64,000 bases of DNA from Brachycybe producta (taxonomy: Eukaryota; Arthropoda; Diplopoda; Playtdesmida; Andrognathidae), in NCBI GenBank assembly GCA_036925085.1, contig JAUPFP010000074.1:287501-351500 (forward strand), in the 5' to 3' direction. The translations under genes and the position numbers were made by a program. The notes under the pieces were generated by a model, which was not told the origin of the DNA, searched no databases, and saw only the letters and a program-made list of their open reading frames with translations. Shown piece by piece: positions 1 to 64,000 of the stretch (positions within the stretch are counted from its first letter, which is position 1; the number at the start of each line of letters is the position of its first letter).

Positions 1-1023
1 TTTCCACAGAATTGGGCTTGATATGCTCTAGGGAATTCTTAATGCACCCCTGCCCTGGTAGGAGAGCCGGTTGTCCACTAGTTTGGGCAGATGGCTGCGA
101 AAGGAGGGAGCCAGACTTGCCTGTGTTGGGACTGCCAGGTTTTCAACGAAAACCATGGGCAACCCACCGTGGGTTGTCTGGCTGAAGGCCCAAAAGAATC
201 AGACCGTTGACAGAAAAATCTGTCCGTGAATACCTCCAATACCATCAGTGTGAAGGTAAATGTCTCCTCTCACCACAGCCAGGTGGTGTAAAGTGATTAG
301 CCGTGCCTGCCCCTAAAAAGGCAGACAGGAAAATCACCATGGTGACCATGGCTGAGGTGGCTGAAGGTGTTTTAGCTGCTACAGCACGGTCGCTAGCCAC
401 TAAAACGGTGAATCAAGTGGCTAGGTGCCATATTGTTTATTCTCAAACAAAGGATGCTGGCCACACAGTTTTTAAGAAAAACCGAATTTCACTGAAAAAA
501 GCGAAGGAAACGACTGACTGGAGCCTTGAAAAAAGTAAGTCCCTGTAAGGGAATCTCTTTCTTGCCGGTTGGGTAATTTTTTGCATGTTAACAGTGTGTC
601 AAACGGTCATTGACCGTTTACACACATGGTGGGAGTGGTGGAACCACCGTGACTGTTGTCATGGTGGGACAGCCACTAGGGAAAGCGTATTGCCGACAGG
701 TCCTGCCTGTCCGAGTGCCGTAGCACTTGGGGATGCCCAAGTTAAATGGTGTTTGGACGGTCGGAACCTGAAAGGGAGCGGTTGTCACCATCTGAAGGTG
801 GTCAATCATGGTAATTACCATGATTTGCTGACTTTGGATGGTAGCAACGGTGATTCGCAAGGTGAAAACTCGTGGAATACCCTTTGCACAGTGGAAATCC
901 GTGGGATTCACTTCTGGCCGGTTGGAAGTGGATTCTAACCGTGTTTTTCGTTTTATGTAGGTCCATCATGGAGGAGAAAGAGAAGAAACCAAGACTACGT
1001 GGCTTCAAAACAACTTTCAATCA
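1..1023 (+). repeat. Family-D post-integrase spacer, fragment
   Basis: This stretch matches, in opposite orientation, the spacer between integrase and the extra ORF of the two family-D elements at about 12.1-13.1 kb and 51.5-52.7 kb. Shared landmarks are a segment around 303-430 (frame reading PAPKKADRKITMVTMAE), a GTAAGT followed by a TAAGGGAATCTC-like block at 535-556, a GGGAGTGGTGGAACCACCGTG block near 631, and TTTTATGTAG at 951-960 followed by GTCCATCATGGAGG. The GTAAGT and the pyrimidine-rich TAG could be a splice donor and acceptor. The part encoding integrase would lie left of the window. Similarity fades after about 1,020, so the extra ORF is cut off. The short reading frames here are not convincing genes. 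Confidence 0.7.
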
Positions 1024-1970
1024 CATGGTGCACCTGAAACAAAACCCCAAGTCAAGGACATCCAAAACAAAAATGAAGTACCGTAAAAGGGACATTAAAG
1101 AAAAAAAAACACCATGCTCCCTTACTATGGATGTACGTCAATGACCCTGACAGTCAACAGAGAAATAAAACTTCAAAGAGGACATTACGTATGGGGGCCA
1201 GACCCATGTGCACCTCATGAAACTTCAAAGAAAAACACAAAAGAAAAACTGAAGATATTCCTTTGAAAATGATACCTTTAATTTAATAAAAAATTTGGAA
1301 ATTGTCACCCTCTCAATAATAAACAAATAAAAAGTGAGGTACATTAGTGACCTTGCTGGTCTATATTTTTGTTTGAAACATTAAGAGGGGAGAGAAAATT
1401 AATGGCCAATTTCACACCTCGGTGCGAGAAAAATAACAGCCCTTCTCCCCTAGGACTCTAAAAGAAAACAAAAGTAAGTAAAAATAATAAACAAGGACCT
1501 GCCTCTAAAAAGTGGATCAACACCTTAAGATGGTCAATATATTAGTGGGACAACCCCACCCAGAATCAATCAGAGCACATAAACCAGTTAACACAAGGTG
1601 TCCTATTGCAGAGGGGCCTGGTCATCTTTTTTAAATTACTCCAAAAAAATATATAAAAATCTGAGACCAAAACGTGGTCAACCACCATTTCATTTGTTTC
1701 TTCATTCAAGAACGCTTGTCACTCCATTAGTAACCTCAAATTGGGTATTCATCTCCAAGTTATTCAGTTTTATGAAACTTCAGACTTTTTGTTTGCATCT
1801 TCAGACTTTTGTGTCTTCAGACCGGTACATCTGCCTCCTCAGACTTTTTGTGCCTCTTCAATAACAGTGATCGGGTACCGATCTGTATCATCAAGAAGTT
1901 TCTACCAGCAGCAGGACAATACCAAGAACTTTACCAAGATGTCAGGTAGAGGCTCATAGAGGGCAGCAGA
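1024..1970. other. No gene seen
   Basis: A-rich, with several poly-A runs and no conserved reading frame. It joins the family-D fragment on the left to the gag-like pseudogene on the right; it may be leader sequence of the latter, but I found no primer-binding site in it. Confidence 0.5.
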
Positions 1971-1973
1971 CGA

Positions 1974-3434
1974 ATGTCTTCTAGCTCCTCTAGTGATGAC
2001 AACATTCAGAGTGGAACGGCAGCCACCACTGAACCACTCTCACCTTCATCTACTACTTACAACCAACAAGTGGTGGGAACCGCCAGTGAGCCACTAACAA
2101 GAAGTCACCTGACACCACATCGAGGCATCACACCTATTTTGTGCCGGAAAATTTCAACCAGCGCAGAGATAAATGCCTCCGTGTTAACAATAGATGCCTA
2201 GCTAATGGACAGTGAAGGGAGGTCAGATGCTCTAAGTAGCACCATGCCCTTTGACATCACCACAACCAAACACTACTGGGAGGAGTGGGAGTTCATTGAC
2301 ATCAACACCATGGCATGGGGTGTCAACCAAGAGTTCAGGGACAGCCTTGCCCCTGGAAATGAATTCCTGGTGGAGCTCTGCACCAAGAGAAAAGCACAGA
2401 GGTGGTTGATCAGCACCCACCCCCCTCGAAGAAGAGCAGCAACAGTTGCAACAACAGGCTGTTACACGCCAGGCCGAGAAGGATCAAGTTCGTGGGGAAA
2501 AGGACATCAAGTACCTCCGTGCAGTTTGTCTACGTCTCGGTAAGTTGGGTCTTCCATGCACGGGGCAACCCCCCAAAAAGGAGCTCCTTCAAATTGAGGC
2601 CCGACTCCAAGAGAAGCAATCTACACTGCCGACCGTGGCAACACCTCCACTCATCCAAGTTGCATCGCCACCATGTGTCGTTTTTATGACTACATCGAAA
2701 TTTCTCCGCCGTCCACACCTTCCTCTCTATCACACCACCAGAGCCATTCTGGTATCAGGAGTTGATGTCCATGCCAGTTGCGCTGCTCAACTCACCAGCA
2801 CTCCATGTTGTCCATAAAAAAACCACCTCCTCTACACACACCACTCTCAACTGTAGTGGTAATCCTAGAACCTGCTGTCACCTAGGCTTCCACCGGGGCC
2901 CGCCCCAAGGAGCCTTAGCAGATCTGTGGGGACCACCACACTCTCCACTGCTTACAACCACATCGCTCTCCGCCTCACCACTCTCAGCCTCAAACAAGAT
3001 GCCAACTTGAAGGGAGGAGACACCAGGAGCAGCATGGGTCCTCAAAATACAGTCCTCTATGGGGTGTCTACTCCCAAAGGGCTGCACAGCTGCCCCAGGA
3101 TCTTTGCATTCATCTAGACCATGATGGATCCATGGACCCATCATGTATACCAGGGTCCGTCATGCCCCACTCCAGCACATTCAGCTCCACACCACTTTCC
3201 TCCTCTGCCACCTCTGGGCCAATCTCCTGGGAGAACCATGCAAGTACCTCCTACACCTCCGCCTTCCGCCGACTGTGCAGCGTTCTTACAGAAGCAGAAA
3301 GCCATCACAGACCTCTTACAGGGTGCGATGGAGGACGGGATGACCCAAGAGAAGCGGTGAAACTCCGAACAGAGGTTGCCAAACCAGAAAAAGCCAAAAG
3401 AAAGGGAGCAGCATCCAAACAGCGACGAGCCTGA
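1974..3434 (+). pseudogene. Decayed gag-like ORF with SAP-like motif
   Basis: A series of reading frames in the same strand looks like one broken gene. It starts MSSSSSSDDNIQSG at 1,974 (Ser-rich), meets a stop at about 2,202, and continues from 2,205 with MDSEGRSDALSS. It then changes frame near 2,430 into a Gln-rich, charged stretch ending in LRAVCLRLGKLGLP with KKELLQIEARL (about 2,510-2,615). That last part resembles a SAP helix-turn-helix, a motif seen in some retroelement Gag proteins. More basic sequence follows to 3,434. It sits directly upstream of a family-A 3' end, so I infer a Gag of that family that lost pol by deletion. No CA or zinc-knuckle motif is clear. It could instead be an unrelated host-derived ORF. 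Confidence 0.4.
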
Positions 3435-3946
3435 GACATGGCCCGGTTTGCATTACATCACGCCAGGCAGACCACAGGTGCCACCTGTAGTGGGCATCGT
3501 GCCTGCTGCAGCCCCAGAGCCACAATGACTGGCCACACCGCCTAGTGTCCCAAACCAGGACTACTATGGGGCGGTTACCGCTGGATCGCTCTCTCATGAG
3601 CCTCGGCCACCGGGACCTGCCGAACAACCGGGGTCAATGGCTCTCTGCCGCCTCCAATTATAGATGAAGATGGCCTCCTGAGGACTATGGATCAAAGCCC
3701 TTCCGTACCCCTCCGCCAAAGGGATAGTTGCACCCACCTCATGTACTCGTGGGACTGAAAACCCCACGTGGGGTGGTAACAATCGAAAAATAATTTAAAA
3801 AAATCAAAAATACGTTGTAAGCATGCATGAAAAGATGTTCACTTCACTTATTGCATATATCAGTTTTCTTTAATAGGTCTTCGACACTTGGCGAATTTTT
3901 AATTTTAATCATGTTCATTCTTTCATTTTTCAGCCTTTTATATGTT

Positions 3947-3982
3947 AAGAGGACACTGACGCTTTTGTGCCAGTGCCCTCTT
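3947..3982 (+). promoter_or_regulatory. Conserved hairpin 1, family-A 3' region
   Basis: The stem pairs GGACACTG with CAGTGCCCTC across a CGCTTTTGTG core. The copy at 36,376-36,408 keeps the shape with different bases (core CACTTCGGTG). Location just before the PPT suggests an RNA element acting in the transcript, but the role is inferred. Confidence 0.5.
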
Positions 3983-4063
3983 GAAATCTACCTCTGTACA
4001 AGGTGCGTGCACGTCTCCTCATTTTTCCCAGCTTGCGTAAATTAAACCCCACCACCCTTAGTT

Positions 4064-4083
4064 GGAGTATGAGGACATACTCC
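4064..4083 (+). promoter_or_regulatory. Conserved hairpin 2 with compensatory change
   Basis: GGAGTATG-AGGA-CATACTCC is a perfect 8-bp stem. The copy at 36,492-36,511 reads GGAGTACG-AGGA-CGTACTCC: one T-A pair has become C-G while the loop is unchanged. Such a double change is what selection on base pairing leaves behind. Confidence 0.6.
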
Positions 4084-4100
4084 GAGCAAAGTTGGGTGTA

Positions 4101-4790
4101 TGTAACACCCAGTAACTTGTGATGCTGCCAAAACCATAGCCTGAGGGTAAACATCTCATGCTTGTTCCTCCCTCTGTCTAATTAATATTACTATATATAT
4201 TATATATTAATATGATTGGCAGATTGATACTCTTAGGACCATGGTCACTTGGACCTGGTTACACCTCGTAGGTGTACACAGGTCCAAGGTATAAAAAGAC
4301 CATGTTTCTCTTTGTTCTTTGTCCACTCTTGCTCAACTTTTGTACTACGCCGATTATCATAATTGTATCACTGCATGGGACCGTGGACACCTTTAATTAA
4401 TAAAAATAATTCTTGTAACGTTTATGTTTCTGTAAGAGTGAATAAAGTGTTTGCAATATGAAACTATGTTGTCTTCTGTATTGAAACTAATCCTTCTCTA
4501 GACAAGCCAGAGACACCATAGGGCAAGAAGACATATTGATCCCTATGGACCAGCAGATCTTACTAACAAAGGAAGATGATCAACTATGGTGGTTCAACAG
4601 AAGTGGATGGTCACCACATTTCTGATAGATTACACCCCTACGCAGAAGGATGATTACAATCCATCACCACCGACTACCTCTGTAGCTCGAATCTTCTCCG
4701 TGCGGCCACTACGCGATTGTGAGGAGACGAGTTACAGAAAAGAGAGCATAGAGTTGCTCGATAAAGTGAAGTGGCCGCCAATCGCTCACA
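4101..4790 (+). mobile_element. LTR, family A (3' LTR)
   Basis: Begins TGTAACACCC and ends GCTCACA. It carries an inverted repeat (4,251-4,285) just before a TATA box (TATAAAAA, about 4,290) and a polyadenylation signal AATAAA at 4,441. It aligns along its length with the family-A LTRs at 36,530 and 37,248 and with the split one at 25,774. A short TA-rich insertion lies at 4,185-4,212. The upstream PPT makes it a 3' LTR; no matching 5' LTR is in the window. Confidence 0.8.
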
Positions 4791-4821
4791 ACATCAAAGG
4801 TTTGCACAGTTTACCATAAAA

Positions 4822-5006
4822 GCAATTAGAAAAGATGAACAGAAGTTGGCTCCGCCCTTTTTATGACAAAATCAACTTCTAATTGGTTGGTTATGTAGTC
4901 TTACGTCACATCCTCCGCCCTTTTCAACATCGAACCACAGAAGAAACCAATTAGAAGTTGCCATTCATCATAAAGCCAACTTCTGTTCATCCCGTTTTCT
5001 AATTGC
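4822..5006. mobile_element. Palindromic MITE-like element
   Basis: The ends are inverted copies of about 30 bp: GCAATTAGAAAAGATGAACA at left, and its complement with a few changes at right, ending TTTTCTAATTGC. A second, inner pair (AACTTCTAATTGG near 4,877 against CCAATTAGAAGTT near 4,948) nests within. There is no coding capacity. It has the form of a small foldback or MITE element; no clear target duplication is visible. Confidence 0.6.
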
Positions 5007-5011
5007 CTGTT

Positions 5012-6087
5012 ACAGGCATCTGTAGACAGCTTCAAAATTTCTTTGGCTCTGCCCTTTTATGAGCATCAGACCAAATATTGACCAATGAGCCATATGTCCA
5101 ATAACTCTCTCAATAACCCTCTAGTAGCAGTAGGCTAAAAGATGGCCCCCTAAGAAGTTAGCAGGCAAAACCTTAACATAGATTTCTATGGAAAAATTGC
5201 TGCACTGGTAAGCTTTTTTGCCGTTTTCTCGGAAATTACTTGCCCAATTTTCTTGAATTTTTAAAAAAATAAAGACAAAAGTATGTAGTTTCACATCCAT
5301 GCATTAGTTTTTAAATATTTCACATTGGTTTGTTGTTTTTGATGTTTGTTCTGAATTTGTTCATGGAAGCCAATGGAGATTTCAATCAGTCGGTAAGTTC
5401 TAGGTAGTTTTATAATTAATCATTGTTTAATTAAATGTTCTTCTTGTTTGTTTTTCATGTGTTATTGAAAAAATTCACTTCGACTATTCAGTGTAGGGTT
5501 TAGAATAAAACATTAAAACAAACAAACAACGAGGGACACTAAAAAAAACCAATGCCTGATTGTGAAACTATGTACTTTTTTCTTTATTTCTTTAAAATGT
5601 CACGATAATTGTACAAGTAATTTGCAAGAAATAAGCAAAAGAACTTACAAACATATCGAAATCTCCATTGGCTTCCATGTTAAAAGTTTAGGTTTAACAG
5701 TATCATCGTTCAGAACAAAACATCAAAAACACCAAAACATCAAACACAACAAAACAACGTGAAATATTAAAAAAAAATGCAAGGACGTGAAACTACATAC
5801 TTTTTTCTTTATTTTAACAAAAAATGACGAAAATTGGGCGTGTAATTCGCGAGAAAACGGCAAAAAAAAACTTACCAGTGCAGCAATTTTTCCATAGAAT
5901 ATGTTAAAGTTTCGTCTGCTAACTTCTTAAGGGCCATCTTTTAGCCTACTGCCACTAGAGGAGTTTATTGGACATATGGCGCATTAGCAATAAAAAGGGC
6001 GGGGCATGTCACATCAGACCCAGTAACGAACCAATCCGAAATTGATGACGCCCACAAGAAATTCTGATGCTGTCTACAGATGCCTGT
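5012..6087. mobile_element. Long-inverted-repeat foldback element
   Basis: ACAGGCATCTGTAGACAGC at the left end returns inverted at the right end (6,069-6,087). The arms stay similar for several hundred bases. Matching pairs include CATATGTCCAATAA (5,092) with TTGGACATATGGC (5,966), the motif around GTAGGCTAAAAGATGG (5,129) with CATCTTTTAGCCTAC (5,936), and ATGGAAGCCAATGGAGATTTC (5,363) with GAAATCTCCATTGGCTTCCAT (5,657). About 250 bp separate the arms. No transposase frame is seen, so it is non-autonomous. Confidence 0.75.
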
Positions 6088-6711
6088 GTTTCCCATTTGT
6101 AAAACGTTTTGTTCTGCGCGTTGGATACGAACGCCGGTAGTCGCTGCCGTTAGCATTTAGCATCGCCCGCAGCCGCCGATCCATGTGTACGGCTAGACCT
6201 GTGCGCCGCCGGTGTTTTTGAAGCAAAAAACGCCGCCGCTCGCCGCTTGTACTTTTTTTTGTTTCAAAAACTGCCATAGGAATGAAATGATACCATATTC
6301 GATATTCATCGATTTCAATTTATATCGATAATTACCACATACAATATATCGATAAATCGATATATTTGTTCGATATGTTCAATTCCAGACGCCGGTAGTC
6401 GCCGCCGCCGCTGCTCGTATTTACCCTCGCCCGCCGCCGCCGATCAATATGGTACGGCGCACAGGTCTAGTTACGGCGAACACCTCCAGTAACACACTAA
6501 TTTTAAGTTTAATAATTACACCGTAATTGGGAGAGGCATCTCAACCCCACTCTTCTATGAGCGGCATCAATTTCTAATTGGTTTGTCACGGGTACTTGGT
6601 CTGATCTTGTACTATTATCTTATGTAAAGTAATAATCTAAGGTCAGGTCTAAGGTCTCTCGTTTTCGGCCTTATTTGTCTTCTTCTGTGCATCCCTTTTA
6701 TAATGTTTGTG

Positions 6712-6746
6712 CTTAGACTATTACTTTACTAAAGTAATAGTCTAAG
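6712..6746. repeat. Perfect 17-bp palindrome
   Basis: CTTAGACTATTACTTTA and its exact complement are separated by a single C. This would extrude as a cruciform or fold as a hairpin; the function is unknown. Confidence 0.7.
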
Positions 6747-6962
6747 GTTGGTGGATGCTAATCTATAGAAAACCCTGAAATTGTGTTTCAAACCGTCACG
6801 TTAATTTTTGCAAAGTGGAAACATACTACTATAGTTTAATGAAGCTTACCTTTCCCATCCATTTCAATCAAGACTAGCCTCAAACATAAACAAATTATAC
6901 GAGAAAGAACGCGATACCACGCTGCAACGTTGATACCAAGGATACTATAAACTTAGAAGTTA

Positions 6963-7075
6963 GACCACAATACAAAGAGTTTATTATGCCTAGTTCTCAC
7001 AACCTTTATGTAGCTCAGGCTAAGGACTTAGCCTATGTATAAGGGTTGTGAGAACACACACTATACATTGTGGTC
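6963..7075. repeat. Nested hairpin, MITE-like
   Basis: Three nested inverted pairs share one centre: GACCACAA with TTGTGGTC at the outside, GTTCTCACAACCTT with its complement in the middle, and AGGCTAAG with CTTAGCCT at the core. It could be a tiny palindromic MITE or a structured RNA. It does not have tRNA features. Confidence 0.5.
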
Positions 7076-7550
7076 AATGTCAAATCACGTCCATGAAGTT
7101 AGAACCAAATAAGGCCCTCTAGCGGCCGCCGCGGTATTTGCTTAGCAGAGAAGTTTCTTCCAGGCAAACACCCATATACATAACATGAAGAAATAAATTA
7201 AATTAAAATAAATTCTGTTTCGGTCAACAGAATTTAATAAAAATAGGCAGGCCAACTGCCTAAAGTGTGCTAAACACGTGGGCGTTCTCCATTTTTTTCC
7301 GATTTGCACGTGTCAAATTTCAGAAAATTTCAGAGTCTGTGGATCTTGCCTCCTCCTATATGGTCTGCAATGTATGCTGAAAAACAGCAATAGGGAAAAC
7401 TGCTCCCACCAGGCAGCATAGTAATCGCATCTTGCCCTTCAAGGATGATCTGTACATGTTGTTTTTAATGGTAGAAGTACTAGAAACCATCAGAAAAAGG
7501 ATATAATAATGAAATAATGTTTGTAATGTTTAAAATGTAATTGTAAATTG

Positions 7551-8411
7551 TGAAATGATCAGTCCAGGAGCGCTCCTGGCTCACTTAGTTTTTTGTGGAT
7601 CGTTTGTTTTTGTTTTAGATTGGCCTGGAACTTTGTCAACCCTTTGTACTGATGTACAGAGGATTGACGTAGTTCTCTTAGCTGACAATGCCAATATCCT
7701 GTCTTGGGTCACCTCTTGGGTCTTGGGTCTCTTTCTCTCCCAGTCTCACCCCTTAATACAAAAAGATCATACTGATAAGCAGTAGTATTAAGTCAATGGG
7801 GTTGTATTTTTCTTGGAAAATTGTCTTTTTTATAGAATGAATCATCTTTCTATATTTTGTTGACCACTGGTCAATCAAATTGATTGGCCAGTTTGGTTTT
7901 TCATTTCGATTTTGCCCAATCAGAAAATACTGAGAAATGGTTCTCAGTATCCTCTTTTGGGTATAAAAGGTCGTGTATTTTGTGTGTAAATCAGAGATTC
8001 TGTAGACAGAGAATCTATGTCCAATTTGGCATAGATTCTATAGAATATTATTGTAAATAAACGAATGGTATACTTTAAAATTGCCAAGTCTTATTTTTTA
8101 TACTTAATGGAGAGAACGAAAGTTCTAAAATCATCTTCATCTCGAATTATTAATCCGGGTGAAAACCCGGATCAACACTTCTAGATGCAACTTCAAGGGA
8201 CAGCATGATCAACTAGCTTTTAACGGGCGAAAGCCCGAAAGGTAGCAGACAGCTAAAAGATCCATTTTACTGTAAAAGTTCAACAAGGAAGAACTTGCGA
8301 GGAATAGGAAAAGGGATTAATTTGTTCCCTTCCTCCCGAACCAGGATAAAATAAGCGGCTTAGCCAACCGCTTTTTGGTATGTTTTATCCACCCCAAGGT
8401 GGTTCGTTACA
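7551..8411 (+). mobile_element. LTR, family B (5' LTR)
   Basis: Runs from TGAAATGATC to GGTTCGTTACA and matches the family-B LTRs at 24,823 and 59,654. It is built from inverted repeats: CCAGGAGCGCTCCTGG (7,564), CTGAGAA-ATGG-TTCTCAG (7,930) upstream of TATAAAA (7,962), AGAATCTATG against CATAGATTCT (8,010), and three GAAA-loop hairpins at 8,113, 8,153 and 8,224. A primer-binding site and gag follow, so this is a 5' LTR. Confidence 0.85.
8113..8237 (+). promoter_or_regulatory. Three GAAA-tetraloop hairpins in LTR-B R-U5
   Basis: AGAAC-GAAA-GTTCT (8,113), ATCCGGGT-GAAA-ACCCGGAT (8,153) and CGGGC-GAAA-GCCCG (8,224) all have perfect stems closed by a GNRA loop. All three are kept in the solo LTR at 25,344, 25,384 and 25,456. 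Position after the TATA box and before the PBS would put them in the 5' leader of the RNA. Confidence 0.7.
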
Positions 8412-8415
8412 AATT

Positions 8416-8431
8416 TGGTGGAGGTGCGGGG
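8416..8431 (+). promoter_or_regulatory. Primer-binding site, family B
   Basis: TGGTGGAGGTGCGGGG starts four bases after the LTR end. The same 16-mer, with one or two changes, follows the LTRs at 23,835 (minus), 29,411 and 44,312. It should pair with the 3' end of a host tRNA ending in ACCTCCACCA; I cannot name that tRNA. Confidence 0.75.
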
Positions 8432-8500
8432 TAGTTGAACAACTTGTTACTCCGTAAGCTACAAAAATCGTGTTGAAAAACACGCAGCAGAGAATCATCG

Positions 8501-9511
8501 ATGTCAAAAATGACCAGTCTTCAGAAGCTACTCAAAGATCTGAGGGACCTCGAGAGACTGAGGGAGGAACAATGTCGAAAAAAGAAAACTGCTGCATTGA
8601 AGAGGATCGTGAAGGGGCAACGTAATCAACTGGAAGAGGCCAAGGATTAAACCGAAGTACTCCCACCGACTCCTGTTGCTGTCAAGCCTGAGGTGCAGTC
8701 CATTGATGGGAGCAAGATGCCAGAACATGCCGCCATTGCCGACATCATTGGTAAACTGTCAAAGGAAAAACAGGATGAATTGGTTCATCAAATTTTGGGC
8801 GACGAACAAAGCGACAGAAGAGAGGGCTTAATCAACATGGAATTGGAATCGATTGAACCCGGGCGAAAGCCTGGTCCGGATGAAACTACCAAATGGACCC
8901 CGGACCTAGGACCGACGCCATACTCTGAGAGGAATTCGTTACATCCACTGCAGGGATTCCCGAAATACGAAGGCGACGAGAACATCCTCCTCTACGTGGA
9001 AGAATTCGAAGACATCGCTACCTCACATGACCCAAACTATCTGCAGCGATGCAGACACTTCACAGGGCTCTTAAAGAAGCGTGCAATCAAATGGCTTGCA
9101 CACTTCCGGATCAAAAAATCCCACATGAATCGAGAGCTGATTGAGAGGCGTCAGCAAGACCACAAAACCTTCAGGGTCTATGCTGAAAAATATGCAGAGA
9201 TGTATCGGAGGATTCACCCAAATGATGATGAATCTTTGCTGATAGCTACGCTCCGAAAGAGTCTGCTACCAGCACTTCGAAAACATCTGTATGGGGTGCC
9301 AAAGGATCCGTATCACAAGTTCATTCGCTTCACCACTCAAACTGAAGGTGAACTCGTTGATGAAAAGGAATTGATTTACAAGACTTCGGCTGGAACTACA
9401 ACCAAAGCGGGTGCAAGCCAGCCGAATCGAGCCCTAGAGACCTTCCCTAATACATCAAATCAATTACATATAGGAGTCCTGGGTGACACTAAAGGGGCAC
9501 AAATCACTTAA
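8501..9511 (+). pseudogene. Ty3/Gypsy-like Gag, family B, one stop codon
   Basis: An ATG at 8,501, soon after the PBS, opens a frame that is interrupted only by a TAA at 8,648-8,650 and then continues to 9,511. The first 49 codons are highly charged (probable coiled coil). The middle has the capsid-like part shared with the family-C Gag at 44.9-45.4 kb: TPYSERNSLHPLQGFPKY, then NILLYVEEFEDIA, YAEMYRRIHPNDDESLL and LRKSLLPALRKHLYG. Gag of this type forms the retrotransposon capsid and packages its RNA. No zinc knuckle is reached: after about 9,420 the sequence no longer looks Gag-like, so the element is truncated. The TAA makes it a pseudogene in this copy. Confidence 0.8.
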
Positions 9512-9882
9512 CCCCCTTAAGCACAATCTCCCATCTTAGCCCCCTGTTCCAGACCTAACTGATGTAAAAATAACTGGCATGGCCGCAGACACAGGCTCTT
9601 CACTAGGGGAAGGGCCAGCATCATATAAAGCTAACATTTCTCTCAGCAAAGACACTTCTGCCTGAAGCTATGCCACTTCCTGCCTTAGCTAATCCTTACT
9701 AACAAACCCAAGAAATCCATAAAAACCAAATGAGCCCAAAATGATGCTTGTAAGTGAACCCAAATAGAGAAGAAAAAAAGAAAAAGTTTTTTTGAAAAAC
9801 AGTAATAACTCAAAAAGTACTAATCTAATTCCAATTCTGATTTCACCTGTGTAATGACCCAAACATCATCATTTATACCTTC
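9512..9882. other. No gene seen
   Basis: Junction between the truncated family-B Gag and the truncated family-D LTR. I see no reading frame or repeat of note. Confidence 0.5.
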
Positions 9883-10079
9883 AGGCTGCTCCACATGGAG
9901 GGGACAGTGATCACTTCTGACCTCTCACACATTGACTTCCACGGTAAGAGGTCTGCTGGCACCAATATGGTGTTCGTCCCAGCAGCCAACTGCATGCTGC
10001 CAGGCAGACCACCATTTCGAGTTCGTCTGCTCAATCAAAATTTTCAATTGAGCAGAATAGGTTGCCACAATCCTCTCAA
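9883..10079 (-). mobile_element. LTR fragment, family D (3' LTR, truncated)
   Basis: Read on the minus strand it begins TGTGGCAACC at 10,079 behind a purine tract (AAAGTTGAGAGGAT). It then has the hairpin CTGCTCAATT-GAAAATT-TTGATTGAGCAG-like repeat found in the LTR at 48,576. Similarity stops at about 9,883, so only the first fifth of the LTR remains. Confidence 0.7.
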
Positions 10080-12133
10080 CTTTCCTGTTCTGTCTCGGGA
10101 ACAGGTGTGTCGAGCCAGCCAGGATTGCTCTCTCAAACCTGACCTCCTTAGGTACCAGATGGCTTCCCTGGTGGTGGCACAAAAGTAGAGCCCATCCACT
10201 AAGCAGCCCACCAATGTGCCCACCACAAGCACATCTGAGTGTTATGCCGCCCAAAACCATGATCAAAGACCATTCCCCTAAGTCGGTTTTTCTCCAAAGC
10301 CCAGAATTCCTCAAAAGGAATATCTTGGACTTGCAGGCACGTGTGAAGTACCCGACTTGTTAGGAGGTCTACCAAGAAAACTGTGGACTCGGTCTCACAG
10401 TCTGGTAGTGGCTCAGTAATATACTGAACAGCCATACCTCCTAAGTCGCATCCCAACAAACATTGGATAAATGGGGCTGCATGCCGATTTTGGATGTAAT
10501 GGGACTGGATGCCGGGATAGTGCGGCTATCCCGGCATCCATTCCCATTACATCTAAAATTGCAAATGTTTGTTGGACCGGGTTTACGACCATAACTACCG
10601 GAAAACCTCCACAGCCAAATGCAACAATGTGGCACATGCTGTATGGCGGTAGCCTTGCTACCCACAGCTCTGGAAGTGGCTTATCCAGATAGTAGTAGCT
10701 GTGGTATTGGCATCCCTCCATTCTCGGCTGGTCATGCCGAAGACAAAGTCGGTTATTCAGATACACCTCTGTATCTGAATACGGGGGCAATGTTCCAATA
10801 TGCCATCCCTTAGACTCAGAACTAGGTGAGGTTGACGTTTCTGGTCCTAGGGTATCAAATACCGAGCTGGAGTTCCCTGCAGGGAAGAAAATCGTATGGC
10901 CCACCACTCGAACTCCTGCTGCTCGTTTACACCCACTGCACGAGCAATGGCCCGATGCAAGCTAGCTGCCTGAGCTATCAAGAGCTTGACTTTATCATCC
11001 AAGCTCATCGGCTTGCGAGGTTGAAAGGCCTTTGCCCAAACCGAGGACCTGGCCTTCTTGCCCCTCGAGCTCTCGGCTACTTGTGGGGTGTGAGGGTGGG
11101 ACCGTTTTTAACACCACCACCACTTGCAGATTTACCCACTTTACCAGGAGTGGGTACTGGAGGTTGGGTATCCATCTTCTCCGCTCCCTGGTCCCTCTTG
11201 GGATTGTCCGACTGTCAGCTAGAGCACCCAGCTACTGCTTCAAGTGGACCCGATACAGCAGCCGGTCTCACTGGCCAAGCAGCCCCTGGACAACCGTCAG
11301 GGTGATCGAGAGTTTCGGCTGGAAGCCCCACTGCAGGGGTGAACTTCTTCAATGCCGCTTCACGGGCTTTCAGCCAGACCTCTCTCTCTCTCTCTGCAAG
11401 AGAGGGCCTTAACCCTAGCAGTGATCTGTGCGGCTCCAGACTTTTTCTTATGCTTCTTTTTACACTGTCCTTCATCTGTATGGTGGGAATCTTCCCAATG
11501 TAAACTTCTTGGTCCCCGACCAGGAAGCCTCCTTCCTGCACCATGTCCCGACACATTTCATCTAGCCGATCCACGCGGTCTTCTTCTTCAGCCGGAATTT
11601 CAACCATGGCCTCCAATGACATTAGAACAGTGGGGAACTCTGTGGGATCCCGAACTAGACGGTTTACCCACAAAGGTCGCACTACTCCCGTCAGACTCCG
11701 AAGAGTCCTCTGAAGAGTGGTGACAACTCCGCCACTGCTGCGAGGTGTCTACTACTGAATCCACGGTAGTTTTGACCTCCATCTCCATGTCAATGACCAA
11801 GTATGCACTCAAGGAGATGTCCTCACTGTCCTCCACCACTTTAGACCAATGTAAGAGGTGGAGGACAGATGGAGTTGCAGGTTCCTGGGTTCTAGCGGTT
11901 ACACCATCTGTAGCCGCTTTCTCTCAGTCAGTGGTAGCAGCTGTTTCCCTGGAGGGAGACTGCAGGTACTTGCCCCAAAAGGCTCCGACACCTGTCAGAG
12001 TCGAATGGGCAGGCCCCTGACTGTCCACGGTATTTGCCAAAGGAAACCTCATCGATTCACTGTCGGCATCAGCCTCGAGAAGAGAGAAATCATGGTCAGA
12101 AAACATTTCCAACCGTAGAAAAGTGAATCCCAC
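10080..12133 (-). pseudogene. Post-integrase ORF, family D (decayed)
   Basis: Minus-strand frames at 11,924-12,133, 11,600-11,839, 11,215-11,682 and 10,413-10,907 match, in order, the parts of the better copy at 48.6-51.5 kb. Shared passages include STLTGVGAFWGKYLQSP, MEVKTTVDSVVD and EGGFLVGDQ. The C-terminal piece reads VYLNN, then 15 residues, then YHSYY, then HIVAFGCGGFPVVMVVNPVQ. That is the shared domain found in the extra ORFs of all families here. The gene lies between integrase and the 3' LTR. Many frameshifts and stops make it non-functional. No signal peptide or membrane segment is apparent, so an Env role is not supported. The function is unknown. Confidence 0.7.
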
Positions 12134-13100
12134 GGGTTTCCACCGTGCGAATTTCAGATTCCACCATCCAAAGTTGTTACTTCATGGTACTCACTGTGTT
12201 CCACGGCCTTCAGATGGTGGAAACCCTGTTTCCCTCCATTCAAACCATAGGAAAGGGCATTCCAAGGGTTTTCACCATGCAAATCTCCGATGCCACCTTC
12301 CAAAGTCAGTAATTCACAGTAATTACCATGATTCATCGCCTTCGGATAGTAACAACCGCTCTCTTTCGGGCTCTGACCGTCCAAACACCATCTACCTTGG
12401 ACCTGTCTAATTGCCACGGAACTTGGATGGGCCGACCCTATCGGCCAAATGCTTTTCTTAGTTGGTGAACCACCATGACAACAAGCATGGCGGATCCACC
12501 ACTTCCACCAAGTGTGTATATGGTCATTAACAGTATAACACACCATTGGACAATAAAAAACAACTGCCAACAGGCAGGAAAAGGAAATTCCCTTACAAGG
12601 ACTTCTTTTATGCCATCCACCCTAGCCATTTTGTCGTGCTTTTTTTCTGGTGAATTTTTGTTTTTCTCTATGAAAAACATGTGGATGTCATCACTTGTTT
12701 GGAAAAACAAACAAAATGGCACCTAGCCACTAAATTCATCATGTTAGTGGCTAATGACCGTGCTGTAGTGGCTAAAACATCTTCAGCTGCCTCAGCCATG
12801 GTCACCATGGGGATTTTACCATCATCTGCCTTTTTAGGAGCAGGCACATGGCGAATCTCATTACGAATCGACTGGATGGGGAGAGAAGGGATATTTACCT
12901 TAATATCCATGGTAATAGAGGTGCTTATGAATAGATTTCTCTGTCCACAGTCCAATTCTATTGGTCCTGACCTTCTGCCTTGGGTGCCGCGTGTTTCTCC
13001 AAGAAACTCGGGGTCCAATATGCAGGCAGGTCAGGCTTTCTCCTATTCCAGCCATCCACCCAAACTAGTGGACAGCCAGCTCTTTCCCACCATGGCAGGG
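12134..13100 (-). other. Family-D spacer between integrase and extra ORF
   Basis: It aligns with 51,481-52,707 and 1-1,023. The segment reading PAPKKADDGKIPMVTMAEA (about 12,780-12,850) is conserved in all three copies. Compared with 52.3 kb, many CG pairs here have become TG or CA (for example TCACCGTCGTC against TTACCATCATC). No convincing gene. Confidence 0.65.
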
Positions 13101-14016
13101 TCTCATAAAGAGTCCCACAAAAGTCATGGTAGTACCAGGCACCCCTGGAGGAAAATGATCACAACTCAAACATTGCCTGATTGCCTGAATTGGAGGAGGT
13201 GTCTTCCTCACGGTGCAGGTGGGTAAGTATGGTATCAAATTATCCACATGAAACCTGACTCGCACCTTCTGACCATACCCATCTACGAATTCTACTTCAT
13301 AGACCAGGTCAGAATACTATGAGACCACCGTACCTCGTTCAGCTTTATACGCTAAACTCCATTTCTTTCCTTGGCCAAGTTTCCCAGCTTGGTCCCTAAT
13401 TCACACCTGCCTACCAGGTGGGTAAAGGGGCTGCTGCACTTGGCCAGTCATACTGCTCCTTCTGCCTTTTCTGAGTAGCCATCAATCTATGATGCGCCTG
13501 CTCCTCCATGGCTTGCTGGTCGGGCAAGTTGCGGATCAGACCATCCGGAATAAGGTTGTCTACACCATCAGAGGCTCACGGCCAAACATCAGCTGATACG
13601 GAGAAACTTGCGTACTCTCCTGAACAGCTGTGTTATAAGCCCACACAGCGGGCCGTAATTTGTCTCAACAATCATGCTGTTCTTTGAGAGGATCAAGGTA
13701 CAGCTTGATGGTTTTCATTACAGTTTTGTCCGTACGCTCCGTAAGCTCATTTGCTTGCAGACGGTGCACTGTTGTGAAGTGATGCTCTACATTGTAGCGC
13801 TCCTGAAACTTCAGCAGAACTTCGCTAGGGAACTGGGACCCACGATCCAAGACAAGAGCTTTCGGTGTACCATACACTGAAAGGATCTCATCCTTCAAAA
13901 AATTCACAACACAAGTGGGCGTGGCCTGTACCGGGCACCATACTGGGTGAAATAGTCAAACATGATTAATACATAGTTGACTCCACCCAAGAAGGCAGGA
14001 AATGGCCCAACAAAGT
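13101..14016 (-). pseudogene. Integrase, family D (catalytic core and C-terminus)
   Basis: Minus-strand sequence encodes the core around 13,665-13,907 (MNFLKDEILSVYGTPKALV, then LDRGSQF holding the second acidic residue, and LTERTDKTVMKTI). The C-terminal part lies near 13,230-13,400, with VRFHVDNLIPYLPTCTV at its end. Integrase inserts the cDNA into host DNA. It aligns with 52,708-53,802. The gene is split by a LINE at 14,017-15,239; the N-terminal zinc-binding part continues beyond it. Frameshifts and stops are present. Confidence 0.8.
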
Positions 14017-15239
14017 TACAGCTTATTCTTTTAGTTGATGACCTTCAGAAAATTTTAGACAAAAGCAGTCAGATAGATTTGGTTTTTCTTGATCTCTGCA
14101 AGGCATTTGACACAGTTTCTCACTCAAAACTAATGACAAAAATTAGTGGGTATGGATTGGGTGAACAGGTGTATAAATGGGTGCATTCTTTTTTGAGTGA
14201 TAGGAAACAAAGGGTTGTTGTAGGTGGGTATGAATCTGACTGGATAGGGGTTACATCAGGGGTTCCTCAGGGTAGTGTGTTGGGTCCGCTTCTGTTTCTT
14301 TTATATATCAATGACCTCAGCAGTCAAGTTAGCAGCAATTGCCGGCTATTTGCAGATGATACACTAATTTATCGTGAGGTTACCTCTGACAATGATTGCC
14401 ATATTATTGATAGTGACTTAAAAGCAATAGAGGCATGGTGTTCTAAATGACAACTTCAGCTTAATAACGGAAAATGTTGTGTAATGAGGGTAGCTAGGGG
14501 AAGGAATCCAATAATATTTCCATATAGAATAGGGGCCATTCCACTTAATAACGTAGATTCTTATAAATATTTGGGGGTAACGATTACAGCTAAACTTTCT
14601 TGGAAGCTGCATGTTGAACAGATTATTTCCAAGTCTATGCAGATGCTTAGGTTTAGTCAACACGTTCTAAGAAGGTGTCCCAGGGAGGTAAAATGTATAG
14701 CATATCAATCATTAGTACGTCCCCATCAAGAATACTGAAGCTCCGTGTGGAATCCCCACACTGAAGACTTAGCTCACTCCATAGAAATGGTCCACCGCAG
14801 GGCTGCTAGGTTTGTTTGTGGTAAATATGGATATGCTGACAGTGTAACTAAAATGCTTTCAGAGCTTGGTTGGGATAGTTTACTTGCAAGATGTTCAGAT
14901 TTTAGTCTTAATATCTTTAATCGAATGCTAGAAGGCTCTCACCCTAAACCTACTTCAAGTAAACTTTGCAGGGCATTATATTTGGGTAGGGGTGACCACT
15001 ATAACAAAGTTGGAGAGATTTTTGCATGAATAGATTCTTATTACTGGTCATTTGTCCCTAGGGTGATTCAACAATGGAACTTGCTTGCTGGGGATTTTGT
15101 GCAGGAAAAACATATTTTATGGGAGTCATAATTTTGTTTTGTTTTGACAATGCATATATTTGCAGCATTAAAAAATATTGAAATTGTTGTTTTGTTTATA
15201 TCAATAGGGTTTTATATTTTCTGGTTTTTATATTTTCTG
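14017..15239 (+). mobile_element. CR1/Jockey-like LINE, 5'-truncated, in integrase
   Basis: Reverse transcriptase starting inside the domain at LILLVDDLQKILD. Fingers-palm motifs SGVPQGSVLGPLLF (about 14,255) and CRLFADDTLIY (14,341) are clear. A TGA at 14,448 and a stop near 14,736 break the frame, which then continues to about 15,029. It matches the LINEs at 26.2-29.2 kb and 31.7-34.4 kb. The junctions are visible because the interrupted integrase can be compared with 53,640-53,760: about 20 bases of target were lost and the LINE lacks its final 3' UTR. No target duplication is seen. Confidence 0.85.
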
Positions 15240-15400
15240 GTACTTCGGCATTGGGTTGCAGAAATCCCCAACTTCTTGCGAACAGTCGCGCTCGTTGACA
15301 AACCAAACACAACTTAACATATTGGGCGGTGTCGCGCTTCATATCGATGCAGTAGAAGTGTGAGTGTCCTGTAGCTTCCTGAGACAGAAAGCCCTGCATT
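15240..15400 (-). pseudogene. Integrase zinc-binding N-terminus, family D
   Basis: GHSHFYCIDMKRDTAQYVK followed by LCLVCQRAR gives the His-His-Cys-Cys pattern of the integrase N-terminal domain. It is the upstream part of the integrase cut by the LINE and matches 53,700-53,800 plus 54,610-54,700 in the other copy, where a solo LTR lies at nearly the same place. Confidence 0.7.
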
Positions 15401-16365
15401 ACTTTGGAACTACCAAGACAGTTCTTAACCGATCCTGGGTAGACCTGATGGCATACAGCAACCTGTTTACCACCACAAATTTGACCCGCAAGGTTGAGCT
15501 GGGGTTAGTGGCAATTTCCTTCACCACTTTGGAGCACTAGCTATCGGCTGCTTGCTCCTTGACCCAATCCACCTCCGAACGGATCCGGTAAATCACCTCA
15601 CCTACATTGGCTTCGATGTATTCAGGTAAAGAAAGGTCCTCTACATCATGCACAGGATACTGACTCTACGCATTAGCACTTTCGTGGAAGGTCCCTTTCT
15701 TACACTGAACCTTAAACCGGTACTCTTGAAGCTGCATCTTCCAATGCCGCAACCTCTGCCTTTCAGATTTGTGGCTGTCTGAAGATAGCAAAGAGCATTG
15801 TGACCAGTGACGATCACAAACTCCCAGTTAAAGATGTAAGGACAGAAATTATCCACGGCAAACATAATCGCCAAGCACTACTGTTCAGTGACTGAGTACT
15901 GTGTTTCCACTCCTATCATGAGCCGGCTTGCATAGGCCAGAACACGGGGAACCTTGTCCTCCGCTAACTTCTGGTAGACTACGACGACACCCAAGCCATA
16001 CCCACTAGTGTTGGTGTGTATCGTTATCTCACCACGTGGATCGTACATGATGAGTACTGGCGCTTCCGTTAAAAATGCCTTTAACCGAGCAAATGCTAGT
16101 GTGCACTGATCTGACCATTTGAAGGATGCATCTTTCTTGGTCAGTTCAGGCAAAGGCCTTGCCACTTTGGCGAAGTCCTTCAAGAACCTCCAATAGTAAC
16201 TGGCCAATCCAAGAAAACTTTGGAAGCCTGTCACCGTCATCGAAGCACCAAACTCCTGGACTGATATTACAAGATCTGGGTCCGGAGCAACTCCCTCAGC
16301 ACTCACTACGTGACCGAGATAACGAGCTTTGTCAAAGCCAAAGAAACACTTCTTCCCAAAGTTGT
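15401..16365 (-). pseudogene. RT C-terminus and RNase H, family D
   Basis: The frame at 15,878-16,306 begins MSAEGVAPDPDL and runs through the RT connection (FLGLASYYWRFLKDFAKVARPL) into RNase H. The first catalytic Asp is lost: IHTNTSGYG here, IHTDASGYG at about 55,340. RNase H would remove the RNA strand of the hybrid. Stops occur around 15,877. Upstream, the sequence reads into KCFFGFDKARYLGH and breaks at about 16,365. The RT catalytic core is missing. Confidence 0.75.
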
Positions 16366-16980
16366 CTCACCTCTTCAGACTTCAGATTGGGACCATTTTT
16401 AAGACATTCTTCGAGGGTAGGAGTCATTGTTACATTGAGGACCTGGCGTCCATCTCCAGATGCCCCTCTCAACTTTGCATTTGCCTTCCCTGGTCGAACC
16501 ATTGCATGAGTGGGGCCTCCCCCCTACCACAATGGCAGCCTCCACAGCTTGAGCCGTGGCCACACCCTTCCTTGTCTTCAGGGCTATGGGTGAATCACCC
16601 ATGTTCTCGAGCTAAATATTGTACCAGCCTACTCTGCTGGCTTCGGCAATTCCTGCCACAGCCAATGCACCATGTCCACCTAGGGCTTTACGGTGCGGCT
16701 CAATGAAAAGCAGCTTTCCACGGCTGGCATGCTCTACCAGTTGCGCCGATACGACACGTCATATGTGGGCTGGTAGCCATATGTTCTCCCTCAGTCACAT
16801 TGAACAAACTTCCCCACTCCTGATAGGAGCACTGGTCTCGGGCAGCTCTGGTGAAAAAAAGTTCAGCCACCCGTCAACTTGCTCAGGTGCTAGCAGGTCC
16901 TCCTGGAGGTGCCGTCCCTGAGGCAAAGCCTCTGGTATCGGTAGTGGAACTGATTCCACCTCTCCAGGTTTCCCAAGTGC
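16366..16980 (-). other. Protease-RT linker remnant, family D
   Basis: Lies between protease and the RT remnant on the minus strand. Short frames (for example MGDSPIALKTRKG at 16,602) may be the linker preceding RT, but no motif supports a function. The RT core was probably deleted here. Confidence 0.35.
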
Positions 16981-17380
16981 TTAATCGGTGTATGCAGCTA
17001 GAAGGGCATCTGGATGTGTGGTCCAGACATCCTTCCGGAAATATATATTCTGGTGCACGACATCTACCATCAAGCCGAAGCATGCAGCGAGGTCAATGCC
17101 CAACAATGCATCGCTCTCTCCTTTTACCAAAAAAAGAGCAACCTTGATGGTCTTTCTGTGGATGGTCAGGTCCACATGTGCAACTCCTTCCACCTCAAAG
17201 AAGTGCCCACCCATGCCGAGTAGGCATGACACAACCTCCAGTTAGTCTATAGGCAACCCCCCCACTCATGCCACCTTCATGCTTAGGACCGAGACATCAG
17301 CCCCGGTGTCTAAGATGCGATCATCCTTAGACACCAACACTTGGTGACCCCCAGGCATACGCCCGGCACTGAAGTTCAGG
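16981..17380 (-). pseudogene. Retropepsin-like protease, family D
   Basis: The active-site block ILDTGADVSVLSMKV lies at about 17,270-17,315 on the minus strand. After a stop it is followed by SCLLGMGGHFFEVEGVA and then SDALLGIDLAACFGL, the typical second half of a retroelement aspartic protease (hydrophobic LLGIDL). It would cleave Gag-Pol. A TAG near 17,242 interrupts the frame. Confidence 0.7.
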
Positions 17381-17907
17381 TATGAGAACCCGTCGGTTCT
17401 TACCATTGAACTACTGCATTCTATCCTCCTTACCATCCACACCGGACAGTAATTCCAGATGTGCAGAAGTGTGGGATTCAGACTCTCTAACCAGAGACTT
17501 CCCAGGCCTGGTGGAAGGTATGGACCACACCACTAGGCATGTAGGGTGAGGGGCAAACCATTTATCTAACTAGGTGCACACAGCCTCCAATGTGGAGCAT
17601 GGCTTTGGAAATACCCAACTAGTAATTTCTGAGTCTGCAGACCTTGCCAGAGGCACCCTTGCTCTCAGCAGGACATCCACATACTTGGAAACTGCCTGGA
17701 GGTACATCCCTCCCTCAGAACACCGACGATGCCGGGCACCTGGGCTTTCAAGCATTACTGGTTGCTCACCACTCAGTTCGGTGGCGACCGCCGTTGGTTT
17801 AACAAAGACTTCTTTTTGTCATTCACCATGAGTCTTTAGTAGAACTGGCCATCACTAATGGTAGCCAGGTACTTGTGACCCTCCAGCCATACCGGCACTA
17901 AGCCTGG
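17381..17907 (-). pseudogene. Probable Gag end, family D
   Basis: Minus-strand frames upstream of the protease (for example MLESPGARHRRCSEGG at 17,755) have stops and no clear CCHC knuckle. Placed as Gag by position only. Confidence 0.3.
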
Positions 17908-18178
17908 CATTCTCTACAGAGGCCGGAGACACTATAGGGCAAGGAGACATACAATCCTCGAGCAGCTAGAGTATCTTCATTTGGGTAAACAACAAAGGAA
18001 GATGCATATCGGCATCGGCAAGGAAAGATGGCCACCATCCTTCTGCACCGATTTCACCCCCATGTAGGAGAATGATTGCAATTAATCTCCATCCGACTCT
18101 TTCTGTAGCTTGAGAAGTAGCTATAGAAAACAACATCTACAAGTTGGTAGAAATAAATAGTCGATGTCAAAAGCTCAA
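17908..18178 (+). mobile_element. LTR-A fragment (3' part)
   Basis: CAGAGGCCGGAGAC and the following 250 bases match the U5-like right part of the family-A LTRs at 26,165 and 36,922, ending CAAAAGCTCA. The left part of the LTR is missing. Confidence 0.7.
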
Positions 18179-18179
18179 A

Positions 18180-19080
18180 ACCTAAACACGTTTAGTTTGA
18201 ATTCATTTAACTTATGTGTGTATTCAATTCAAATCAATTAAATACACCTGCAATCAGCTCGAAAGCCATGTGGCAGAGAGGGATTTCTCCCAATCACGAC
18301 TGATTGTCATTATTTAAAAATAAGACATCATCATGAAATTGAAATCGTCCTAACAAAGAACTATTCACAGGAAGAGAATTCTATAGTCTAATAACATTAG
18401 GAAGTAAAGACCAAAAATATGCATCAGTCCTAGCCATTAATTCTTTGAAAGTTTTTGAATGCCCAAATCTACCTTTACGAGGATTTCTAGTTAGTAAACC
18501 ATTAAGCAGGGTAATGTTATCACAAGACAGCAAACGTCCCAGAAGAGCGAGGCTTTGCTCATTTCTTCAGCCTGCTAATGATTCCCATTCTAGCTCTTGG
18601 AGCATAGACGATACGCTGCCAGTATATGCATACCGTCCCTTTACAAATCTTGCAGCCCTACGCTGCACCATTTCTATTTCTTGTTTTAGATTATTTCTAA
18701 ATGGGTTCCAAATTGGGGAACAATATTCTAAGATAGGTCTAACTAGGGTAAAGTAACAGACCTTCTTTACATTTTCTTTACAATGTTTAAGGGTGCGTTG
18801 GACAAACCGCAGCCTTTGATTAGCTTTGGCAACTGCTTTGGTTATATGATCATTCCAAAGCATGTCCTTGGACAAGTTTAAGCCAAGATATTTGATGGAC
18901 TCAACATGGGTTAGCTGAACATCTCCCATTGTGTAATCTGGTATAAGAAGTGATGCAATTGTTAAAGTGCATCAGCTGATTATCAAGACTCCTCCTTCTC
19001 ATCCAGAGCAAGAGAAGAATTTGTCTGCAGTGAGGCAGCAGATGATCCAAATTCAACATGAGACAGGAGACCCAGAGGAG
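18180..19080 (-). mobile_element. Second LINE family, RT C-terminal remnant
   Basis: The minus-strand frame 18,567-18,929 has IKYLGLNLSKDMLWNDHI, TLVRPILEYCSPIWNPF and MVQRRAARFVKGRYAY. This is the thumb and post-RT region of CR1/L2/Jockey-type LINEs. Further minus-strand sequence down to about 18,300 reads TDAYFWSLLPNVIRLWNSLP, which is typical of ORF2 ends. It is clearly different from the LINE at 26 kb. The 5' part, with the catalytic RT motifs and endonuclease, is absent. Confidence 0.75.
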
Positions 19081-19566
19081 GATGTTTCTTGCAAATATTA
19101 ATTTACTTTTCAAAATTATTTATTTTTGAATTTTAATTTATTTTTTAAAGTTATTTGAACAGTCAAATTATAATTATTTATTTCAATGTTATCGCATTGG
19201 TTTGTATGGCTATGCAAAGAATTATGCAAAAAGTAGAACCAGCCATACGAGGGCACACAAAAAATGATAAATTCAACAAAACAGACGTAGTCACCTATCC
19301 TGTTATCAAAATATCAGTTCTCTTTGGTCATAGCCTTCTATAGATACAGACCTGCCGGCTTCCCATTGACTCTATTGGGCATTAAAATGGCGCTGGTTAG
19401 GCATCTAAATAACACTAGAGGCACTTTGAGTTGATGCTGAAAACTAAGGTTTGTGCGTAGGTTTCTATACTAACCTAAGAGAAAAATCACACTTTAATCA
19501 TGTTAATCATAATTATTTTCAGTTAAATTAATTTGTTATAATCAATTCTAAATTATTAATAAATTA
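19081..19566. other. No gene; AT-rich
   Basis: One motif, ATAGATACAGACCTGCCGGC (19,339), recurs inverted at 41,925-41,944, each time next to sequence with ATTAAAATGG or ATAAAATGG. This may be the end of an uncharacterised repeat. Confidence 0.45.
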
Positions 19567-19586
19567 TTGTATATATTTATGTATAA

Positions 19587-19637
<51 letters not shown>

Positions 19638-19752
19638 TATATATATATACATATATACATATATGTATATACATAAATATACACATATATATACATATAT
19701 ACATATATGTATATACATAAATATACACATATATATACATATACATATATAT
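19567..19752. repeat. (TA)n-rich microsatellite
   Basis: Long TA tract with interspersed TACATA units. It abuts the outer end of the family-C LTR on its right. Confidence 0.9.
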
Positions 19753-20588
19753 TGTGACGGACATTTTTCCACTGGTAGAATCTGCTCTTTTAAAGTAATA
19801 TGAGCGAGTTTGCACTCGTTTGATAGTGAGTGGCTAGGTCACTAATTTTACTGGCCCAGGAAGACTAGACCAATATAATGTCTATTTTATGTCCTCACTA
19901 GTTTCTGTCTAAAGACTTTCACAGTCTTGAGGATTTTTAGTCTAGGTATCTCGAACTTTCGTCCGTAAATTTGCCCTGAAAATAGTGTGAAATATAGTTA
20001 TACTCTTGCGTTGCAGATTTGCACCTGTGTATCCAAAAGGATGAAGAGCTGCAATATAATGATGAAAAGGTGCGTTTCAAAATAATCCAACGCGAAAAAA
20101 ATAACACAAAAACACCACTGGTGGAAGTTTTATTCAATATAAAAATATGTAAAATCGAATTGGTTAATACACAACACATAAAAATAAGTATTTTTGTGAA
20201 ATTTAAGCTATGAACCTAGCCAAAATTGGACATAGGTTCGGTCTTTTTAAAATCGGTCCCGAACAGAAAAATGCAAATCTTTATATACCCTGAGAATCCA
20301 GAAGTCGGATTCTCAGGGCACAATGGATCAGTCTATTTGGCCAAAATCCCTAATCCAATAAGTGTGAAAACGGAAAAACAATTAAAAATTAACAAATCTA
20401 CTCACGTGGAAGTTAAAACGAGGGGGAAATAAAAAGGTCAACATTAAAAATAGAATCTGGGTCACTTGGTACCAAAAGTACCGAGTGGCCCAGAATCTAT
20501 ACAAGATACAGATTGATACACAAAGTTAGAACCCAAAAATGATGAGTGCTAATGAAAAAAAAATAAAATGGCTGGCCCAAACGTTTCA
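19753..20588 (-). mobile_element. LTR, family C (3' LTR)
   Basis: On the minus strand it runs from TGAAACGTTTGGG (20,588) to CCGTCACA (19,753). It shares the inverted repeats of the family: CCCTGAGAATCC against GGATTCTCAGGG next to a TATATAA box, and CGAGT-GCAA-ACTCG near the end. A polypurine tract lies just upstream on this strand. It pairs with the LTR at 23,841 to bound one element. Confidence 0.85.
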
Positions 20589-20603
20589 CTCCCCCGACTA
20601 AGC
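20589..20603 (-). promoter_or_regulatory. Polypurine tract, family C
   Basis: Minus strand CTTAGTCGGGGGAG directly precedes the LTR start. The same tract precedes the LTRs at 40,226 and 47,152. Confidence 0.75.
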
Positions 20604-20841
20604 GCGAAGTACCCTACTTCTCAAGAAAACCAAGATAAACCTCCTACTAGATCTGAATTAGTAAAGATCCCGGGGATATCACAGGTAGCAATAAAAACCC
20701 TTTGAAAATAAAATTTGATTATTATATCACAGGTTTCATTAAAACAAAATACAAAATTTCTAGCAAGCATAAATTAATTAGACTAGAACTATAATCATCA
20801 TGCCAACTGGTCCGGCAATGACTCTGCTCCTTAAATGATTC

Positions 20842-22480
20842 CTATGACTCCAGTGCTAGGTGCCCTCTTCGATTTCTCCGACCAAACTCCGCTTCAGTTG
20901 TTGTCTCGTATAAATGCTCCAAGGTCTCCTGCGGGATGACAGTCAACCGCTCCAGCATGAAATGGCCTCAATGAAATCCTGTATCCTGGTGGCGGAGTAG
21001 TGCCTCTCGATGGCTCTCGGCAAAATGTGGCGAAACCTCCGGTCTTGGGTCCTGTCGAGAATTAGGGTGGCCAACATCGTTTCTGCTTTCAGGTCCAGGG
21101 TCCTTGTGCGGGATGGCTCCTGTGGTCCAGGGTGAATCAGCTGGATGGTGCTTGGATTGTCGCTGTTGTGAAGCACAACGACGGCGGGATACTCAGGTGT
21201 CTCCAGAATGACTGCGGTCAAGAGGACATTTCTTCTGAGTCGGGGCCGTTCACTGGAGATCTCTTCTGCTGCCGAAAATCCCCAAATATTGGAGCACATG
21301 TCATCCTCTGCTTCTAGAGAAAGAAACCAAATCATTATTCAAGAGCCGTACTTGACGACACTCCTGTTCCTTCTCTGGTGTCTTCTTCGACGGAGACAAG
21401 GACTTAGGCTTAGTGGCTGCTTGAGAGATCGCTCTCTTGGAAGATGCTTCCTCAGGAAATCCAGGGTGACCTCGGCATCCTCGAAACTGCTTTTTGCAAC
21501 GAGCTCCTTTCATTCGTCTTGCTTCACGTGGCGGTCTATCTTCGGGCAGTGATTGATTGTCGAAGTGGACCTCTCTCCTCTTGTTTCCTTCCCTAACAAC
21601 AGTCACTGTCGAGCGTGGTCGAGCCAGTTGTTCCCTACAATCAACAACTGGCGGTAGAGGTGAAGACAATATTTTCAATGGTGGTGACGGGACCGAAATC
21701 GGTCCCAACAGCACTAACTTTTTAGTTAATTCCGCACGGTATCCCCTGATGGTAGGTTCATTAACAGTGGCCCAACTGTTAGCGGGAGAAGTATCATGGA
21801 CTGGTTTTTTTATTTTCGGCAATACAGCACCGACTCTGGGAACTTCTATTGGCTTCAGTCCCCTTTTTACGCATTCTTCATTCTAACGGGCTATCCACTC
21901 ATGCATGACCCTCTTGTCGGCATTTCTTTCTTCTAGGGTGCGGCCTCGGCGATTCGAGGAGTAAAACTTCACTGGTACTCCCCTTCGGCATCACTGCCTG
22001 GTGGCATGTCAATTTCTTCAGGGGGGCATGGTAACTGCTTCATCGGGTCACGGGCTGGTCCTATGTAGATGCCCTGCTCTGGATTCCTTATTTGAATGGG
22101 TGGAGATCTCATTAAAGAGACAAATTTCGCAATCAACTCATCCTCTGATTCGGGGCTCTTTCGCTTCTTGACAGAGTTGCCCAAATCGTTCCTGTTCTTG
22201 CTGGATGTCAAGGCATTGCTGCCTGAAGGCTTTTCAGCCACGATGGCTGCATCAGTTTTCTGGCGGCATCCTCGATATCCATTGCATCGTAGTCGTGGCC
22301 TTCTCCAAATAAGGATATAAAGTTGAATGAGTTCTCACTGCTGGATGACTTCCCTCCAAAAGAACACGGCATCTCCTTTGCAAAATAAAACTTTTGAGCA
22401 CTTGTCACGGTAGAAATTCCCGAAACTTCCTTTTCGTGTCATTCTCTTGCAGAAGTAAATTCAAAAGTGGCATCCAAAAC
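20842..22480 (-). pseudogene. Post-integrase ORF, family C, decayed copy
   Basis: Minus-strand frames at 22,208-22,408, 21,969-22,241, 21,301-21,822 and 20,943-21,335 align in order with the better copy at 38.2-39.9 kb. Shared passages are SSSENSFNFISLFGEGHDYD, VKKRKSPESEDELIAKFV, NSWATVNEPTIRGYRAELTK and RNVLLTAVILETPEYPAVVV. The sequence ends GHLALES at about 20,842. The protein is basic, Pro- and Ser-rich in the N-terminal two thirds, and ends in the domain shared by all four families (RLLNN at about 21,330). No transmembrane segment is evident. The function is unknown; position after integrase is the typical place of an accessory or env-like gene. Several frameshifts disable it. Confidence 0.75.
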
Positions 22481-23610
22481 GGCGGACGCTTCCCACGTGG
22501 TTCTAAGGGGTTGCCAAGTCTTGTTTCCGGGTCAAAAAAGGTGGAGCTATATGACAACATCCGGTTTCTTTTCCTTTTCTCTTCTCTCGATTTCTTTCAC
22601 CAGGTGGTGCTGTGCAAGGTAGCAAATTCGAATCTCTGCATTGTCTGATGCTTCTTTTTGACTCTCTGGGTCTAATTTGGCCATTTTAATGCCAAATTTC
22701 ACCCATCTTGGTGGCAAATTAGCATTTGCATAATCATTTTTCTTTCCACCACGTGTTTGCACACAGGAATCCAATTGAACTGTTTCTTTAGGAGCAGTTA
22801 TCTTCTTCCTCCCACATTTTCTTTTAGGTGGTTCCAGTGGGATCTCTGGAATATTTTCTTTTTTTCAGAAGTATCTTCATGAGGCTCTTGGCCGGCATCA
22901 GGGATAACTTCTTCACGATGGCCTTCTGGAGTATTCTCAACAGTTGGTTAGTTTCTTCGTAACAATGCAGGATTCTGTTTATGACCAGATAAGTTTCTGA
23001 GCCATTCCTGGCTTTGGCATACAATCTCTGATCAACACTTTCTGATCCAGTTTGTAGTCCGGAATCATATGAAGTTTTTGGTCGTAATTTTTCTTCTGCA
23101 CCTCCTGGGCAGCCTCGATATTTCTTTTAGCAGCATCAAAGGCTGGATCAGACTGCTCTGCTTCATTTGTTACAGCCGGTGGCACGATAGGAGCACATGG
23201 CATCATGTTGTCCAATGTGGTCCTGGGCTCGTGCCCGAACATCAGTCAATATGGTCAACATTTCATAGGGTTATGTTCTACAAGATTGTAGGCTATAACC
23301 GCATCACCTAACTTCTTTTTCTAATCAGGCTGTTGCTGAAGGACATCTAAGTGATGTTTCACCACCTCCATTATGGTGTGATTCATTCTCTCTGCCAACC
23401 CATCAGCTTGAGGATGATAGGTGGTTGTTGCTGTGTGCTGGATTGTGTAAGACTTAAAAACACGTAAGTCTCATTACTCAAGAATTGGGGTCCTCAATCA
23501 GTGATGAACTTCTGAACTCCAAATTTGTTAACAATTTTGTCCTTGACGAAGGGAATTGCTGCCTGAGCAGTTACTCTTGCCACTGCTTTGGCGATGCAAT
23601 ACTTTGTCTG
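22481..23610 (-). pseudogene. Integrase and C-terminal tail, family C, partial
   Basis: From high to low coordinates the minus strand encodes VARVTAQAAIPFVKDKIVNK with KFGVQKFITD (integrase core, acidic residue in ITD). It then encodes MFGHEPRTTLDNMMP and DYKLDQKVLIRD (C-terminal part) and a tail with CVQTRGGKKND and EIRICYLAQHHLVKEIERRE. The tail is also present before the extra ORF of the family-B element at 63.1 kb, so it is a conserved Pol end. Stops and frameshifts occur. The front of integrase and all of RT and RNase H are deleted, with the junction near 23,610. Confidence 0.75.
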
Positions 23611-23666
23611 CATCTGTATTGGAGTTGCTGGGAGAACCTTCCGGTTATTCCGTTGGTATTCATCAT
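23611..23666 (-). pseudogene. Gag start, family C, truncated
   Basis: The minus strand begins ATGATGAATACCAACGG at 23,666, identical to the Gag start at 44,480. After about 18 codons it joins integrase sequence. This is the left side of the internal deletion. Confidence 0.7.
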
Positions 23667-23819
23667 TGGTTATCGTATATTGTGACAATAAAAATATAAA
23701 ATGTTTCGAAAAATTTAAGTTCAAGGAAAGAAATTGTTTGTACAATTGAATACGATACTGCTTCGTGTTTTTTAACATGCTTTTCAATGGTAAAACGAGG
23801 TAGCAAGTTTTATAAACTA

Positions 23820-23835
23820 CCACACACCTCCACCA
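23820..23835 (-). promoter_or_regulatory. Primer-binding site, family C
   Basis: The minus strand reads TGGTGGAGGTGTGTGG, a slightly changed form of the PBS at 44,312, five bases inside the LTR end. Confidence 0.7.
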
Positions 23836-23840
23836 TATAT

Positions 23841-24690
23841 TGTGACAAACCTTTTTCCACTGGTAGAATCTTCTCTTTTAAAGTAATCCGAGCGAGTTTG
23901 CACTCGTATTGATAGTGAGTGGCTAGGTCACTAATTCTACCAGCCCAGGAGGACTAAACCAATACAACATCTATTTTATGTCCTTACTAGTTTCTGGCTA
24001 AAGACTTTCACAGTCTTCAGGATCTTTAGTTTCTGTATCTCAGACTTTCGTAAGAAAATTTGCCCTGAAAAGTGTGGAATATACTTACACTCTTGCATTG
24101 CAGGTTTGACCTGATTGGAGTCTTGAAGTATCCAAAAGGGTGAAGAGCTGCAATATAATGATGAAAAAGTGCATTTCAAAATAATCCAACATGAAAAGAA
24201 TAACACAAAAACACCATAAAAAATATGTAAAATCAAACTGGCTATGAACCTAGCCACAATTGGGCATAGGTTCGGTCTTTTTAAATCGGTCTCAAACAGA
24301 AAATTACAACTCTTTATATACCCTGAGAATCCAGAAGTCAGATTCTCAGAGCACAAACTTCTGCTTGGTTTAATTAAACTTTTTGGCCCAAATAGACCAA
24401 TCAACAGATCAGTCTATTTGGCCAAAATCCCTGACTCATCTTCTGTTAACACACTTATGTGATAACAGAAGAAAATGTAAACAAAACAATTAAAAATTAA
24501 AAAACCCACTCATGTGGAAGTTAAAACGAGGGGCAAATAAAAAGGTCAACATTAAAACTAGAATCTGGGTCACTTGGTACCAAAAGTACGGAGTGGCCCA
24601 GAAGCTACACAAGATACAGGGAGAAAAACAAAGTTAGAACACCAAAATGACGAGCACTAATGAAAAAAAAAAACGGTGGGCCCAAACAAA
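23841..24690 (-). mobile_element. LTR, family C (5' LTR)
   Basis: Matches the 3' LTR at 19,753-20,588 with scattered differences and one extra hairpin arm near 24,360-24,390. The first bases (outer end, near 24,690) are altered to TTTGTTTGGG. Together the two LTRs define a 4.9-kb, internally deleted element on the minus strand. Confidence 0.8.
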
Positions 24691-24822
24691 AAATATGAAT
24701 AAATTACATAAAATATGTAAATGTAAAAACATATATACATATTTATCCATAATTTATATGTTTATTTTATATTGTATAAATATATAATATATATAATATA
24801 TATAAATATATATATATATATA
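24691..24822. repeat. AT-rich spacer with (TA)n
   Basis: Short AT-rich stretch between two LTRs, ending in TATATATATATA. No gene. Confidence 0.6.
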
Positions 24823-26236
<1,414 letters not shown>

Positions 26237-29174
26237 TTTTTGAATTTGAATTTGAAAAATTACTCTGCAAGCAGCCATAAAGGCCTATGGCAGAGGGACA
26301 AGAGTCCAAATGCAGCATAGAAAATGCATTGTCAAAACCAGAAAATATAAAACCCTAATGATATAAACCCAACAACAATTTCAATATTTTTTAATGCTGC
26401 AAATATATGCATTGTCAAAACAAAACAAAATTATGACTCCCATAAAATACGTTTTTCCTGCACAAAATCCCCAGCAAGCGAGTTCCATTGTCGAATCGCC
26501 CTCAGGACAAATGACCAGTAGTAAGAATCTGTTCGTGCGAAAATCTCTCCAACTTTGTTAGAGTGGTCACCCCTACCCAAATACAATGCCCTGCAAAGTT
26601 TACTTGAAGTAGGTTTAGGGCAAGAGCCTTCTAGCATTCGATTAAAGATATTAAGATTAAAATCTGAACGTCTTGCAAGTAAACTATCCCAACCAAGCTC
26701 TGAAAGCATTTTAGTTACACTGTCGGCATATCCATATTTACCACAAACAAACCTAGCAGCCCTGCGTTGGACCATTTCTATAGAGTGAGCTAAGTCCTCA
26801 GTGTGGGGATTCCACACGGAGCTGCAGTATTCTAGATGGGGACGTACTAATGATTGGTATGCTATACATTTTACCTCCCTGGGACACCTTCTTAGAACGC
26901 GTTGACTAAACCTAAGCATCTGCATAGACTTGGAAATAATCTGTTCGACATGCAGCTTCCAAGAAAGTTTAGCTGTAATCGTTACCCCCAAATATTTATA
27001 AGAATTTACGTTATTAAGTGGAATGGCCCCTATTCTATATGGAAATATTATTGGATTCTTTCCCCTAGCTACCCTCATTACACAACATTTTCCCTTATTA
27101 AGTTGAAGTTGCCATTTAGAACACCATGCCTCTATTGCTTTCAAGTCACTATCAATAATATGGCAATCATTGTCAGAGGTAACCTCACGATAAATTATTG
27201 TATCATCTGCAAATAGCCGGCAATTGCTGCTAACTTGACTGCTGAGGTCATTGATATACAAAAGAAACAGAAGTGGACCCAACACACTACCCTGAGGAAC
27301 CCCTGATGTAACCCCTATCCAGTCAGATTCAGACCCACCTGCAACAACCCTTTGTTTCCTATCACTCAAAAAAGAATGCACCCATTTATACACCTCTTCA
27401 CCCAATCCATACCCACTAATTTTTGTCATTAGTTTTGAGTGAGAAACTGTATCAAATGCCTTGTAGAGATCAAGAAAAACCAAATCTATCTGACTGCCTT
27501 TGTCTAAAATTTTCTGAAGGTCATCAACTAAAAGAATAAGCTGGGTTTCACATGAACGCCCCCTAAGAAACCCATGCTGGTTATCACACAAAAGATTGTT
27601 TTCCATAAGAAAATTCATTGAGGAGGAATATATAATATGTTCAAGGACCTTGCAAACTATCGAGGTTAAAGACACGGGTCTGTAATTAGTTACCTGAGAC
27701 TTGTCTCCTGATTTAAAAATTGGACTAACATTAGCTAATTTCCACATATCTGGTACAATACCTACATCTAAACTCTGTTGAAAAATTAACTGAAGGTATG
27801 GACCCAACTCTTGTGCAAGATTTTTTAAAATGATAGCATACATCCCATCTGGACCACAGGTTTTATTTGAGTCTAATTTTAGAAGTTGCTTGACTATCCC
27901 ATCTGCAGTTATTACAATTTGATCCATAAAAAGAGATGTGAAGGAAAACCCTCATGTGGTATGCCATCATCAATTGTGAAGACCTTCTTGTATTGTTCAT
28001 TTAATAAGGTAGCTTTCCCTACTGGATCTGAAACAAGCTTCCCATTTGTGTCAACCAGAGAAGGAATAGATTCTCTACTTCGCCTAGAGTTCTTGATGTA
28101 ACGCCAAAATAATTTTGGGTCCGTTTTTAACCATTCTCCAAGCGTTTCTGTTTTAAAATTATCGTGAGCTAACAAGATTTCCCGTTTCGCTGCTGTGCGT
28201 GCAATACGGAATTCATTGCAATTCACTAATTTTGGGTGATTTCTAGCCCTATTCCTCCATAAGCGTTGCTTACGAAGAGCCCTTTTAACTTTGCTAGTGT
28301 ACCATACTGGTGTGGCACAGTCTCTAACTACCTTGGTTGGAATAAAGGAGGAAGACCCATTAAAAATTAAACTATGAAATCGTGTCCAATTCAAATTCAC
28401 ATTTTGAGGATGAAAACATTCTTTAAATTTATGAAAATTATCTATCAAATGTGACTTAAAACCATCCCAATTACATTTGTTAAAAAGAAACACTACTCTT
28501 TTAACCTCAGAAATTTTTTCCACACATGCATTAACATCACATAAGACAATCTGATGATCACTAATTCCCCCTGATACCCTAACATTGGATAATAACTCCG
28601 GACTATTCGTCAGTACTACATCAAGAATTTTGTCATTTCTGGTTGGTTTAGTTACAACCTGTTCCATAGAATAAGTATTCATACTATCTAAAAATGAAAC
28701 TGCTAATGGCTTGTCACTGCCACTGATCACCGTATGCATTTCCCAGTTGATGTTTGGAAAATTTACATCACCTCCTAAAATAATGATTGGGCTATGGTAT
28801 TTATGATGAAGAGTGTCCAAAGAAGTTCTTACACTAGTGACATCTGCTATGGAGGATCCCGGTGGCCGATAGAAAGAATATAAAAACACCTTTTTACCTT
28901 TCTTTAGCCTTAAACTACAACATACTATTTCACAGTCTGTTTCAAAACTTGTTTCCCTGCAACTATTAAATATTTGTGAAATAGCTATGAAAACCCCACC
29001 TCCAGAACGACCAACCCTGTCTCTACGGTACACTGTGAAACCATCTGGAAATATTTCCCCATTATTAACAGTATCATCAAGCCATGACTCTGTACCAAGA
29101 ATTATATTGCAACCAGTCTCCTCAACTGCCGCAATGAACTCAGGAACTTTGTTTCGTAGACTCCTACAGTTAAC
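26237..29174 (-). pseudogene. CR1/Jockey-like LINE ORF2, nearly complete
   Basis: The endonuclease part lies at 27,912-29,170 (SGGGVFIAISQIF, GGDVNFPNINW, ISDHQIVLCDV). The reverse transcriptase part lies at 26,431-27,927 (CGPDGMYAIILKN, VTSGVPQGSVLGPLLFLLY, CRLFADDTIIY). One missing base near 27,930, relative to the copy at 33,345, puts the two parts in different frames; otherwise the frame is open for about 2.7 kb. ORF2 nicks the target and copies the RNA there. The 5' end stops just inside the endonuclease. The 3' end has a non-coding tail with a TTCAAATTCAAA repeat (plus strand 26,238-26,256), the usual simple-repeat tail of this LINE type. Confidence 0.85.
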
Positions 29175-29408
29175 TACCGAAGGGGAAGATGCATATCAGC
29201 ATCGACCGGAAGAGAGAGGGATGGCCACCACTCTGCTGCATAGATTTCACCCCCATGCAGAAGGGTGACCACAATTCGTCTCCATCGAACTCTCTCTGCA
29301 GCTCGGAGCTTCTCCGCGCGGGCACCGCGCAATGCAGAGAAGCAACGAGGTACAGAAAATGTCATCTAAAGGTTGGTAAAATAAAATGGTTGACGTCAAA
29401 AGCTCACA
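29175..29408 (+). mobile_element. LTR-A, right part (5' LTR)
   Basis: GGGGAAGATGCATATCAGC onward matches 36,995-37,221 and ends CAAAAGCTCACA. A primer-binding site follows, so this is a 5' LTR. Confidence 0.85.
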
Positions 29409-29410
29409 TT

Positions 29411-29426
29411 TGGTGGAGGTTCGGGG
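29411..29426 (+). promoter_or_regulatory. Primer-binding site, family A
   Basis: TGGTGGAGGTTCGGGG begins two bases after the LTR. Differs by one or two bases from the PBS of families B and C. Confidence 0.75.
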
Positions 29427-31660
29427 TATAGCTCCATTTGCCTTCTCCGACCTATAAACAGAAGCCGTCCTTTGTCCTAAGTCTCGTGATTGTGCCTCAC
29501 GAGTCTTTGTCTGTCCTTTTTTATGTTGGAACCACGTATGGAAACCCTCGATCACGTCAAAATCAACTGCGTGGCGCCTTTTTGTGTGGAACCACGTATG
29601 GAGGCCTTCGATCATGTCAAAGCCAACCGCGTGGTGCCGTTTTTTTTGTGGAATCGCGAAAGAGACTTATGGCTACACACACCACGTGTCGACCGCGTGA
29701 TTTTGTGTCCTGTTCTTAGAGACACATGGAAAAAGAACTTTTGTCTGCCAACCGCTTAGCACTCGGGAACCGAGGGGACAACTGTTGTGGACACACATGT
29801 TTCTGTCCATGTTTTTGTGTTAAATGTTTTCATCGTCACCCACTGTTACCTTCACTCTTCTTTAATTTTCGAAGTGAAACCCACTCGATCCTCCACCGTA
29901 TCATTGGTTGGTGTGTGGGCAACACTTCAAACAAATTCTTTTTACTCTCCGAGAGGAGTTTGCTCAGCCGAAACTCCGTATCATTGTGAGGTGAGCAAAT
30001 AAATCTCATCTACTTATCTATCTACCTATTAATAGGCCTTTTAAAATAGGTGTGTGTCTTTTAAAAGCCCCTATTATATAACTTCACTCTTCATCTTTAA
30101 TTTTCAAGTGAGTTTTCGTCCTAACTCCGTATCATTGTTAGGGGCTTACAAGCTTAAAAACACTTTATTCTTTTTGTTCCTTGTTTTCACATTTTGTTTC
30201 TCTTGGGACCCTCTATGTCCCAAGTCATGATCTTCAATTTCTTCATCATCATCACCTCAATGCAGCCTCATATGAACTTTTTCCATTGGACAGCTTTGAA
30301 GCCCAGCCGCCATCTTGGATCGACCGGACACTCTTCAAAAAGCGCCAACAGAGTGGTTTTTCGCTCTGTGTGAGCTCATTGTTGTAACTTTTCTCATCTT
30401 TTTGTGTTCTCTTCTTCTTTCTTCTATTCCAGAGGGTTGCACTTATGTGCCGCCTGGTGGAGTTGCTCTTGTTTTTCATGTTCTTCCTCCTGGCCAAAAT
30501 AAAAACGTGCCCCGGAGCAATTCTTCAAGTCAACATTTTTGGACATTGCAATAAACTGAAACGGAAGTGGCCACACCAGTGCCACCTACGGACCTCTTCA
30601 TTCTACTCAACATAGTCCCTCACTGGGCACTGATTCTGTCTTTCTATCCAGAGCCATCCAGCAGTGAGGACACAAAATTTCAACAATCTGAACATTTCTT
30701 CTGGTTCACCAAGCACTTAGCTTGTTGAACAATCTTCCATTTCTGCACTGATTTACTTTTTTAATAAATCTAAATTAAAACTTTTGATGTGTCGTAGCCG
30801 CACCTAAGTTTTATATTTTTTAAGTAAATCAGCTTTCTTCTCTTGTCTTCAGAAAAGTTCAGCCATTTTGAAATTCGTTTCTTTGTGTGTTCTCTACACA
30901 CACATTCTTAATTTTTGCTTTCCAGTAAACCTAAAAGTGCGGTCACCGCGCTCTAGCTTTACTTTTCGTATTGCTTGCCTTTTCTTTAGGCAACTGCAAT
31001 TCTCTTTCATTTCCAATTCACTTCTAGCAGTGCAAACTCGATTGGGTGGTGTACCACGCTCGAATTTGCATTATACATCTGCTGTTTCTTCATTGAGACT
31101 TTTGGAATTCTCATAACCTCCACGTGGTCGCCAAATACCACGTGCCGAGAGAGATCCTTCTGAAAACTGGCACTCAATAAAGAATTTACAGACACTCTGT
31201 ACTAGTTGGGATTGTAACACCCAACTGAAGAACAACGCCAACACCAACACAGCAACTCAAACAACGTTACCGTCCTTATTAAACGCAGGTGAACCATCGT
31301 CACTCAGTGTATAAGAGTACGAGAGTGTTGGTTACCAACAAAAAGACCGCGATCTACAGCGAGATTGGCAGTCGAACCTGCAGAACACCGACTTACATTA
31401 ATACTACTGATTACCACGTGTTGCACTAGCCTTAACATAATGGACGCTCACCCACAACTAACTGGGGCCGCTCGGAGGGCTTTTCCGCACTCTAGGGGCG
31501 GCACGTATCCATCAGCACTATGAAGGGCCCATGCAACATCACAGACATACGGCACACAATACGCCGCATCATCACATGTGGCTGTCCCACTCGGGCCCAC
31601 CATGGTTCCGGTTATTCAACCTGGGACCTGGTGGGTGCCACAAAGTGTGGGCACCCAAAG
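29427..31660 (+). other. Family-A leader and unassigned internal region
   Basis: No reading frame resembles Gag or Pol. A tandem pair of about 61 bp starts near 29,526 (TGGAACCACGTATGGA, with CGATCACGTCAAAATCAACT changed to CGATCATGTCAAAGCCAACC in the second copy). The motif CTCCGTATCATTG recurs near 29,897, 29,970 and 30,122. A hairpin GTTGGG-ATTGTAACA-CCCAAC lies at 31,206. Other insertions may be hidden here. Gag and most of Pol are missing or unrecognisable. Confidence 0.4.
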
Positions 31661-34430
31661 TAATTTTGAATTTTGAATTTGAAAAATTACTCTGCAAGCA
31701 GCCATAAAGGCCTATAGCAGAGGGACAAGAGTCCAAGTGCAGCATAGAAAATGCATTGTCAAAACCAGAAAATATAAAACCCTATTGATATAAACCCAAC
31801 AACAATTTCAATATTTTTTAATGCTGCAAATATATGCATTGTCAAAACAAAACAAAATTATGAATCCCATAAAATACGTTTTTCCTGCACAAAATCCCCA
31901 GCAAGCAAGTTCCATTGTCGAATCGCCCTAGGGACAAATGACCAGTAATAAGAATCTGTTCGTGCAAAAATCTCTCCAACTTTGTTAGAGTGGTCACCCC
32001 TAGCCAAATATAATGCCCTGCAAAGTTTACTTGAAGTAGGTTTAGGGCAAGAGCCTTCTAGCATTCGATTAAAGATATTAAGACTAAAATCTGAACGTCT
32101 TGCAAGTAAACTATCCCAACCAAGCTCTGAAAGCATTTTAGTTACACTGTCGGCATATCCATATTTACCACAAACAAACCTAGCAGCCCTGCATTGGACC
32201 ATTTCTATAGAGTGAGCTAAGTCTTCAGTGTATGGATTCCACACGGAGCTTCAGTATTCTAGATGGGGACGTACTAATGATTGATATGCTATACATTTTA
32301 CCTCCCTGGGACACCTTCTTAGAACGCATTGACTAAACCTAAGCATCTGCATAGACTTGGAAATAATCTGTTCGACATGCAGCTTCCAAGAAAGTTTAGC
32401 TGTAATCGTTACCCCCAAATATTTATAAGAATCTACGTTATTAAGTGGAATGACCCCTATTCTATATAGAAATATTATTGGATTCCTTCCCCTAGCTACC
32501 CTCATTACACAACAAGTTGTCATTTAGAACACCATGCCTCTATTGCTTTCAAGTCACTATCAATAATATGGCAATCATTGTCAGAGGTAACCTCACAATA
32601 AATTATTGTATCATTTGCAAATAGCCGGCAATTGCTGCTAAATTGACTGCTGAGGTCATTGATATATAAAAGAAACAGAAGCGGAAACAACACACTACCC
32701 TGAGGAACCCCTGATGTAACCCCTATCCAGTCAGATTCAGACCCACCTGCAACAACCCTTTGTTTCCTATCACTCAAAAAAGAATGCACCCATTTATACA
32801 CCTGTTCACCCAATCCGTACCCACTAATTTTTGTCATTAGTTTTGAGTGAGAAACTGTGTCAAATGCCTTGCAGAGATCAAGAAAAACCAAATCTATCTA
32901 ACTGCTTTTGTCTAAAATTTTCTGAAGGTCATCAAATTAAAAAAATAAGCTTTGTTTCACATGAACGCCCCCTAAGAAACCCATGCTGGTTATCACACAA
33001 AAGATTGTTTTCCATAAGAAAATTCATTGAGGAGGAATATATAATATGTTCAAGGACCTTGCAAACTATCGAGGTTAAAAACACGGGTCAGTAATTAGTT
33101 ACCTGATACTTGTCTCCTGATTTAAAAATTGGACTAACATTAGCTAATTTACACATATCTGGTACAATACCTACATCTAAACTCTGTTGAAAAATTAACT
33201 GAAGGTATGGACCCAACTCTTGTGCAAGATTTTTTAAAATGATAGCATACATCCCATCTGGACCACAGGTTTTATTTGAGTCTAATTTTAGAAGTTGCTT
33301 GACTATCCCATCTGCAGTTATTACAATTTGATCCACACAAAGAGATGTTGAAGGAAAACCCTCATGTGGTATGCCATCATCAATTGTGAAGACCTTCTTG
33401 TATTGTTCATTTAATAAGGTAGCTTTCCCTACTTAATCTGAAACAAGCTTCCCATTTGTGTCAACCAGAGAAGGAATAGATTCTCTACTTCGCCTAGAGT
33501 TCTTGATGTAACGCCAAAATAGTTTTGGGTCCGTTTTAACCATTCTCCAAGCGTTTCTGTTTTAAAATTATCGTGAGCTAACAAGATTTCCCGTTTTGCT
33601 GCTGTGCATGCAATACGGAATTCATTGGAATTCACTAATTTTGGGTGATTTCTAGCCCTAGTCCTCCATAAGCGAAGAGCCCTTTTAACTTTGCTAGTGT
33701 ACCATACTGGTGTGGCACAGTCTCTAACTACCTTGGTTGGAATAAAGGAGGAAGACCCACTTAAAATTAAACTATGAAATTGTGACCAAATCAAATTCAC
33801 ATTTTGAGGATGAAAACATTCTTTAAATTTATGAAAATTATCTATCAAATGTGACTTAAAACCATCCCAATTACATTTGTTAAAAAGAAACACTACTTTT
33901 TTAACCTCAGAATTTTTTTCCACACATGCATTAACATTACATAAGACAATCTGATGATCACTAATTCCCCCTGATACCCTAACATTGGATAATAACTCCG
34001 GGCTACATCAAGAATTTTGTTATTTCTGGTTGGTTTAGTTACAACCTGTTCCATAGAATAAGTATTCATACTATCTAAAAATGAAACTGCTAATGGCTTG
34101 TCACTGCCACTAATCACCGTATGCATTTCCCAGTTGATGTTTGGAAAATTTACATCACCTCCTAAAATAATCATTGGGCTATAGTATTTACGATGAAGAG
34201 TGTCCAAAGAAGTTCTTACACTAGTGACATCTGCTATGGAGGATCCCGGTGGCCGATAGAAAGAATATAAAAACACCTTTTTACAAATCTTTAACCTTAA
34301 ACTACAACATACTATTTCACAGTCTGTTTCAAAACTTGTTTCCCTGCAACTATGAAATATTTGTGAAATAGCTATGAAAACCCCACCCCCAGAACGACCA
34401 ACCCTGTCTCTACGGTACACTGTGAAACCA
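31661..34430 (-). pseudogene. CR1/Jockey-like LINE ORF2, second copy
   Basis: Same family as 26.2-29.2 kb, with the same simple-repeat tail (plus strand AATTTTGAATTTTGAATTTG at 31,662). Reading on the minus strand, the endonuclease starts at YRRDRVGRSGGGVFIA (34,420). RT motifs are at VTSGVPQGSVL and CRLFANDTIIY, where the second residue of the FADD box is changed to N. A deletion near 32,515, several stops and a lost stretch near 34,005 break the frame. It is inserted between unassigned family-A sequence and the integrase C-terminus. Confidence 0.85.
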
Positions 34431-34764
34431 CGCCACGGAAGAGGTCGAAATCACAATTGCCAACCTGCATGAGGCCCATTTGCGACAAAAAAAGTACTAC
34501 GATGCAAGACAAAAAACTCCACACACGTACAAAATCGGAGACCCAGTACTCGTTCGAGATCAACGCATCGTGCCTGATGAGACCAAAAAGCTACGTTACT
34601 CGTACAGGGATGGTTACACGGTAACCAAAATCATCAGCGACACGGTGCTCAAGCTGGAGCACGAAGATATGTTTGGAAGACTGATTCGAGACACGGTGAA
34701 CATTGTCCACATCAAGCCGAAACAAATGAGGACAGTTGTTCAAGGGTTGGAGGGGGAAGAATAA
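34431..34764 (+). pseudogene. Integrase C-terminus, family A
   Basis: An open frame from EEVEITIANLHEAHLRQKKY through YKIGDPVLVRDQRI and KKLRYSYRDGYTVTKI to QGLEGEE and a stop at 34,764. The order HLRQKKYYD, GDPVLVRD and NIVHIKPK is typical of the C-terminal part of Ty3/Gypsy integrases. The upstream core is cut away by the LINE. It identifies the internal region as a + strand element sharing orientation with both LTR-A copies. Confidence 0.75.
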
Positions 34765-35397
34765 TCTAGCTCCCCACAGCAAGAGGAACCTACCTCCTCA
34801 CCACAATAACTACATAAACCAACCATCAATAACCCTATCAACAACTCATACAACCTATTTTTTTTTTCTTTTTGTTGTTTATACCATCACATTGGTCACT
34901 CGGTGCTGCACACCAATGTAAACAAAATACGTGTGTGACCACAAACATTCACACACCCCTGCTCACATTTCACCACTCGAACCAGATTCCCAATGGGGGA
35001 AACTTTCGTACACTGCGTTTGGGGACCAGGTCGTTTGACAACAATAACAAACAATAGTGGAAGAACGGTGTTTAATACCCAGAAACCGACACCCCGCGAA
35101 CCTCCAATAACAAACAAATTGGGTATCTTATTGGAGTTCCAGCTAGCTTCGTGGAATTACACGAATTTCACGGGACCCTGAAATTTCACACCTTGATGTG
35201 GAAGTCGGAAAACACACAAGTATATAGCCAACGCCGGGCTGGTCACCAGCACTTCGAAAATAATTTTGAAAGAATAAAGATGTCACAGTGCAATGAAACG
35301 ACATGAAGCCAGGATGATGCCATCTCGGGCCATCTATTAGCGTGGACCAAGATGACACAACAACACAGCAACATGGAATCGGGGAAGTCGAGGATGA
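34765..35397 (+). other. Spacer between integrase and extra ORF, family A
   Basis: A- and C-rich, about 630 bp, with a T-run at 34,857-34,869. Short frames only. An ATG at 35,352 opens a brief frame (MTQQHSNMESGKSRMTQ) that could be the true start of the following ORF if one frameshift intervened. Confidence 0.45.
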
Positions 35398-36189
35398 CAC
35401 AGCACGTGCTGTCAACCTGACGACATCAACCAACCCGTCCTGCCATACTGCCGTGTCCCCAGCAACCCCCGAGCTACCCCGGCACCTATAACCTTGCCGC
35501 AAGTGACACAACCTTTTCGCATACCAACAGTAACTACCAGAAGACTACAGGTATACCGACCACTTCGTCAGGAAGCACAATGTGAAAGACTGCTAAACAA
35601 TTGCTGGGCACTCTGGCAACGACAGGTGTGGACCGTGAAGACCTATTACCTGGGTCACTATGACCTGATGGAGGGATTTCCGCGCCTCTACATACCGGAG
35701 GAAGGACGCTATGTTGTAGGAATGTCATACTACCTGCAACACTCAATGGCCATAATAATTCCGTCCACCCGGTACATCGAAATATACCAGTTTGCCGAGC
35801 AGCCCATTACTCCAGCATTGGGCGCCCTTCAGCAGGCTTTCTTCAACAGTCTCCTGGGAGTCCCACCTAACGGAGCATACAGCATTGCCCGAATGATCGT
35901 TTGGAGGACCCGTGCCACTTACCAGGCTGCCATCCTGTGGGACGCCGTTTACAGTGTCCTCACCGGGCAACCACCAGCCCGACTGATCGCCGCCGACGCC
36001 ACCGTTCACCGGAGTTTCATGGAAAGTCTCCGGGGCTTCAACAACAAATGGATCATCCCCGCCTGGGAGTCCTACCATCTTTGGCTGCGGAGTCACCTCC
36101 TCCACTCACCGTCAGACCCCCAACAAGCACTCTACGGATATCTCTGCATGCACGTGTGCATGCAATCACCCGACGTGGGTATAAGTTAG
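35398..36189 (+). CDS. Post-integrase ORF, family A
   Basis: Open for 263 codons from the stop at 35,395 to TAG at 36,187. The first in-frame ATG is only at 35,668, so the start is unclear: splicing or a frameshift from the ATG at 35,352 are possible. The part from about 35,584 carries ERLLNN, 15 residues, then YYLGHYDLMEGFP, then RYVVGMSYYLQHSMAIII. This is the pattern found near the C-terminus of the extra ORFs of families B, C and D. The end has many aromatic residues (WIIPAWESYHLWLRSHLL). It lies between integrase and the 3' LTR. No signal peptide or clear membrane span. I do not recognise the family; an accessory capsid- or nucleic-acid-related role is only a guess. Confidence 0.6.
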   Translation, partial: HSTCCQPDDINQPVLPYCRVPSNPRATPAPITLPQVTQPFRIPTVTTRRLQVYRPLRQEAQCERLLNNCWALWQRQVWTVKTYYLGHYDLMEGFPRLYIPEEGRYVVGMSYYLQHSMAIIIPSTRYIEIYQFAEQPITPALGALQQAFFNSLLGVPPNGAYSIARMIVWRTRATYQAAILWDAVYSVLTGQPPARLIAADATVHRSFMESLRGFNNKWIIPAWESYHLWLRSHLLHSPSDPQQALYGYLCMHVCMQSPDVGIS

Positions 36190-36529
36190 AAATCCACATG
36201 TACCCGTGTTGTCACCACCCATCAGGGTGGTGAGCTCGAAAAATTAACAAAAAAAAATCTGTTGTAATTGCTCTCTTTATAAATAAGTATATTTTTCATT
36301 TTCAATTGGGGCTCGCCACTCAGCGAGTATTAATTATCCTTGTCTTTTTTATGTTTTCAGCCTTTTTTCACTTTTAAGGGGCGCTGACACTTCGGTGCCA
36401 GTGCCTTTCTGTAACTACCTCTATACACGGTGAGTCCTCATCCACCCATATTTTTCCCGCTGCGTAACTTAAAAACCTTCCATCCTTGGCTGGAGTACGA
36501 GGACGTACTCCAAGCAAAGTTGGAGGGTA
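36190..36529 (+). other. Family-A 3' non-coding region with hairpins and PPT
   Basis: Contains hairpin 1 (36,376-36,408, loop TTCG), hairpin 2 (36,492-36,511, GGAGTACG-AGGA-CGTACTCC) and the purine tract AAAGTTGGAGGGTA that ends at the LTR. The same order is seen at 3,947-4,100. Confidence 0.65.
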
Positions 36530-37221
36530 TGTAACACCCTGTAATTTATGATCCCGCCAAAACCATAGCCCGGGGGGTAAACAACTCTCAATCGTCCCTC
36601 CCTCCCCTCTGACTCACCTTTCTGACTCATACCCAAACGGCGGATTGATACACTTAGGACCATGGTCACTTGGACCTGGTTACACCTCGCAGGTGTACAC
36701 AGGTCCAAGGTATAAAATGGCCATGCTCCTCTTTGTAGTAAGTTCTTGTCCTTGCCTTTGTATTACGTTGATTTTATCCATACAACAATATGGGCATGAG
36801 GACACACTGTTAGTATTCATAATTCATCTCTGTATTCTGTGTTTCTATACGAGAGATGAATAAAAGCATTACAATAAGAAACAGCGTGGTCTTTATGTTT
36901 GAATAATCAACTTCTCTTCACAGGCCGGAGACTACATAAGGCAGGAGGTATACGATTCCTAAGCAACTACATCTTCTCCTGTCAGTGTACCAAAAGGGGA
37001 AGATGTATATCAGCATCGACCGGAAGAGAGATGGATGGCCGCCACTCTGCTGCATAGATTTCACCCCATGCAGATGGGTGACCACAATCCGTCTCCATGC
37101 AACTCTCTCTGCAGCTCGGAGCTTCTCCGCGCGGGCACCGCGCAATGCAGAGAAAGGACGAGGTACAGAAAATCTCATCTAAAGGTTGGTAAAATAAAAT
37201 GGTCGATGTCAAAAGCTCACA
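36530..37221 (+). mobile_element. LTR, family A (3' LTR)
   Basis: TGTAACACCC to GCTCACA, 692 bp. Inverted repeat GGACCTGG...CAGGTCC at 36,672-36,706, then AAGG, then TATAAAA at 36,711; AATAAA at 36,859. It is the partner of the split 5' LTR at 25,774-29,408, which closes a family-A element of 11.4 kb including two LINEs. Confidence 0.85.
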
Positions 37222-37247
37222 GTATATATATATATATATATACATAT
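37222..37247. repeat. (TA)n between two LTR-A copies
   Basis: GTATATATATATATATATAT followed by ACATAT. It separates the end of one LTR-A from the start of the next. Confidence 0.85.
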
Positions 37248-37880
37248 TGTAACACCCAACAACTCCTGTTCATGCCAAAACCATAGCCTGGGGTAAACAA
37301 CTTCTGCTTGTCCCTCCCTCCTCTCTGACTCACACCTTCTGATGCACATCAGGGTTGCAGAGTGATACACCTAGGACCATGGTCACTTGGACCTGGTTAC
37401 ACCTTGTAGGTGTACACAGGTCCAAAGTATAAAAGGACCTTGTTCCTCTTTGTTCCTCGTCCTTGTCTTTGCTCTAATCTTTATCCATATCACGTTATGG
37501 GCATGAGGACGCACCTTTAATATTCATAAGTTCGTCCTTGTAAACTTAGTAGTTTCCATATATGGATGAATAAAAGCGCTATAATGGAAAATGGCATTGT
37601 CTCAATGTTTGGTAACTAATAACTTCTCTAGAGAGGCTTGATACACCATAGGGCAAGGAAGCATATGATCCTGGAAGCAGCTACAACATCTTCTTCAACA
37701 TCTTTTTCAGCGTCGACCAGAGATAGAGATAAAAGTGGCCACCATCCTTCTGCATAGATCTCACCCCCATGCAGAACGGATGATCATAATCTAACTCCAT
37801 CCGACTTTTTCTATAGCTTGAATCTTCTCCGTGCGAGCACCGCATGATGCAGAGAACTAACAAGCTCAAGAAATCATCAT
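37248..37880 (+). mobile_element. LTR-A, isolated copy, 3' end damaged
   Basis: Begins TGTAACACCC; inverted repeat at 37,389-37,423 and TATAAAA at 37,428. It diverges from the other copies near 37,855 in an ATCATC run and lacks the GCTCACA end. There is no PBS after it, so it is a solo or truncated LTR. Confidence 0.75.
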
Positions 37881-37886
37881 CATCAT

Positions 37887-37943
37887 AAATGTAAATTACA
37901 TATATACATATATATATATATACATATATCTATTTATATATAC

Positions 37944-37994
<51 letters not shown>

Positions 37995-38000
37995 CATACG
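37887..38000. repeat. (TA)n-rich microsatellite
   Basis: TACATATATA units and pure TA. It follows the damaged LTR-A end and precedes the transposase remnant. Confidence 0.9.
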
Positions 38001-38007
38001 AGAGTAT

Positions 38008-38197
38008 GTACTGCCATAAAACATCAATTCCATAGCAGTAGCTTAGTATCCCAGCAAGAAAATCCCCCAATTTCTTCCAATAACCTAATGAAGGAATGGT
38101 TATGGAACCAAAATATCACTACTCTCGAATGGCCAGCGTGTCCCCCTGACATAAATTTTGTAGAACACTTTTGGAACATCATTGTACATGATTATTA
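38008..38197 (+). pseudogene. Tc1/mariner transposase remnant
   Basis: One frame reads [20 protein letters not shown], then [20 protein letters not shown] and [16 protein letters not shown] before a TAA at 38,195. The [18 protein letters not shown] block corresponds to the conserved DWPAxSPDLNPIExxW region holding the second catalytic Asp of Tc1-type DDE transposases. Only this C-terminal piece is left. It directly joins family-C sequence, so one was inserted into or recombined with the other. Confidence 0.75.
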
Positions 38198-38205
38198 AGC
38201 AGTAG

Positions 38206-39939
38206 GAAGTAGCTAATAGCTCCGCCTCTTCTGACCCGGAAATTAGACTTGGCAACCCCTTAGAACCATGTGGGGACGCTGCCGCCATTTTGGACGCCAC
38301 TTTTGAATTTGTTTCAACAGGAGACGGACGCGAAACCAAAGTTTCGCAATTTTCTAAAGTGACACGTGTTGAAAAGTTTAATTTTAAGAAGAAGATGCCA
38401 CGTTCTTTCGGAAAGGAGTTAGCCAGCAGCGAGGATTCCTTCAATTTCACCGCCTTATTTGGAAGTGATCATGATGACAACGTGATGGAAATCGAGGACG
38501 CCGCCCTAGAGACCAGAGCAGCCATCGCGGCTGAAAAGCCTTTAGGCAGCAATGCCTCGACTTCCAGCAAGGATAAGAATGATTAGGGCAACTCTTTGAA
38601 GAAACGGAAGAGCCCCGAATCGGAAGATGACTTGGTAAATCGTTTCGTCCCTCTAATGAGATCTCCGCCTCCTCAGTTAGGTGATCCAGAACCGGACATC
38701 TACATGGGACCAGCCCGGGACCCGAGACAGCAGTTCCCGCGACCCCCAGAGGAAATGGACACGCTGCCCGGCAGTGATGCCGAAAGGGGAGTACCTGCCG
38801 AGTTGTACTCCTCAAATCGCCGGGGCCGCACCCGAGGAGAGAGGAATGCCGACAAAAGGACTATGAAAGAGTGGATAGCCCGCCAAAATGAAGAGTGTGT
38901 CAAGAGGGGTCAAAAGCCCATAGAAGTCCCTGAAGTCGGCACCGTGTTGCCGACCACCAGAAAACCAGTTCGTACTACATTTCTGACCAACAGTTGGGCT
39001 ACAATCGACCAGCCCATTGTTCGAGGATACCGGCCAGAGTTAACGAAGAAGCTGGTGCTGCCAGGATCAATTTCGGTCCCGACACCACCAAGAGAAGTAT
39101 CGTCTACATCTCTACCGCCCATTATCCCTTTCAGGCCACAATCGACAGTAACTGTCGTCCGAGAGGGAAATAAAAGAAGGGAAGTCCACTTCGACCGACC
39201 ATCGCCGCGAGAAGACCGGCCACGAGAGATTAGACGACCGAAAGGTCAGGGGTCCGCTGCCCGCCGAAAAGCTCGTCGGGACGAACAATTTCAAGGATGC
39301 CGAGGACACCCTGCCAGTCCAGTAGAAGCGCCATCTCAGGGAGCAATCCCTAAGCCAGCAACGAAGCCTAAGTCCTCGTCTCCATCAAAGACGATGCCAG
39401 AAGAGGAACAGGAGCGTCAGTTACGTCTCCTTAATAATGGTTTAGTTTCCTTTTCTAGACGCGGAGGACGACACGCACTCCGCTACTTGGGAGTGTTTAA
39501 CAGTAGAAGGGAGATAACGAACGAACAACCACGACCCAGGAGAGATGTCCTCTGGACCGCTGTCGTTCTAGAGATGCCAGGATATCCCGCCGTCATCGCA
39601 CTTCACGCTAGCGACGAATCGAATGTAATTCAATTGATCCACCCTGGGACTCGGGAGCAATCCTGCACCAGGACTCTGGAACTCATTGCCGAGACCATGT
39701 TGGCCCCTTTGATCCCCGACCGGACGCAAGACCGAAGATTTCGTCACCACTCGCCGAGGGCCATCGAGAGGGACTTCTCCACCACCAGGATGTTGGACTT
39801 CGTGGAAGACACCGTGCTAGCCACCTTGGAGCGGTCGACTGTCATCCCACTGGAGACATTGGAGCGGCTCTACGAGACCACGACGGAAGCCGAGTTCGGA
39901 AGGAGGGATCGACGCGGCCACCTGTTGCCGGAACCATGA
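38206..39939 (+). pseudogene. Post-integrase ORF, family C, one stop codon
   Basis: A frame open from 38,206 to the stop at 39,937-39,939, broken only by TAG at 38,584. In the copy at 22 kb that position is a Leu codon, so a single T-to-A or T-to-G change explains it. The first ATG is at 38,395 (MPRSFGKELASSEDSFNFTA), but similarity between copies begins earlier (LGNPLEP, then DATFEF). The N-terminal two thirds are charged and Pro-rich (KKRKSPESEDDLVNRFVPLM, GRTRGERNADKRTMKEWIA). The shared C-terminal domain has RLLNN (39,426), 15 residues, YLGVF (39,486), then WTAVVLEMPGYPAVIALHA. The end is GHLLPEP. It lies upstream of a PPT and 3' LTR. Function unknown. Confidence 0.75.
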
Positions 39940-40225
39940 GGGATCGTCGATCAGCAATGAGCAGAGTCATCGCCGGACCAGTTGGTGCGATGATTACAAA
40001 TTAAATTTTCTAGTCCAGTAATGCAAATTTAATTATATTGTTTTTTTTTGAAGAAATTGTATCTTTGTCAAAACGTAATCAAATGTTATTTTTTCGAAAC
40101 GTTTTTTTTTTTTAAATTTTACCTGTGATACCCCTGGATTTTATTAATTTAGATCCAGTCGGGGGAAGGGGATTTTTAGGAAAATTGTCTAGGGAAGTAG
40201 GGTACTTCCCGCTTAGTCGGGGGAG
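39940..40225 (+). other. Family-C 3' non-coding region and PPT
   Basis: T-rich stretch, then the conserved passage CTGTGATACCCCTGGATTTT and a polypurine tract AGTCGGGGGAG (40,215-40,225) at the LTR border. The same passage occurs at 47,046-47,151. Confidence 0.7.
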
Positions 40226-41142
40226 TGAGACGTTTGGGGCCCGCCGCTATTCTCGCTGTGTAGCATTTTTCGTTTTTGGGGGTTTTTGCGTCGCCCTGTA
40301 CTTTGTGTAGCTTCTGGGCCACTCGGTACTTTTGGTACCAAGTGACCCAGATATCATATGTGTTAAGATAACAATCTGACCTTTTCGTTCCCCCTCATTT
40401 TTTCCTTCCACACGAATAGATTTATTCGTTTTTAATTTGATTTTGTTTTCGTTTCTCCTGTTGTCATCTATGTGTGATAACAGGGGATGAGTCATGATTT
40501 TGGACAAATGGATCAATCTCTTCATTGGTCCCTTTGGTCCAAAATATTGTTTTAACCAATCGTCAAGTATGGCCCTGAGAATCCGACTTTGGGATTCTCA
40601 GGGTATATAAAGTTATTTTTATGTGCTCAAGAGCTTCTTTTTAATATACCGAACCTATGCCCGATTTTGGCTAGGTTCTTTCCTTTTTAATATTTTCCAA
40701 ATTATATTTCTATGTGTTTTAGGATTGTACCGAAATAAATCTACACTTTTATATTCAACTCAACCAGTGGTGTTAATTATTCGAGATTTAATATTCCGCG
40801 ATTGTGAATTCATCATTTGCATTTCTTCACCTACTTTGGATACATCAAAAAGGTCCCAACAGGTGCAAACCTGCAACGTACAAGTGAGTATATTTTTACA
40901 CGATTCTTAGGGCAGATTTACGGACGAAAGTCCGAGAGATACAGAGATTAAAGATCCTCAAGACTGTGAAGTCTTTTGCCAGAGACTAGTGAGGACATAA
41001 ATAGACGTTATATTGGTCTAGTCCTCCCGGGCCAGTAGAATTAGTGACCTAGCCAACCACTATCAATACGAGTGCAAACTCGCTCATATTAACCAAAAAG
41101 AGCAGAAGGAAAGGAAGAACTAACGGAAAAAGGTCCGTCACA
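40226..41142 (+). mobile_element. LTR, family C (3' LTR)
   Basis: TGAGACGTTTGGG to GTCCGTCACA. The inverted repeat CCCTGAGAATCC...GGATTCTCAGGG (40,573-40,603) ends directly at TATATAA (40,604). R-U5 has CGGAC-GAAA-GTCCG (near 40,921), AAGACT-GTGA-AGTCTT (near 40,960) and CGAGT-GCAA-ACTCG (near 41,071). It is followed by ATATATAT and the next LTR-C. Confidence 0.85.
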
Positions 41143-41150
41143 ATATATAT

Positions 41151-41301
41151 TGAGACGTTTGGGCCCGCCGCTTATTTTTATTTGTTTAGCGCTTTCGTTT
41201 CATTTGGGTTTACGTCACCCTGTATCTTGTTTGGCTTCTGGGCCACTCGGTACTTTTGGTACCGAGTGACCCAGATATCATAAGTTTTAGATTATGATCT
41301 A

Positions 41302-41308
<7 letters not shown>
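41151..41308 (+). mobile_element. LTR-C fragment (5' part)
   Basis: Starts TGAGACGTTTGGG eight bases after the previous LTR and runs through the GGGCCACTCGGTAC hairpin, then breaks into a TA tract at about 41,306. Confidence 0.8.

Positions 41309-41369
<61 letters not shown>
41306..41369. repeat. (TA)n microsatellite
   Basis: Nearly pure TA, about 60 bp, at the break of the LTR-C fragment. Confidence 0.95.
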
Positions 41370-41372
<3 letters not shown>

Positions 41373-42085
41373 CATTCAACTTTCTTCAATGTTCAACTTT
41401 GAGAAAAATGATAATAATTTTGTATGCAAAAAAGTTCACTTGGCTTTCCACCATGAGTGTTTAATATTAACAATACTATTATTTCCATTTCAAATTGGTC
41501 AAAATTTCGATTTGAACATAATGTGGATTTTAATTAGACAATTAATGAAATTCCTAAGTGATTATTATTGTAAATTGCGTAGATATATTTAAATTAAAAT
41601 TATTTGTAGGATTTATAGCAAATATTAAACAATTCAAATTTTTTTTAAAAAAAAGAAAAATATGAAAAAGAATGGGGGGGAAAAAATTGTTTTAAAAAAT
41701 CACCTATATTGAACATAAACAGTTTTTGAACAAATTAATAAAATAAATTAAAACAAAATTGAAAACCAACTTAATTTTTCTTAAGAAATAACTATATAGC
41801 ACAAGGTTAAACAACGAGTCAAAACCAGTAGAAAAAACAACAAAATGACGCAGGATGCGCCGCCTGGCGAGTAAAAATTGCGTGGCAATTGGTGGCCATT
41901 TTATGTGTATCTAAATTTCGAAGCCGGCAGGTCTGTATCTATAGGATTATCTATAACATATTATCTTATAAGTTCACAACGCTTGTGATTTTGCAGCGGA
42001 AGTTTGGACCTATGTTTTCTAGGATGATGTGCTGTCTTTGAATGTATATATGCTTTATTTTTGCAACTGAAGCCAAATTTAAGAA
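41370..42085 (+). other. AT-rich host flank; probable DEPDC5 5' region
   Basis: No repeats of the LTR families. A TTTTGCAG at 41,990-41,997 just before CGGAAGTTTGG could be a splice acceptor for a 5' UTR exon leading to the ATG at 42,086. No promoter motif is clear. Confidence 0.4.
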
Positions 42086-42128
42086 ATGAAGCAATACAAA
42101 TTGATAGCTCACCAGAAGGATTTCAGTG
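42086..42128 (+). CDS. DEPDC5: DEPDC5/Iml1 orthologue, exon 1 (coding start)
   Basis: ATG at 42,086 encodes MKQYKLIAHQKDFS plus one base of the next codon, followed by a consensus donor GTAAGT at 42,129. The peptide fits the start of animal DEPDC5/Iml1 (M..YKL..H.K.F). The leftover G (phase 1) joins the AG that opens the exon at 57,018 to give GAG, so frame and alignment continue without a gap into EEDLVINPKDFP. DEPDC5 is a subunit of GATOR1, which acts on Rag GTPases at the lysosome and restrains mTORC1 when amino acids are low. The first intron is 14.9 kb and full of retroelements. Support comes from three exons that fit in phase and in order. Confidence 0.8.
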
Positions 42129-42294
42129 GTAAGTTCCGTGTATGATTATGTTTTAAAAACAAAGTCATAGCCTGTGTATAAATGCAGGCCTACTTAATTT
42201 TTATTCTCCCATGTTTAAACACAAGGTTACTTTATAGTTTACAACTTTGTATATAACAACGTTTGGCCATAGCTAATCTATTTACTTTTAGGCA

Positions 42295-42355
42295 GATGAC
42301 GACATGGGCAGTTTTTACATATGGATAATATGTAGATACTGCGCATGTCGTCATC
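42295..42355 (+). ncRNA. 61-nt intronic hairpin (miRNA-like or mini-MITE)
   Basis: Arms starting GATGACGACATGGGCAGT and ending ACTGCGCATGTCGTCATC pair at about 25 of 28 positions, with loop GGATA. It lies 166 bases inside DEPDC5 intron 1. The loop is short for a pre-miRNA, and a tiny palindromic transposon would look the same. Confidence 0.35.
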
Positions 42356-42489
42356 AGACGAAAAGGAAGTTGAATTGCTTAAGAGCCTAGATACAGCGTT
42401 TAGTTCAGAATTTCTCCGAATGTAGGCGCTACGATCGTTTTTGATTGAAAAACGGTTTTTAACGTTTTTTCTCCAGGTTTCAAGTCACA

Positions 42490-43110
42490 TAATAATTTAT
42501 AAAAAAAATAATTTCGCGTGTTAAGCTTACAAAAAGAAAACATCGTGAAGCCAATAGAATAATGTACGTGCTAATTTTTATGTGATTGTTCTAAGTCGTT
42601 TTTAATGGGAGTTCTTCAAATGTTTGGGTGACGGTTTTTTTGGTCCTGTGGCCCATGGGACTTAACATGGAGTTAAAAAACGATCGATTTTGAGCCTTGT
42701 TTAAAAATAGAATGACATTTCAGAATGTCGAAAAAAGAATCATCATGAAATCAATAAACACGTAAGTACATGCTACTTTTTTTGGTTGTTCTACGTCCTA
42801 TTAATGAGTGTTCTTCTAACGTTTGTGGGACGGTGTTTTGCTCCTATGGGACTTAAAAAACGATCGATTTTGAACCTTCTTTCAAAATAGAAGGACCTTT
42901 TCAAAATTTATAAAAATGAAACATCGAGAAGCCAATACATTAAAGTATGTGTTAATTATTTTGTTATTGTTCTAAATCGTTTTTAACGAGTTTATTTCAA
43001 ATGTTTGTGGGACGGTTTTTGATCCAATGGGATTTAATATGGAGTTAAAAAAAGAACGATTTTGAACCTTGTTTAAAAATAGAAGTACCTTTTCAAAAAT
43101 TATATAAATC
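42490..43110 (+). repeat. Tandem repeat, about 180-200 bp unit, 3+ copies
   Basis: The marker CGATTTTGA(G/A)CCTT occurs at 42,685, 42,865 and 43,057, with the rest of the unit conserved between them: GAAGCCAATA, GTTGTTCTA, GTTTGTGGGACGGT and ATGGGACTTAA. Satellite-like; no coding capacity. Lies in DEPDC5 intron 1. Confidence 0.8.
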
Positions 43111-43305
43111 GCGCACATAAAGAACAATACTTTTTATTGCATTTTGTGCTTTGCTGTATTTTAATTAAGCGATTGTGAGTCGATTTCTCGCAGTTTTAGG
43201 TACACCATATAATAGCACTCATTTGTCTCTTTGTTATCTGCTCAAAGCAACAAGATGGCTCTTAAGAAAGTGTTCACGTTTCTATGAAAGATGAAGAGTT
43301 TCTCT

Positions 43306-43310
<5 letters not shown>
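43111..43310. other. Intron 1 sequence, no feature
   Basis: AT-rich stretch leading into the TA tract; nothing recognisable. Confidence 0.5.

Positions 43311-43369
<59 letters not shown>
43311..43369. repeat. (TA)n microsatellite at LTR-C start
   Basis: Pure TA ending directly at the TG of the LTR. Confidence 0.95.
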
Positions 43370-43371
<2 letters not shown>

Positions 43372-44306
43372 AGACGTTTGACGTTTGGGCCCGCCGCTTA
43401 TTTTTGCTCTTTAGCGTTTTCGTTTTTGGGGGTTAACGTCACCCTGTATTTAGTTTGGCTTCTGGGCCACTCTGTACTTTTGGTACCAAGTGACCCAGAT
43501 GTCATATCTTTCGATCTTGACCTTTTTATTCGCCCTCATTTTTACTTCCACATGAGTGGAATTATCGTTTTTTAATTCGATTTTGTTTTCGTTTCTCCTG
43601 TTATCACCTATGTGTGATAACAGGTGATGAATCATGATTTTGGCTAAATAGATCAATCTTGTGATTGGTCTATTTGGGCCAAAATACTAAAGTAACCAAT
43701 TGTAAAGTTGTGCCCTGAGAATCCGACTTCTGGATTCTCAGGGTATATAAAGTCATTTTAATATGCTCAGGAGCTTCTTTTTAAATACCGAACCTATGCC
43801 CGATTCTGGCTAGGTTCTTTTCTTTTTTAATATTATTTTCAAGATATATTTTTATGTGTTGTGCATCAATTCGAGTTTTATTTCGTCTTTGGTTGATAAT
43901 TTTATCTGCGAAATAAACTATTTTCTACTTTAACTAAACCAGTGGTGTTTTATTCTTCGAAACTTAAATTCCGCGATTGTGAACTCATCATTTGCAGGTC
44001 TTCACCTATTTTGGATACATCAAGGTCCCATCAGGTGCAAACCTGAAACGTACAAGTAAGTATATTTTATACGATTCTTAGGGCAGATTTACGGACAAAA
44101 GTCCGAGAGATACAGAGATTAAAGATCCTCAAGACTGTGAAGTCTTTTGCCAGAGACTAGTGAGGACATAAAATAGACGTTATATTGGTCTAGTCCTCCC
44201 GGGCCAGTAGAATTAGTGACCTAGCCAATCACTATCAATACGAGTGCAAACTCGCTCGTATTAACCAAAAAGAGCAGATTCTACTAACGGAAAAAGGTCC
44301 GTCACA
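43370..44306 (+). mobile_element. LTR, family C (5' LTR)
   Basis: Starts TGAGACGTTTGACG (a short duplication near the end) and closes GTCCGTCACA. Inverted repeats in order: CCTGTTATCAC (43,597), CCCTGAGAATCC (43,713) touching TATATAA (43,744), GAACCTA...TAGGTTC (43,790), CGGAC-AAAA-GTCCG (near 44,091), AAGACT-GTGA-AGTCTT (44,131) and CGAGT-GCAA-ACTCG (44,241). It is followed by PBS and gag. Confidence 0.85.
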
Positions 44307-44311
44307 ATATA

Positions 44312-44327
44312 TGGTGGAGGTGCGAGG
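44312..44327 (+). promoter_or_regulatory. Primer-binding site, family C
   Basis: TGGTGGAGGTGCGAGG, five bases after the LTR end. Confidence 0.75.
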
Positions 44328-44479
44328 TAGTTTATAAAACTTGCTACCTCGTTTTGCCCTAAGAAACGTGTTGAAAAACACGAAATTTTATCGTAATTCA
44401 ATTGTGCAAACAATTTTGAAACTAAACAAAATTTTTCGAAACATTTCTACGTTGTTATTAACACAAATTACGATAAACA

Positions 44480-45906
44480 ATGATGAATACCAACGGAATA
44501 ACCACAAGGTTCTCCCAACAACTCCGATACAGACGCCAACGTGAACAGCTTGTAAGAGAACGAGCGAAAGCTCGGGAAACACACCGTGTTGCCCGAGAAA
44601 CACGGAAGCAAGAGAAAGAGGACAAGCTGAGGGCCCTTGCAGCAGAGAAACAGCTCCAGGAGGAAGAACAGCGTGCTGAAGACGAAGAACGACAAGCCGA
44701 CACCCGACTCAAGACTGAAGCATCTTCTGAGGCCTCTCGACGAAGCAACGAACAGAAGATGGTCGACCGGTTTGCCGAAATGATGAAAGACGCCACTCCT
44801 GAGAGCCGAGAAGAATTGGTGAGATGGCTATGTGAAAAATCGACTCCACACAGCCTCGAACACACACATGAGAGAAATCTCAGAACTAGAAGCAAGTCAC
44901 CGACAGAATCCGGGCGAAAGCTCAGGCCTGAAGCTCCTGAATGGACTCCCTCCGGGGCCTACGCCGTATTCTGAAAAGAATTCGCTACATCCGCTACAAG
45001 GGTTCCCAAAGTATACTGGATCTGAAAACATACTTCTATATATCGAAGAGTTCGAAGATATTGCGATTGCGCACCAGTGGAACTCCCTGCAGCGATGCAG
45101 CCACTTTACTGGTCTCCTTCGAAAACGAGCGATCAAATGGCTTGCTCGTTTCTGCTTGGAATATGGCGAGATCAATTGGATCATGATGAGAAATGGAATA
45201 GTTAACGAATTCCTACTGCCAGACCAGAAAGTAAGAATGAAAAACGAGCTGTCCGCAAGGACTCAGGAGGACAACGAAACCTGCAAAGTCTACGCGGAAG
45301 AGTATGCAGAGATGTATCGAAGGATACATCCCAATGATGATGACTCTTTGTTAATCTCGAGTCTGAGGAAGAGCCTGCTACCATCTCTCAAACAGTATCT
45401 ATTTGGGGCACCTAAGGACAATATATGATTTTGTTAGAGAAGATGCTAGTATACTGGACGTCTACTGGTAACCAACCGGCCCAGCAGCAGAAGCCTCAAC
45501 AGCAGAAGCAACAGCAGCAGCAACAACAGAAGAAGCAGACGTGGACTCCTAAGAATCCGGGTATGTCTGAAAAGATGCAGGATTCACGACCAAATCAAGA
45601 TGGTGGATCGAGACCCCAGTAGAGAAGGAAGTCTACTGGACCACTCATCTGTTACCAATGTCAGGAGCCTGGACATCGAGCGTTCGAGTGCCCCAACGAA
45701 CCAAAACCGAAGGAGGAGGAGAACAAGACGACTCCACCAACTCCAGTCAATAGAGTTGATGAACCGTCGGAAACAACGATGCCGAAAGTTATCTGCACCG
45801 ACAAAATCCATGTTCTACCCAATGGAATGAAGATGGTGCCTGTCTTAATCAATAATAAAACACATTATTTCCATTTTGACAACCATCAGACAGCTTTAAA
45901 CTACTA
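44480..45906 (+). pseudogene. Ty3/Gypsy-like Gag, family C, frameshifted
   Basis: ATG at 44,480 begins MMNTNGITTRFSQQLRYRRQ. A strongly charged coiled coil follows to about 44,830. A one-base shift near 44,955 moves the capsid part into another frame: PTPYSEKNSLHPLQGFPKY, NILLYIEEFEDIA, then YAEMYRRIHPNDDDSLL and LRKSLLPSLKQYLFG. After a stop at 45,426 there is a Gln-rich linker. A third frame holds a CCHC zinc knuckle (CYQCQEPGHRAFEC, 45,650-45,691) of the CX2CX4HX4C type that binds the element's RNA. The order coiled coil, capsid, Gln linker, knuckle is normal for Gag. At least two frameshifts disable it. Confidence 0.85.
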
Positions 45907-45930
45907 AGGGCGCCACTCGCACCCAAAGTA

Positions 45931-46677
45931 GTGACGCCCGAAAAAGATGTCAACGAGAGCCCGAAAGAAGAGGAGTCTACGAAACCTGCAAAGGTTGACG
46001 TCACGGTCCGACAGGACCAGATAACGAGAGGATATATTGGGGTGGCTGCGGTCAACCGTGCTGGGATGCCTCCAGGTCTGGGTAGCCTGTGCCAAAACAA
46101 CAACAGGGAAGAGGAATCAACGACTCCTAAGCAGAGCTGTGCTGCGGTGCAGCTACAGGACTTTCTACGACATAAAGCAGATTTTGGAGATGGGATCCAC
46201 ATCCGTACCATTCACGAAGATGGGAGCCGGCAGAACCCACTGCAAAGTGGGGCCTCTACGTCGTTTGTAAAGACGAACGACGCCAAGATGTCCAACAAAG
46301 CAGAACAGATAGCAGTCTCAAAAGGAGCTACTTCTGTTAAAACTCAAGCAGAGCAAGTAGTAGTCTCGCAAGAGTCTACTCTTGTTAAGAATAAAGCAGA
46401 ACAGTGTGTGGCGAAAAAGAAAGTAACCACACCTGTTAAAACTCAAGTAGAACAGGTTGTGGCGAAAAAGAAAGTAACCACACCTGTTAAGACTAAAGAA
46501 GAGCAGGTAGTAGTCTCGAAAAGAGCTACTCCTGTTGAAACTAAAGCAGAACGTGGAGTGGCGAAAAAGAAAGTAGCCATACCTGTTAAGAATTCGACTG
46601 CAGAGTCTAGTCTTCTGTCGGTTGAAAAACCAGTGTTGTTCGAAGACAATACACGCTGTTTGGACCAAGTTGACTGA
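45931..46677 (+). pseudogene. Gag-protease linker with Lys-rich repeats
   Basis: Open frame of 248 codons after the zinc knuckle. The first half is acidic and Pro-rich. From about 46,300 it is a tandem repeat of roughly 20-25 residues with the cores VAKKKVTTPVKT, VVVSKRATPVET and VVVSQESTLVKN. A related repeat is present at 63,700-63,830 in the family-B element (VKRKVAAPAKEQ, VKKEVTAPVKEQ). The frame is followed by the protease in another frame. It may be a spacer or nucleic-acid-binding part of the polyprotein; the role is unknown. Confidence 0.6.
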
Positions 46678-46924
46678 GACAGTCACGCCTCGTGAACTTC
46701 AAGTCCAACAACAAGATGAGCAGACGGCTCCCAAAGTTCTTGTGAAGTTCGGAGGTCGTGAGTTAGTGATGACTACCGACAGTGGTGCCGAAGCTTCTGC
46801 CATAAGTGAATCACTAGTCAAAGAAATGAAATTGGTAATGGATCCGCTACCTTTTCCGCCGAATTTGACTGGCGCTGGAGGGAACAGAATCGTTGCCGGA
46901 CCAGTAGTGCGATTTATGTCATAA
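46622..46924 (+). pseudogene. Retropepsin-like protease, family C, C-terminally cut
   Basis: VLVKFGGRELVMTTDSGAEA carries the active-site DSGA (GAC at 46,778), then ISESLVKEMKL. The second half of a protease (hydrophobic G motif) is missing: after NRIVAGPVVRF the sequence jumps into the 3' non-coding region of the element. The junction has short homology with 39,966-39,990 (GCCGGACCAGT). RT, RNase H, integrase and the extra ORF are therefore deleted. Confidence 0.7.
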
Positions 46925-47151
46925 ATTTCTAGTTGTATAAAGTAATTTGTTTTTTTTTGTTTTTCTAGAAATTTTGTACTTAAAGTCTGTATAAGTCGAT
47001 TTTATTTTATTTTCGAAACGTTTATTTTTCTATTTTTGTTGTATATCTGTGATACCCCTGGGTCTTATTAATTTGGATCTAGTCGGGGATGGGGATTTTT
47101 TTTAGGAAAATTGTCTTGGGAAGTATGGTACTTCCCGCTTAGTCGGGGGAG
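46925..47151 (+). other. Family-C 3' non-coding region and PPT
   Basis: Contains CTGTGATACCCCTGGGTCTT and a polypurine tract AGTCGGGGGAG ending at 47,151, as before the LTR at 40,226. Confidence 0.7.
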
Positions 47152-47780
47152 TGAGATGTTTGGGGCCCGCCGCTTATTTTTTTCTTTAATTTGCGCTTCG
47201 TTTTGGGGTTTTAACGTCACCCTGTATCTTATTTAGCTTCTGGGCCACTCGGTACTTTTGGTACCGAGTGGCCCTGATGTCATATGTTTAGATAACGATC
47301 TTGACCTTTTTATTCCCCCTCATTTTTACTTCTACTTGAGTGGAGTTATCGTTTTTGATTTGATTTTGTTTTCATTTCTCCTGTTATCACCTATGTGTGA
47401 TAACAGGGGATGAATCATGATTTTTGCCAAATAGATCAATCTTTTGATTGGTCTATTTGGGCCAAAATATTAAAGTAACCAATTGAAAGTTTGTGCCCTG
47501 AGAATCGACTTTTGGATTTTTAGGGTATATAAAGATCTAAAATTTATATGCTCGAGAGCTTTTTAAATACCGAACCTATGCCCGATTTTGGCCAGGTTCC
47601 TTTACTTCTTTTAATATTATTTTCAAGATTTATTTTTATGTGTTGTGCATCAATTCGAGTTTTATTTCGTTTTTGTTTGATACTTTTATCCACGAAATAA
47701 ACAATTACTATTTAATTAAACCAGTGGTGTTTATTATTTGAAACCTTCAATTTCGCGATTGTGTACTTCATCATTTGCAG
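47152..47780 (+). mobile_element. LTR, family C (3' LTR, truncated)
   Basis: Starts TGAGATGTTTGGG. It has the fully paired form of the hairpin GGGCCACTCGGTAC against GTACCGAGTGGCCC (47,242-47,273). The sequence breaks after CATCATTTGCAG at 47,780, where LTR-D begins; the remaining third, with its GNRA hairpins, is gone. Confidence 0.8.
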
Positions 47781-47827
47781 GTAATTTACCACGGTAATTT
47801 ACCACGGTAATTTACCACGGTAATTTA
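47780..47827. repeat. 14-bp tandem repeat at LTR junction
   Basis: GTAATTTACCACG occurs three times in direct succession and a fourth time in part. It marks the end of LTR-D. Confidence 0.85.
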
Positions 47828-48576
47828 AAACGCCCACGAAACGCAGATGTAAAAACACCATCAACCGGCTCCTCACAGGGACGGGACCGTACCTGTACCC
47901 GCCTCTCCCACGGTGACCCTTGGGATGTGCCGGCTCCGCGGAGCCACCCACGGCGGACAACAAAAGACCACGCCGCCATGCCGAAAAAATTGCGGTAGAA
48001 CCGTTCTACCGCGAGCCGACAACAGTACCGGCTGAAAAAGGACGGTGAAGATGGTGGTGTTGACCCCAACCCGACAACCCACCCTCCGCGGTACTCTCCA
48101 AATAAAGAGACATGACACAAAGCAAGTGACGATTAAAAAGTGTATTTATTCACACATACAATGTATGATGATTGAAAGATGACAGTGACGATATTTACAA
48201 ATAAGGGCTGGTCATTTGACCAAAAGCACTTTGCACAAAGGCAAAAGGCCAACAGGCCAAAGGCAAACAAAAAATGAATCCCAGCTGGACAGTGGAGGTC
48301 AACCAGACCTCCACCCACAGGTCTAGTCCATACAGCTGCCTACAACACACTGCCCAGATCCTGTGGCTGACCAGGCCACAGGAGACCTCCAGGCAACTCC
48401 ACCTGGAGGGGACAGAGGTCACATCTGACCTCTCACCCATAGACTTCATGGTGAAAGGTCAGCTGGCACCAAAATGGTGTCCGTCCCAACAGCCTACTGT
48501 AGCTGTCAGGCAGACCACCATAGGGAAATTCGTCTGCTCAATCAAAAATTAAAATTGAGCAGACCAGGTTGCCACA
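47781..48576 (-). mobile_element. LTR, family D (3' LTR)
   Basis: On the minus strand it begins TGTGGCAACC at 48,576 after the purine tract GAAGTTGAGAGGAT. Inverted repeats include the GTCTGCTCAAT pair (48,530-48,563), CCTCCAGG...CCTGGAGG, CCTGTGGC...GCCACAGG and GTGGCTCCGCGGAGCC. AATAAA is at 48,145-48,150 (minus). The part from 48,100 downward, CCGCGGAGGGTGGG to CTTCACCGTCC, aligns with the solo LTR at 53,803. The last bases are replaced by the 14-bp tandem repeat. Confidence 0.75.
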
Positions 48577-51480
48577 ATCCTCTCAACTTCTCTGTTCTAT
48601 CTCGGGAACAGGTCAGTCGAGCCAGCCAGGATTGCTCCCTTGAACCTGACCTTCTTAGGTGCCGGACAGCTTCTCTGACTGTGTCGCGAAAGTGGAACCC
48701 ATCCACTCTGCAGCCCACCGACGTGCCCACCACAGGCACATCTGGGTGTTACGCCACCCAAAACCAGTATCGAAGACCGTCCCCTAAGACAGCTTTCCTC
48801 CAGGGCTCGGAATTCCTCGAAAGGAATATCCTGGAGTTGCGGACGTGTGCCTAGGTCACATCCCAGCAAACGTTGGATGAATGGGGCTGCATGCCGGGCT
48901 AGACGAACTATCCCGGCATCTAGTTCCACCACATCCAAAATTGCGAATGTTTGCTGGACCGGGTTCACGACCATTACTACCGGAAAACCTCCACAACCAA
49001 ACGCCACTACATGGCGCATGTTGTACGGCGGTAGCCTTGCTACCTACGACTCTGGAAGTGGCTCATCCAGACGGTAGTAGCCGTGGTATTGGCAACCCTC
49101 CATTCCCGGCTGGTCCTGCCAAAGACCCAGTCAGTTATTCAGATACACCTCTGCATCTGAATACGGGGGCAATGCGCCAATATGCCGTCCCTCGGCCTCA
49201 GGCCTAGGGGAGGCTGACGTTTCTGGTCCTAATGTATCAAATACCCCGCCGCCATGGACCGGAGAGAAGGGTGTACCCCACTGGGGGTCACGGGGTCACG
49301 TCTTGGGGGAACACTGACTCCCGCCACCAAGGTTCCTTCGCCCTTAGGTGAGGGCAAAGTCACATGGTGCAGGGTTCCGACCACTCGAACCCGCAGGCTC
49401 GAGACCGCATCCACCTTCGGGGAGGATGGAGGTGTGCCGACCAAAATGTTGCGCATCGACCTACCATCCATTAACGGGATCCATCCGGATCGGCTGACTC
49501 CCGGCCGGCGTGCCTGCCTGAGCACGTCGGGACTCCTTCTTTTCCGCCACGACGCATCCAGTTTTGGCTCTCTGGCGCCTGCTACTGGAGGGTGTCGGAC
49601 TCCCCTTCCTCTCACGCTTGGATTTTTTACTGTCCTTATTTTTCTTTTTCTTCCCGTGAGAGGAAGGTTGACCATGCGTCGTGTAAGACTTAACTGACCC
49701 CGACAACTTACTGGGCCGGTCAGGCTTAGGTGGGTGGTTAGCCCTCTTCGCCTTCTCGGACTCCTTTGAAGGTTTTCCGGCCGGAGCCGTACTCTTCTTC
49801 GCAGAAGCACCATTAGCCGAGGTGACAGCCGAGGATGATTGCCCGGAGACAAATCTTCCTCGACCATCCCGAACGAGAGGCTTCTCCTTCGGTGCAAGAG
49901 TCGGCTGACTCTTGCTACCAGTAGCTTTGGCTTCCGCACCATGGGCTGGTGCACTGGAAGCGTGCATCGCCTCCCTCTCGGCGATTCGCTTCTGGCCAGC
50001 GATGGTCGTGGCACTCGCAATTGGCAGGACACCACGACCGACAGGAGGTTTTCCTGTTTTGAGCGGACTCCAGGCGGGTATCCCCTGCAGGGGAGGGAAC
50101 TCCGCAGCCCGGCGCTCAAACTCCTGCCACTCACTTGCTCCGACCGCACCAGCGATCTGTCGGTGCAAGCTCGCTGTTTGAGCTTGAAGCCGTTTGAGCT
50201 TGTCCTCCAAGCTCTCGGGCTTCCGAGGTTCGAAGGCCTTTCCTCGACCCGAGGACCTGGCCTTATTGCCTCTCGAGCTTTTGGCAACTTGTGGGGTGTG
50301 AGGGCGGGACCTCTTTTGTCCCTTGCCACCACCACTACTCGCAGATTTCCCCGTTTTACCAGGAGCGGGTACTGGAGGCTGAGTAGCCTTCTTCTCCGCT
50401 CGCTGGTCTCTCTTCAGGTTGTCCGACTGCCAGCCGGAGTGGCCAGCTACTGCCTCGGGCGGACCCGATACAGCAGCCAGCTTCTCTGGCCAGGCAGCCC
50501 CTGGACAACCGTCAGGGCGGGCGAGAGTTTCAGCTTGAAGCCCCAGAGCAGGCGTGAACTCCTTCAACGCCTCCTCCTTAGCTTTAAGCTTAGCCTCTCT
50601 CTCTGCGAGAGCCTTGGCCCTTGCAGTGATTCGTGTGGCTCCGGACTTCTTCTTGCGCTTTTTTGCGCCGTCCTTCCTCGCCTGCACGGTGGGAATCTCC
50701 TCAATGAATAATCGACGGTCCCCGACCAGGAAGCCACCTTCCTGGACCACGCCCCGTCTAGCTTCATCTAACCGATCCAAGCGGCCTTCTTCTTCAGCCA
50801 AGGACTCAGCCACGGCCTCCAAAGACATTTAATCGGTGGGGAGAACTCCGGGGATCCCGTCCCAGACGGTTTACCCTCGGAGGCCGAACTACTCCCGTCA
50901 GATTCCAAAGAGCCCTCTGAAGAGGAGTTGCGACTCCGCCACTGCTTTGAGGCATCAACCACCGAATCAACGGTGGTTTTGACCTCCATCTCCGTGTCAA
51001 TGACTAAGGACACTCCCAAGGAGACGTCCTTACTGTCGTCGACCACTCTAGAGTCTAGGAGGTCTCGAACAGCCGGAGACCCGGGTGCCGGGGGTACTAG
51101 CGGTTACCACACCGGTAGCCGCTTTCCCACCATCTACACCCGTTTCTGCAGGCTCTCCAACCGGAGAAATTACCGCCGCCACCGACTGAACGGTGGTAGC
51201 AGCCGTATTCCTGGGGAGACTGCAGGTATCTGCCCCAGAAGGCTCCGACACCGGTCAGAGTCGACTGGGCAGACTTCGGACTTTCCACGGCTTCTGCTGC
51301 CGGGGAATCAACAGATTCCACGGTGGCGTCAGCCGTTTCCGGTCCGCCAGATGATGGGGAGCCCTCTGATCCTGATTCCAACAGCCTTGCATCCTCAGGA
51401 TGCAGCGGGCTTAGGGAGGGGGACCGTTGGCCACTCCCGTCGCCTTCCTCCTCCTTTTCCGTGGTGGACCTGTTACAAAG
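48577..51480 (-). pseudogene. Post-integrase ORF, family D, best copy
   Basis: The longest piece, 49,461-50,828, is open for 455 codons: MSLEAVAESLAEEEGRLDRL, EGGFLVGDRRLF, then Lys-, Ser- and Pro-rich regions with coiled-coil-like KALAEREAKLKAKEEALKEF. Upstream minus-strand pieces read STLTGVGAFWGRYLQSP (about 51,240) and MEVKTTVDSVVDASKQW (about 50,970). The C-terminal part (49,210-48,597) has VYLNN, a stop, then 15 residues in total to YHGYYRLDEPLPE, then MRHVVAFGCGGFPVVMVVNPVQ. It ends 20 bases before the LTR. Shifts near 51,230, 50,830 and 49,490 and one stop break it. No membrane or signal segment. Function unknown. Confidence 0.7.
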
Positions 51481-52707
51481 GGAACAGACCGTTAAAAACA
51501 AGTTTCTACCGTGGAAAAGTGAATTTCACGGACTTTCACCGTGAGAATTCCCGTTTTCACCGTCCAAAGTCCGTAATGCACGGTCAAAACCGTGTTTTAC
51601 CGCCTTCATACGGTGAAAACTACTTTCCCCCTTTCGGAACTGGTGGAAAGGGTATTCCACGGACTTTCACCGTGTGCGAATCGCGGTTTCCACCGTCCAA
51701 AGTCGGTAAACCACGGTAAAACCCTGGTTAACCACTTTCGGACGGTGAAAACACCCTTTCACCGAGGTCCTACCGTCGGAAAGGGCATTGCACGGACTTC
51801 TACTGTGCAAAATGTCATTATCACCGTCCAAAGTCGGCAATTTACGGACAAAACCGTGTTTTACCGCCTTCGAACGGTGAAAACCACTCCCTGGCTGGCT
51901 TCTACTGTCCAAACACCGTCGAACTTTGGCCTTCCCAAGCGAAACGGCATTCGGACGGGCTGAACCCACCGGAAAAGTGCTTTTCATAGTGGTTTGGCCA
52001 CCATCACAACAGTCATGGCGGCGAAACCACTCCCACCACGTGTGTATACGGTCATTGACCGTAAAACACCGTTAACAATGAAAAAAGAACTTCCAACAGG
52101 CAGGAGAAGGAAATTCCCTTAGAGGGACTTACTTTTTCAACGATTTTCTTTTCTTCCAGGCTTGGAGAGCTTCTATGACAGTGAAAACGTGTAATTTTTG
52201 ACACGTGGAGCCAGCGTTCTTTGTTTGTCTTTTACAAACAATATGGCGCCTAGCCGCCAAATTCACCGTCTTAGCGGCTAATGGCTGTGCAGTAGCGGCT
52301 AAAACATTAGCCGCCCCATGCATGGTCACCATGGAGATTTCACCGTCGTCTGCCTTTTTAGGGATAGACACGGTGAATTCTCCTGCACCAAGACTGGAAC
52401 TGGTGGGTAGAGACATTTATCGTCAATTCTCGTATATTGACGGTAATTGGAGATTTCATGGTGTGTTTTACAGACGGATCTCTCTGTCCACGGACCGATT
52501 TTGCCGGACCTTTGGCTGGACACCTGGTGATGGGCCGCCCTTGGTTTCCACTGAAACCGTGGCGGGCTCCAAACACCATAATGGCCGGCCGCCTCCTCTC
52601 CCAGCCGTCCGCCCACAGTAGCGGACTGCCGGCTCTACTCCACCACGGTAGGGACACCCACAGGGTACCCCATACCGTGACACTTCCCACCCGAGGGTCG
52701 AACCCAC
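51481..52707 (-). other. Family-D spacer with CACGGT-rich repeats and splice-like sites
   Basis: From 51,500 to 51,990 about three units of 100-130 bp repeat the sequence CACCGTCCAAAGTC with (A/C)CACGGT(C/A)AAAACC and ACGGTGAAAAC. The segment reading PKKADDGEISMVTM (about 52,350) is kept in all three spacer copies. On the minus strand AAAAAGTAAGTCCCT (about 52,126-52,140) and CCTTTGTAACAG (about 51,477) are placed as a donor and acceptor; equivalents are found at 535 and 960. No convincing gene. Confidence 0.6.
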
Positions 52708-53802
52708 TCACCTCGAACACCCTCGGTCTCCACGGACGGAGATTATATCAAGGAGGAGGGGGTTGTCTGCCTCGAAGTCGGTAGACTCCTGCGAAGAAAT
52801 AGACGTTGACGAAGCCTCCGTGGCATCGCTACCTGCATCGGAGGCGGTGTCAGAGACACCAAGTCCATCTTCCTCTCTCACTGTGCAGGTGGGTATATGC
52901 GGCTTCAGGTTATCTACGTGCAACCGGTCGCGCACCTTCCGACCATAACCGTCTACGAACTCTATCTCGTAGACTAGGTCAGAATACCGCGCGACCACCG
53001 TACCCCTCTCAGCTTTATAAGCCAAGCTCCACTTCTTCGCCTGGCCGAGCTTCTGATCTCTTATCCACACCTGATCTCCAGGCTGATACAGAGGAGGCTC
53101 CACACGGCCAGCGTCATACCTTTCTTTCTGCCTTCATTGAGCAGCCGTCAAACGTTGATGAGCCTGCTCCTCCACGGCTCGCTGGTCAGGCAAGTCGTGG
53201 ACTGGACAGTTCGGAAAGGAGGTTATCAATCTCCAACCGAGGCTCACGGCCAAACAACTGATACGGAGAGACCTGTGTTATAAGCTGAACAGGTGTGTTA
53301 TAAACCCACACGGCGGGCCGTAATTTGTCCCACCAGTCACGCTGTTCCTTGAGGGGATCAAGGTACTGCTTGATGGTTTCCATTACGGTCTTGTTCATAT
53401 GCTCCGTAAGCCTATTAGCTTGCAGATGGTACGCCGTTGTGAAGTGATGCGCTATATTATAGCGCTCCTGGAACTTCAGGACTTTGCTGGAGAACTGGGA
53501 CTCATGGTCCGAGACAAGAGCTTTCGGCGTGCCATACACCGAAAGGATCTCGTCCTTCAGGAATTTCACAACACAGGCGGCCGTGGCCTTTCGTACCGCC
53601 CTTGCCACACCGTAATGGGTGAAATAGTCAACCATGATAAGCACATAGGTGACTCCACCCACAGAGGCAGCAAACGGTCCAACGAAGTCCATTCCCCAGG
53701 TATCAACTGGGTACTCCGGCACAATCGGTTGGAGAAATTCCTGACTTCGAGCGAACTGTCGCGCTCTCTGACACACCAAACATGACTTAACATATTCGGC
53801 CG
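52708..53802 (-). pseudogene. Integrase core and C-terminus, family D
   Basis: On the minus strand: LVCQRARQFARSQEF, WGMDFVGPFAASVGGV (first acidic residue), ALVSDHESQFSSKVL (second), LTEHMNKTVMETI, then PYQLFGREPRLEID. The C-terminal frame 52,708-53,103 has YQPGDQVWIRDQKLG, KWSLAYKAERGTVVARY and DRLHVDNLKPHIPTCTV and ends with a Ser-rich tail. The two parts lie in different frames (shift near 53,110-53,220). Integrase joins cDNA to the genome. The N-terminal zinc finger is separated from it by a solo LTR. Confidence 0.85.
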
Positions 53803-54609
53803 TGTGACGACCCAGTTCTGCTCCTTTTTGGAGTAGAACTAAAATCCCATGTCGTCTGCTAGGCACTTGCAAATTAAGTGCCAGGCAGACGACAAAATGG
53901 CCAGCAAGGGTCCCTGTCCTCCCCCAGGTGGAGCAGCCTGGGGGTGATATATATGGCGGCGGCCATTATATCTGGACAGTGGAATGAGAACCCTGAATGA
54001 CTGTGGTTGTGTGTGTGCTCTCATCAAATCAACAGGTGGCCAAAATGGCCACCATTCATCTTTTGCCTTTGTGCAGTGAGGAGGTAAATGACCTCTCTCT
54101 CTCCTGGCTGAATTAGCCAGGAGAATCTTCATCTGCATCTATTTGGTTGGCTCTCTGCTGGTTTATTTACCAGCAGATATTGCCTTTATACAGTGAGTGT
54201 TTTGATCATTTATTCTCTTTGTGAATAAATCTCTTATATTTTCACTCTCTACCACTGTGTCCGTGTCTTTATTATTATTGCATAATATTACTGGGGAAGT
54301 TACCGCGGGGAAGGTGGGGGTTCCGGTGTGGGGAAACGCCGTCACCATCACCGTCCTGGTTCGTCATGTTTTCCGGCATGTCGGCCGGTGCTTCGCGCAC
54401 GGTGCCACGGTAGGATTCATCGGGAATCTACCGTGGCCTCTCCGTCGACGTGCGGCGAGGGAGACGGCCTCCGTCCGGCACTACCCGTGGATACGGATGG
54501 GTACAAGAGGAGGGCTGGCCAGCGCTTCGACCCGTCCCAAGGAGGTCAAGCGACTGTAAGTTTGCGAAATTTACTGTGGGTATTGTAGCGACCAAGTCGG
54601 GTCGTTACA
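53803..54609 (+). mobile_element. Solo LTR, family D, with 4-bp target duplication
   Basis: TGTGACGACCC to GGGTCGTTACA, 807 bp, flanked by GCCG (53,799-53,802 and 54,610-54,613). Removing it restores integrase sequence that matches the other copy at about 15,330 (GGGCGGTGTCGCGCTT). It lies opposite in orientation to its host. Hairpins: AGTTCTGCTCC (53,814), GTCGTCTGC...GCAGACGAC (53,851-53,893), and CCCCCAGG...CCTGGGGG (53,921-53,944) just before TATATAT (53,948). AATAAA lies at 54,224. Confidence 0.9.
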
Positions 54610-55988
54610 GCCGTGTCCCGCTTCATACCGATCCAGTAGAAGCGTGAGCGCAGTCTCTTGTAGGTCTTAAACATCCTGAAGTGACCAGCTTCGGGAATGT
54701 CATGTAGCTTCCTTAAGCAGAAAGCCCTGCATGACTTCGGAACTACCAGTACAGTTCTCAACGGATCCTGGATGGACCTGATGGCAAACAACAAGTCATC
54801 TGCCACCACAAACTTGAACCGGAGGTTCGAGTTGGGGTCACGGAAGATTTCACTCTTCACCTTGGAGCACCAGCCATCAGCCTCTTGCTCCTTGACCCAA
54901 TCCACCTTGGGACGGATGTGGTAAATTACCTCACCTACATCGGCTTCGACGTATTCAGGCAAGGAAAGGTCCGCCACATCACAAACAGGATACCGACTCA
55001 AAGCGTCGGCATCCACGTGCAGTGTTCCCTTCCTATACTGAACCTTGAACCGGTACTCTTGAAGTGGCATCTGCCAACGACCCAACCTGCCTTGCAGGTT
55101 CTTGGCAGTCTGCAGATAGCAAAGAGCGTGGTGATCAGTTACAATCACGAACTCCCGGTTAAAGAGGTAAGGACTGAATTTACTCACGGCAAACATAACC
55201 GCCAAGCACTCCTGCTCGGTGACCGAATACCGTGTTTCCGGTCCTTTCATGAGTCGGCTTGCGTAGGCCAGAACCTGGGTGACACTGTCCTCTGGTAACT
55301 TCTGGTGAACTTTGACTCCCAAGCCGTACCCACTAGCGTCGGTATGTATCATTATCTCACCACGAGGATCGTACATGGTGAGTACTGGTGCTTCGGTTAA
55401 AAATGCCTTTAACCAAGCAAACGCTAGATTGCACTGATCCGGCCACTTGAAGGACGCATCCTTCTTCGTCAGATCATGCAAAGGCCTTGCCACCTTGGTG
55501 AAGTCCTTGATGAACCTTTGATAGTAACCGGCAAGTCCGAGGAAAATGCGGACGCCTGTCACCGTCATCGGAACATCAAACTCCTGAACTGCCCGCACGA
55601 GATCCTGGTCCGGAGCAACCCCCTCGGCACTCACTATGTGACCGAGATAACGCACTTTGTTAAAGCCAAAGAAACACTTCTTCGGCTGGAGTTTTAGCTC
55701 CGCCCCTCGTAACAGTCCAAGGACAGTGGAGAGTCTCGAGAAACTGTTCGAAAGTGTTCCCAAAGACGATAATATCGTCCAGGTACACCAGGCAAGTCTC
55801 CCACTTATGTCCTGCCAATAAGAGGTCTAGCGCTTTCTGCATGGTGGCTGGAGCATTACAGAGTCCGAAAGGCATTTTCCGGAACTCAAACAGACCGTGA
55901 GAGCAAATAAATGCCGTTTTCTCAATGTCTGGATCAGCCATCCGAACCTGCCAGTAACCACTAGCCAGGTCCAAGGTAGCGAAGAACC
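54610..55988 (-). pseudogene. RT (partial), RNase H and integrase N-terminus, family D
   Basis: The RT part (55,660-55,988) has FATLDLASGYWQVRMADP, KMPFGLCNAPATMQ and the catalytic CLVYLDDIIVFG. A shift near 55,740 moves into the long frame 54,546-55,763: KKCFFGFNKVRYLGHIVSAE, FLGLAGYYQRFIKDF, RNase H IHTDASGYGLG with intact first Asp, SVTEQECLAVMFAV and IVTDHHALCYLQ. It ends with the integrase zinc-binding start (LRKLHDIPEAGHFRMFKTYK). The upstream half of RT is cut off by an RTE LINE at 55,990. This is the best-preserved pol in the window. Confidence 0.9.
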
Positions 55989-55989
55989 A

Positions 55990-56790
55990 AATGAAAGAAT
56001 CCAAAATGGAACTCGAGATAAGGTTAGGGGAGACTATTAATGCCTTTGAATCAAAGGGGTTGAAAATAAGTAGGGCAAAAGCGGAGTACATGAAATTTCG
56101 GTGGGATGGGAAAGAACAGTTGAATAAGGGGATTAGACTTGGGGACAGTTTAATGCAGCAGATGCATGACTTCAAATATTTAGGATCTGTGCTGCAAGAT
56201 GATGGGAGCTTAGACTTAGACATCACAAACCGGATAAAAGCAGGTTGGCATAGGTGGAGGCAGGCTAGTGGGGTATTATGTGACAGGAAGTTACCTATAA
56301 AATTGAAGGGAAAGTTTTATAGGGCAGTAGTCAGACCAGCTATGTTGTATGGGTCAGAATGTTGGGCAATCAAGAAGGTGCATGATGATAGAATGCAGGT
56401 AGCTGAGATGAGAATGCTAAGGTTTATGAGTGGGGTGACCAGAAGGGATAGGATCAGAAATGATTTTATTAGGGGTAGTGTAGGGGTAACAAATATAGTA
56501 GAAAAGATGCAGGAAAATAGGCTGCAGTGGTTTTGGTATGTCCTCAGGAGCAGGGAAGATGGGCTGCTGAGGCAAAGACTTAGACTTAGACAAAGAACTT
56601 AGACCAGGGAATAAAACGGGGTGGAGGAAGACCCAAGCAAACCTGGGACATGGTAGTAAACGGGATATGGTGGCATGTGGCATCACTGGGGGCTTGGTGC
56701 AAAAACCGGAATGAGTGGAGAGTTAGAACCAGCAAGGCCGACCCTGCTGCTTGCGGGATAAGGTACAGGAAATGATGATTATGATGATGT
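55990..56790 (+). mobile_element. RTE-type LINE, 5'-truncated, in the RT gene
   Basis: Frame 55,991-56,602: INAFESKGLKISRAKAEYM, FKYLGSVLQDDGSLDLDI, AGWHRWRQASGVLCDRKL and VVRPAMLYGSECWAIKK. This is the end of RT and the C-terminus of RTE/BovB-like elements. The 3' end has the typical ATGATGATTATGATGATG tail (56,772-56,789). Only the last quarter of the element is present. Family-D RT does not resume after it, so a deletion accompanied or followed the insertion. Confidence 0.85.
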
Positions 56791-57017
56791 CTAATAACCC
56801 ACAATTTCTTGAGAGCTTTAGTAGAGATAGATTATATATCAATGACTACTAAATGAAAGTTTAGCATCTGTCAACACCCCTAAATCTTTAACCTCAAAAA
56901 TGAAATAAATGTATACAGTGTATAACTGTATAGGTATATTTATATGTATATGCATGTACTAATACACATATGATGCAAACTTCTAACTGATCTTTTCTTT
57001 GTGATGCGATAATTTAG
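56791..57017 (+). other. End of DEPDC5 intron 1
   Basis: AT-rich, with TTTTCTTTGTGATGCGATAATTTAG as the probable acceptor region ending at 57,017. Confidence 0.6.
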
Positions 57018-57155
57018 AGGAAGATTTGGTGATAAATCCTAAGGACTTCCCTGATTTGAAGTTGAAGGATGTGGTTGAAATTTACAATGCTGAAGACACG
57101 TTTAGCCGACTTTTGCTTCAAGTAAATTCCCTGAAGGAGGATTTTCAGCAAAGAG
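57018..57155 (+). CDS. DEPDC5: DEPDC5/Iml1 orthologue, exon 2
   Basis: Encodes EEDLVINPKDFPDLKLKDVV, EIYNAEDTFSRLLLQV and NSLKEDFQQR. It matches the N-terminal region of DEPDC5/Iml1 (VVNP, then DIVEI, LLLQV.SLKED). The exon takes AG to complete the codon begun in exon 1 and ends with one base (G) after AGA, with a donor GTGATC at 57,156. The donor is not a perfect consensus, but phase and homology support it. The exon is 138 bp. Confidence 0.85.
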
Positions 57156-57220
57156 GTGATCATTACATTTTGGTGGCTTCAATGTCTAACTTGAATCAAA
57201 TTTTCACTTTTTTAATGCAG

Positions 57221-57306
57221 AAACGGTTAGTGTAGAACAAGGGATTGCAAGCACCTTCCACTTACGTACTTATGCTGATGTCTATGTCAACATTGTCGAT
57301 CCACAG
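57221..57306 (+). CDS. DEPDC5: DEPDC5/Iml1 orthologue, exon 3
   Basis: After acceptor TTTAATGCAG, AA completes GAA. The frame then reads TVSVEQGIASTFHLRTYADV and YVNIVDPQ, and ends at donor GTAAAT (57,307). DEPDC5/Iml1 proteins have ET.SV.Q....F.LR.Y.DV.VN.VDP at this place. Intron 2 is only 65 bp, in contrast to 14.9 kb for intron 1. The next expected exon (VTLDLVELTFKDQY in the family) is not found in the remaining 6.7 kb, so intron 3 extends beyond the window. Confidence 0.9.
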
Positions 57307-58303
57307 GTAAATGTCACTTAAGTAGCTTTAATTGCAATTGTGTATTTTTAATGTGGCCTTTGTGTTTTAATGTAAATACATGTAAATGCAATTATTAAAT
57401 ACTTTCTTCATTTCAAATTGGTTATACTTACATTTCCTAGTTAAATGATTTTCTTCATGTGAGCTTTGTTGAAATAATGTGTGCTGCATACATACTTATT
57501 GGATCTTTGTTGCTCCAAATGAGTACACAGATCCTATATTATACTGCAAAGAGAAAAGGCAATTTTGTCTTTGTCGATGTGTGTATGGATCCCTGGGCGT
57601 TATTTCTCAAGCACAGCCGGAAACATTGTGATGAACTTTGCATACAGTACATCGATATATAAACGGGAGAACATCCTAAAAAAATTAATTCATCAAGTAG
57701 TTAATTAGTTATAATTAATATTCTATGAAATTTTTGTAAAATTTTAATTTTTTGTTCTTGGCGATATAACTTGTGAACGGGAGCACCTATAACATTCAAG
57801 TAAATTCTTTATGAATATGTGTGTTGGGGCAGTCCCTTCCCCAGCTTTCGATTCAGTCATGGGTGTGACATCGGCCAAGACAGGTTCAACTGTGAACTTC
57901 AGGTTCCAAGGATCACAATATCTATCCAATCTTTTTTCTCCGGTATGGGAGGAGAAGCTTATTGGGCCCTGTTCTTCTGTATTCAGAAATGAAGTTTTTC
58001 TCAACAACTGAATGGTTCTATGGCAAGACCGGCATTGTAGGGAGCATTACCAATACCATTGTTATTACGGACTAGGCAAGCCTTTCCTATAGGCGTGGCT
58101 GAGTTCTTGACGACCTCCCAAATTAATTTACATTGTTGCTGTAAGTTGGGATGGATTATCCACAATTGATATTGGTTAATCTGGTTCAACAGTCATTCTT
58201 TGTTTTCTATGTGGTGGGACAAGGTGTGGGGTCTGTTGCTGTGGACCTACATGCTGCCTCACTCCTTGAGTTATATTTGGAATGCAATTTTGGAGGGATG
58301 ATG
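57307..58303 (+). other. DEPDC5 intron 3, unassigned
   Basis: Moderately AT-rich. A few frames of 60-70 codons (57,459-57,662; 57,811-58,011) look protein-like in composition, but I recognise no family and they have no start context or neighbours to support them. Confidence 0.4.
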
Positions 58304-58421
58304 GGTCAGTATTTGATGGAACCATCATTTGTCAGTATTTGATGGAACCATCATTGGTCAGTATTTGATGGAACCATCATTGGTCTGTATATGATGGGAC
58401 CATCATTGGTCAGTATCATGG
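58304..58421. repeat. 26-bp minisatellite
   Basis: The unit GTCAGTATTTGATGGAACCA followed by TCATTG is repeated about 4.5 times with few changes (one copy has CTGTATATGATGGGACC). Confidence 0.85.
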
Positions 58422-59034
58422 ACCTCACCAGTCATGTTTTTGGTCAAGGCATGAGGTTCCCCTGGTGGTAGTTCGTTATGTGACTTTGTGGAGGATGAAC
58501 TCCGTGAAACTGAGTTCGATCTGCCTTATGGATGGCAAAACACTTGTGTAACTAGTATGGGCACTGGGCATGCTAGTGTGCCACTTCCTTGGTGGGTTCA
58601 GGACATTCATAACTGGAGACTCAGAAGTAAGAGCACAGTTTACTGGGCACAATCCGTGGACTGGCTCGACCTGCCTGTTTCGGAGTTGGAAGAGGGAAAG
58701 TTGAGAGTATTATGATGACCAGAGCCATAGAGTTGTGCCAACTTCATTTTGGATGCCATTTTTATGCCAAAAAGGAGATTGTTCTGAATCAGCTTTTATT
58801 GTAGTTACATGCATTCAGTAGTATTTTAGCCCAAAACTAGTAAAATTTTAATTGTTTTTTTATGAATAAAAACTATATACTATTATAATTTTCAAATAAA
58901 ATACTAAAAATGTATATACTTGAAAACAGTTCAAAACAATATGATTGTATAGAAAAATGTTTGCATGTTTAAGAAATGAGCAGTAATCTTATGTGATGTG
59001 TGTAATTTCATTTTTATAATTTTTATTCCTAAAA
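58422..59034 (+). other. DEPDC5 intron 3, unassigned
   Basis: Holds one open stretch at 58,488-58,715 (MEDELRETEFDLPYGWQNTC) that I cannot assign, then AT-rich sequence. Confidence 0.35.
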
Positions 59035-59275
59035 TCATTTGCTCTAAAGGGACATTTGCCCTAAAGATACTTACCCTAAATTCATTTGCCCTAAAGGGAC
59101 ACTTGCTTAATACAATTTGCCCTAAAGGGACCTAAAAATGTTCCTTATGGCAAATGCTTCTAGGGCAAGTGGATTTTGTGAAAGTGTCCCGTTAGGGAAA
59201 ATGGTTTTAGTGAAAATGGTTTTATGGGAAATGGCTTTAGGGCAAATGTCTATTGGGCAAATGTCTATATCCCAT
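59035..59275. repeat. Foldback-type repeat array (TTTGCCCTAAAGGGACA)
   Basis: The motif TTTGCCCTAAAGGGACA occurs several times forward (59,036-59,125) and then inverted as GGGCAAATG/TTTAGGGCAAATG and GGGAAATGG (59,163-59,266). It resembles the sub-terminal arrays of foldback DNA transposons. Confidence 0.6.
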
Positions 59276-59653
59276 GTAAGTTATATGTCAATTAATAAAA
59301 ACTTTATTTTAAAATATGTTTTAATTCACATTTTAATTTTTCAGTGTATCCATATATCATTAATATACATCATAATTGATTCATATAATAAAGTATGGAA
59401 AGTAAAGTATAAACTATTAATTAATATATCAAATTAGTGGCACAACTCTATCTATGGCTCTGGTGATGACCTGCTTTTGTGCACACCACCAAAATGGTTG
59501 GTGCGGACTAATTTTCAGTGGTGCCTGTATTTGCTTCGTTAGCAAATGGTGGAGCTGCCACGATGTGTCCAGTCGAGGCCTCTTGTGTTATAGAGTTATA
59601 AATAAGGTGAGAGGTGTTTTAGCTTGCAGGTGTTCCTCCAGGTGGCATCATAG
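59276..59653. other. Intron sequence, no feature
   Basis: AT-rich, then a more mixed stretch up to the LTR-B end. Nothing recognised. Confidence 0.4.
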
Positions 59654-60584
59654 TGTAACGAACCACCTTGTGGTGGATAAAATATACTAAAAAGCGGTTG
59701 GCTAAGCCGCTTATTTTATCCTGGTTCGGGAGGAAGGGAACAAATTAATCCCTTTTTCTATTCCTCACAAGTTCTTCCTTGTTGAACTTTTACAGTAAAA
59801 TGGATCTTTTAGCTGTCTGCTACCCCTCGGGCTTTCGCCCGTTAAAAGCTAGTTGATCGTGCTGTCTCTTGAAGTTGCATCTAGAAGTGTTGATCCGGGT
59901 TTTCACCCGGATTGATAATTCAAGATGAAGATGATTTGAGAACTTTCGTTCTATCCATTAAGTATAAAAAATAAGACTTGGCAATTTTAAAGCATAACAT
60001 TCGTTTATTTACAGTTCTATTCCTTGAGGTCTATCCCAAATTGGGCATAGATTCTCTATTTACAGAATGCTTCCCTAGTCTTTAAAAAGACTGTTCTCTC
60101 GGAACAAACTTGAGCATAGAATCGTTGGCTCAAGAGTGCTTGATTCACACAAAAATACACGGCCTTTTATACCCAAAAAGAGGATACTGAGAACCATTTC
60201 TCAGTATTCTCTGATTGGGTAAAATCGAAATGAATAACCAAACTGGCCAATCAATTTGATTGACCAGTGGTTAACAACATATAGAAATATGATTCATCCT
60301 ATAAAACAGACAATATTTCCAAGAAAAATACAACCCCATTGACTTAATGCTACTGCTTATCAGCATGATCTTTTTGTATTAAGGGGTGGGACTGGGAGAG
60401 AAAGAGTCCCAAGACCCAAGAGGTGACCTAAGACAGGATATTGGCGTTGTCAGCTGAGAGAACTAGGTCAATCCTCTGTACATCAGTACAGAGGGTTGAC
60501 AAAGTTCCAGGCCAATCTAAAACAAAAACAAACGATCCACAATAAACTAAGTGAGCCAGGAGTGCTCCTGGACTGATCGTTTCA
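59654..60584 (-). mobile_element. LTR, family B (3' LTR)
   Basis: On the minus strand TGAAACGATC (60,584) to GGTTCGTTACA (59,654). All three GAAA hairpins are present in R-U5, and CCTCTGTAC-TGAT-GTACAGAGG is fully paired. It is about 70 bp longer than the other two copies around 60,060-60,140. A G-run PPT precedes it. Confidence 0.85.
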
Positions 60585-60600
60585 CCCCCCCAACTAAGCC
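60585..60600 (-). promoter_or_regulatory. Polypurine tract, family B
   Basis: Minus strand GGCTTAGTTGGGGGGG ends directly at the LTR; similar to CTTAGTCGGGGGAG of family C. Confidence 0.7.
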
Positions 60601-61259
60601 TGAAGTTCGTCCCTGAACTTCACACTGATAAGCAGCCACATTAAGTCAAAATTGCAAAACCCTTTATGAAAAATTTTCACTTTGCATTGTACCGATAGAA
60701 TAGTAACAATATCACAGGTTTCATTATCAATTTATCACAGAATGATTTTAACCCTGAAATCTCTTATATCCCCCAAAATCAATTTGCCCCCATCAATTTT
60801 CTAATTTCTGTTCGACTAGAACATACCCAAATGCAAAAAATTTAAAAATAACCTATATATTTTCCCAAACGATAAATATTTTAAAATTACAATTAAATTT
60901 CCCCCCAAAAACCCTGACTAAAAGGAACATTTTAAGAAAACCCCCTTTTCTTCAACGCGATTAAAAGAAAGTTAAAAACCCTCTTTTTCCCAAAAAAATT
61001 CTTTTACAAGAAATTAATTTTGTCCCAAATTAAATTTCCATTAACCCAAAATAAAACAGATTTTAATACTCTTAAAGAAGCGAACGTTTAAAATTGTAAT
61101 TTTTACCCCCAAAAAGAAATCCCTTATTTTCCTTTTAAGCCCCAAAATTAAAAACAAAACAATTTTGAAAATTACGCTTCCTCGCTGACTTGTTCCTCCG
61201 GTTTCCTCAGCGTGGATCGGAACTGGTCCGCGCTGGTCCTTTTTCGTTCCTGGTCCTCC
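60601..61259 (-). other. Family-B 3' non-coding region
   Basis: AT-rich with many CCCC and AAAA runs; no reading frame. It lies between the extra ORF and the PPT. Confidence 0.55.
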
Positions 61260-62921
61260 TTAGTGGTCCGGCTCCAAGTGGCCCTGCTGATCCCTGGCTC
61301 CGGGTTCTGCCTCTGTCGAAATGATGTTGAGGTCCTCCAGCATCCTTAGGCGGACGACCTGCGACCGTGGGATTGCTCCCAAAATGATGGACTCCATGAA
61401 GTCCAACTGCTGAGTTGCCAGATGCGCGTTTCCCTCCTGTTCCTTGAGTCGATGGCGGATCACGTTGCGGTGTCCTCGGCTATTGGGGATCAGGGTCGCT
61501 ACCATTGAAGAGATGACTACCTCCAGGATGTTACTTGTGGACTTGTCCCAAGGCTGCGGGTAGACAAGTTGAAGCGTCCCTGGCTCGGCATTGTCATGAA
61601 GGACAACGACAGGCCAATGATCTAAAACCTGAATGATTACTGCAGTCCAGGGCCGGTCCAATCGCGGACGGAGTCGATCCTCTTTAATACCATCGTCACC
61701 GTGGAAGAAACCTAGATACCTGAAGACATTTCTTCCCCAGCGACGCCCAAAAGATACCAAATTGTTCCTTAGGAGCCGAAATTGCTGTCGGTTGGAAAGC
61801 TTTCCATCCGACATATCCAGTCGGTCCTTTGGCCATTGTTGAGGAGGTGGTGGTGGAGAGACCTTCGGGATCGCTCCCGTAGGTGGTCCAGGCGCTGGTC
61901 TGCTTGGATGCCCGCGTTCCCCTGCGAAGATCTGGTCCCGACGTTCCCTCCTCTCCGTTGCACCTTGTCCTTTCCTGGCCTGTCCAGGTATGTGCGGATG
62001 ACGAAACGGCTGGATTTTGGCCGTCTCGAACCTCCTGGCTTCGTCCCTTGACTCTTCCCTTGGTCTGGTTCGTTGTTCCTCTCGAGGCTGACTCTTTGTG
62101 ATGTCCCCTTGGCGTCTTGGGTCCCTTGGCCTCTCAGCAACGAATTTTTCCCTGTTGAGCCGAGCGGGATTGCTCACCGCTGGTGGATGAGCTTCTCTCC
62201 TCGGTTCTACAACTTTGGAAGCAATGGAGACCCTCTCCATCGCCCCAGACAGAATTAGTGGTTGATTAGGTCGATGCACATACCCTTTTACGACTGGCTG
62301 GTCCACAGTAACCCAACTGTTCGAAGGGGAGACTTCCCTTGGCGTCGTCCTTTTTGGTAGCGCTGTTCCAACTGCTGGCACCTTAATTGGGGATCGTCCC
62401 CTAGCCATCAGTTCCTTGTTTTGACTGTCGATCCAGTCCTTCATTGCCTTTTTATCGGCGTTCCTTTCGCCTTTCGTACGACCACTCCTACGAGAGCCCC
62501 CTAGCTCTGCTGGCAGACATCCATCATGTAGACTCCCCGGTGGAGTATCCATTTCTTCCGGTGGCCTTGGGAACTGTAGCATTGGGTCGCTTGCGGGCCC
62601 TTCGTAGACAATTTCAGGTTCCGGGTTGCCGCTTCTACGCTGCCCGGGAGGAGAATGTATCAACGGAACAAAATTAGTGGTCTCACCCTCTGGCGTTTTC
62701 CTTTTCTTCGTTTTCGAAGATCCTTTTGCTTTTTCCTTTGTAGGAGATGAAGGCACGGCATTGCTGCCGGGAGGGATCCCTGCAGCGATGATTTCGTCGT
62801 CTTCTCCAAAAAGCATTCTTAGCCAGTCCGGCGTCATTTCGCCGGTGTCCATTGGTATCTCCAATTCGGAAGTTCCTTCACTTCCAGGTTTCCCTTGATC
62901 CATGGATTCGGCCATTTTCAT
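61260..62921 (-). CDS. Post-integrase ORF, family B, intact
   Basis: Uninterrupted for 586 codons from 63,020. The first ATG is at 62,921 (MKMAESMDQGKPGSEG), giving 553 residues. The N-terminal two thirds are basic and disordered-looking: KKRKTPEGETTNFVPLIHSP, GRTKGERNADKKAMKDWI (also in family C), SNSWVTVDQPVVKGY, then many Arg, Pro and Gln. The C-terminal third carries the shared domain: RLLRNNLVSFGRRWGRNVF, RYLGFF (about 61,712), then WTAVIIQVLDHWPVVVLHDN and a final QGHLEPDH. It stands between the integrase tail and the 3' LTR. No signal peptide, membrane span or known catalytic motif. Its integrity, next to a deleted pol, suggests either recent insertion or selection. Function unknown; nucleic-acid binding is suggested only by charge. 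Confidence 0.75.
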   Translation of the reverse strand: MKMAESMDQGKPGSEGTSELEIPMDTGEMTPDWLRMLFGEDDEIIAAGIPPGSNAVPSSPTKEKAKGSSKTKKRKTPEGETTNFVPLIHSPPGQRRSGNPEPEIVYEGPASDPMLQFPRPPEEMDTPPGSLHDGCLPAELGGSRRSGRTKGERNADKKAMKDWIDSQNKELMARGRSPIKVPAVGTALPKRTTPREVSPSNSWVTVDQPVVKGYVHRPNQPLILSGAMERVSIASKVVEPRREAHPPAVSNPARLNREKFVAERPRDPRRQGDITKSQPREEQRTRPREESRDEARRFETAKIQPFRHPHIPGQARKGQGATERRERRDQIFAGERGHPSRPAPGPPTGAIPKVSPPPPPQQWPKDRLDMSDGKLSNRQQFRLLRNNLVSFGRRWGRNVFRYLGFFHGDDGIKEDRLRPRLDRPWTAVIIQVLDHWPVVVLHDNAEPGTLQLVYPQPWDKSTSNILEVVISSMVATLIPNSRGHRNVIRHRLKEQEGNAHLATQQLDFMESIILGAIPRSQVVRLRMLEDLNIISTEAEPGARDQQGHLEPDH

Positions 62922-62998
62922 TCCAAATATTTCCTTTTTAGATGCTAATAATTTCTCTTTTTTGAAAAATTGTGGATTGCGTCCTTTCTTCGCAGAAA

Positions 62999-63371
62999 CT
63001 AGATTTGAAGTGGCATCCAAAATGGTGGCCGTCTTCTCACGTGATCCTGTGAGACTTGCAAATTCAATGCCGGCCGGAGGTGGGAGGGGCTTTTATCCAA
63101 AAAGTTTCTTTCTCCTTTTTCTCCCACCAGGTGGCGCGCTGTATAGCGGCAAATTCGAATTTTGGCCTCTCCTTTACACAATGTGGACGTTATTTCATCG
63201 TTTGATAAATTTTCAATGCCAAATTGTTCCTTTTTAGGAGTCGATTGAGTTTTAGCGTTCTCAATCATTGTTCCTACCCGTGTTTGCACACGGGAGGCTG
63301 TAGATGTCTCTCCCATAGAGATATTTTCGGCCTGCCCGCGTGTCTTTTTCCAGAATTCCTTTTTGGACACC
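62999..63371 (-). pseudogene. Pol C-terminal tail, family B
   Basis: Frame with ASRVQTRVGTMIENAKTQS, KKEQFGIENLSNDE and AKIRICRYTARHLVGEKGER. It aligns with the tail after integrase at 22.5-22.8 kb (CVQTRGG, KFGI, EIRICYLAQHHLV). It overlaps the start of the extra ORF frame by about 22 bases in a different frame. Integrase proper is missing upstream. Confidence 0.55.
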
Positions 63372-64000
63372 CTGTCCGTAGTTTCTTTTCATTTTTGATG
63401 ACCACCCTGATCATCTTTAGTGCCACCCTGACACTTTTCCATTTTTGCATCTTCCCTATAAAGATGCTCCTTTTTAGTTCCACCCTGGAACTTTCCGTTT
63501 CGAGGCGTCTCTTCCCTATGAAGATGTTCCTCGCCTTTTTCAGGAGCAGCTACTCCTAGCTTCACTGCGACCTGTGTCCCAATGGACTGCACCATGACAT
63601 CCACCTTAGATGTCTTGATGAGCCCACTTTGCAGTGACACTGTTGGTTGGCATCCCCCATAGATGCTACAACTTCTGAGGACAGTTGCAAAGTTCCCATT
63701 TTGTTCCTTTACAGGAGCAGTTACTTCCTTTTTCACTAACTCCTGTTCCTTTGCAGGAGCAGCTACTTTCCTTTTCACTGACTCCTGTTTCCTGGAGGGC
63801 TTAATTTCGACATTTTCCCTTAATGTCTCGACGGCCCCACTTTGAGTTGACTTCCCCCATGGATGATACAACTTTCGATTCCAACTGCAATGTCCTTTTT
63901 CAATGTCAGTTTTGTTGAGGCTTCTTGTCTAGCTACAGCTTGGCTTCCTTTTTGTTTTTTGCAGCCGCCGTATGTCGGTCATTTTGGCACAGGTCTGTGG
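63372..64000 (-). pseudogene. Gag-protease linker with Lys-rich repeats, family B
   Basis: Frame 63,389-63,871: KQESVKRKVAAPAKEQ and ELVKKEVTAPVKEQ are units of the repeat also present at 46.3-46.6 kb, and TVSLQSGLIKTSKVDVMVQS matches the region near 46,240. Further repeats of GGTKKEHLYREDAKMEK follow. Protease, RT, RNase H and integrase are deleted between this and the Pol tail. The gene continues beyond the window edge. Confidence 0.55.

What the first reader, a model, noticed from the sequence alone, without database searches (positions are those of the whole stretch)
61260..62921. A shared, unnamed C-terminal domain in the extra ORFs of four LTR retrotransposon families
Extra ORFs lie between integrase and the 3' LTR in families A (35.4-36.2 kb), B (61.3-62.9), C (20.8-22.5 and 38.2-39.9) and D (10.1-12.1 and 48.6-51.5). 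Their N-terminal parts do not look alike between A, B/C and D. Near the C-terminus they share one pattern with exact spacing: LLNN-x15-YLGHY (A), LLNN-x15-YLGVF (C), LNN-x15-YHSYY or YHGYY (D), and LLRNN in register with YLGFF (B). A hydrophobic block with VV follows 23-28 residues after that Tyr, and P.V about 8 residues later (EMPGYPAVIAL in C, GCGGFPVVMVV in D). I know no domain with this signature. It could be an accessory protein common to a lineage of Ty3/Gypsy elements.
Basis: partly seen in the sequence, partly recalled or inferred. Interest (0 to 1): 0.9.

Follow-up and report, generated by a model that had tools for sequence, protein, structure and literature searches.

The report
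Dead protease-like domain in jumping genes
Several families of virus-like jumping genes in one invertebrate genome carry the same small protein domain, which may be a SUMO-cutting protease that has lost its cutting residues, and one family lacks its own copying enzymes yet still has this domain.

Summary
The shared C-terminal pattern is real: LNN-x15-Y-x-G-x-[FY] occurs six times in the window, at the six copies named; shuffled frames average 0.025. Genome-wide profiles link A to D (0 of 200 shuffles) and A+D to B/C (0 of 60), not A to B/C alone (31 of 200). Families E and F carry it too. dN/dS is 0.02-0.31 in the 14 of 16 pairs with a value.

B has no integrase: three of three copies read are LTR-gag-domain-LTR with identical LTRs.

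Best reading (0.55): a Ulp1/SENP-like fold without its catalytic residues, LNN replacing WLND. I noted this before any fold search; Foldseek then ranked Ulp1 first (model pLDDT only 41, E 0.074) and a register test agreed. Pfam, PDB, pairwise and profile comparisons with C48 were not significant. The listed results of seven literature searches show no LTR element with this domain. Function is inferred.

The parts
35500..36186 (+). Family A domain (C-terminal 229 aa of the separate extra ORF 35398-36189)
   Evidence: 146 matches in the genome, a lower bound; model and Foldseek
34426..34764 (+). End of the pol frame (integrase C-terminal part) upstream of the family A extra ORF
   Evidence: rve match on the related copy L047, E 5.7e-13
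39337..39936 (+). Family C domain, copy C2 (end of ORF 38587-39939)
20946..21342 (-). Family C domain, copy C1, broken by stops and frame shifts
19820..24671 (-). C1 element: repeat pair 19820-20563 / 23909-24671, read as its LTRs, around an integrase remnant (23201-23467) and the domain; most of pol missing
61263..61865 (-). Family B domain (end of ORF 61260-63092); has a His-Trp pair in the column of Ulp1's His-Trp but no Cys
59654..60585 (-). 3' LTR of the family B element
   Evidence: matches the LTR in L098/L099, a copy whose two LTRs are identical over 764 nt
7550..9511 (+). Second family B piece: LTR (7550-8411) followed by gag ORF (8651-9511)
   Evidence: Retrotrans_gag match below cut-off, E 0.047
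10202..10844 (-). Family D domain, copy D1, broken by a frame shift (10497-10844 and 10202-10483)
48849..49142 (-). Family D domain, copy D2, with in-frame stops
54546..56316 (-). Reverse transcriptase and RNase H of the D2 element
   Evidence: RT_RNaseH E 1.9e-32, RVT_1 E 2e-14
53189..53965 (-). Integrase of the D2 element
   Evidence: rve E 3.3e-13; in ten intact copies in a frame of the same length as the domain's
57937..58339 (+).
   Evidence: tblastn E 6e-7 to D1; genome relatives L078, L082

Best explanation
The shared domain is a remote Ulp1/SENP-like (clan CE) cysteine-protease fold that no longer cuts: a pseudoprotease fixed in a group of Ty3/Gypsy-like retroelements. LNN is the counterpart of Ulp1's WLND with Asp changed to Asn; Y-x-G-x-[FY] is the next strand; the hydrophobic hairpin that follows is Ulp1's His...Asp hairpin; the later helix starts where Ulp1 has Asp-Cys-Gly but reads DPA/EPA, YQA, FST or HLA. 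Shown here: a shared, selected domain; in one frame with integrase in D and in the C copy read, a separate ORF in A, next to gag without pol in three B copies whose identical LTRs mean recent movement. Inferred: the fold, the loss of catalysis, and the role. Most likely mechanism (inferred, about 0.3 on its own): the domain works as a binding or structural module in cis with Gag, carried into the particle as a Gag-(Pol-)domain product, where it contacts Gag, the RNA or a host partner needed for assembly or delivery. That would explain why elements that lack RT and integrase, and must borrow them, still have gag and this domain.
Confidence: 0.55

Rival explanations
1. The domain is homologous across families but has a fold unrelated to Ulp1; the resemblance comes from a common helix-hairpin-helix arrangement and my expectation.
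For: No significant sequence match to C48 by Pfam, PDB profiles, profile-profile or pairwise alignment; weak model; unrelated folds score as well or better by VIA Z.
Against: The idea preceded the structure jobs, Foldseek then put Ulp1 first, and the register test singles out the predicted diagonal.
Confidence: 0.33
2. It is a dead Ulp1 that still binds SUMO or a ubiquitin-like modifier and so recruits sumoylated host proteins, like the substrate-trapping Cys-to-Ser mutant of yeast Ulp1.
For: The yeast mutant traps SUMO conjugates (PMC3216068, passages).
Against: The same passages say that D451N, which removes a salt bridge to SUMO, abolishes binding; if that Asp is the Asp of WLND (recalled), the Asn at this place, invariant in 19 of 19 rows, is the same change in every family. 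SUMO contacts themselves were not tested.
Confidence: 0.15
3. It is an integrase tail that steers insertion, like the chromodomain of chromoviruses (recalled).
For: In A, C and D the domain lies 3' of integrase; in D, and in the C copy read, it is in the same frame.
Against: Three of three B copies read have it without any integrase; in D about 4.0 kb lie between the two matches.
Confidence: 0.15
4. The families share the pattern by chance, convergence or recombination, not common descent of a functional domain.
For: A and B/C alone are not linked (31 of 200 shuffles); BC-D by the first small profiles was out of register.
Against: Six hits against 0.025 expected; A-D 0 of 200; AD-BC 0 of 60; dN/dS well below 1.
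Confidence: 0.06

Closest known systems
Ginger1 DNA transposons (PMC2836005, passages read)
   Same: A Gypsy-like integrase with the GPY/F motif, followed at the C-terminus by a Ulp1 (or OTU) protease domain.
   Different: Ginger1 are DNA transposons with terminal inverted repeats and a domain recognised as pfam02902; here there are LTRs, RT and gag, and the domain is not recognised by sequence and lacks the catalytic residues.
Ulp1/SENP peptidases (C48, PF02902)
   Same: Order of secondary structure in the weak A model, Foldseek top hit, register of the His-Asp hairpin and of WLND/LNN.
   Different: His-Asp-Cys triad and the Gln...Asp-Cys-Gly motif absent; LNN for WLND; only 15 residues between LNN and the Y-x-G strand.
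Utopia and NeSL non-LTR retrotransposons (PMC4640811, passages read)
   Same: Retroelements that carry a Ulp1-like protease.
   Different: Non-LTR elements, protease at the N-terminus.
MULE/Phantom-like transposon in the same genome, L087 (the name is mine, by recall)
   Same: Carries a C48 domain in the same host genome; D's QTFAILD resembles its QTFVILD.
   Different: A transposase-like protein with His-Trp, Asp and Gln...Asp-Cys-Gly motifs in place and a PHD-like finger.
ORF3 of bdelloid LTR elements (PMC5408684, abstract and passages); TR-GAG elements of plants (search listing only)
   Same: Captured extra ORFs in LTR elements; LTR elements with gag and no pol.
   Different: ORF3 types there are env-like, GDSL or DEDDy; TR-GAG elements are listed for plants and, as recalled, carry gag only.

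Membership tests
Peptidase C48 (Ulp1/SENP) | Match to the Pfam model PF02902 | tested here: not met
   0 of 19 members at E up to 10;
Peptidase C48 (Ulp1/SENP) | His-Asp-Cys catalytic triad | tested here: not met
   Alignment columns: no row of 19 has more than one of the three; depends on alignment A6 being right
Peptidase C48 (Ulp1/SENP) | Gln...Asp-Cys-Gly motif | tested here: not met
   The Cys place reads DPA/EPA, YQA, FST/YSA or HLA; same dependence on A6
Peptidase C48 (Ulp1/SENP) | Ulp1 fold | tested here: inconclusive
   Foldseek top hit 2hl9, probability 0.87, E 0.074, from a model with pLDDT 40.9; B model uninformative
Peptidase C48 (Ulp1/SENP) | Sequence homology to C48 domains | tested here: inconclusive
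   Register test 11 of 24, 0 of 160 shifts; pairwise and profile scores not significant
Ty3/Gypsy-like LTR retrotransposons | RT-RNase H followed by integrase | tested here: met
   D2: RT and RNase H 54.5-56.3, integrase 53.2-54.0, domain 48.8-49.1, all minus strand; A rve 5.7e-13; C only a weak integrase match, 0.032, below cut-off; B lacks them
Ty3/Gypsy-like LTR retrotransposons | Long terminal repeats | tested here: met
   B: 3 of 3 copies examined; C1 repeat pair in the window; A and D not examined
Ty3/Gypsy-like LTR retrotransposons | RT placed in a Gypsy clade by a tree | not tested
   No reference set was built
Ginger1 | DNA transposon with terminal inverted repeats, no RT (the last by recall) | tested here: not met
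   RT present in D, LTRs found in B and C; inverted repeats were not searched for
Retroviral env-like ORF3 | Signal peptide and transmembrane anchor | not tested
   Not computed

The most novel reading that the evidence does not exclude
A pseudoenzyme made from a Ulp1-like protease, having lost both the catalytic residues and the Asp that holds SUMO, is a fixed Gag-linked part of a whole lineage of animal Ty3/Gypsy-like elements, needed in cis so strongly that pol-less parasites of these parasites keep gag and this domain while borrowing all enzymes.
Probability: 0.4. Interest if true: 0.75.

Novelty: new variant of a known kind. Interest (0 to 1): 0.58.

Why it matters
Ulp1 or OTU protease domains recur in transposons (Ginger1, MULEs, Utopia/NeSL), and the Ginger paper suggests that they take an active part in transposition, perhaps through the ubiquitin pathway and DNA repair (PMC2836005, passages). 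A group of elements that keeps the fold under selection after losing catalysis would show that the fold itself, not cleavage, is useful to a retroelement. The pol-less family B makes that testable: it separates what goes with the element (gag plus this domain) from what can be borrowed (RT, integrase).

Tried and rejected
Sequence libraries: Pfam on ORFs and domains, PDB sequences with single proteins and profiles (15, 16, 58, 59) and three searches of the 5.8-billion-protein set (B: the 7,999 best candidates; A: 325; alignment A6: 5,897; no hit) gave nothing; the length limits of that last tool exclude most polyproteins. Window-only multiple alignments put A out of register with D and were not used for A; A was modelled alone and B with C2 and part of C1. 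VIA and Foldseek on the B model: ribosome recycling factor and other unrelated rows. Alphavirus E2 and a designed repeat protein appear at E 0.03-0.85; judged chance. An env-like protein was considered and not tested. Literature: searches were answered; I saw listings only (20 of 34, 15 of 68, 15 of 36, 12 of 57, 0, 0, 12 of 28 papers), and no listed title or abstract start names an LTR element with a Ulp1-like domain; only open-licence PMC papers are held. dN/dS pairs were hand-picked, mostly stop-free copies, which favours low values; 2 of 16 pairs had saturated synonymous sites and no ratio, and two more (B 0.02, E-F 0.20) rest on dS near 2.7. One search was a script that failed and was rerun; one search read minus-strand loci in the wrong orientation, put right (only its plus-strand loci L003 and L008 are cited).

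Full report
What was checked. The window is bases 287501-351500 of contig C74 in an unnamed 295.3 Mb genome of 442 contigs. Its cytochrome oxidase gene, on the 15.4 kb contig C442, has ten in-frame TGA; in the 900 bases read, AGA falls at Ser-like and AAA at Lys-like places, so invertebrate code 5 fits, and by recall the protein looks arthropod-like. The organism was not identified. Copy numbers below are lower bounds, because the genome search scores only its best candidates.

The pattern. A DNA version of the strict motif hits four places, with none in 100 shuffles. A fifth family, E, lies at 57937-58339 (tblastn E 6e-7 to D1; decayed). Searching the genome with a stop-free E piece brought up E relatives and a sixth family F, with an open frame of 2,296 aa.

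Is it one domain? Profiles of family members, most of them taken from the genome, were compared by hhalign with column shuffles as the null: A-D 0 of 200 shuffles reach the score, D-BC 1 of 200, A-BC 31 of 200; A and D combined against BC 0 of 60. The A-D alignment runs over 150 columns; the BC links cover 30-35 columns around LNN...Y-x-G. So one domain in A, D, E and F is well supported; B/C belong to it through the N-terminal motif, and, by the alignment, the hydrophobic hairpin, with less certainty toward the C-terminus. The earlier, smaller profiles were weaker.

Is it functional? Nei-Gojobori dN/dS over the domain was computed for 16 pairs of copies; 14 have a finite value: A 0.13-0.28 (4 pairs), C 0.08-0.12 (3), B 0.02 and 0.07 (a third B pair and B-C saturated), D-F 0.29, D 0.31, F 0.09, E-F 0.20, E-D 0.27. 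L069 and L070 of family B differ at 73% of synonymous but 5% of nonsynonymous sites. The pairs were chosen among mostly intact copies, which favours low values. The domain is not always the best conserved part: C2 and B share 51% before it and 39% in it; in A it is better conserved than the part before it (91 against 82%, 79 against 73%).

Anatomy. Family C: the domain lies in an open frame of 2,204-2,207 aa in 22 of 94 rows, one of the 22 with a TGA inside the match, and the copy L008 reads from the integrase core through an integrase tail and a charged linker into the domain. Family D: ten of 150 rows have frames of 2,879-2,966 aa, and a search with the D2 integrase finds all ten of these copies in frames of the same length, with about 4.0 kb between the two matches. 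Family A: the pol frame ends at L047:865 and the extra ORF, 416 aa in the commonest form, lies in another frame. Integrase cores score rve E 5.7e-13 in A and 3.3e-13 in D; C gives only rve_3 at 0.032, below its cut-off. D2 has RT and RNase H.

Family B is different. In the copy on C23 two LTRs are identical over the 764 nt compared (the fetched stretch starts inside one LTR), and the 5.3 kb between them hold a 340 aa frame like the window's gag ORF (Retrotrans_gag only at E 0.047), a zinc knuckle (zf-CCHC E 3.1e-5) and a 994 aa frame that ends in the domain; the knuckle and domain frames, taken stop to stop, overlap by 31 nt in different frames. A copy on C8 (890 nt identical) and one of the 1,051 aa subfamily on C14 (601 nt identical) have the gag-like frame directly upstream in the same way. 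By the coordinates there is no room for RT and integrase in these three. Of 74 rows for B, 18 have frames of 993-995 aa and 22 of 1,036-1,096 aa without a stop. So B elements have moved recently, must borrow pol (inference), and have gag and the domain. A gag-like frame at 44823-45428, beside repeats that match the C1 and C2 flanks, is 56% identical to the B gag, so B looks like a deletion derivative of a C-like element; that step is inference.

Sequence tests against Ulp1. The genome has its own C48 domains (30 matches), some in transposons. Direct tests fail: no Pfam or PDB profile match, Smith-Waterman not significant in 24 of 24 pairs, hhalign score reached by 2 to 15 of 60 shuffles. Some best local alignments nevertheless land in the expected register (LLNNGLVSF on WLNDKIISF for BC, the D hairpin on its counterpart, ATYQAAI on NSYDCGV for A+D; QTFAILD on QTFVILD for D, His-Trp on His-Trp for B); others, including A and all four combined, do not. 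A register test asks less: with the His column of alignment A6 (made, before any C48 sequence was fetched) as anchor, 11 of 24 family x C48 pairs rank in the top 5% of all diagonals; of 160 common shifts none gives 11 and one gives as low a mean rank. Eight of the 11 come from two related transposon sequences, p1 gives none of 6 and family C none of 4. Rows are related, so this is support, not proof.

Dead active site. In the columns that correspond to His, Asp and Cys the families read: D Phe-Asp-Pro; E and F Tyr-Asp-Pro; A Gln-Tyr-Gln; C Tyr-Gln-Ser; B His-Gln-Leu, B alone having a His-Trp pair. No row of 19 has more than one of the three. If the fold and alignment are right, cleavage is lost. 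The passages of PMC3216068 shown say that a Cys-to-Ser Ulp1 domain traps SUMO conjugates and that D451N, removing a salt bridge to SUMO, abolishes this. That D451 is the Asp of WLND is my recall; if so, the second Asn of LNN, invariant in 19 of 19 rows, is the same change in all families, which speaks against a SUMO trap.

Mechanism. The best single account of the anatomy is a module that serves the particle in cis: it is in the Gag-Pol frame or pol frame in D and C, made apart in A, and present next to gag where pol is absent. An integrase-targeting tail is harder to fit with B. What it binds is unknown; I put about 0.3 on a Gag, RNA or assembly partner.

Known kinds. Ginger1 DNA transposons join a Gypsy-like integrase to a C-terminal Ulp1 or OTU protease (PMC2836005, passages); Utopia and NeSL carry an N-terminal Ulp1-like protease (PMC4640811, passages); bdelloid LTR elements capture other ORF3s (PMC5408684, abstract and passages). 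The first of four parts of PMC6338049 was read and names chromodomains, DnaQ-like exonucleases and helicases. The listings of seven answered searches (two of them empty, the others listed in part) name no LTR element with this domain; subscription papers and Repbase were not available. I rate it a new variant of a known kind: accessory domains in LTR elements and Ulp1 in transposons are known; a selected, catalytically dead version carried by pol-less elements is not, as far as these listings go.

Noticed in passing
G000:C2:4232005/4237984, C5:5401240/5407219, C38:894947/900173: Weak C48 matches in frames of 844-1,088 aa occur as inverted pairs about 5-6 kb apart on three contigs, as if the element were a palindrome or had two mirrored genes.
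   Followed up: partly
L087, L088 (C12:3728210, C27:1094205): A 1,049 aa transposase-like frame with C48 motifs in place and a PHD-like finger, present at least twice; resembles animal MULE/Phantom elements by recall.
   Followed up: partly
window 26431-29195 and 31663-34450, minus strand; 14019-15228, plus strand: Two non-LTR (endonuclease-RT) element copies, 95-98% identical in the repeated blocks, one just before the family A element; a third, inverted piece splits the integrase of D1.
   Followed up: no
L096:1211-1241: In this family B copy the gag-knuckle frame and the domain frame overlap by 31 nt in different frames, as in elements that use ribosomal frameshifting.
   Followed up: no
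G000 (rows with 2,311-2,370 aa frames): A second group of D-like integrases lies in frames of mostly about 2,369 aa; whether these are family F elements (frame 2,296 aa) was not checked.
   Followed up: no
G000:C1:12697416-12698753: A near full-length nuclear copy of mitochondrial COX1, with one TAA, scoring almost as well as the mitochondrial contig.
   Followed up: no
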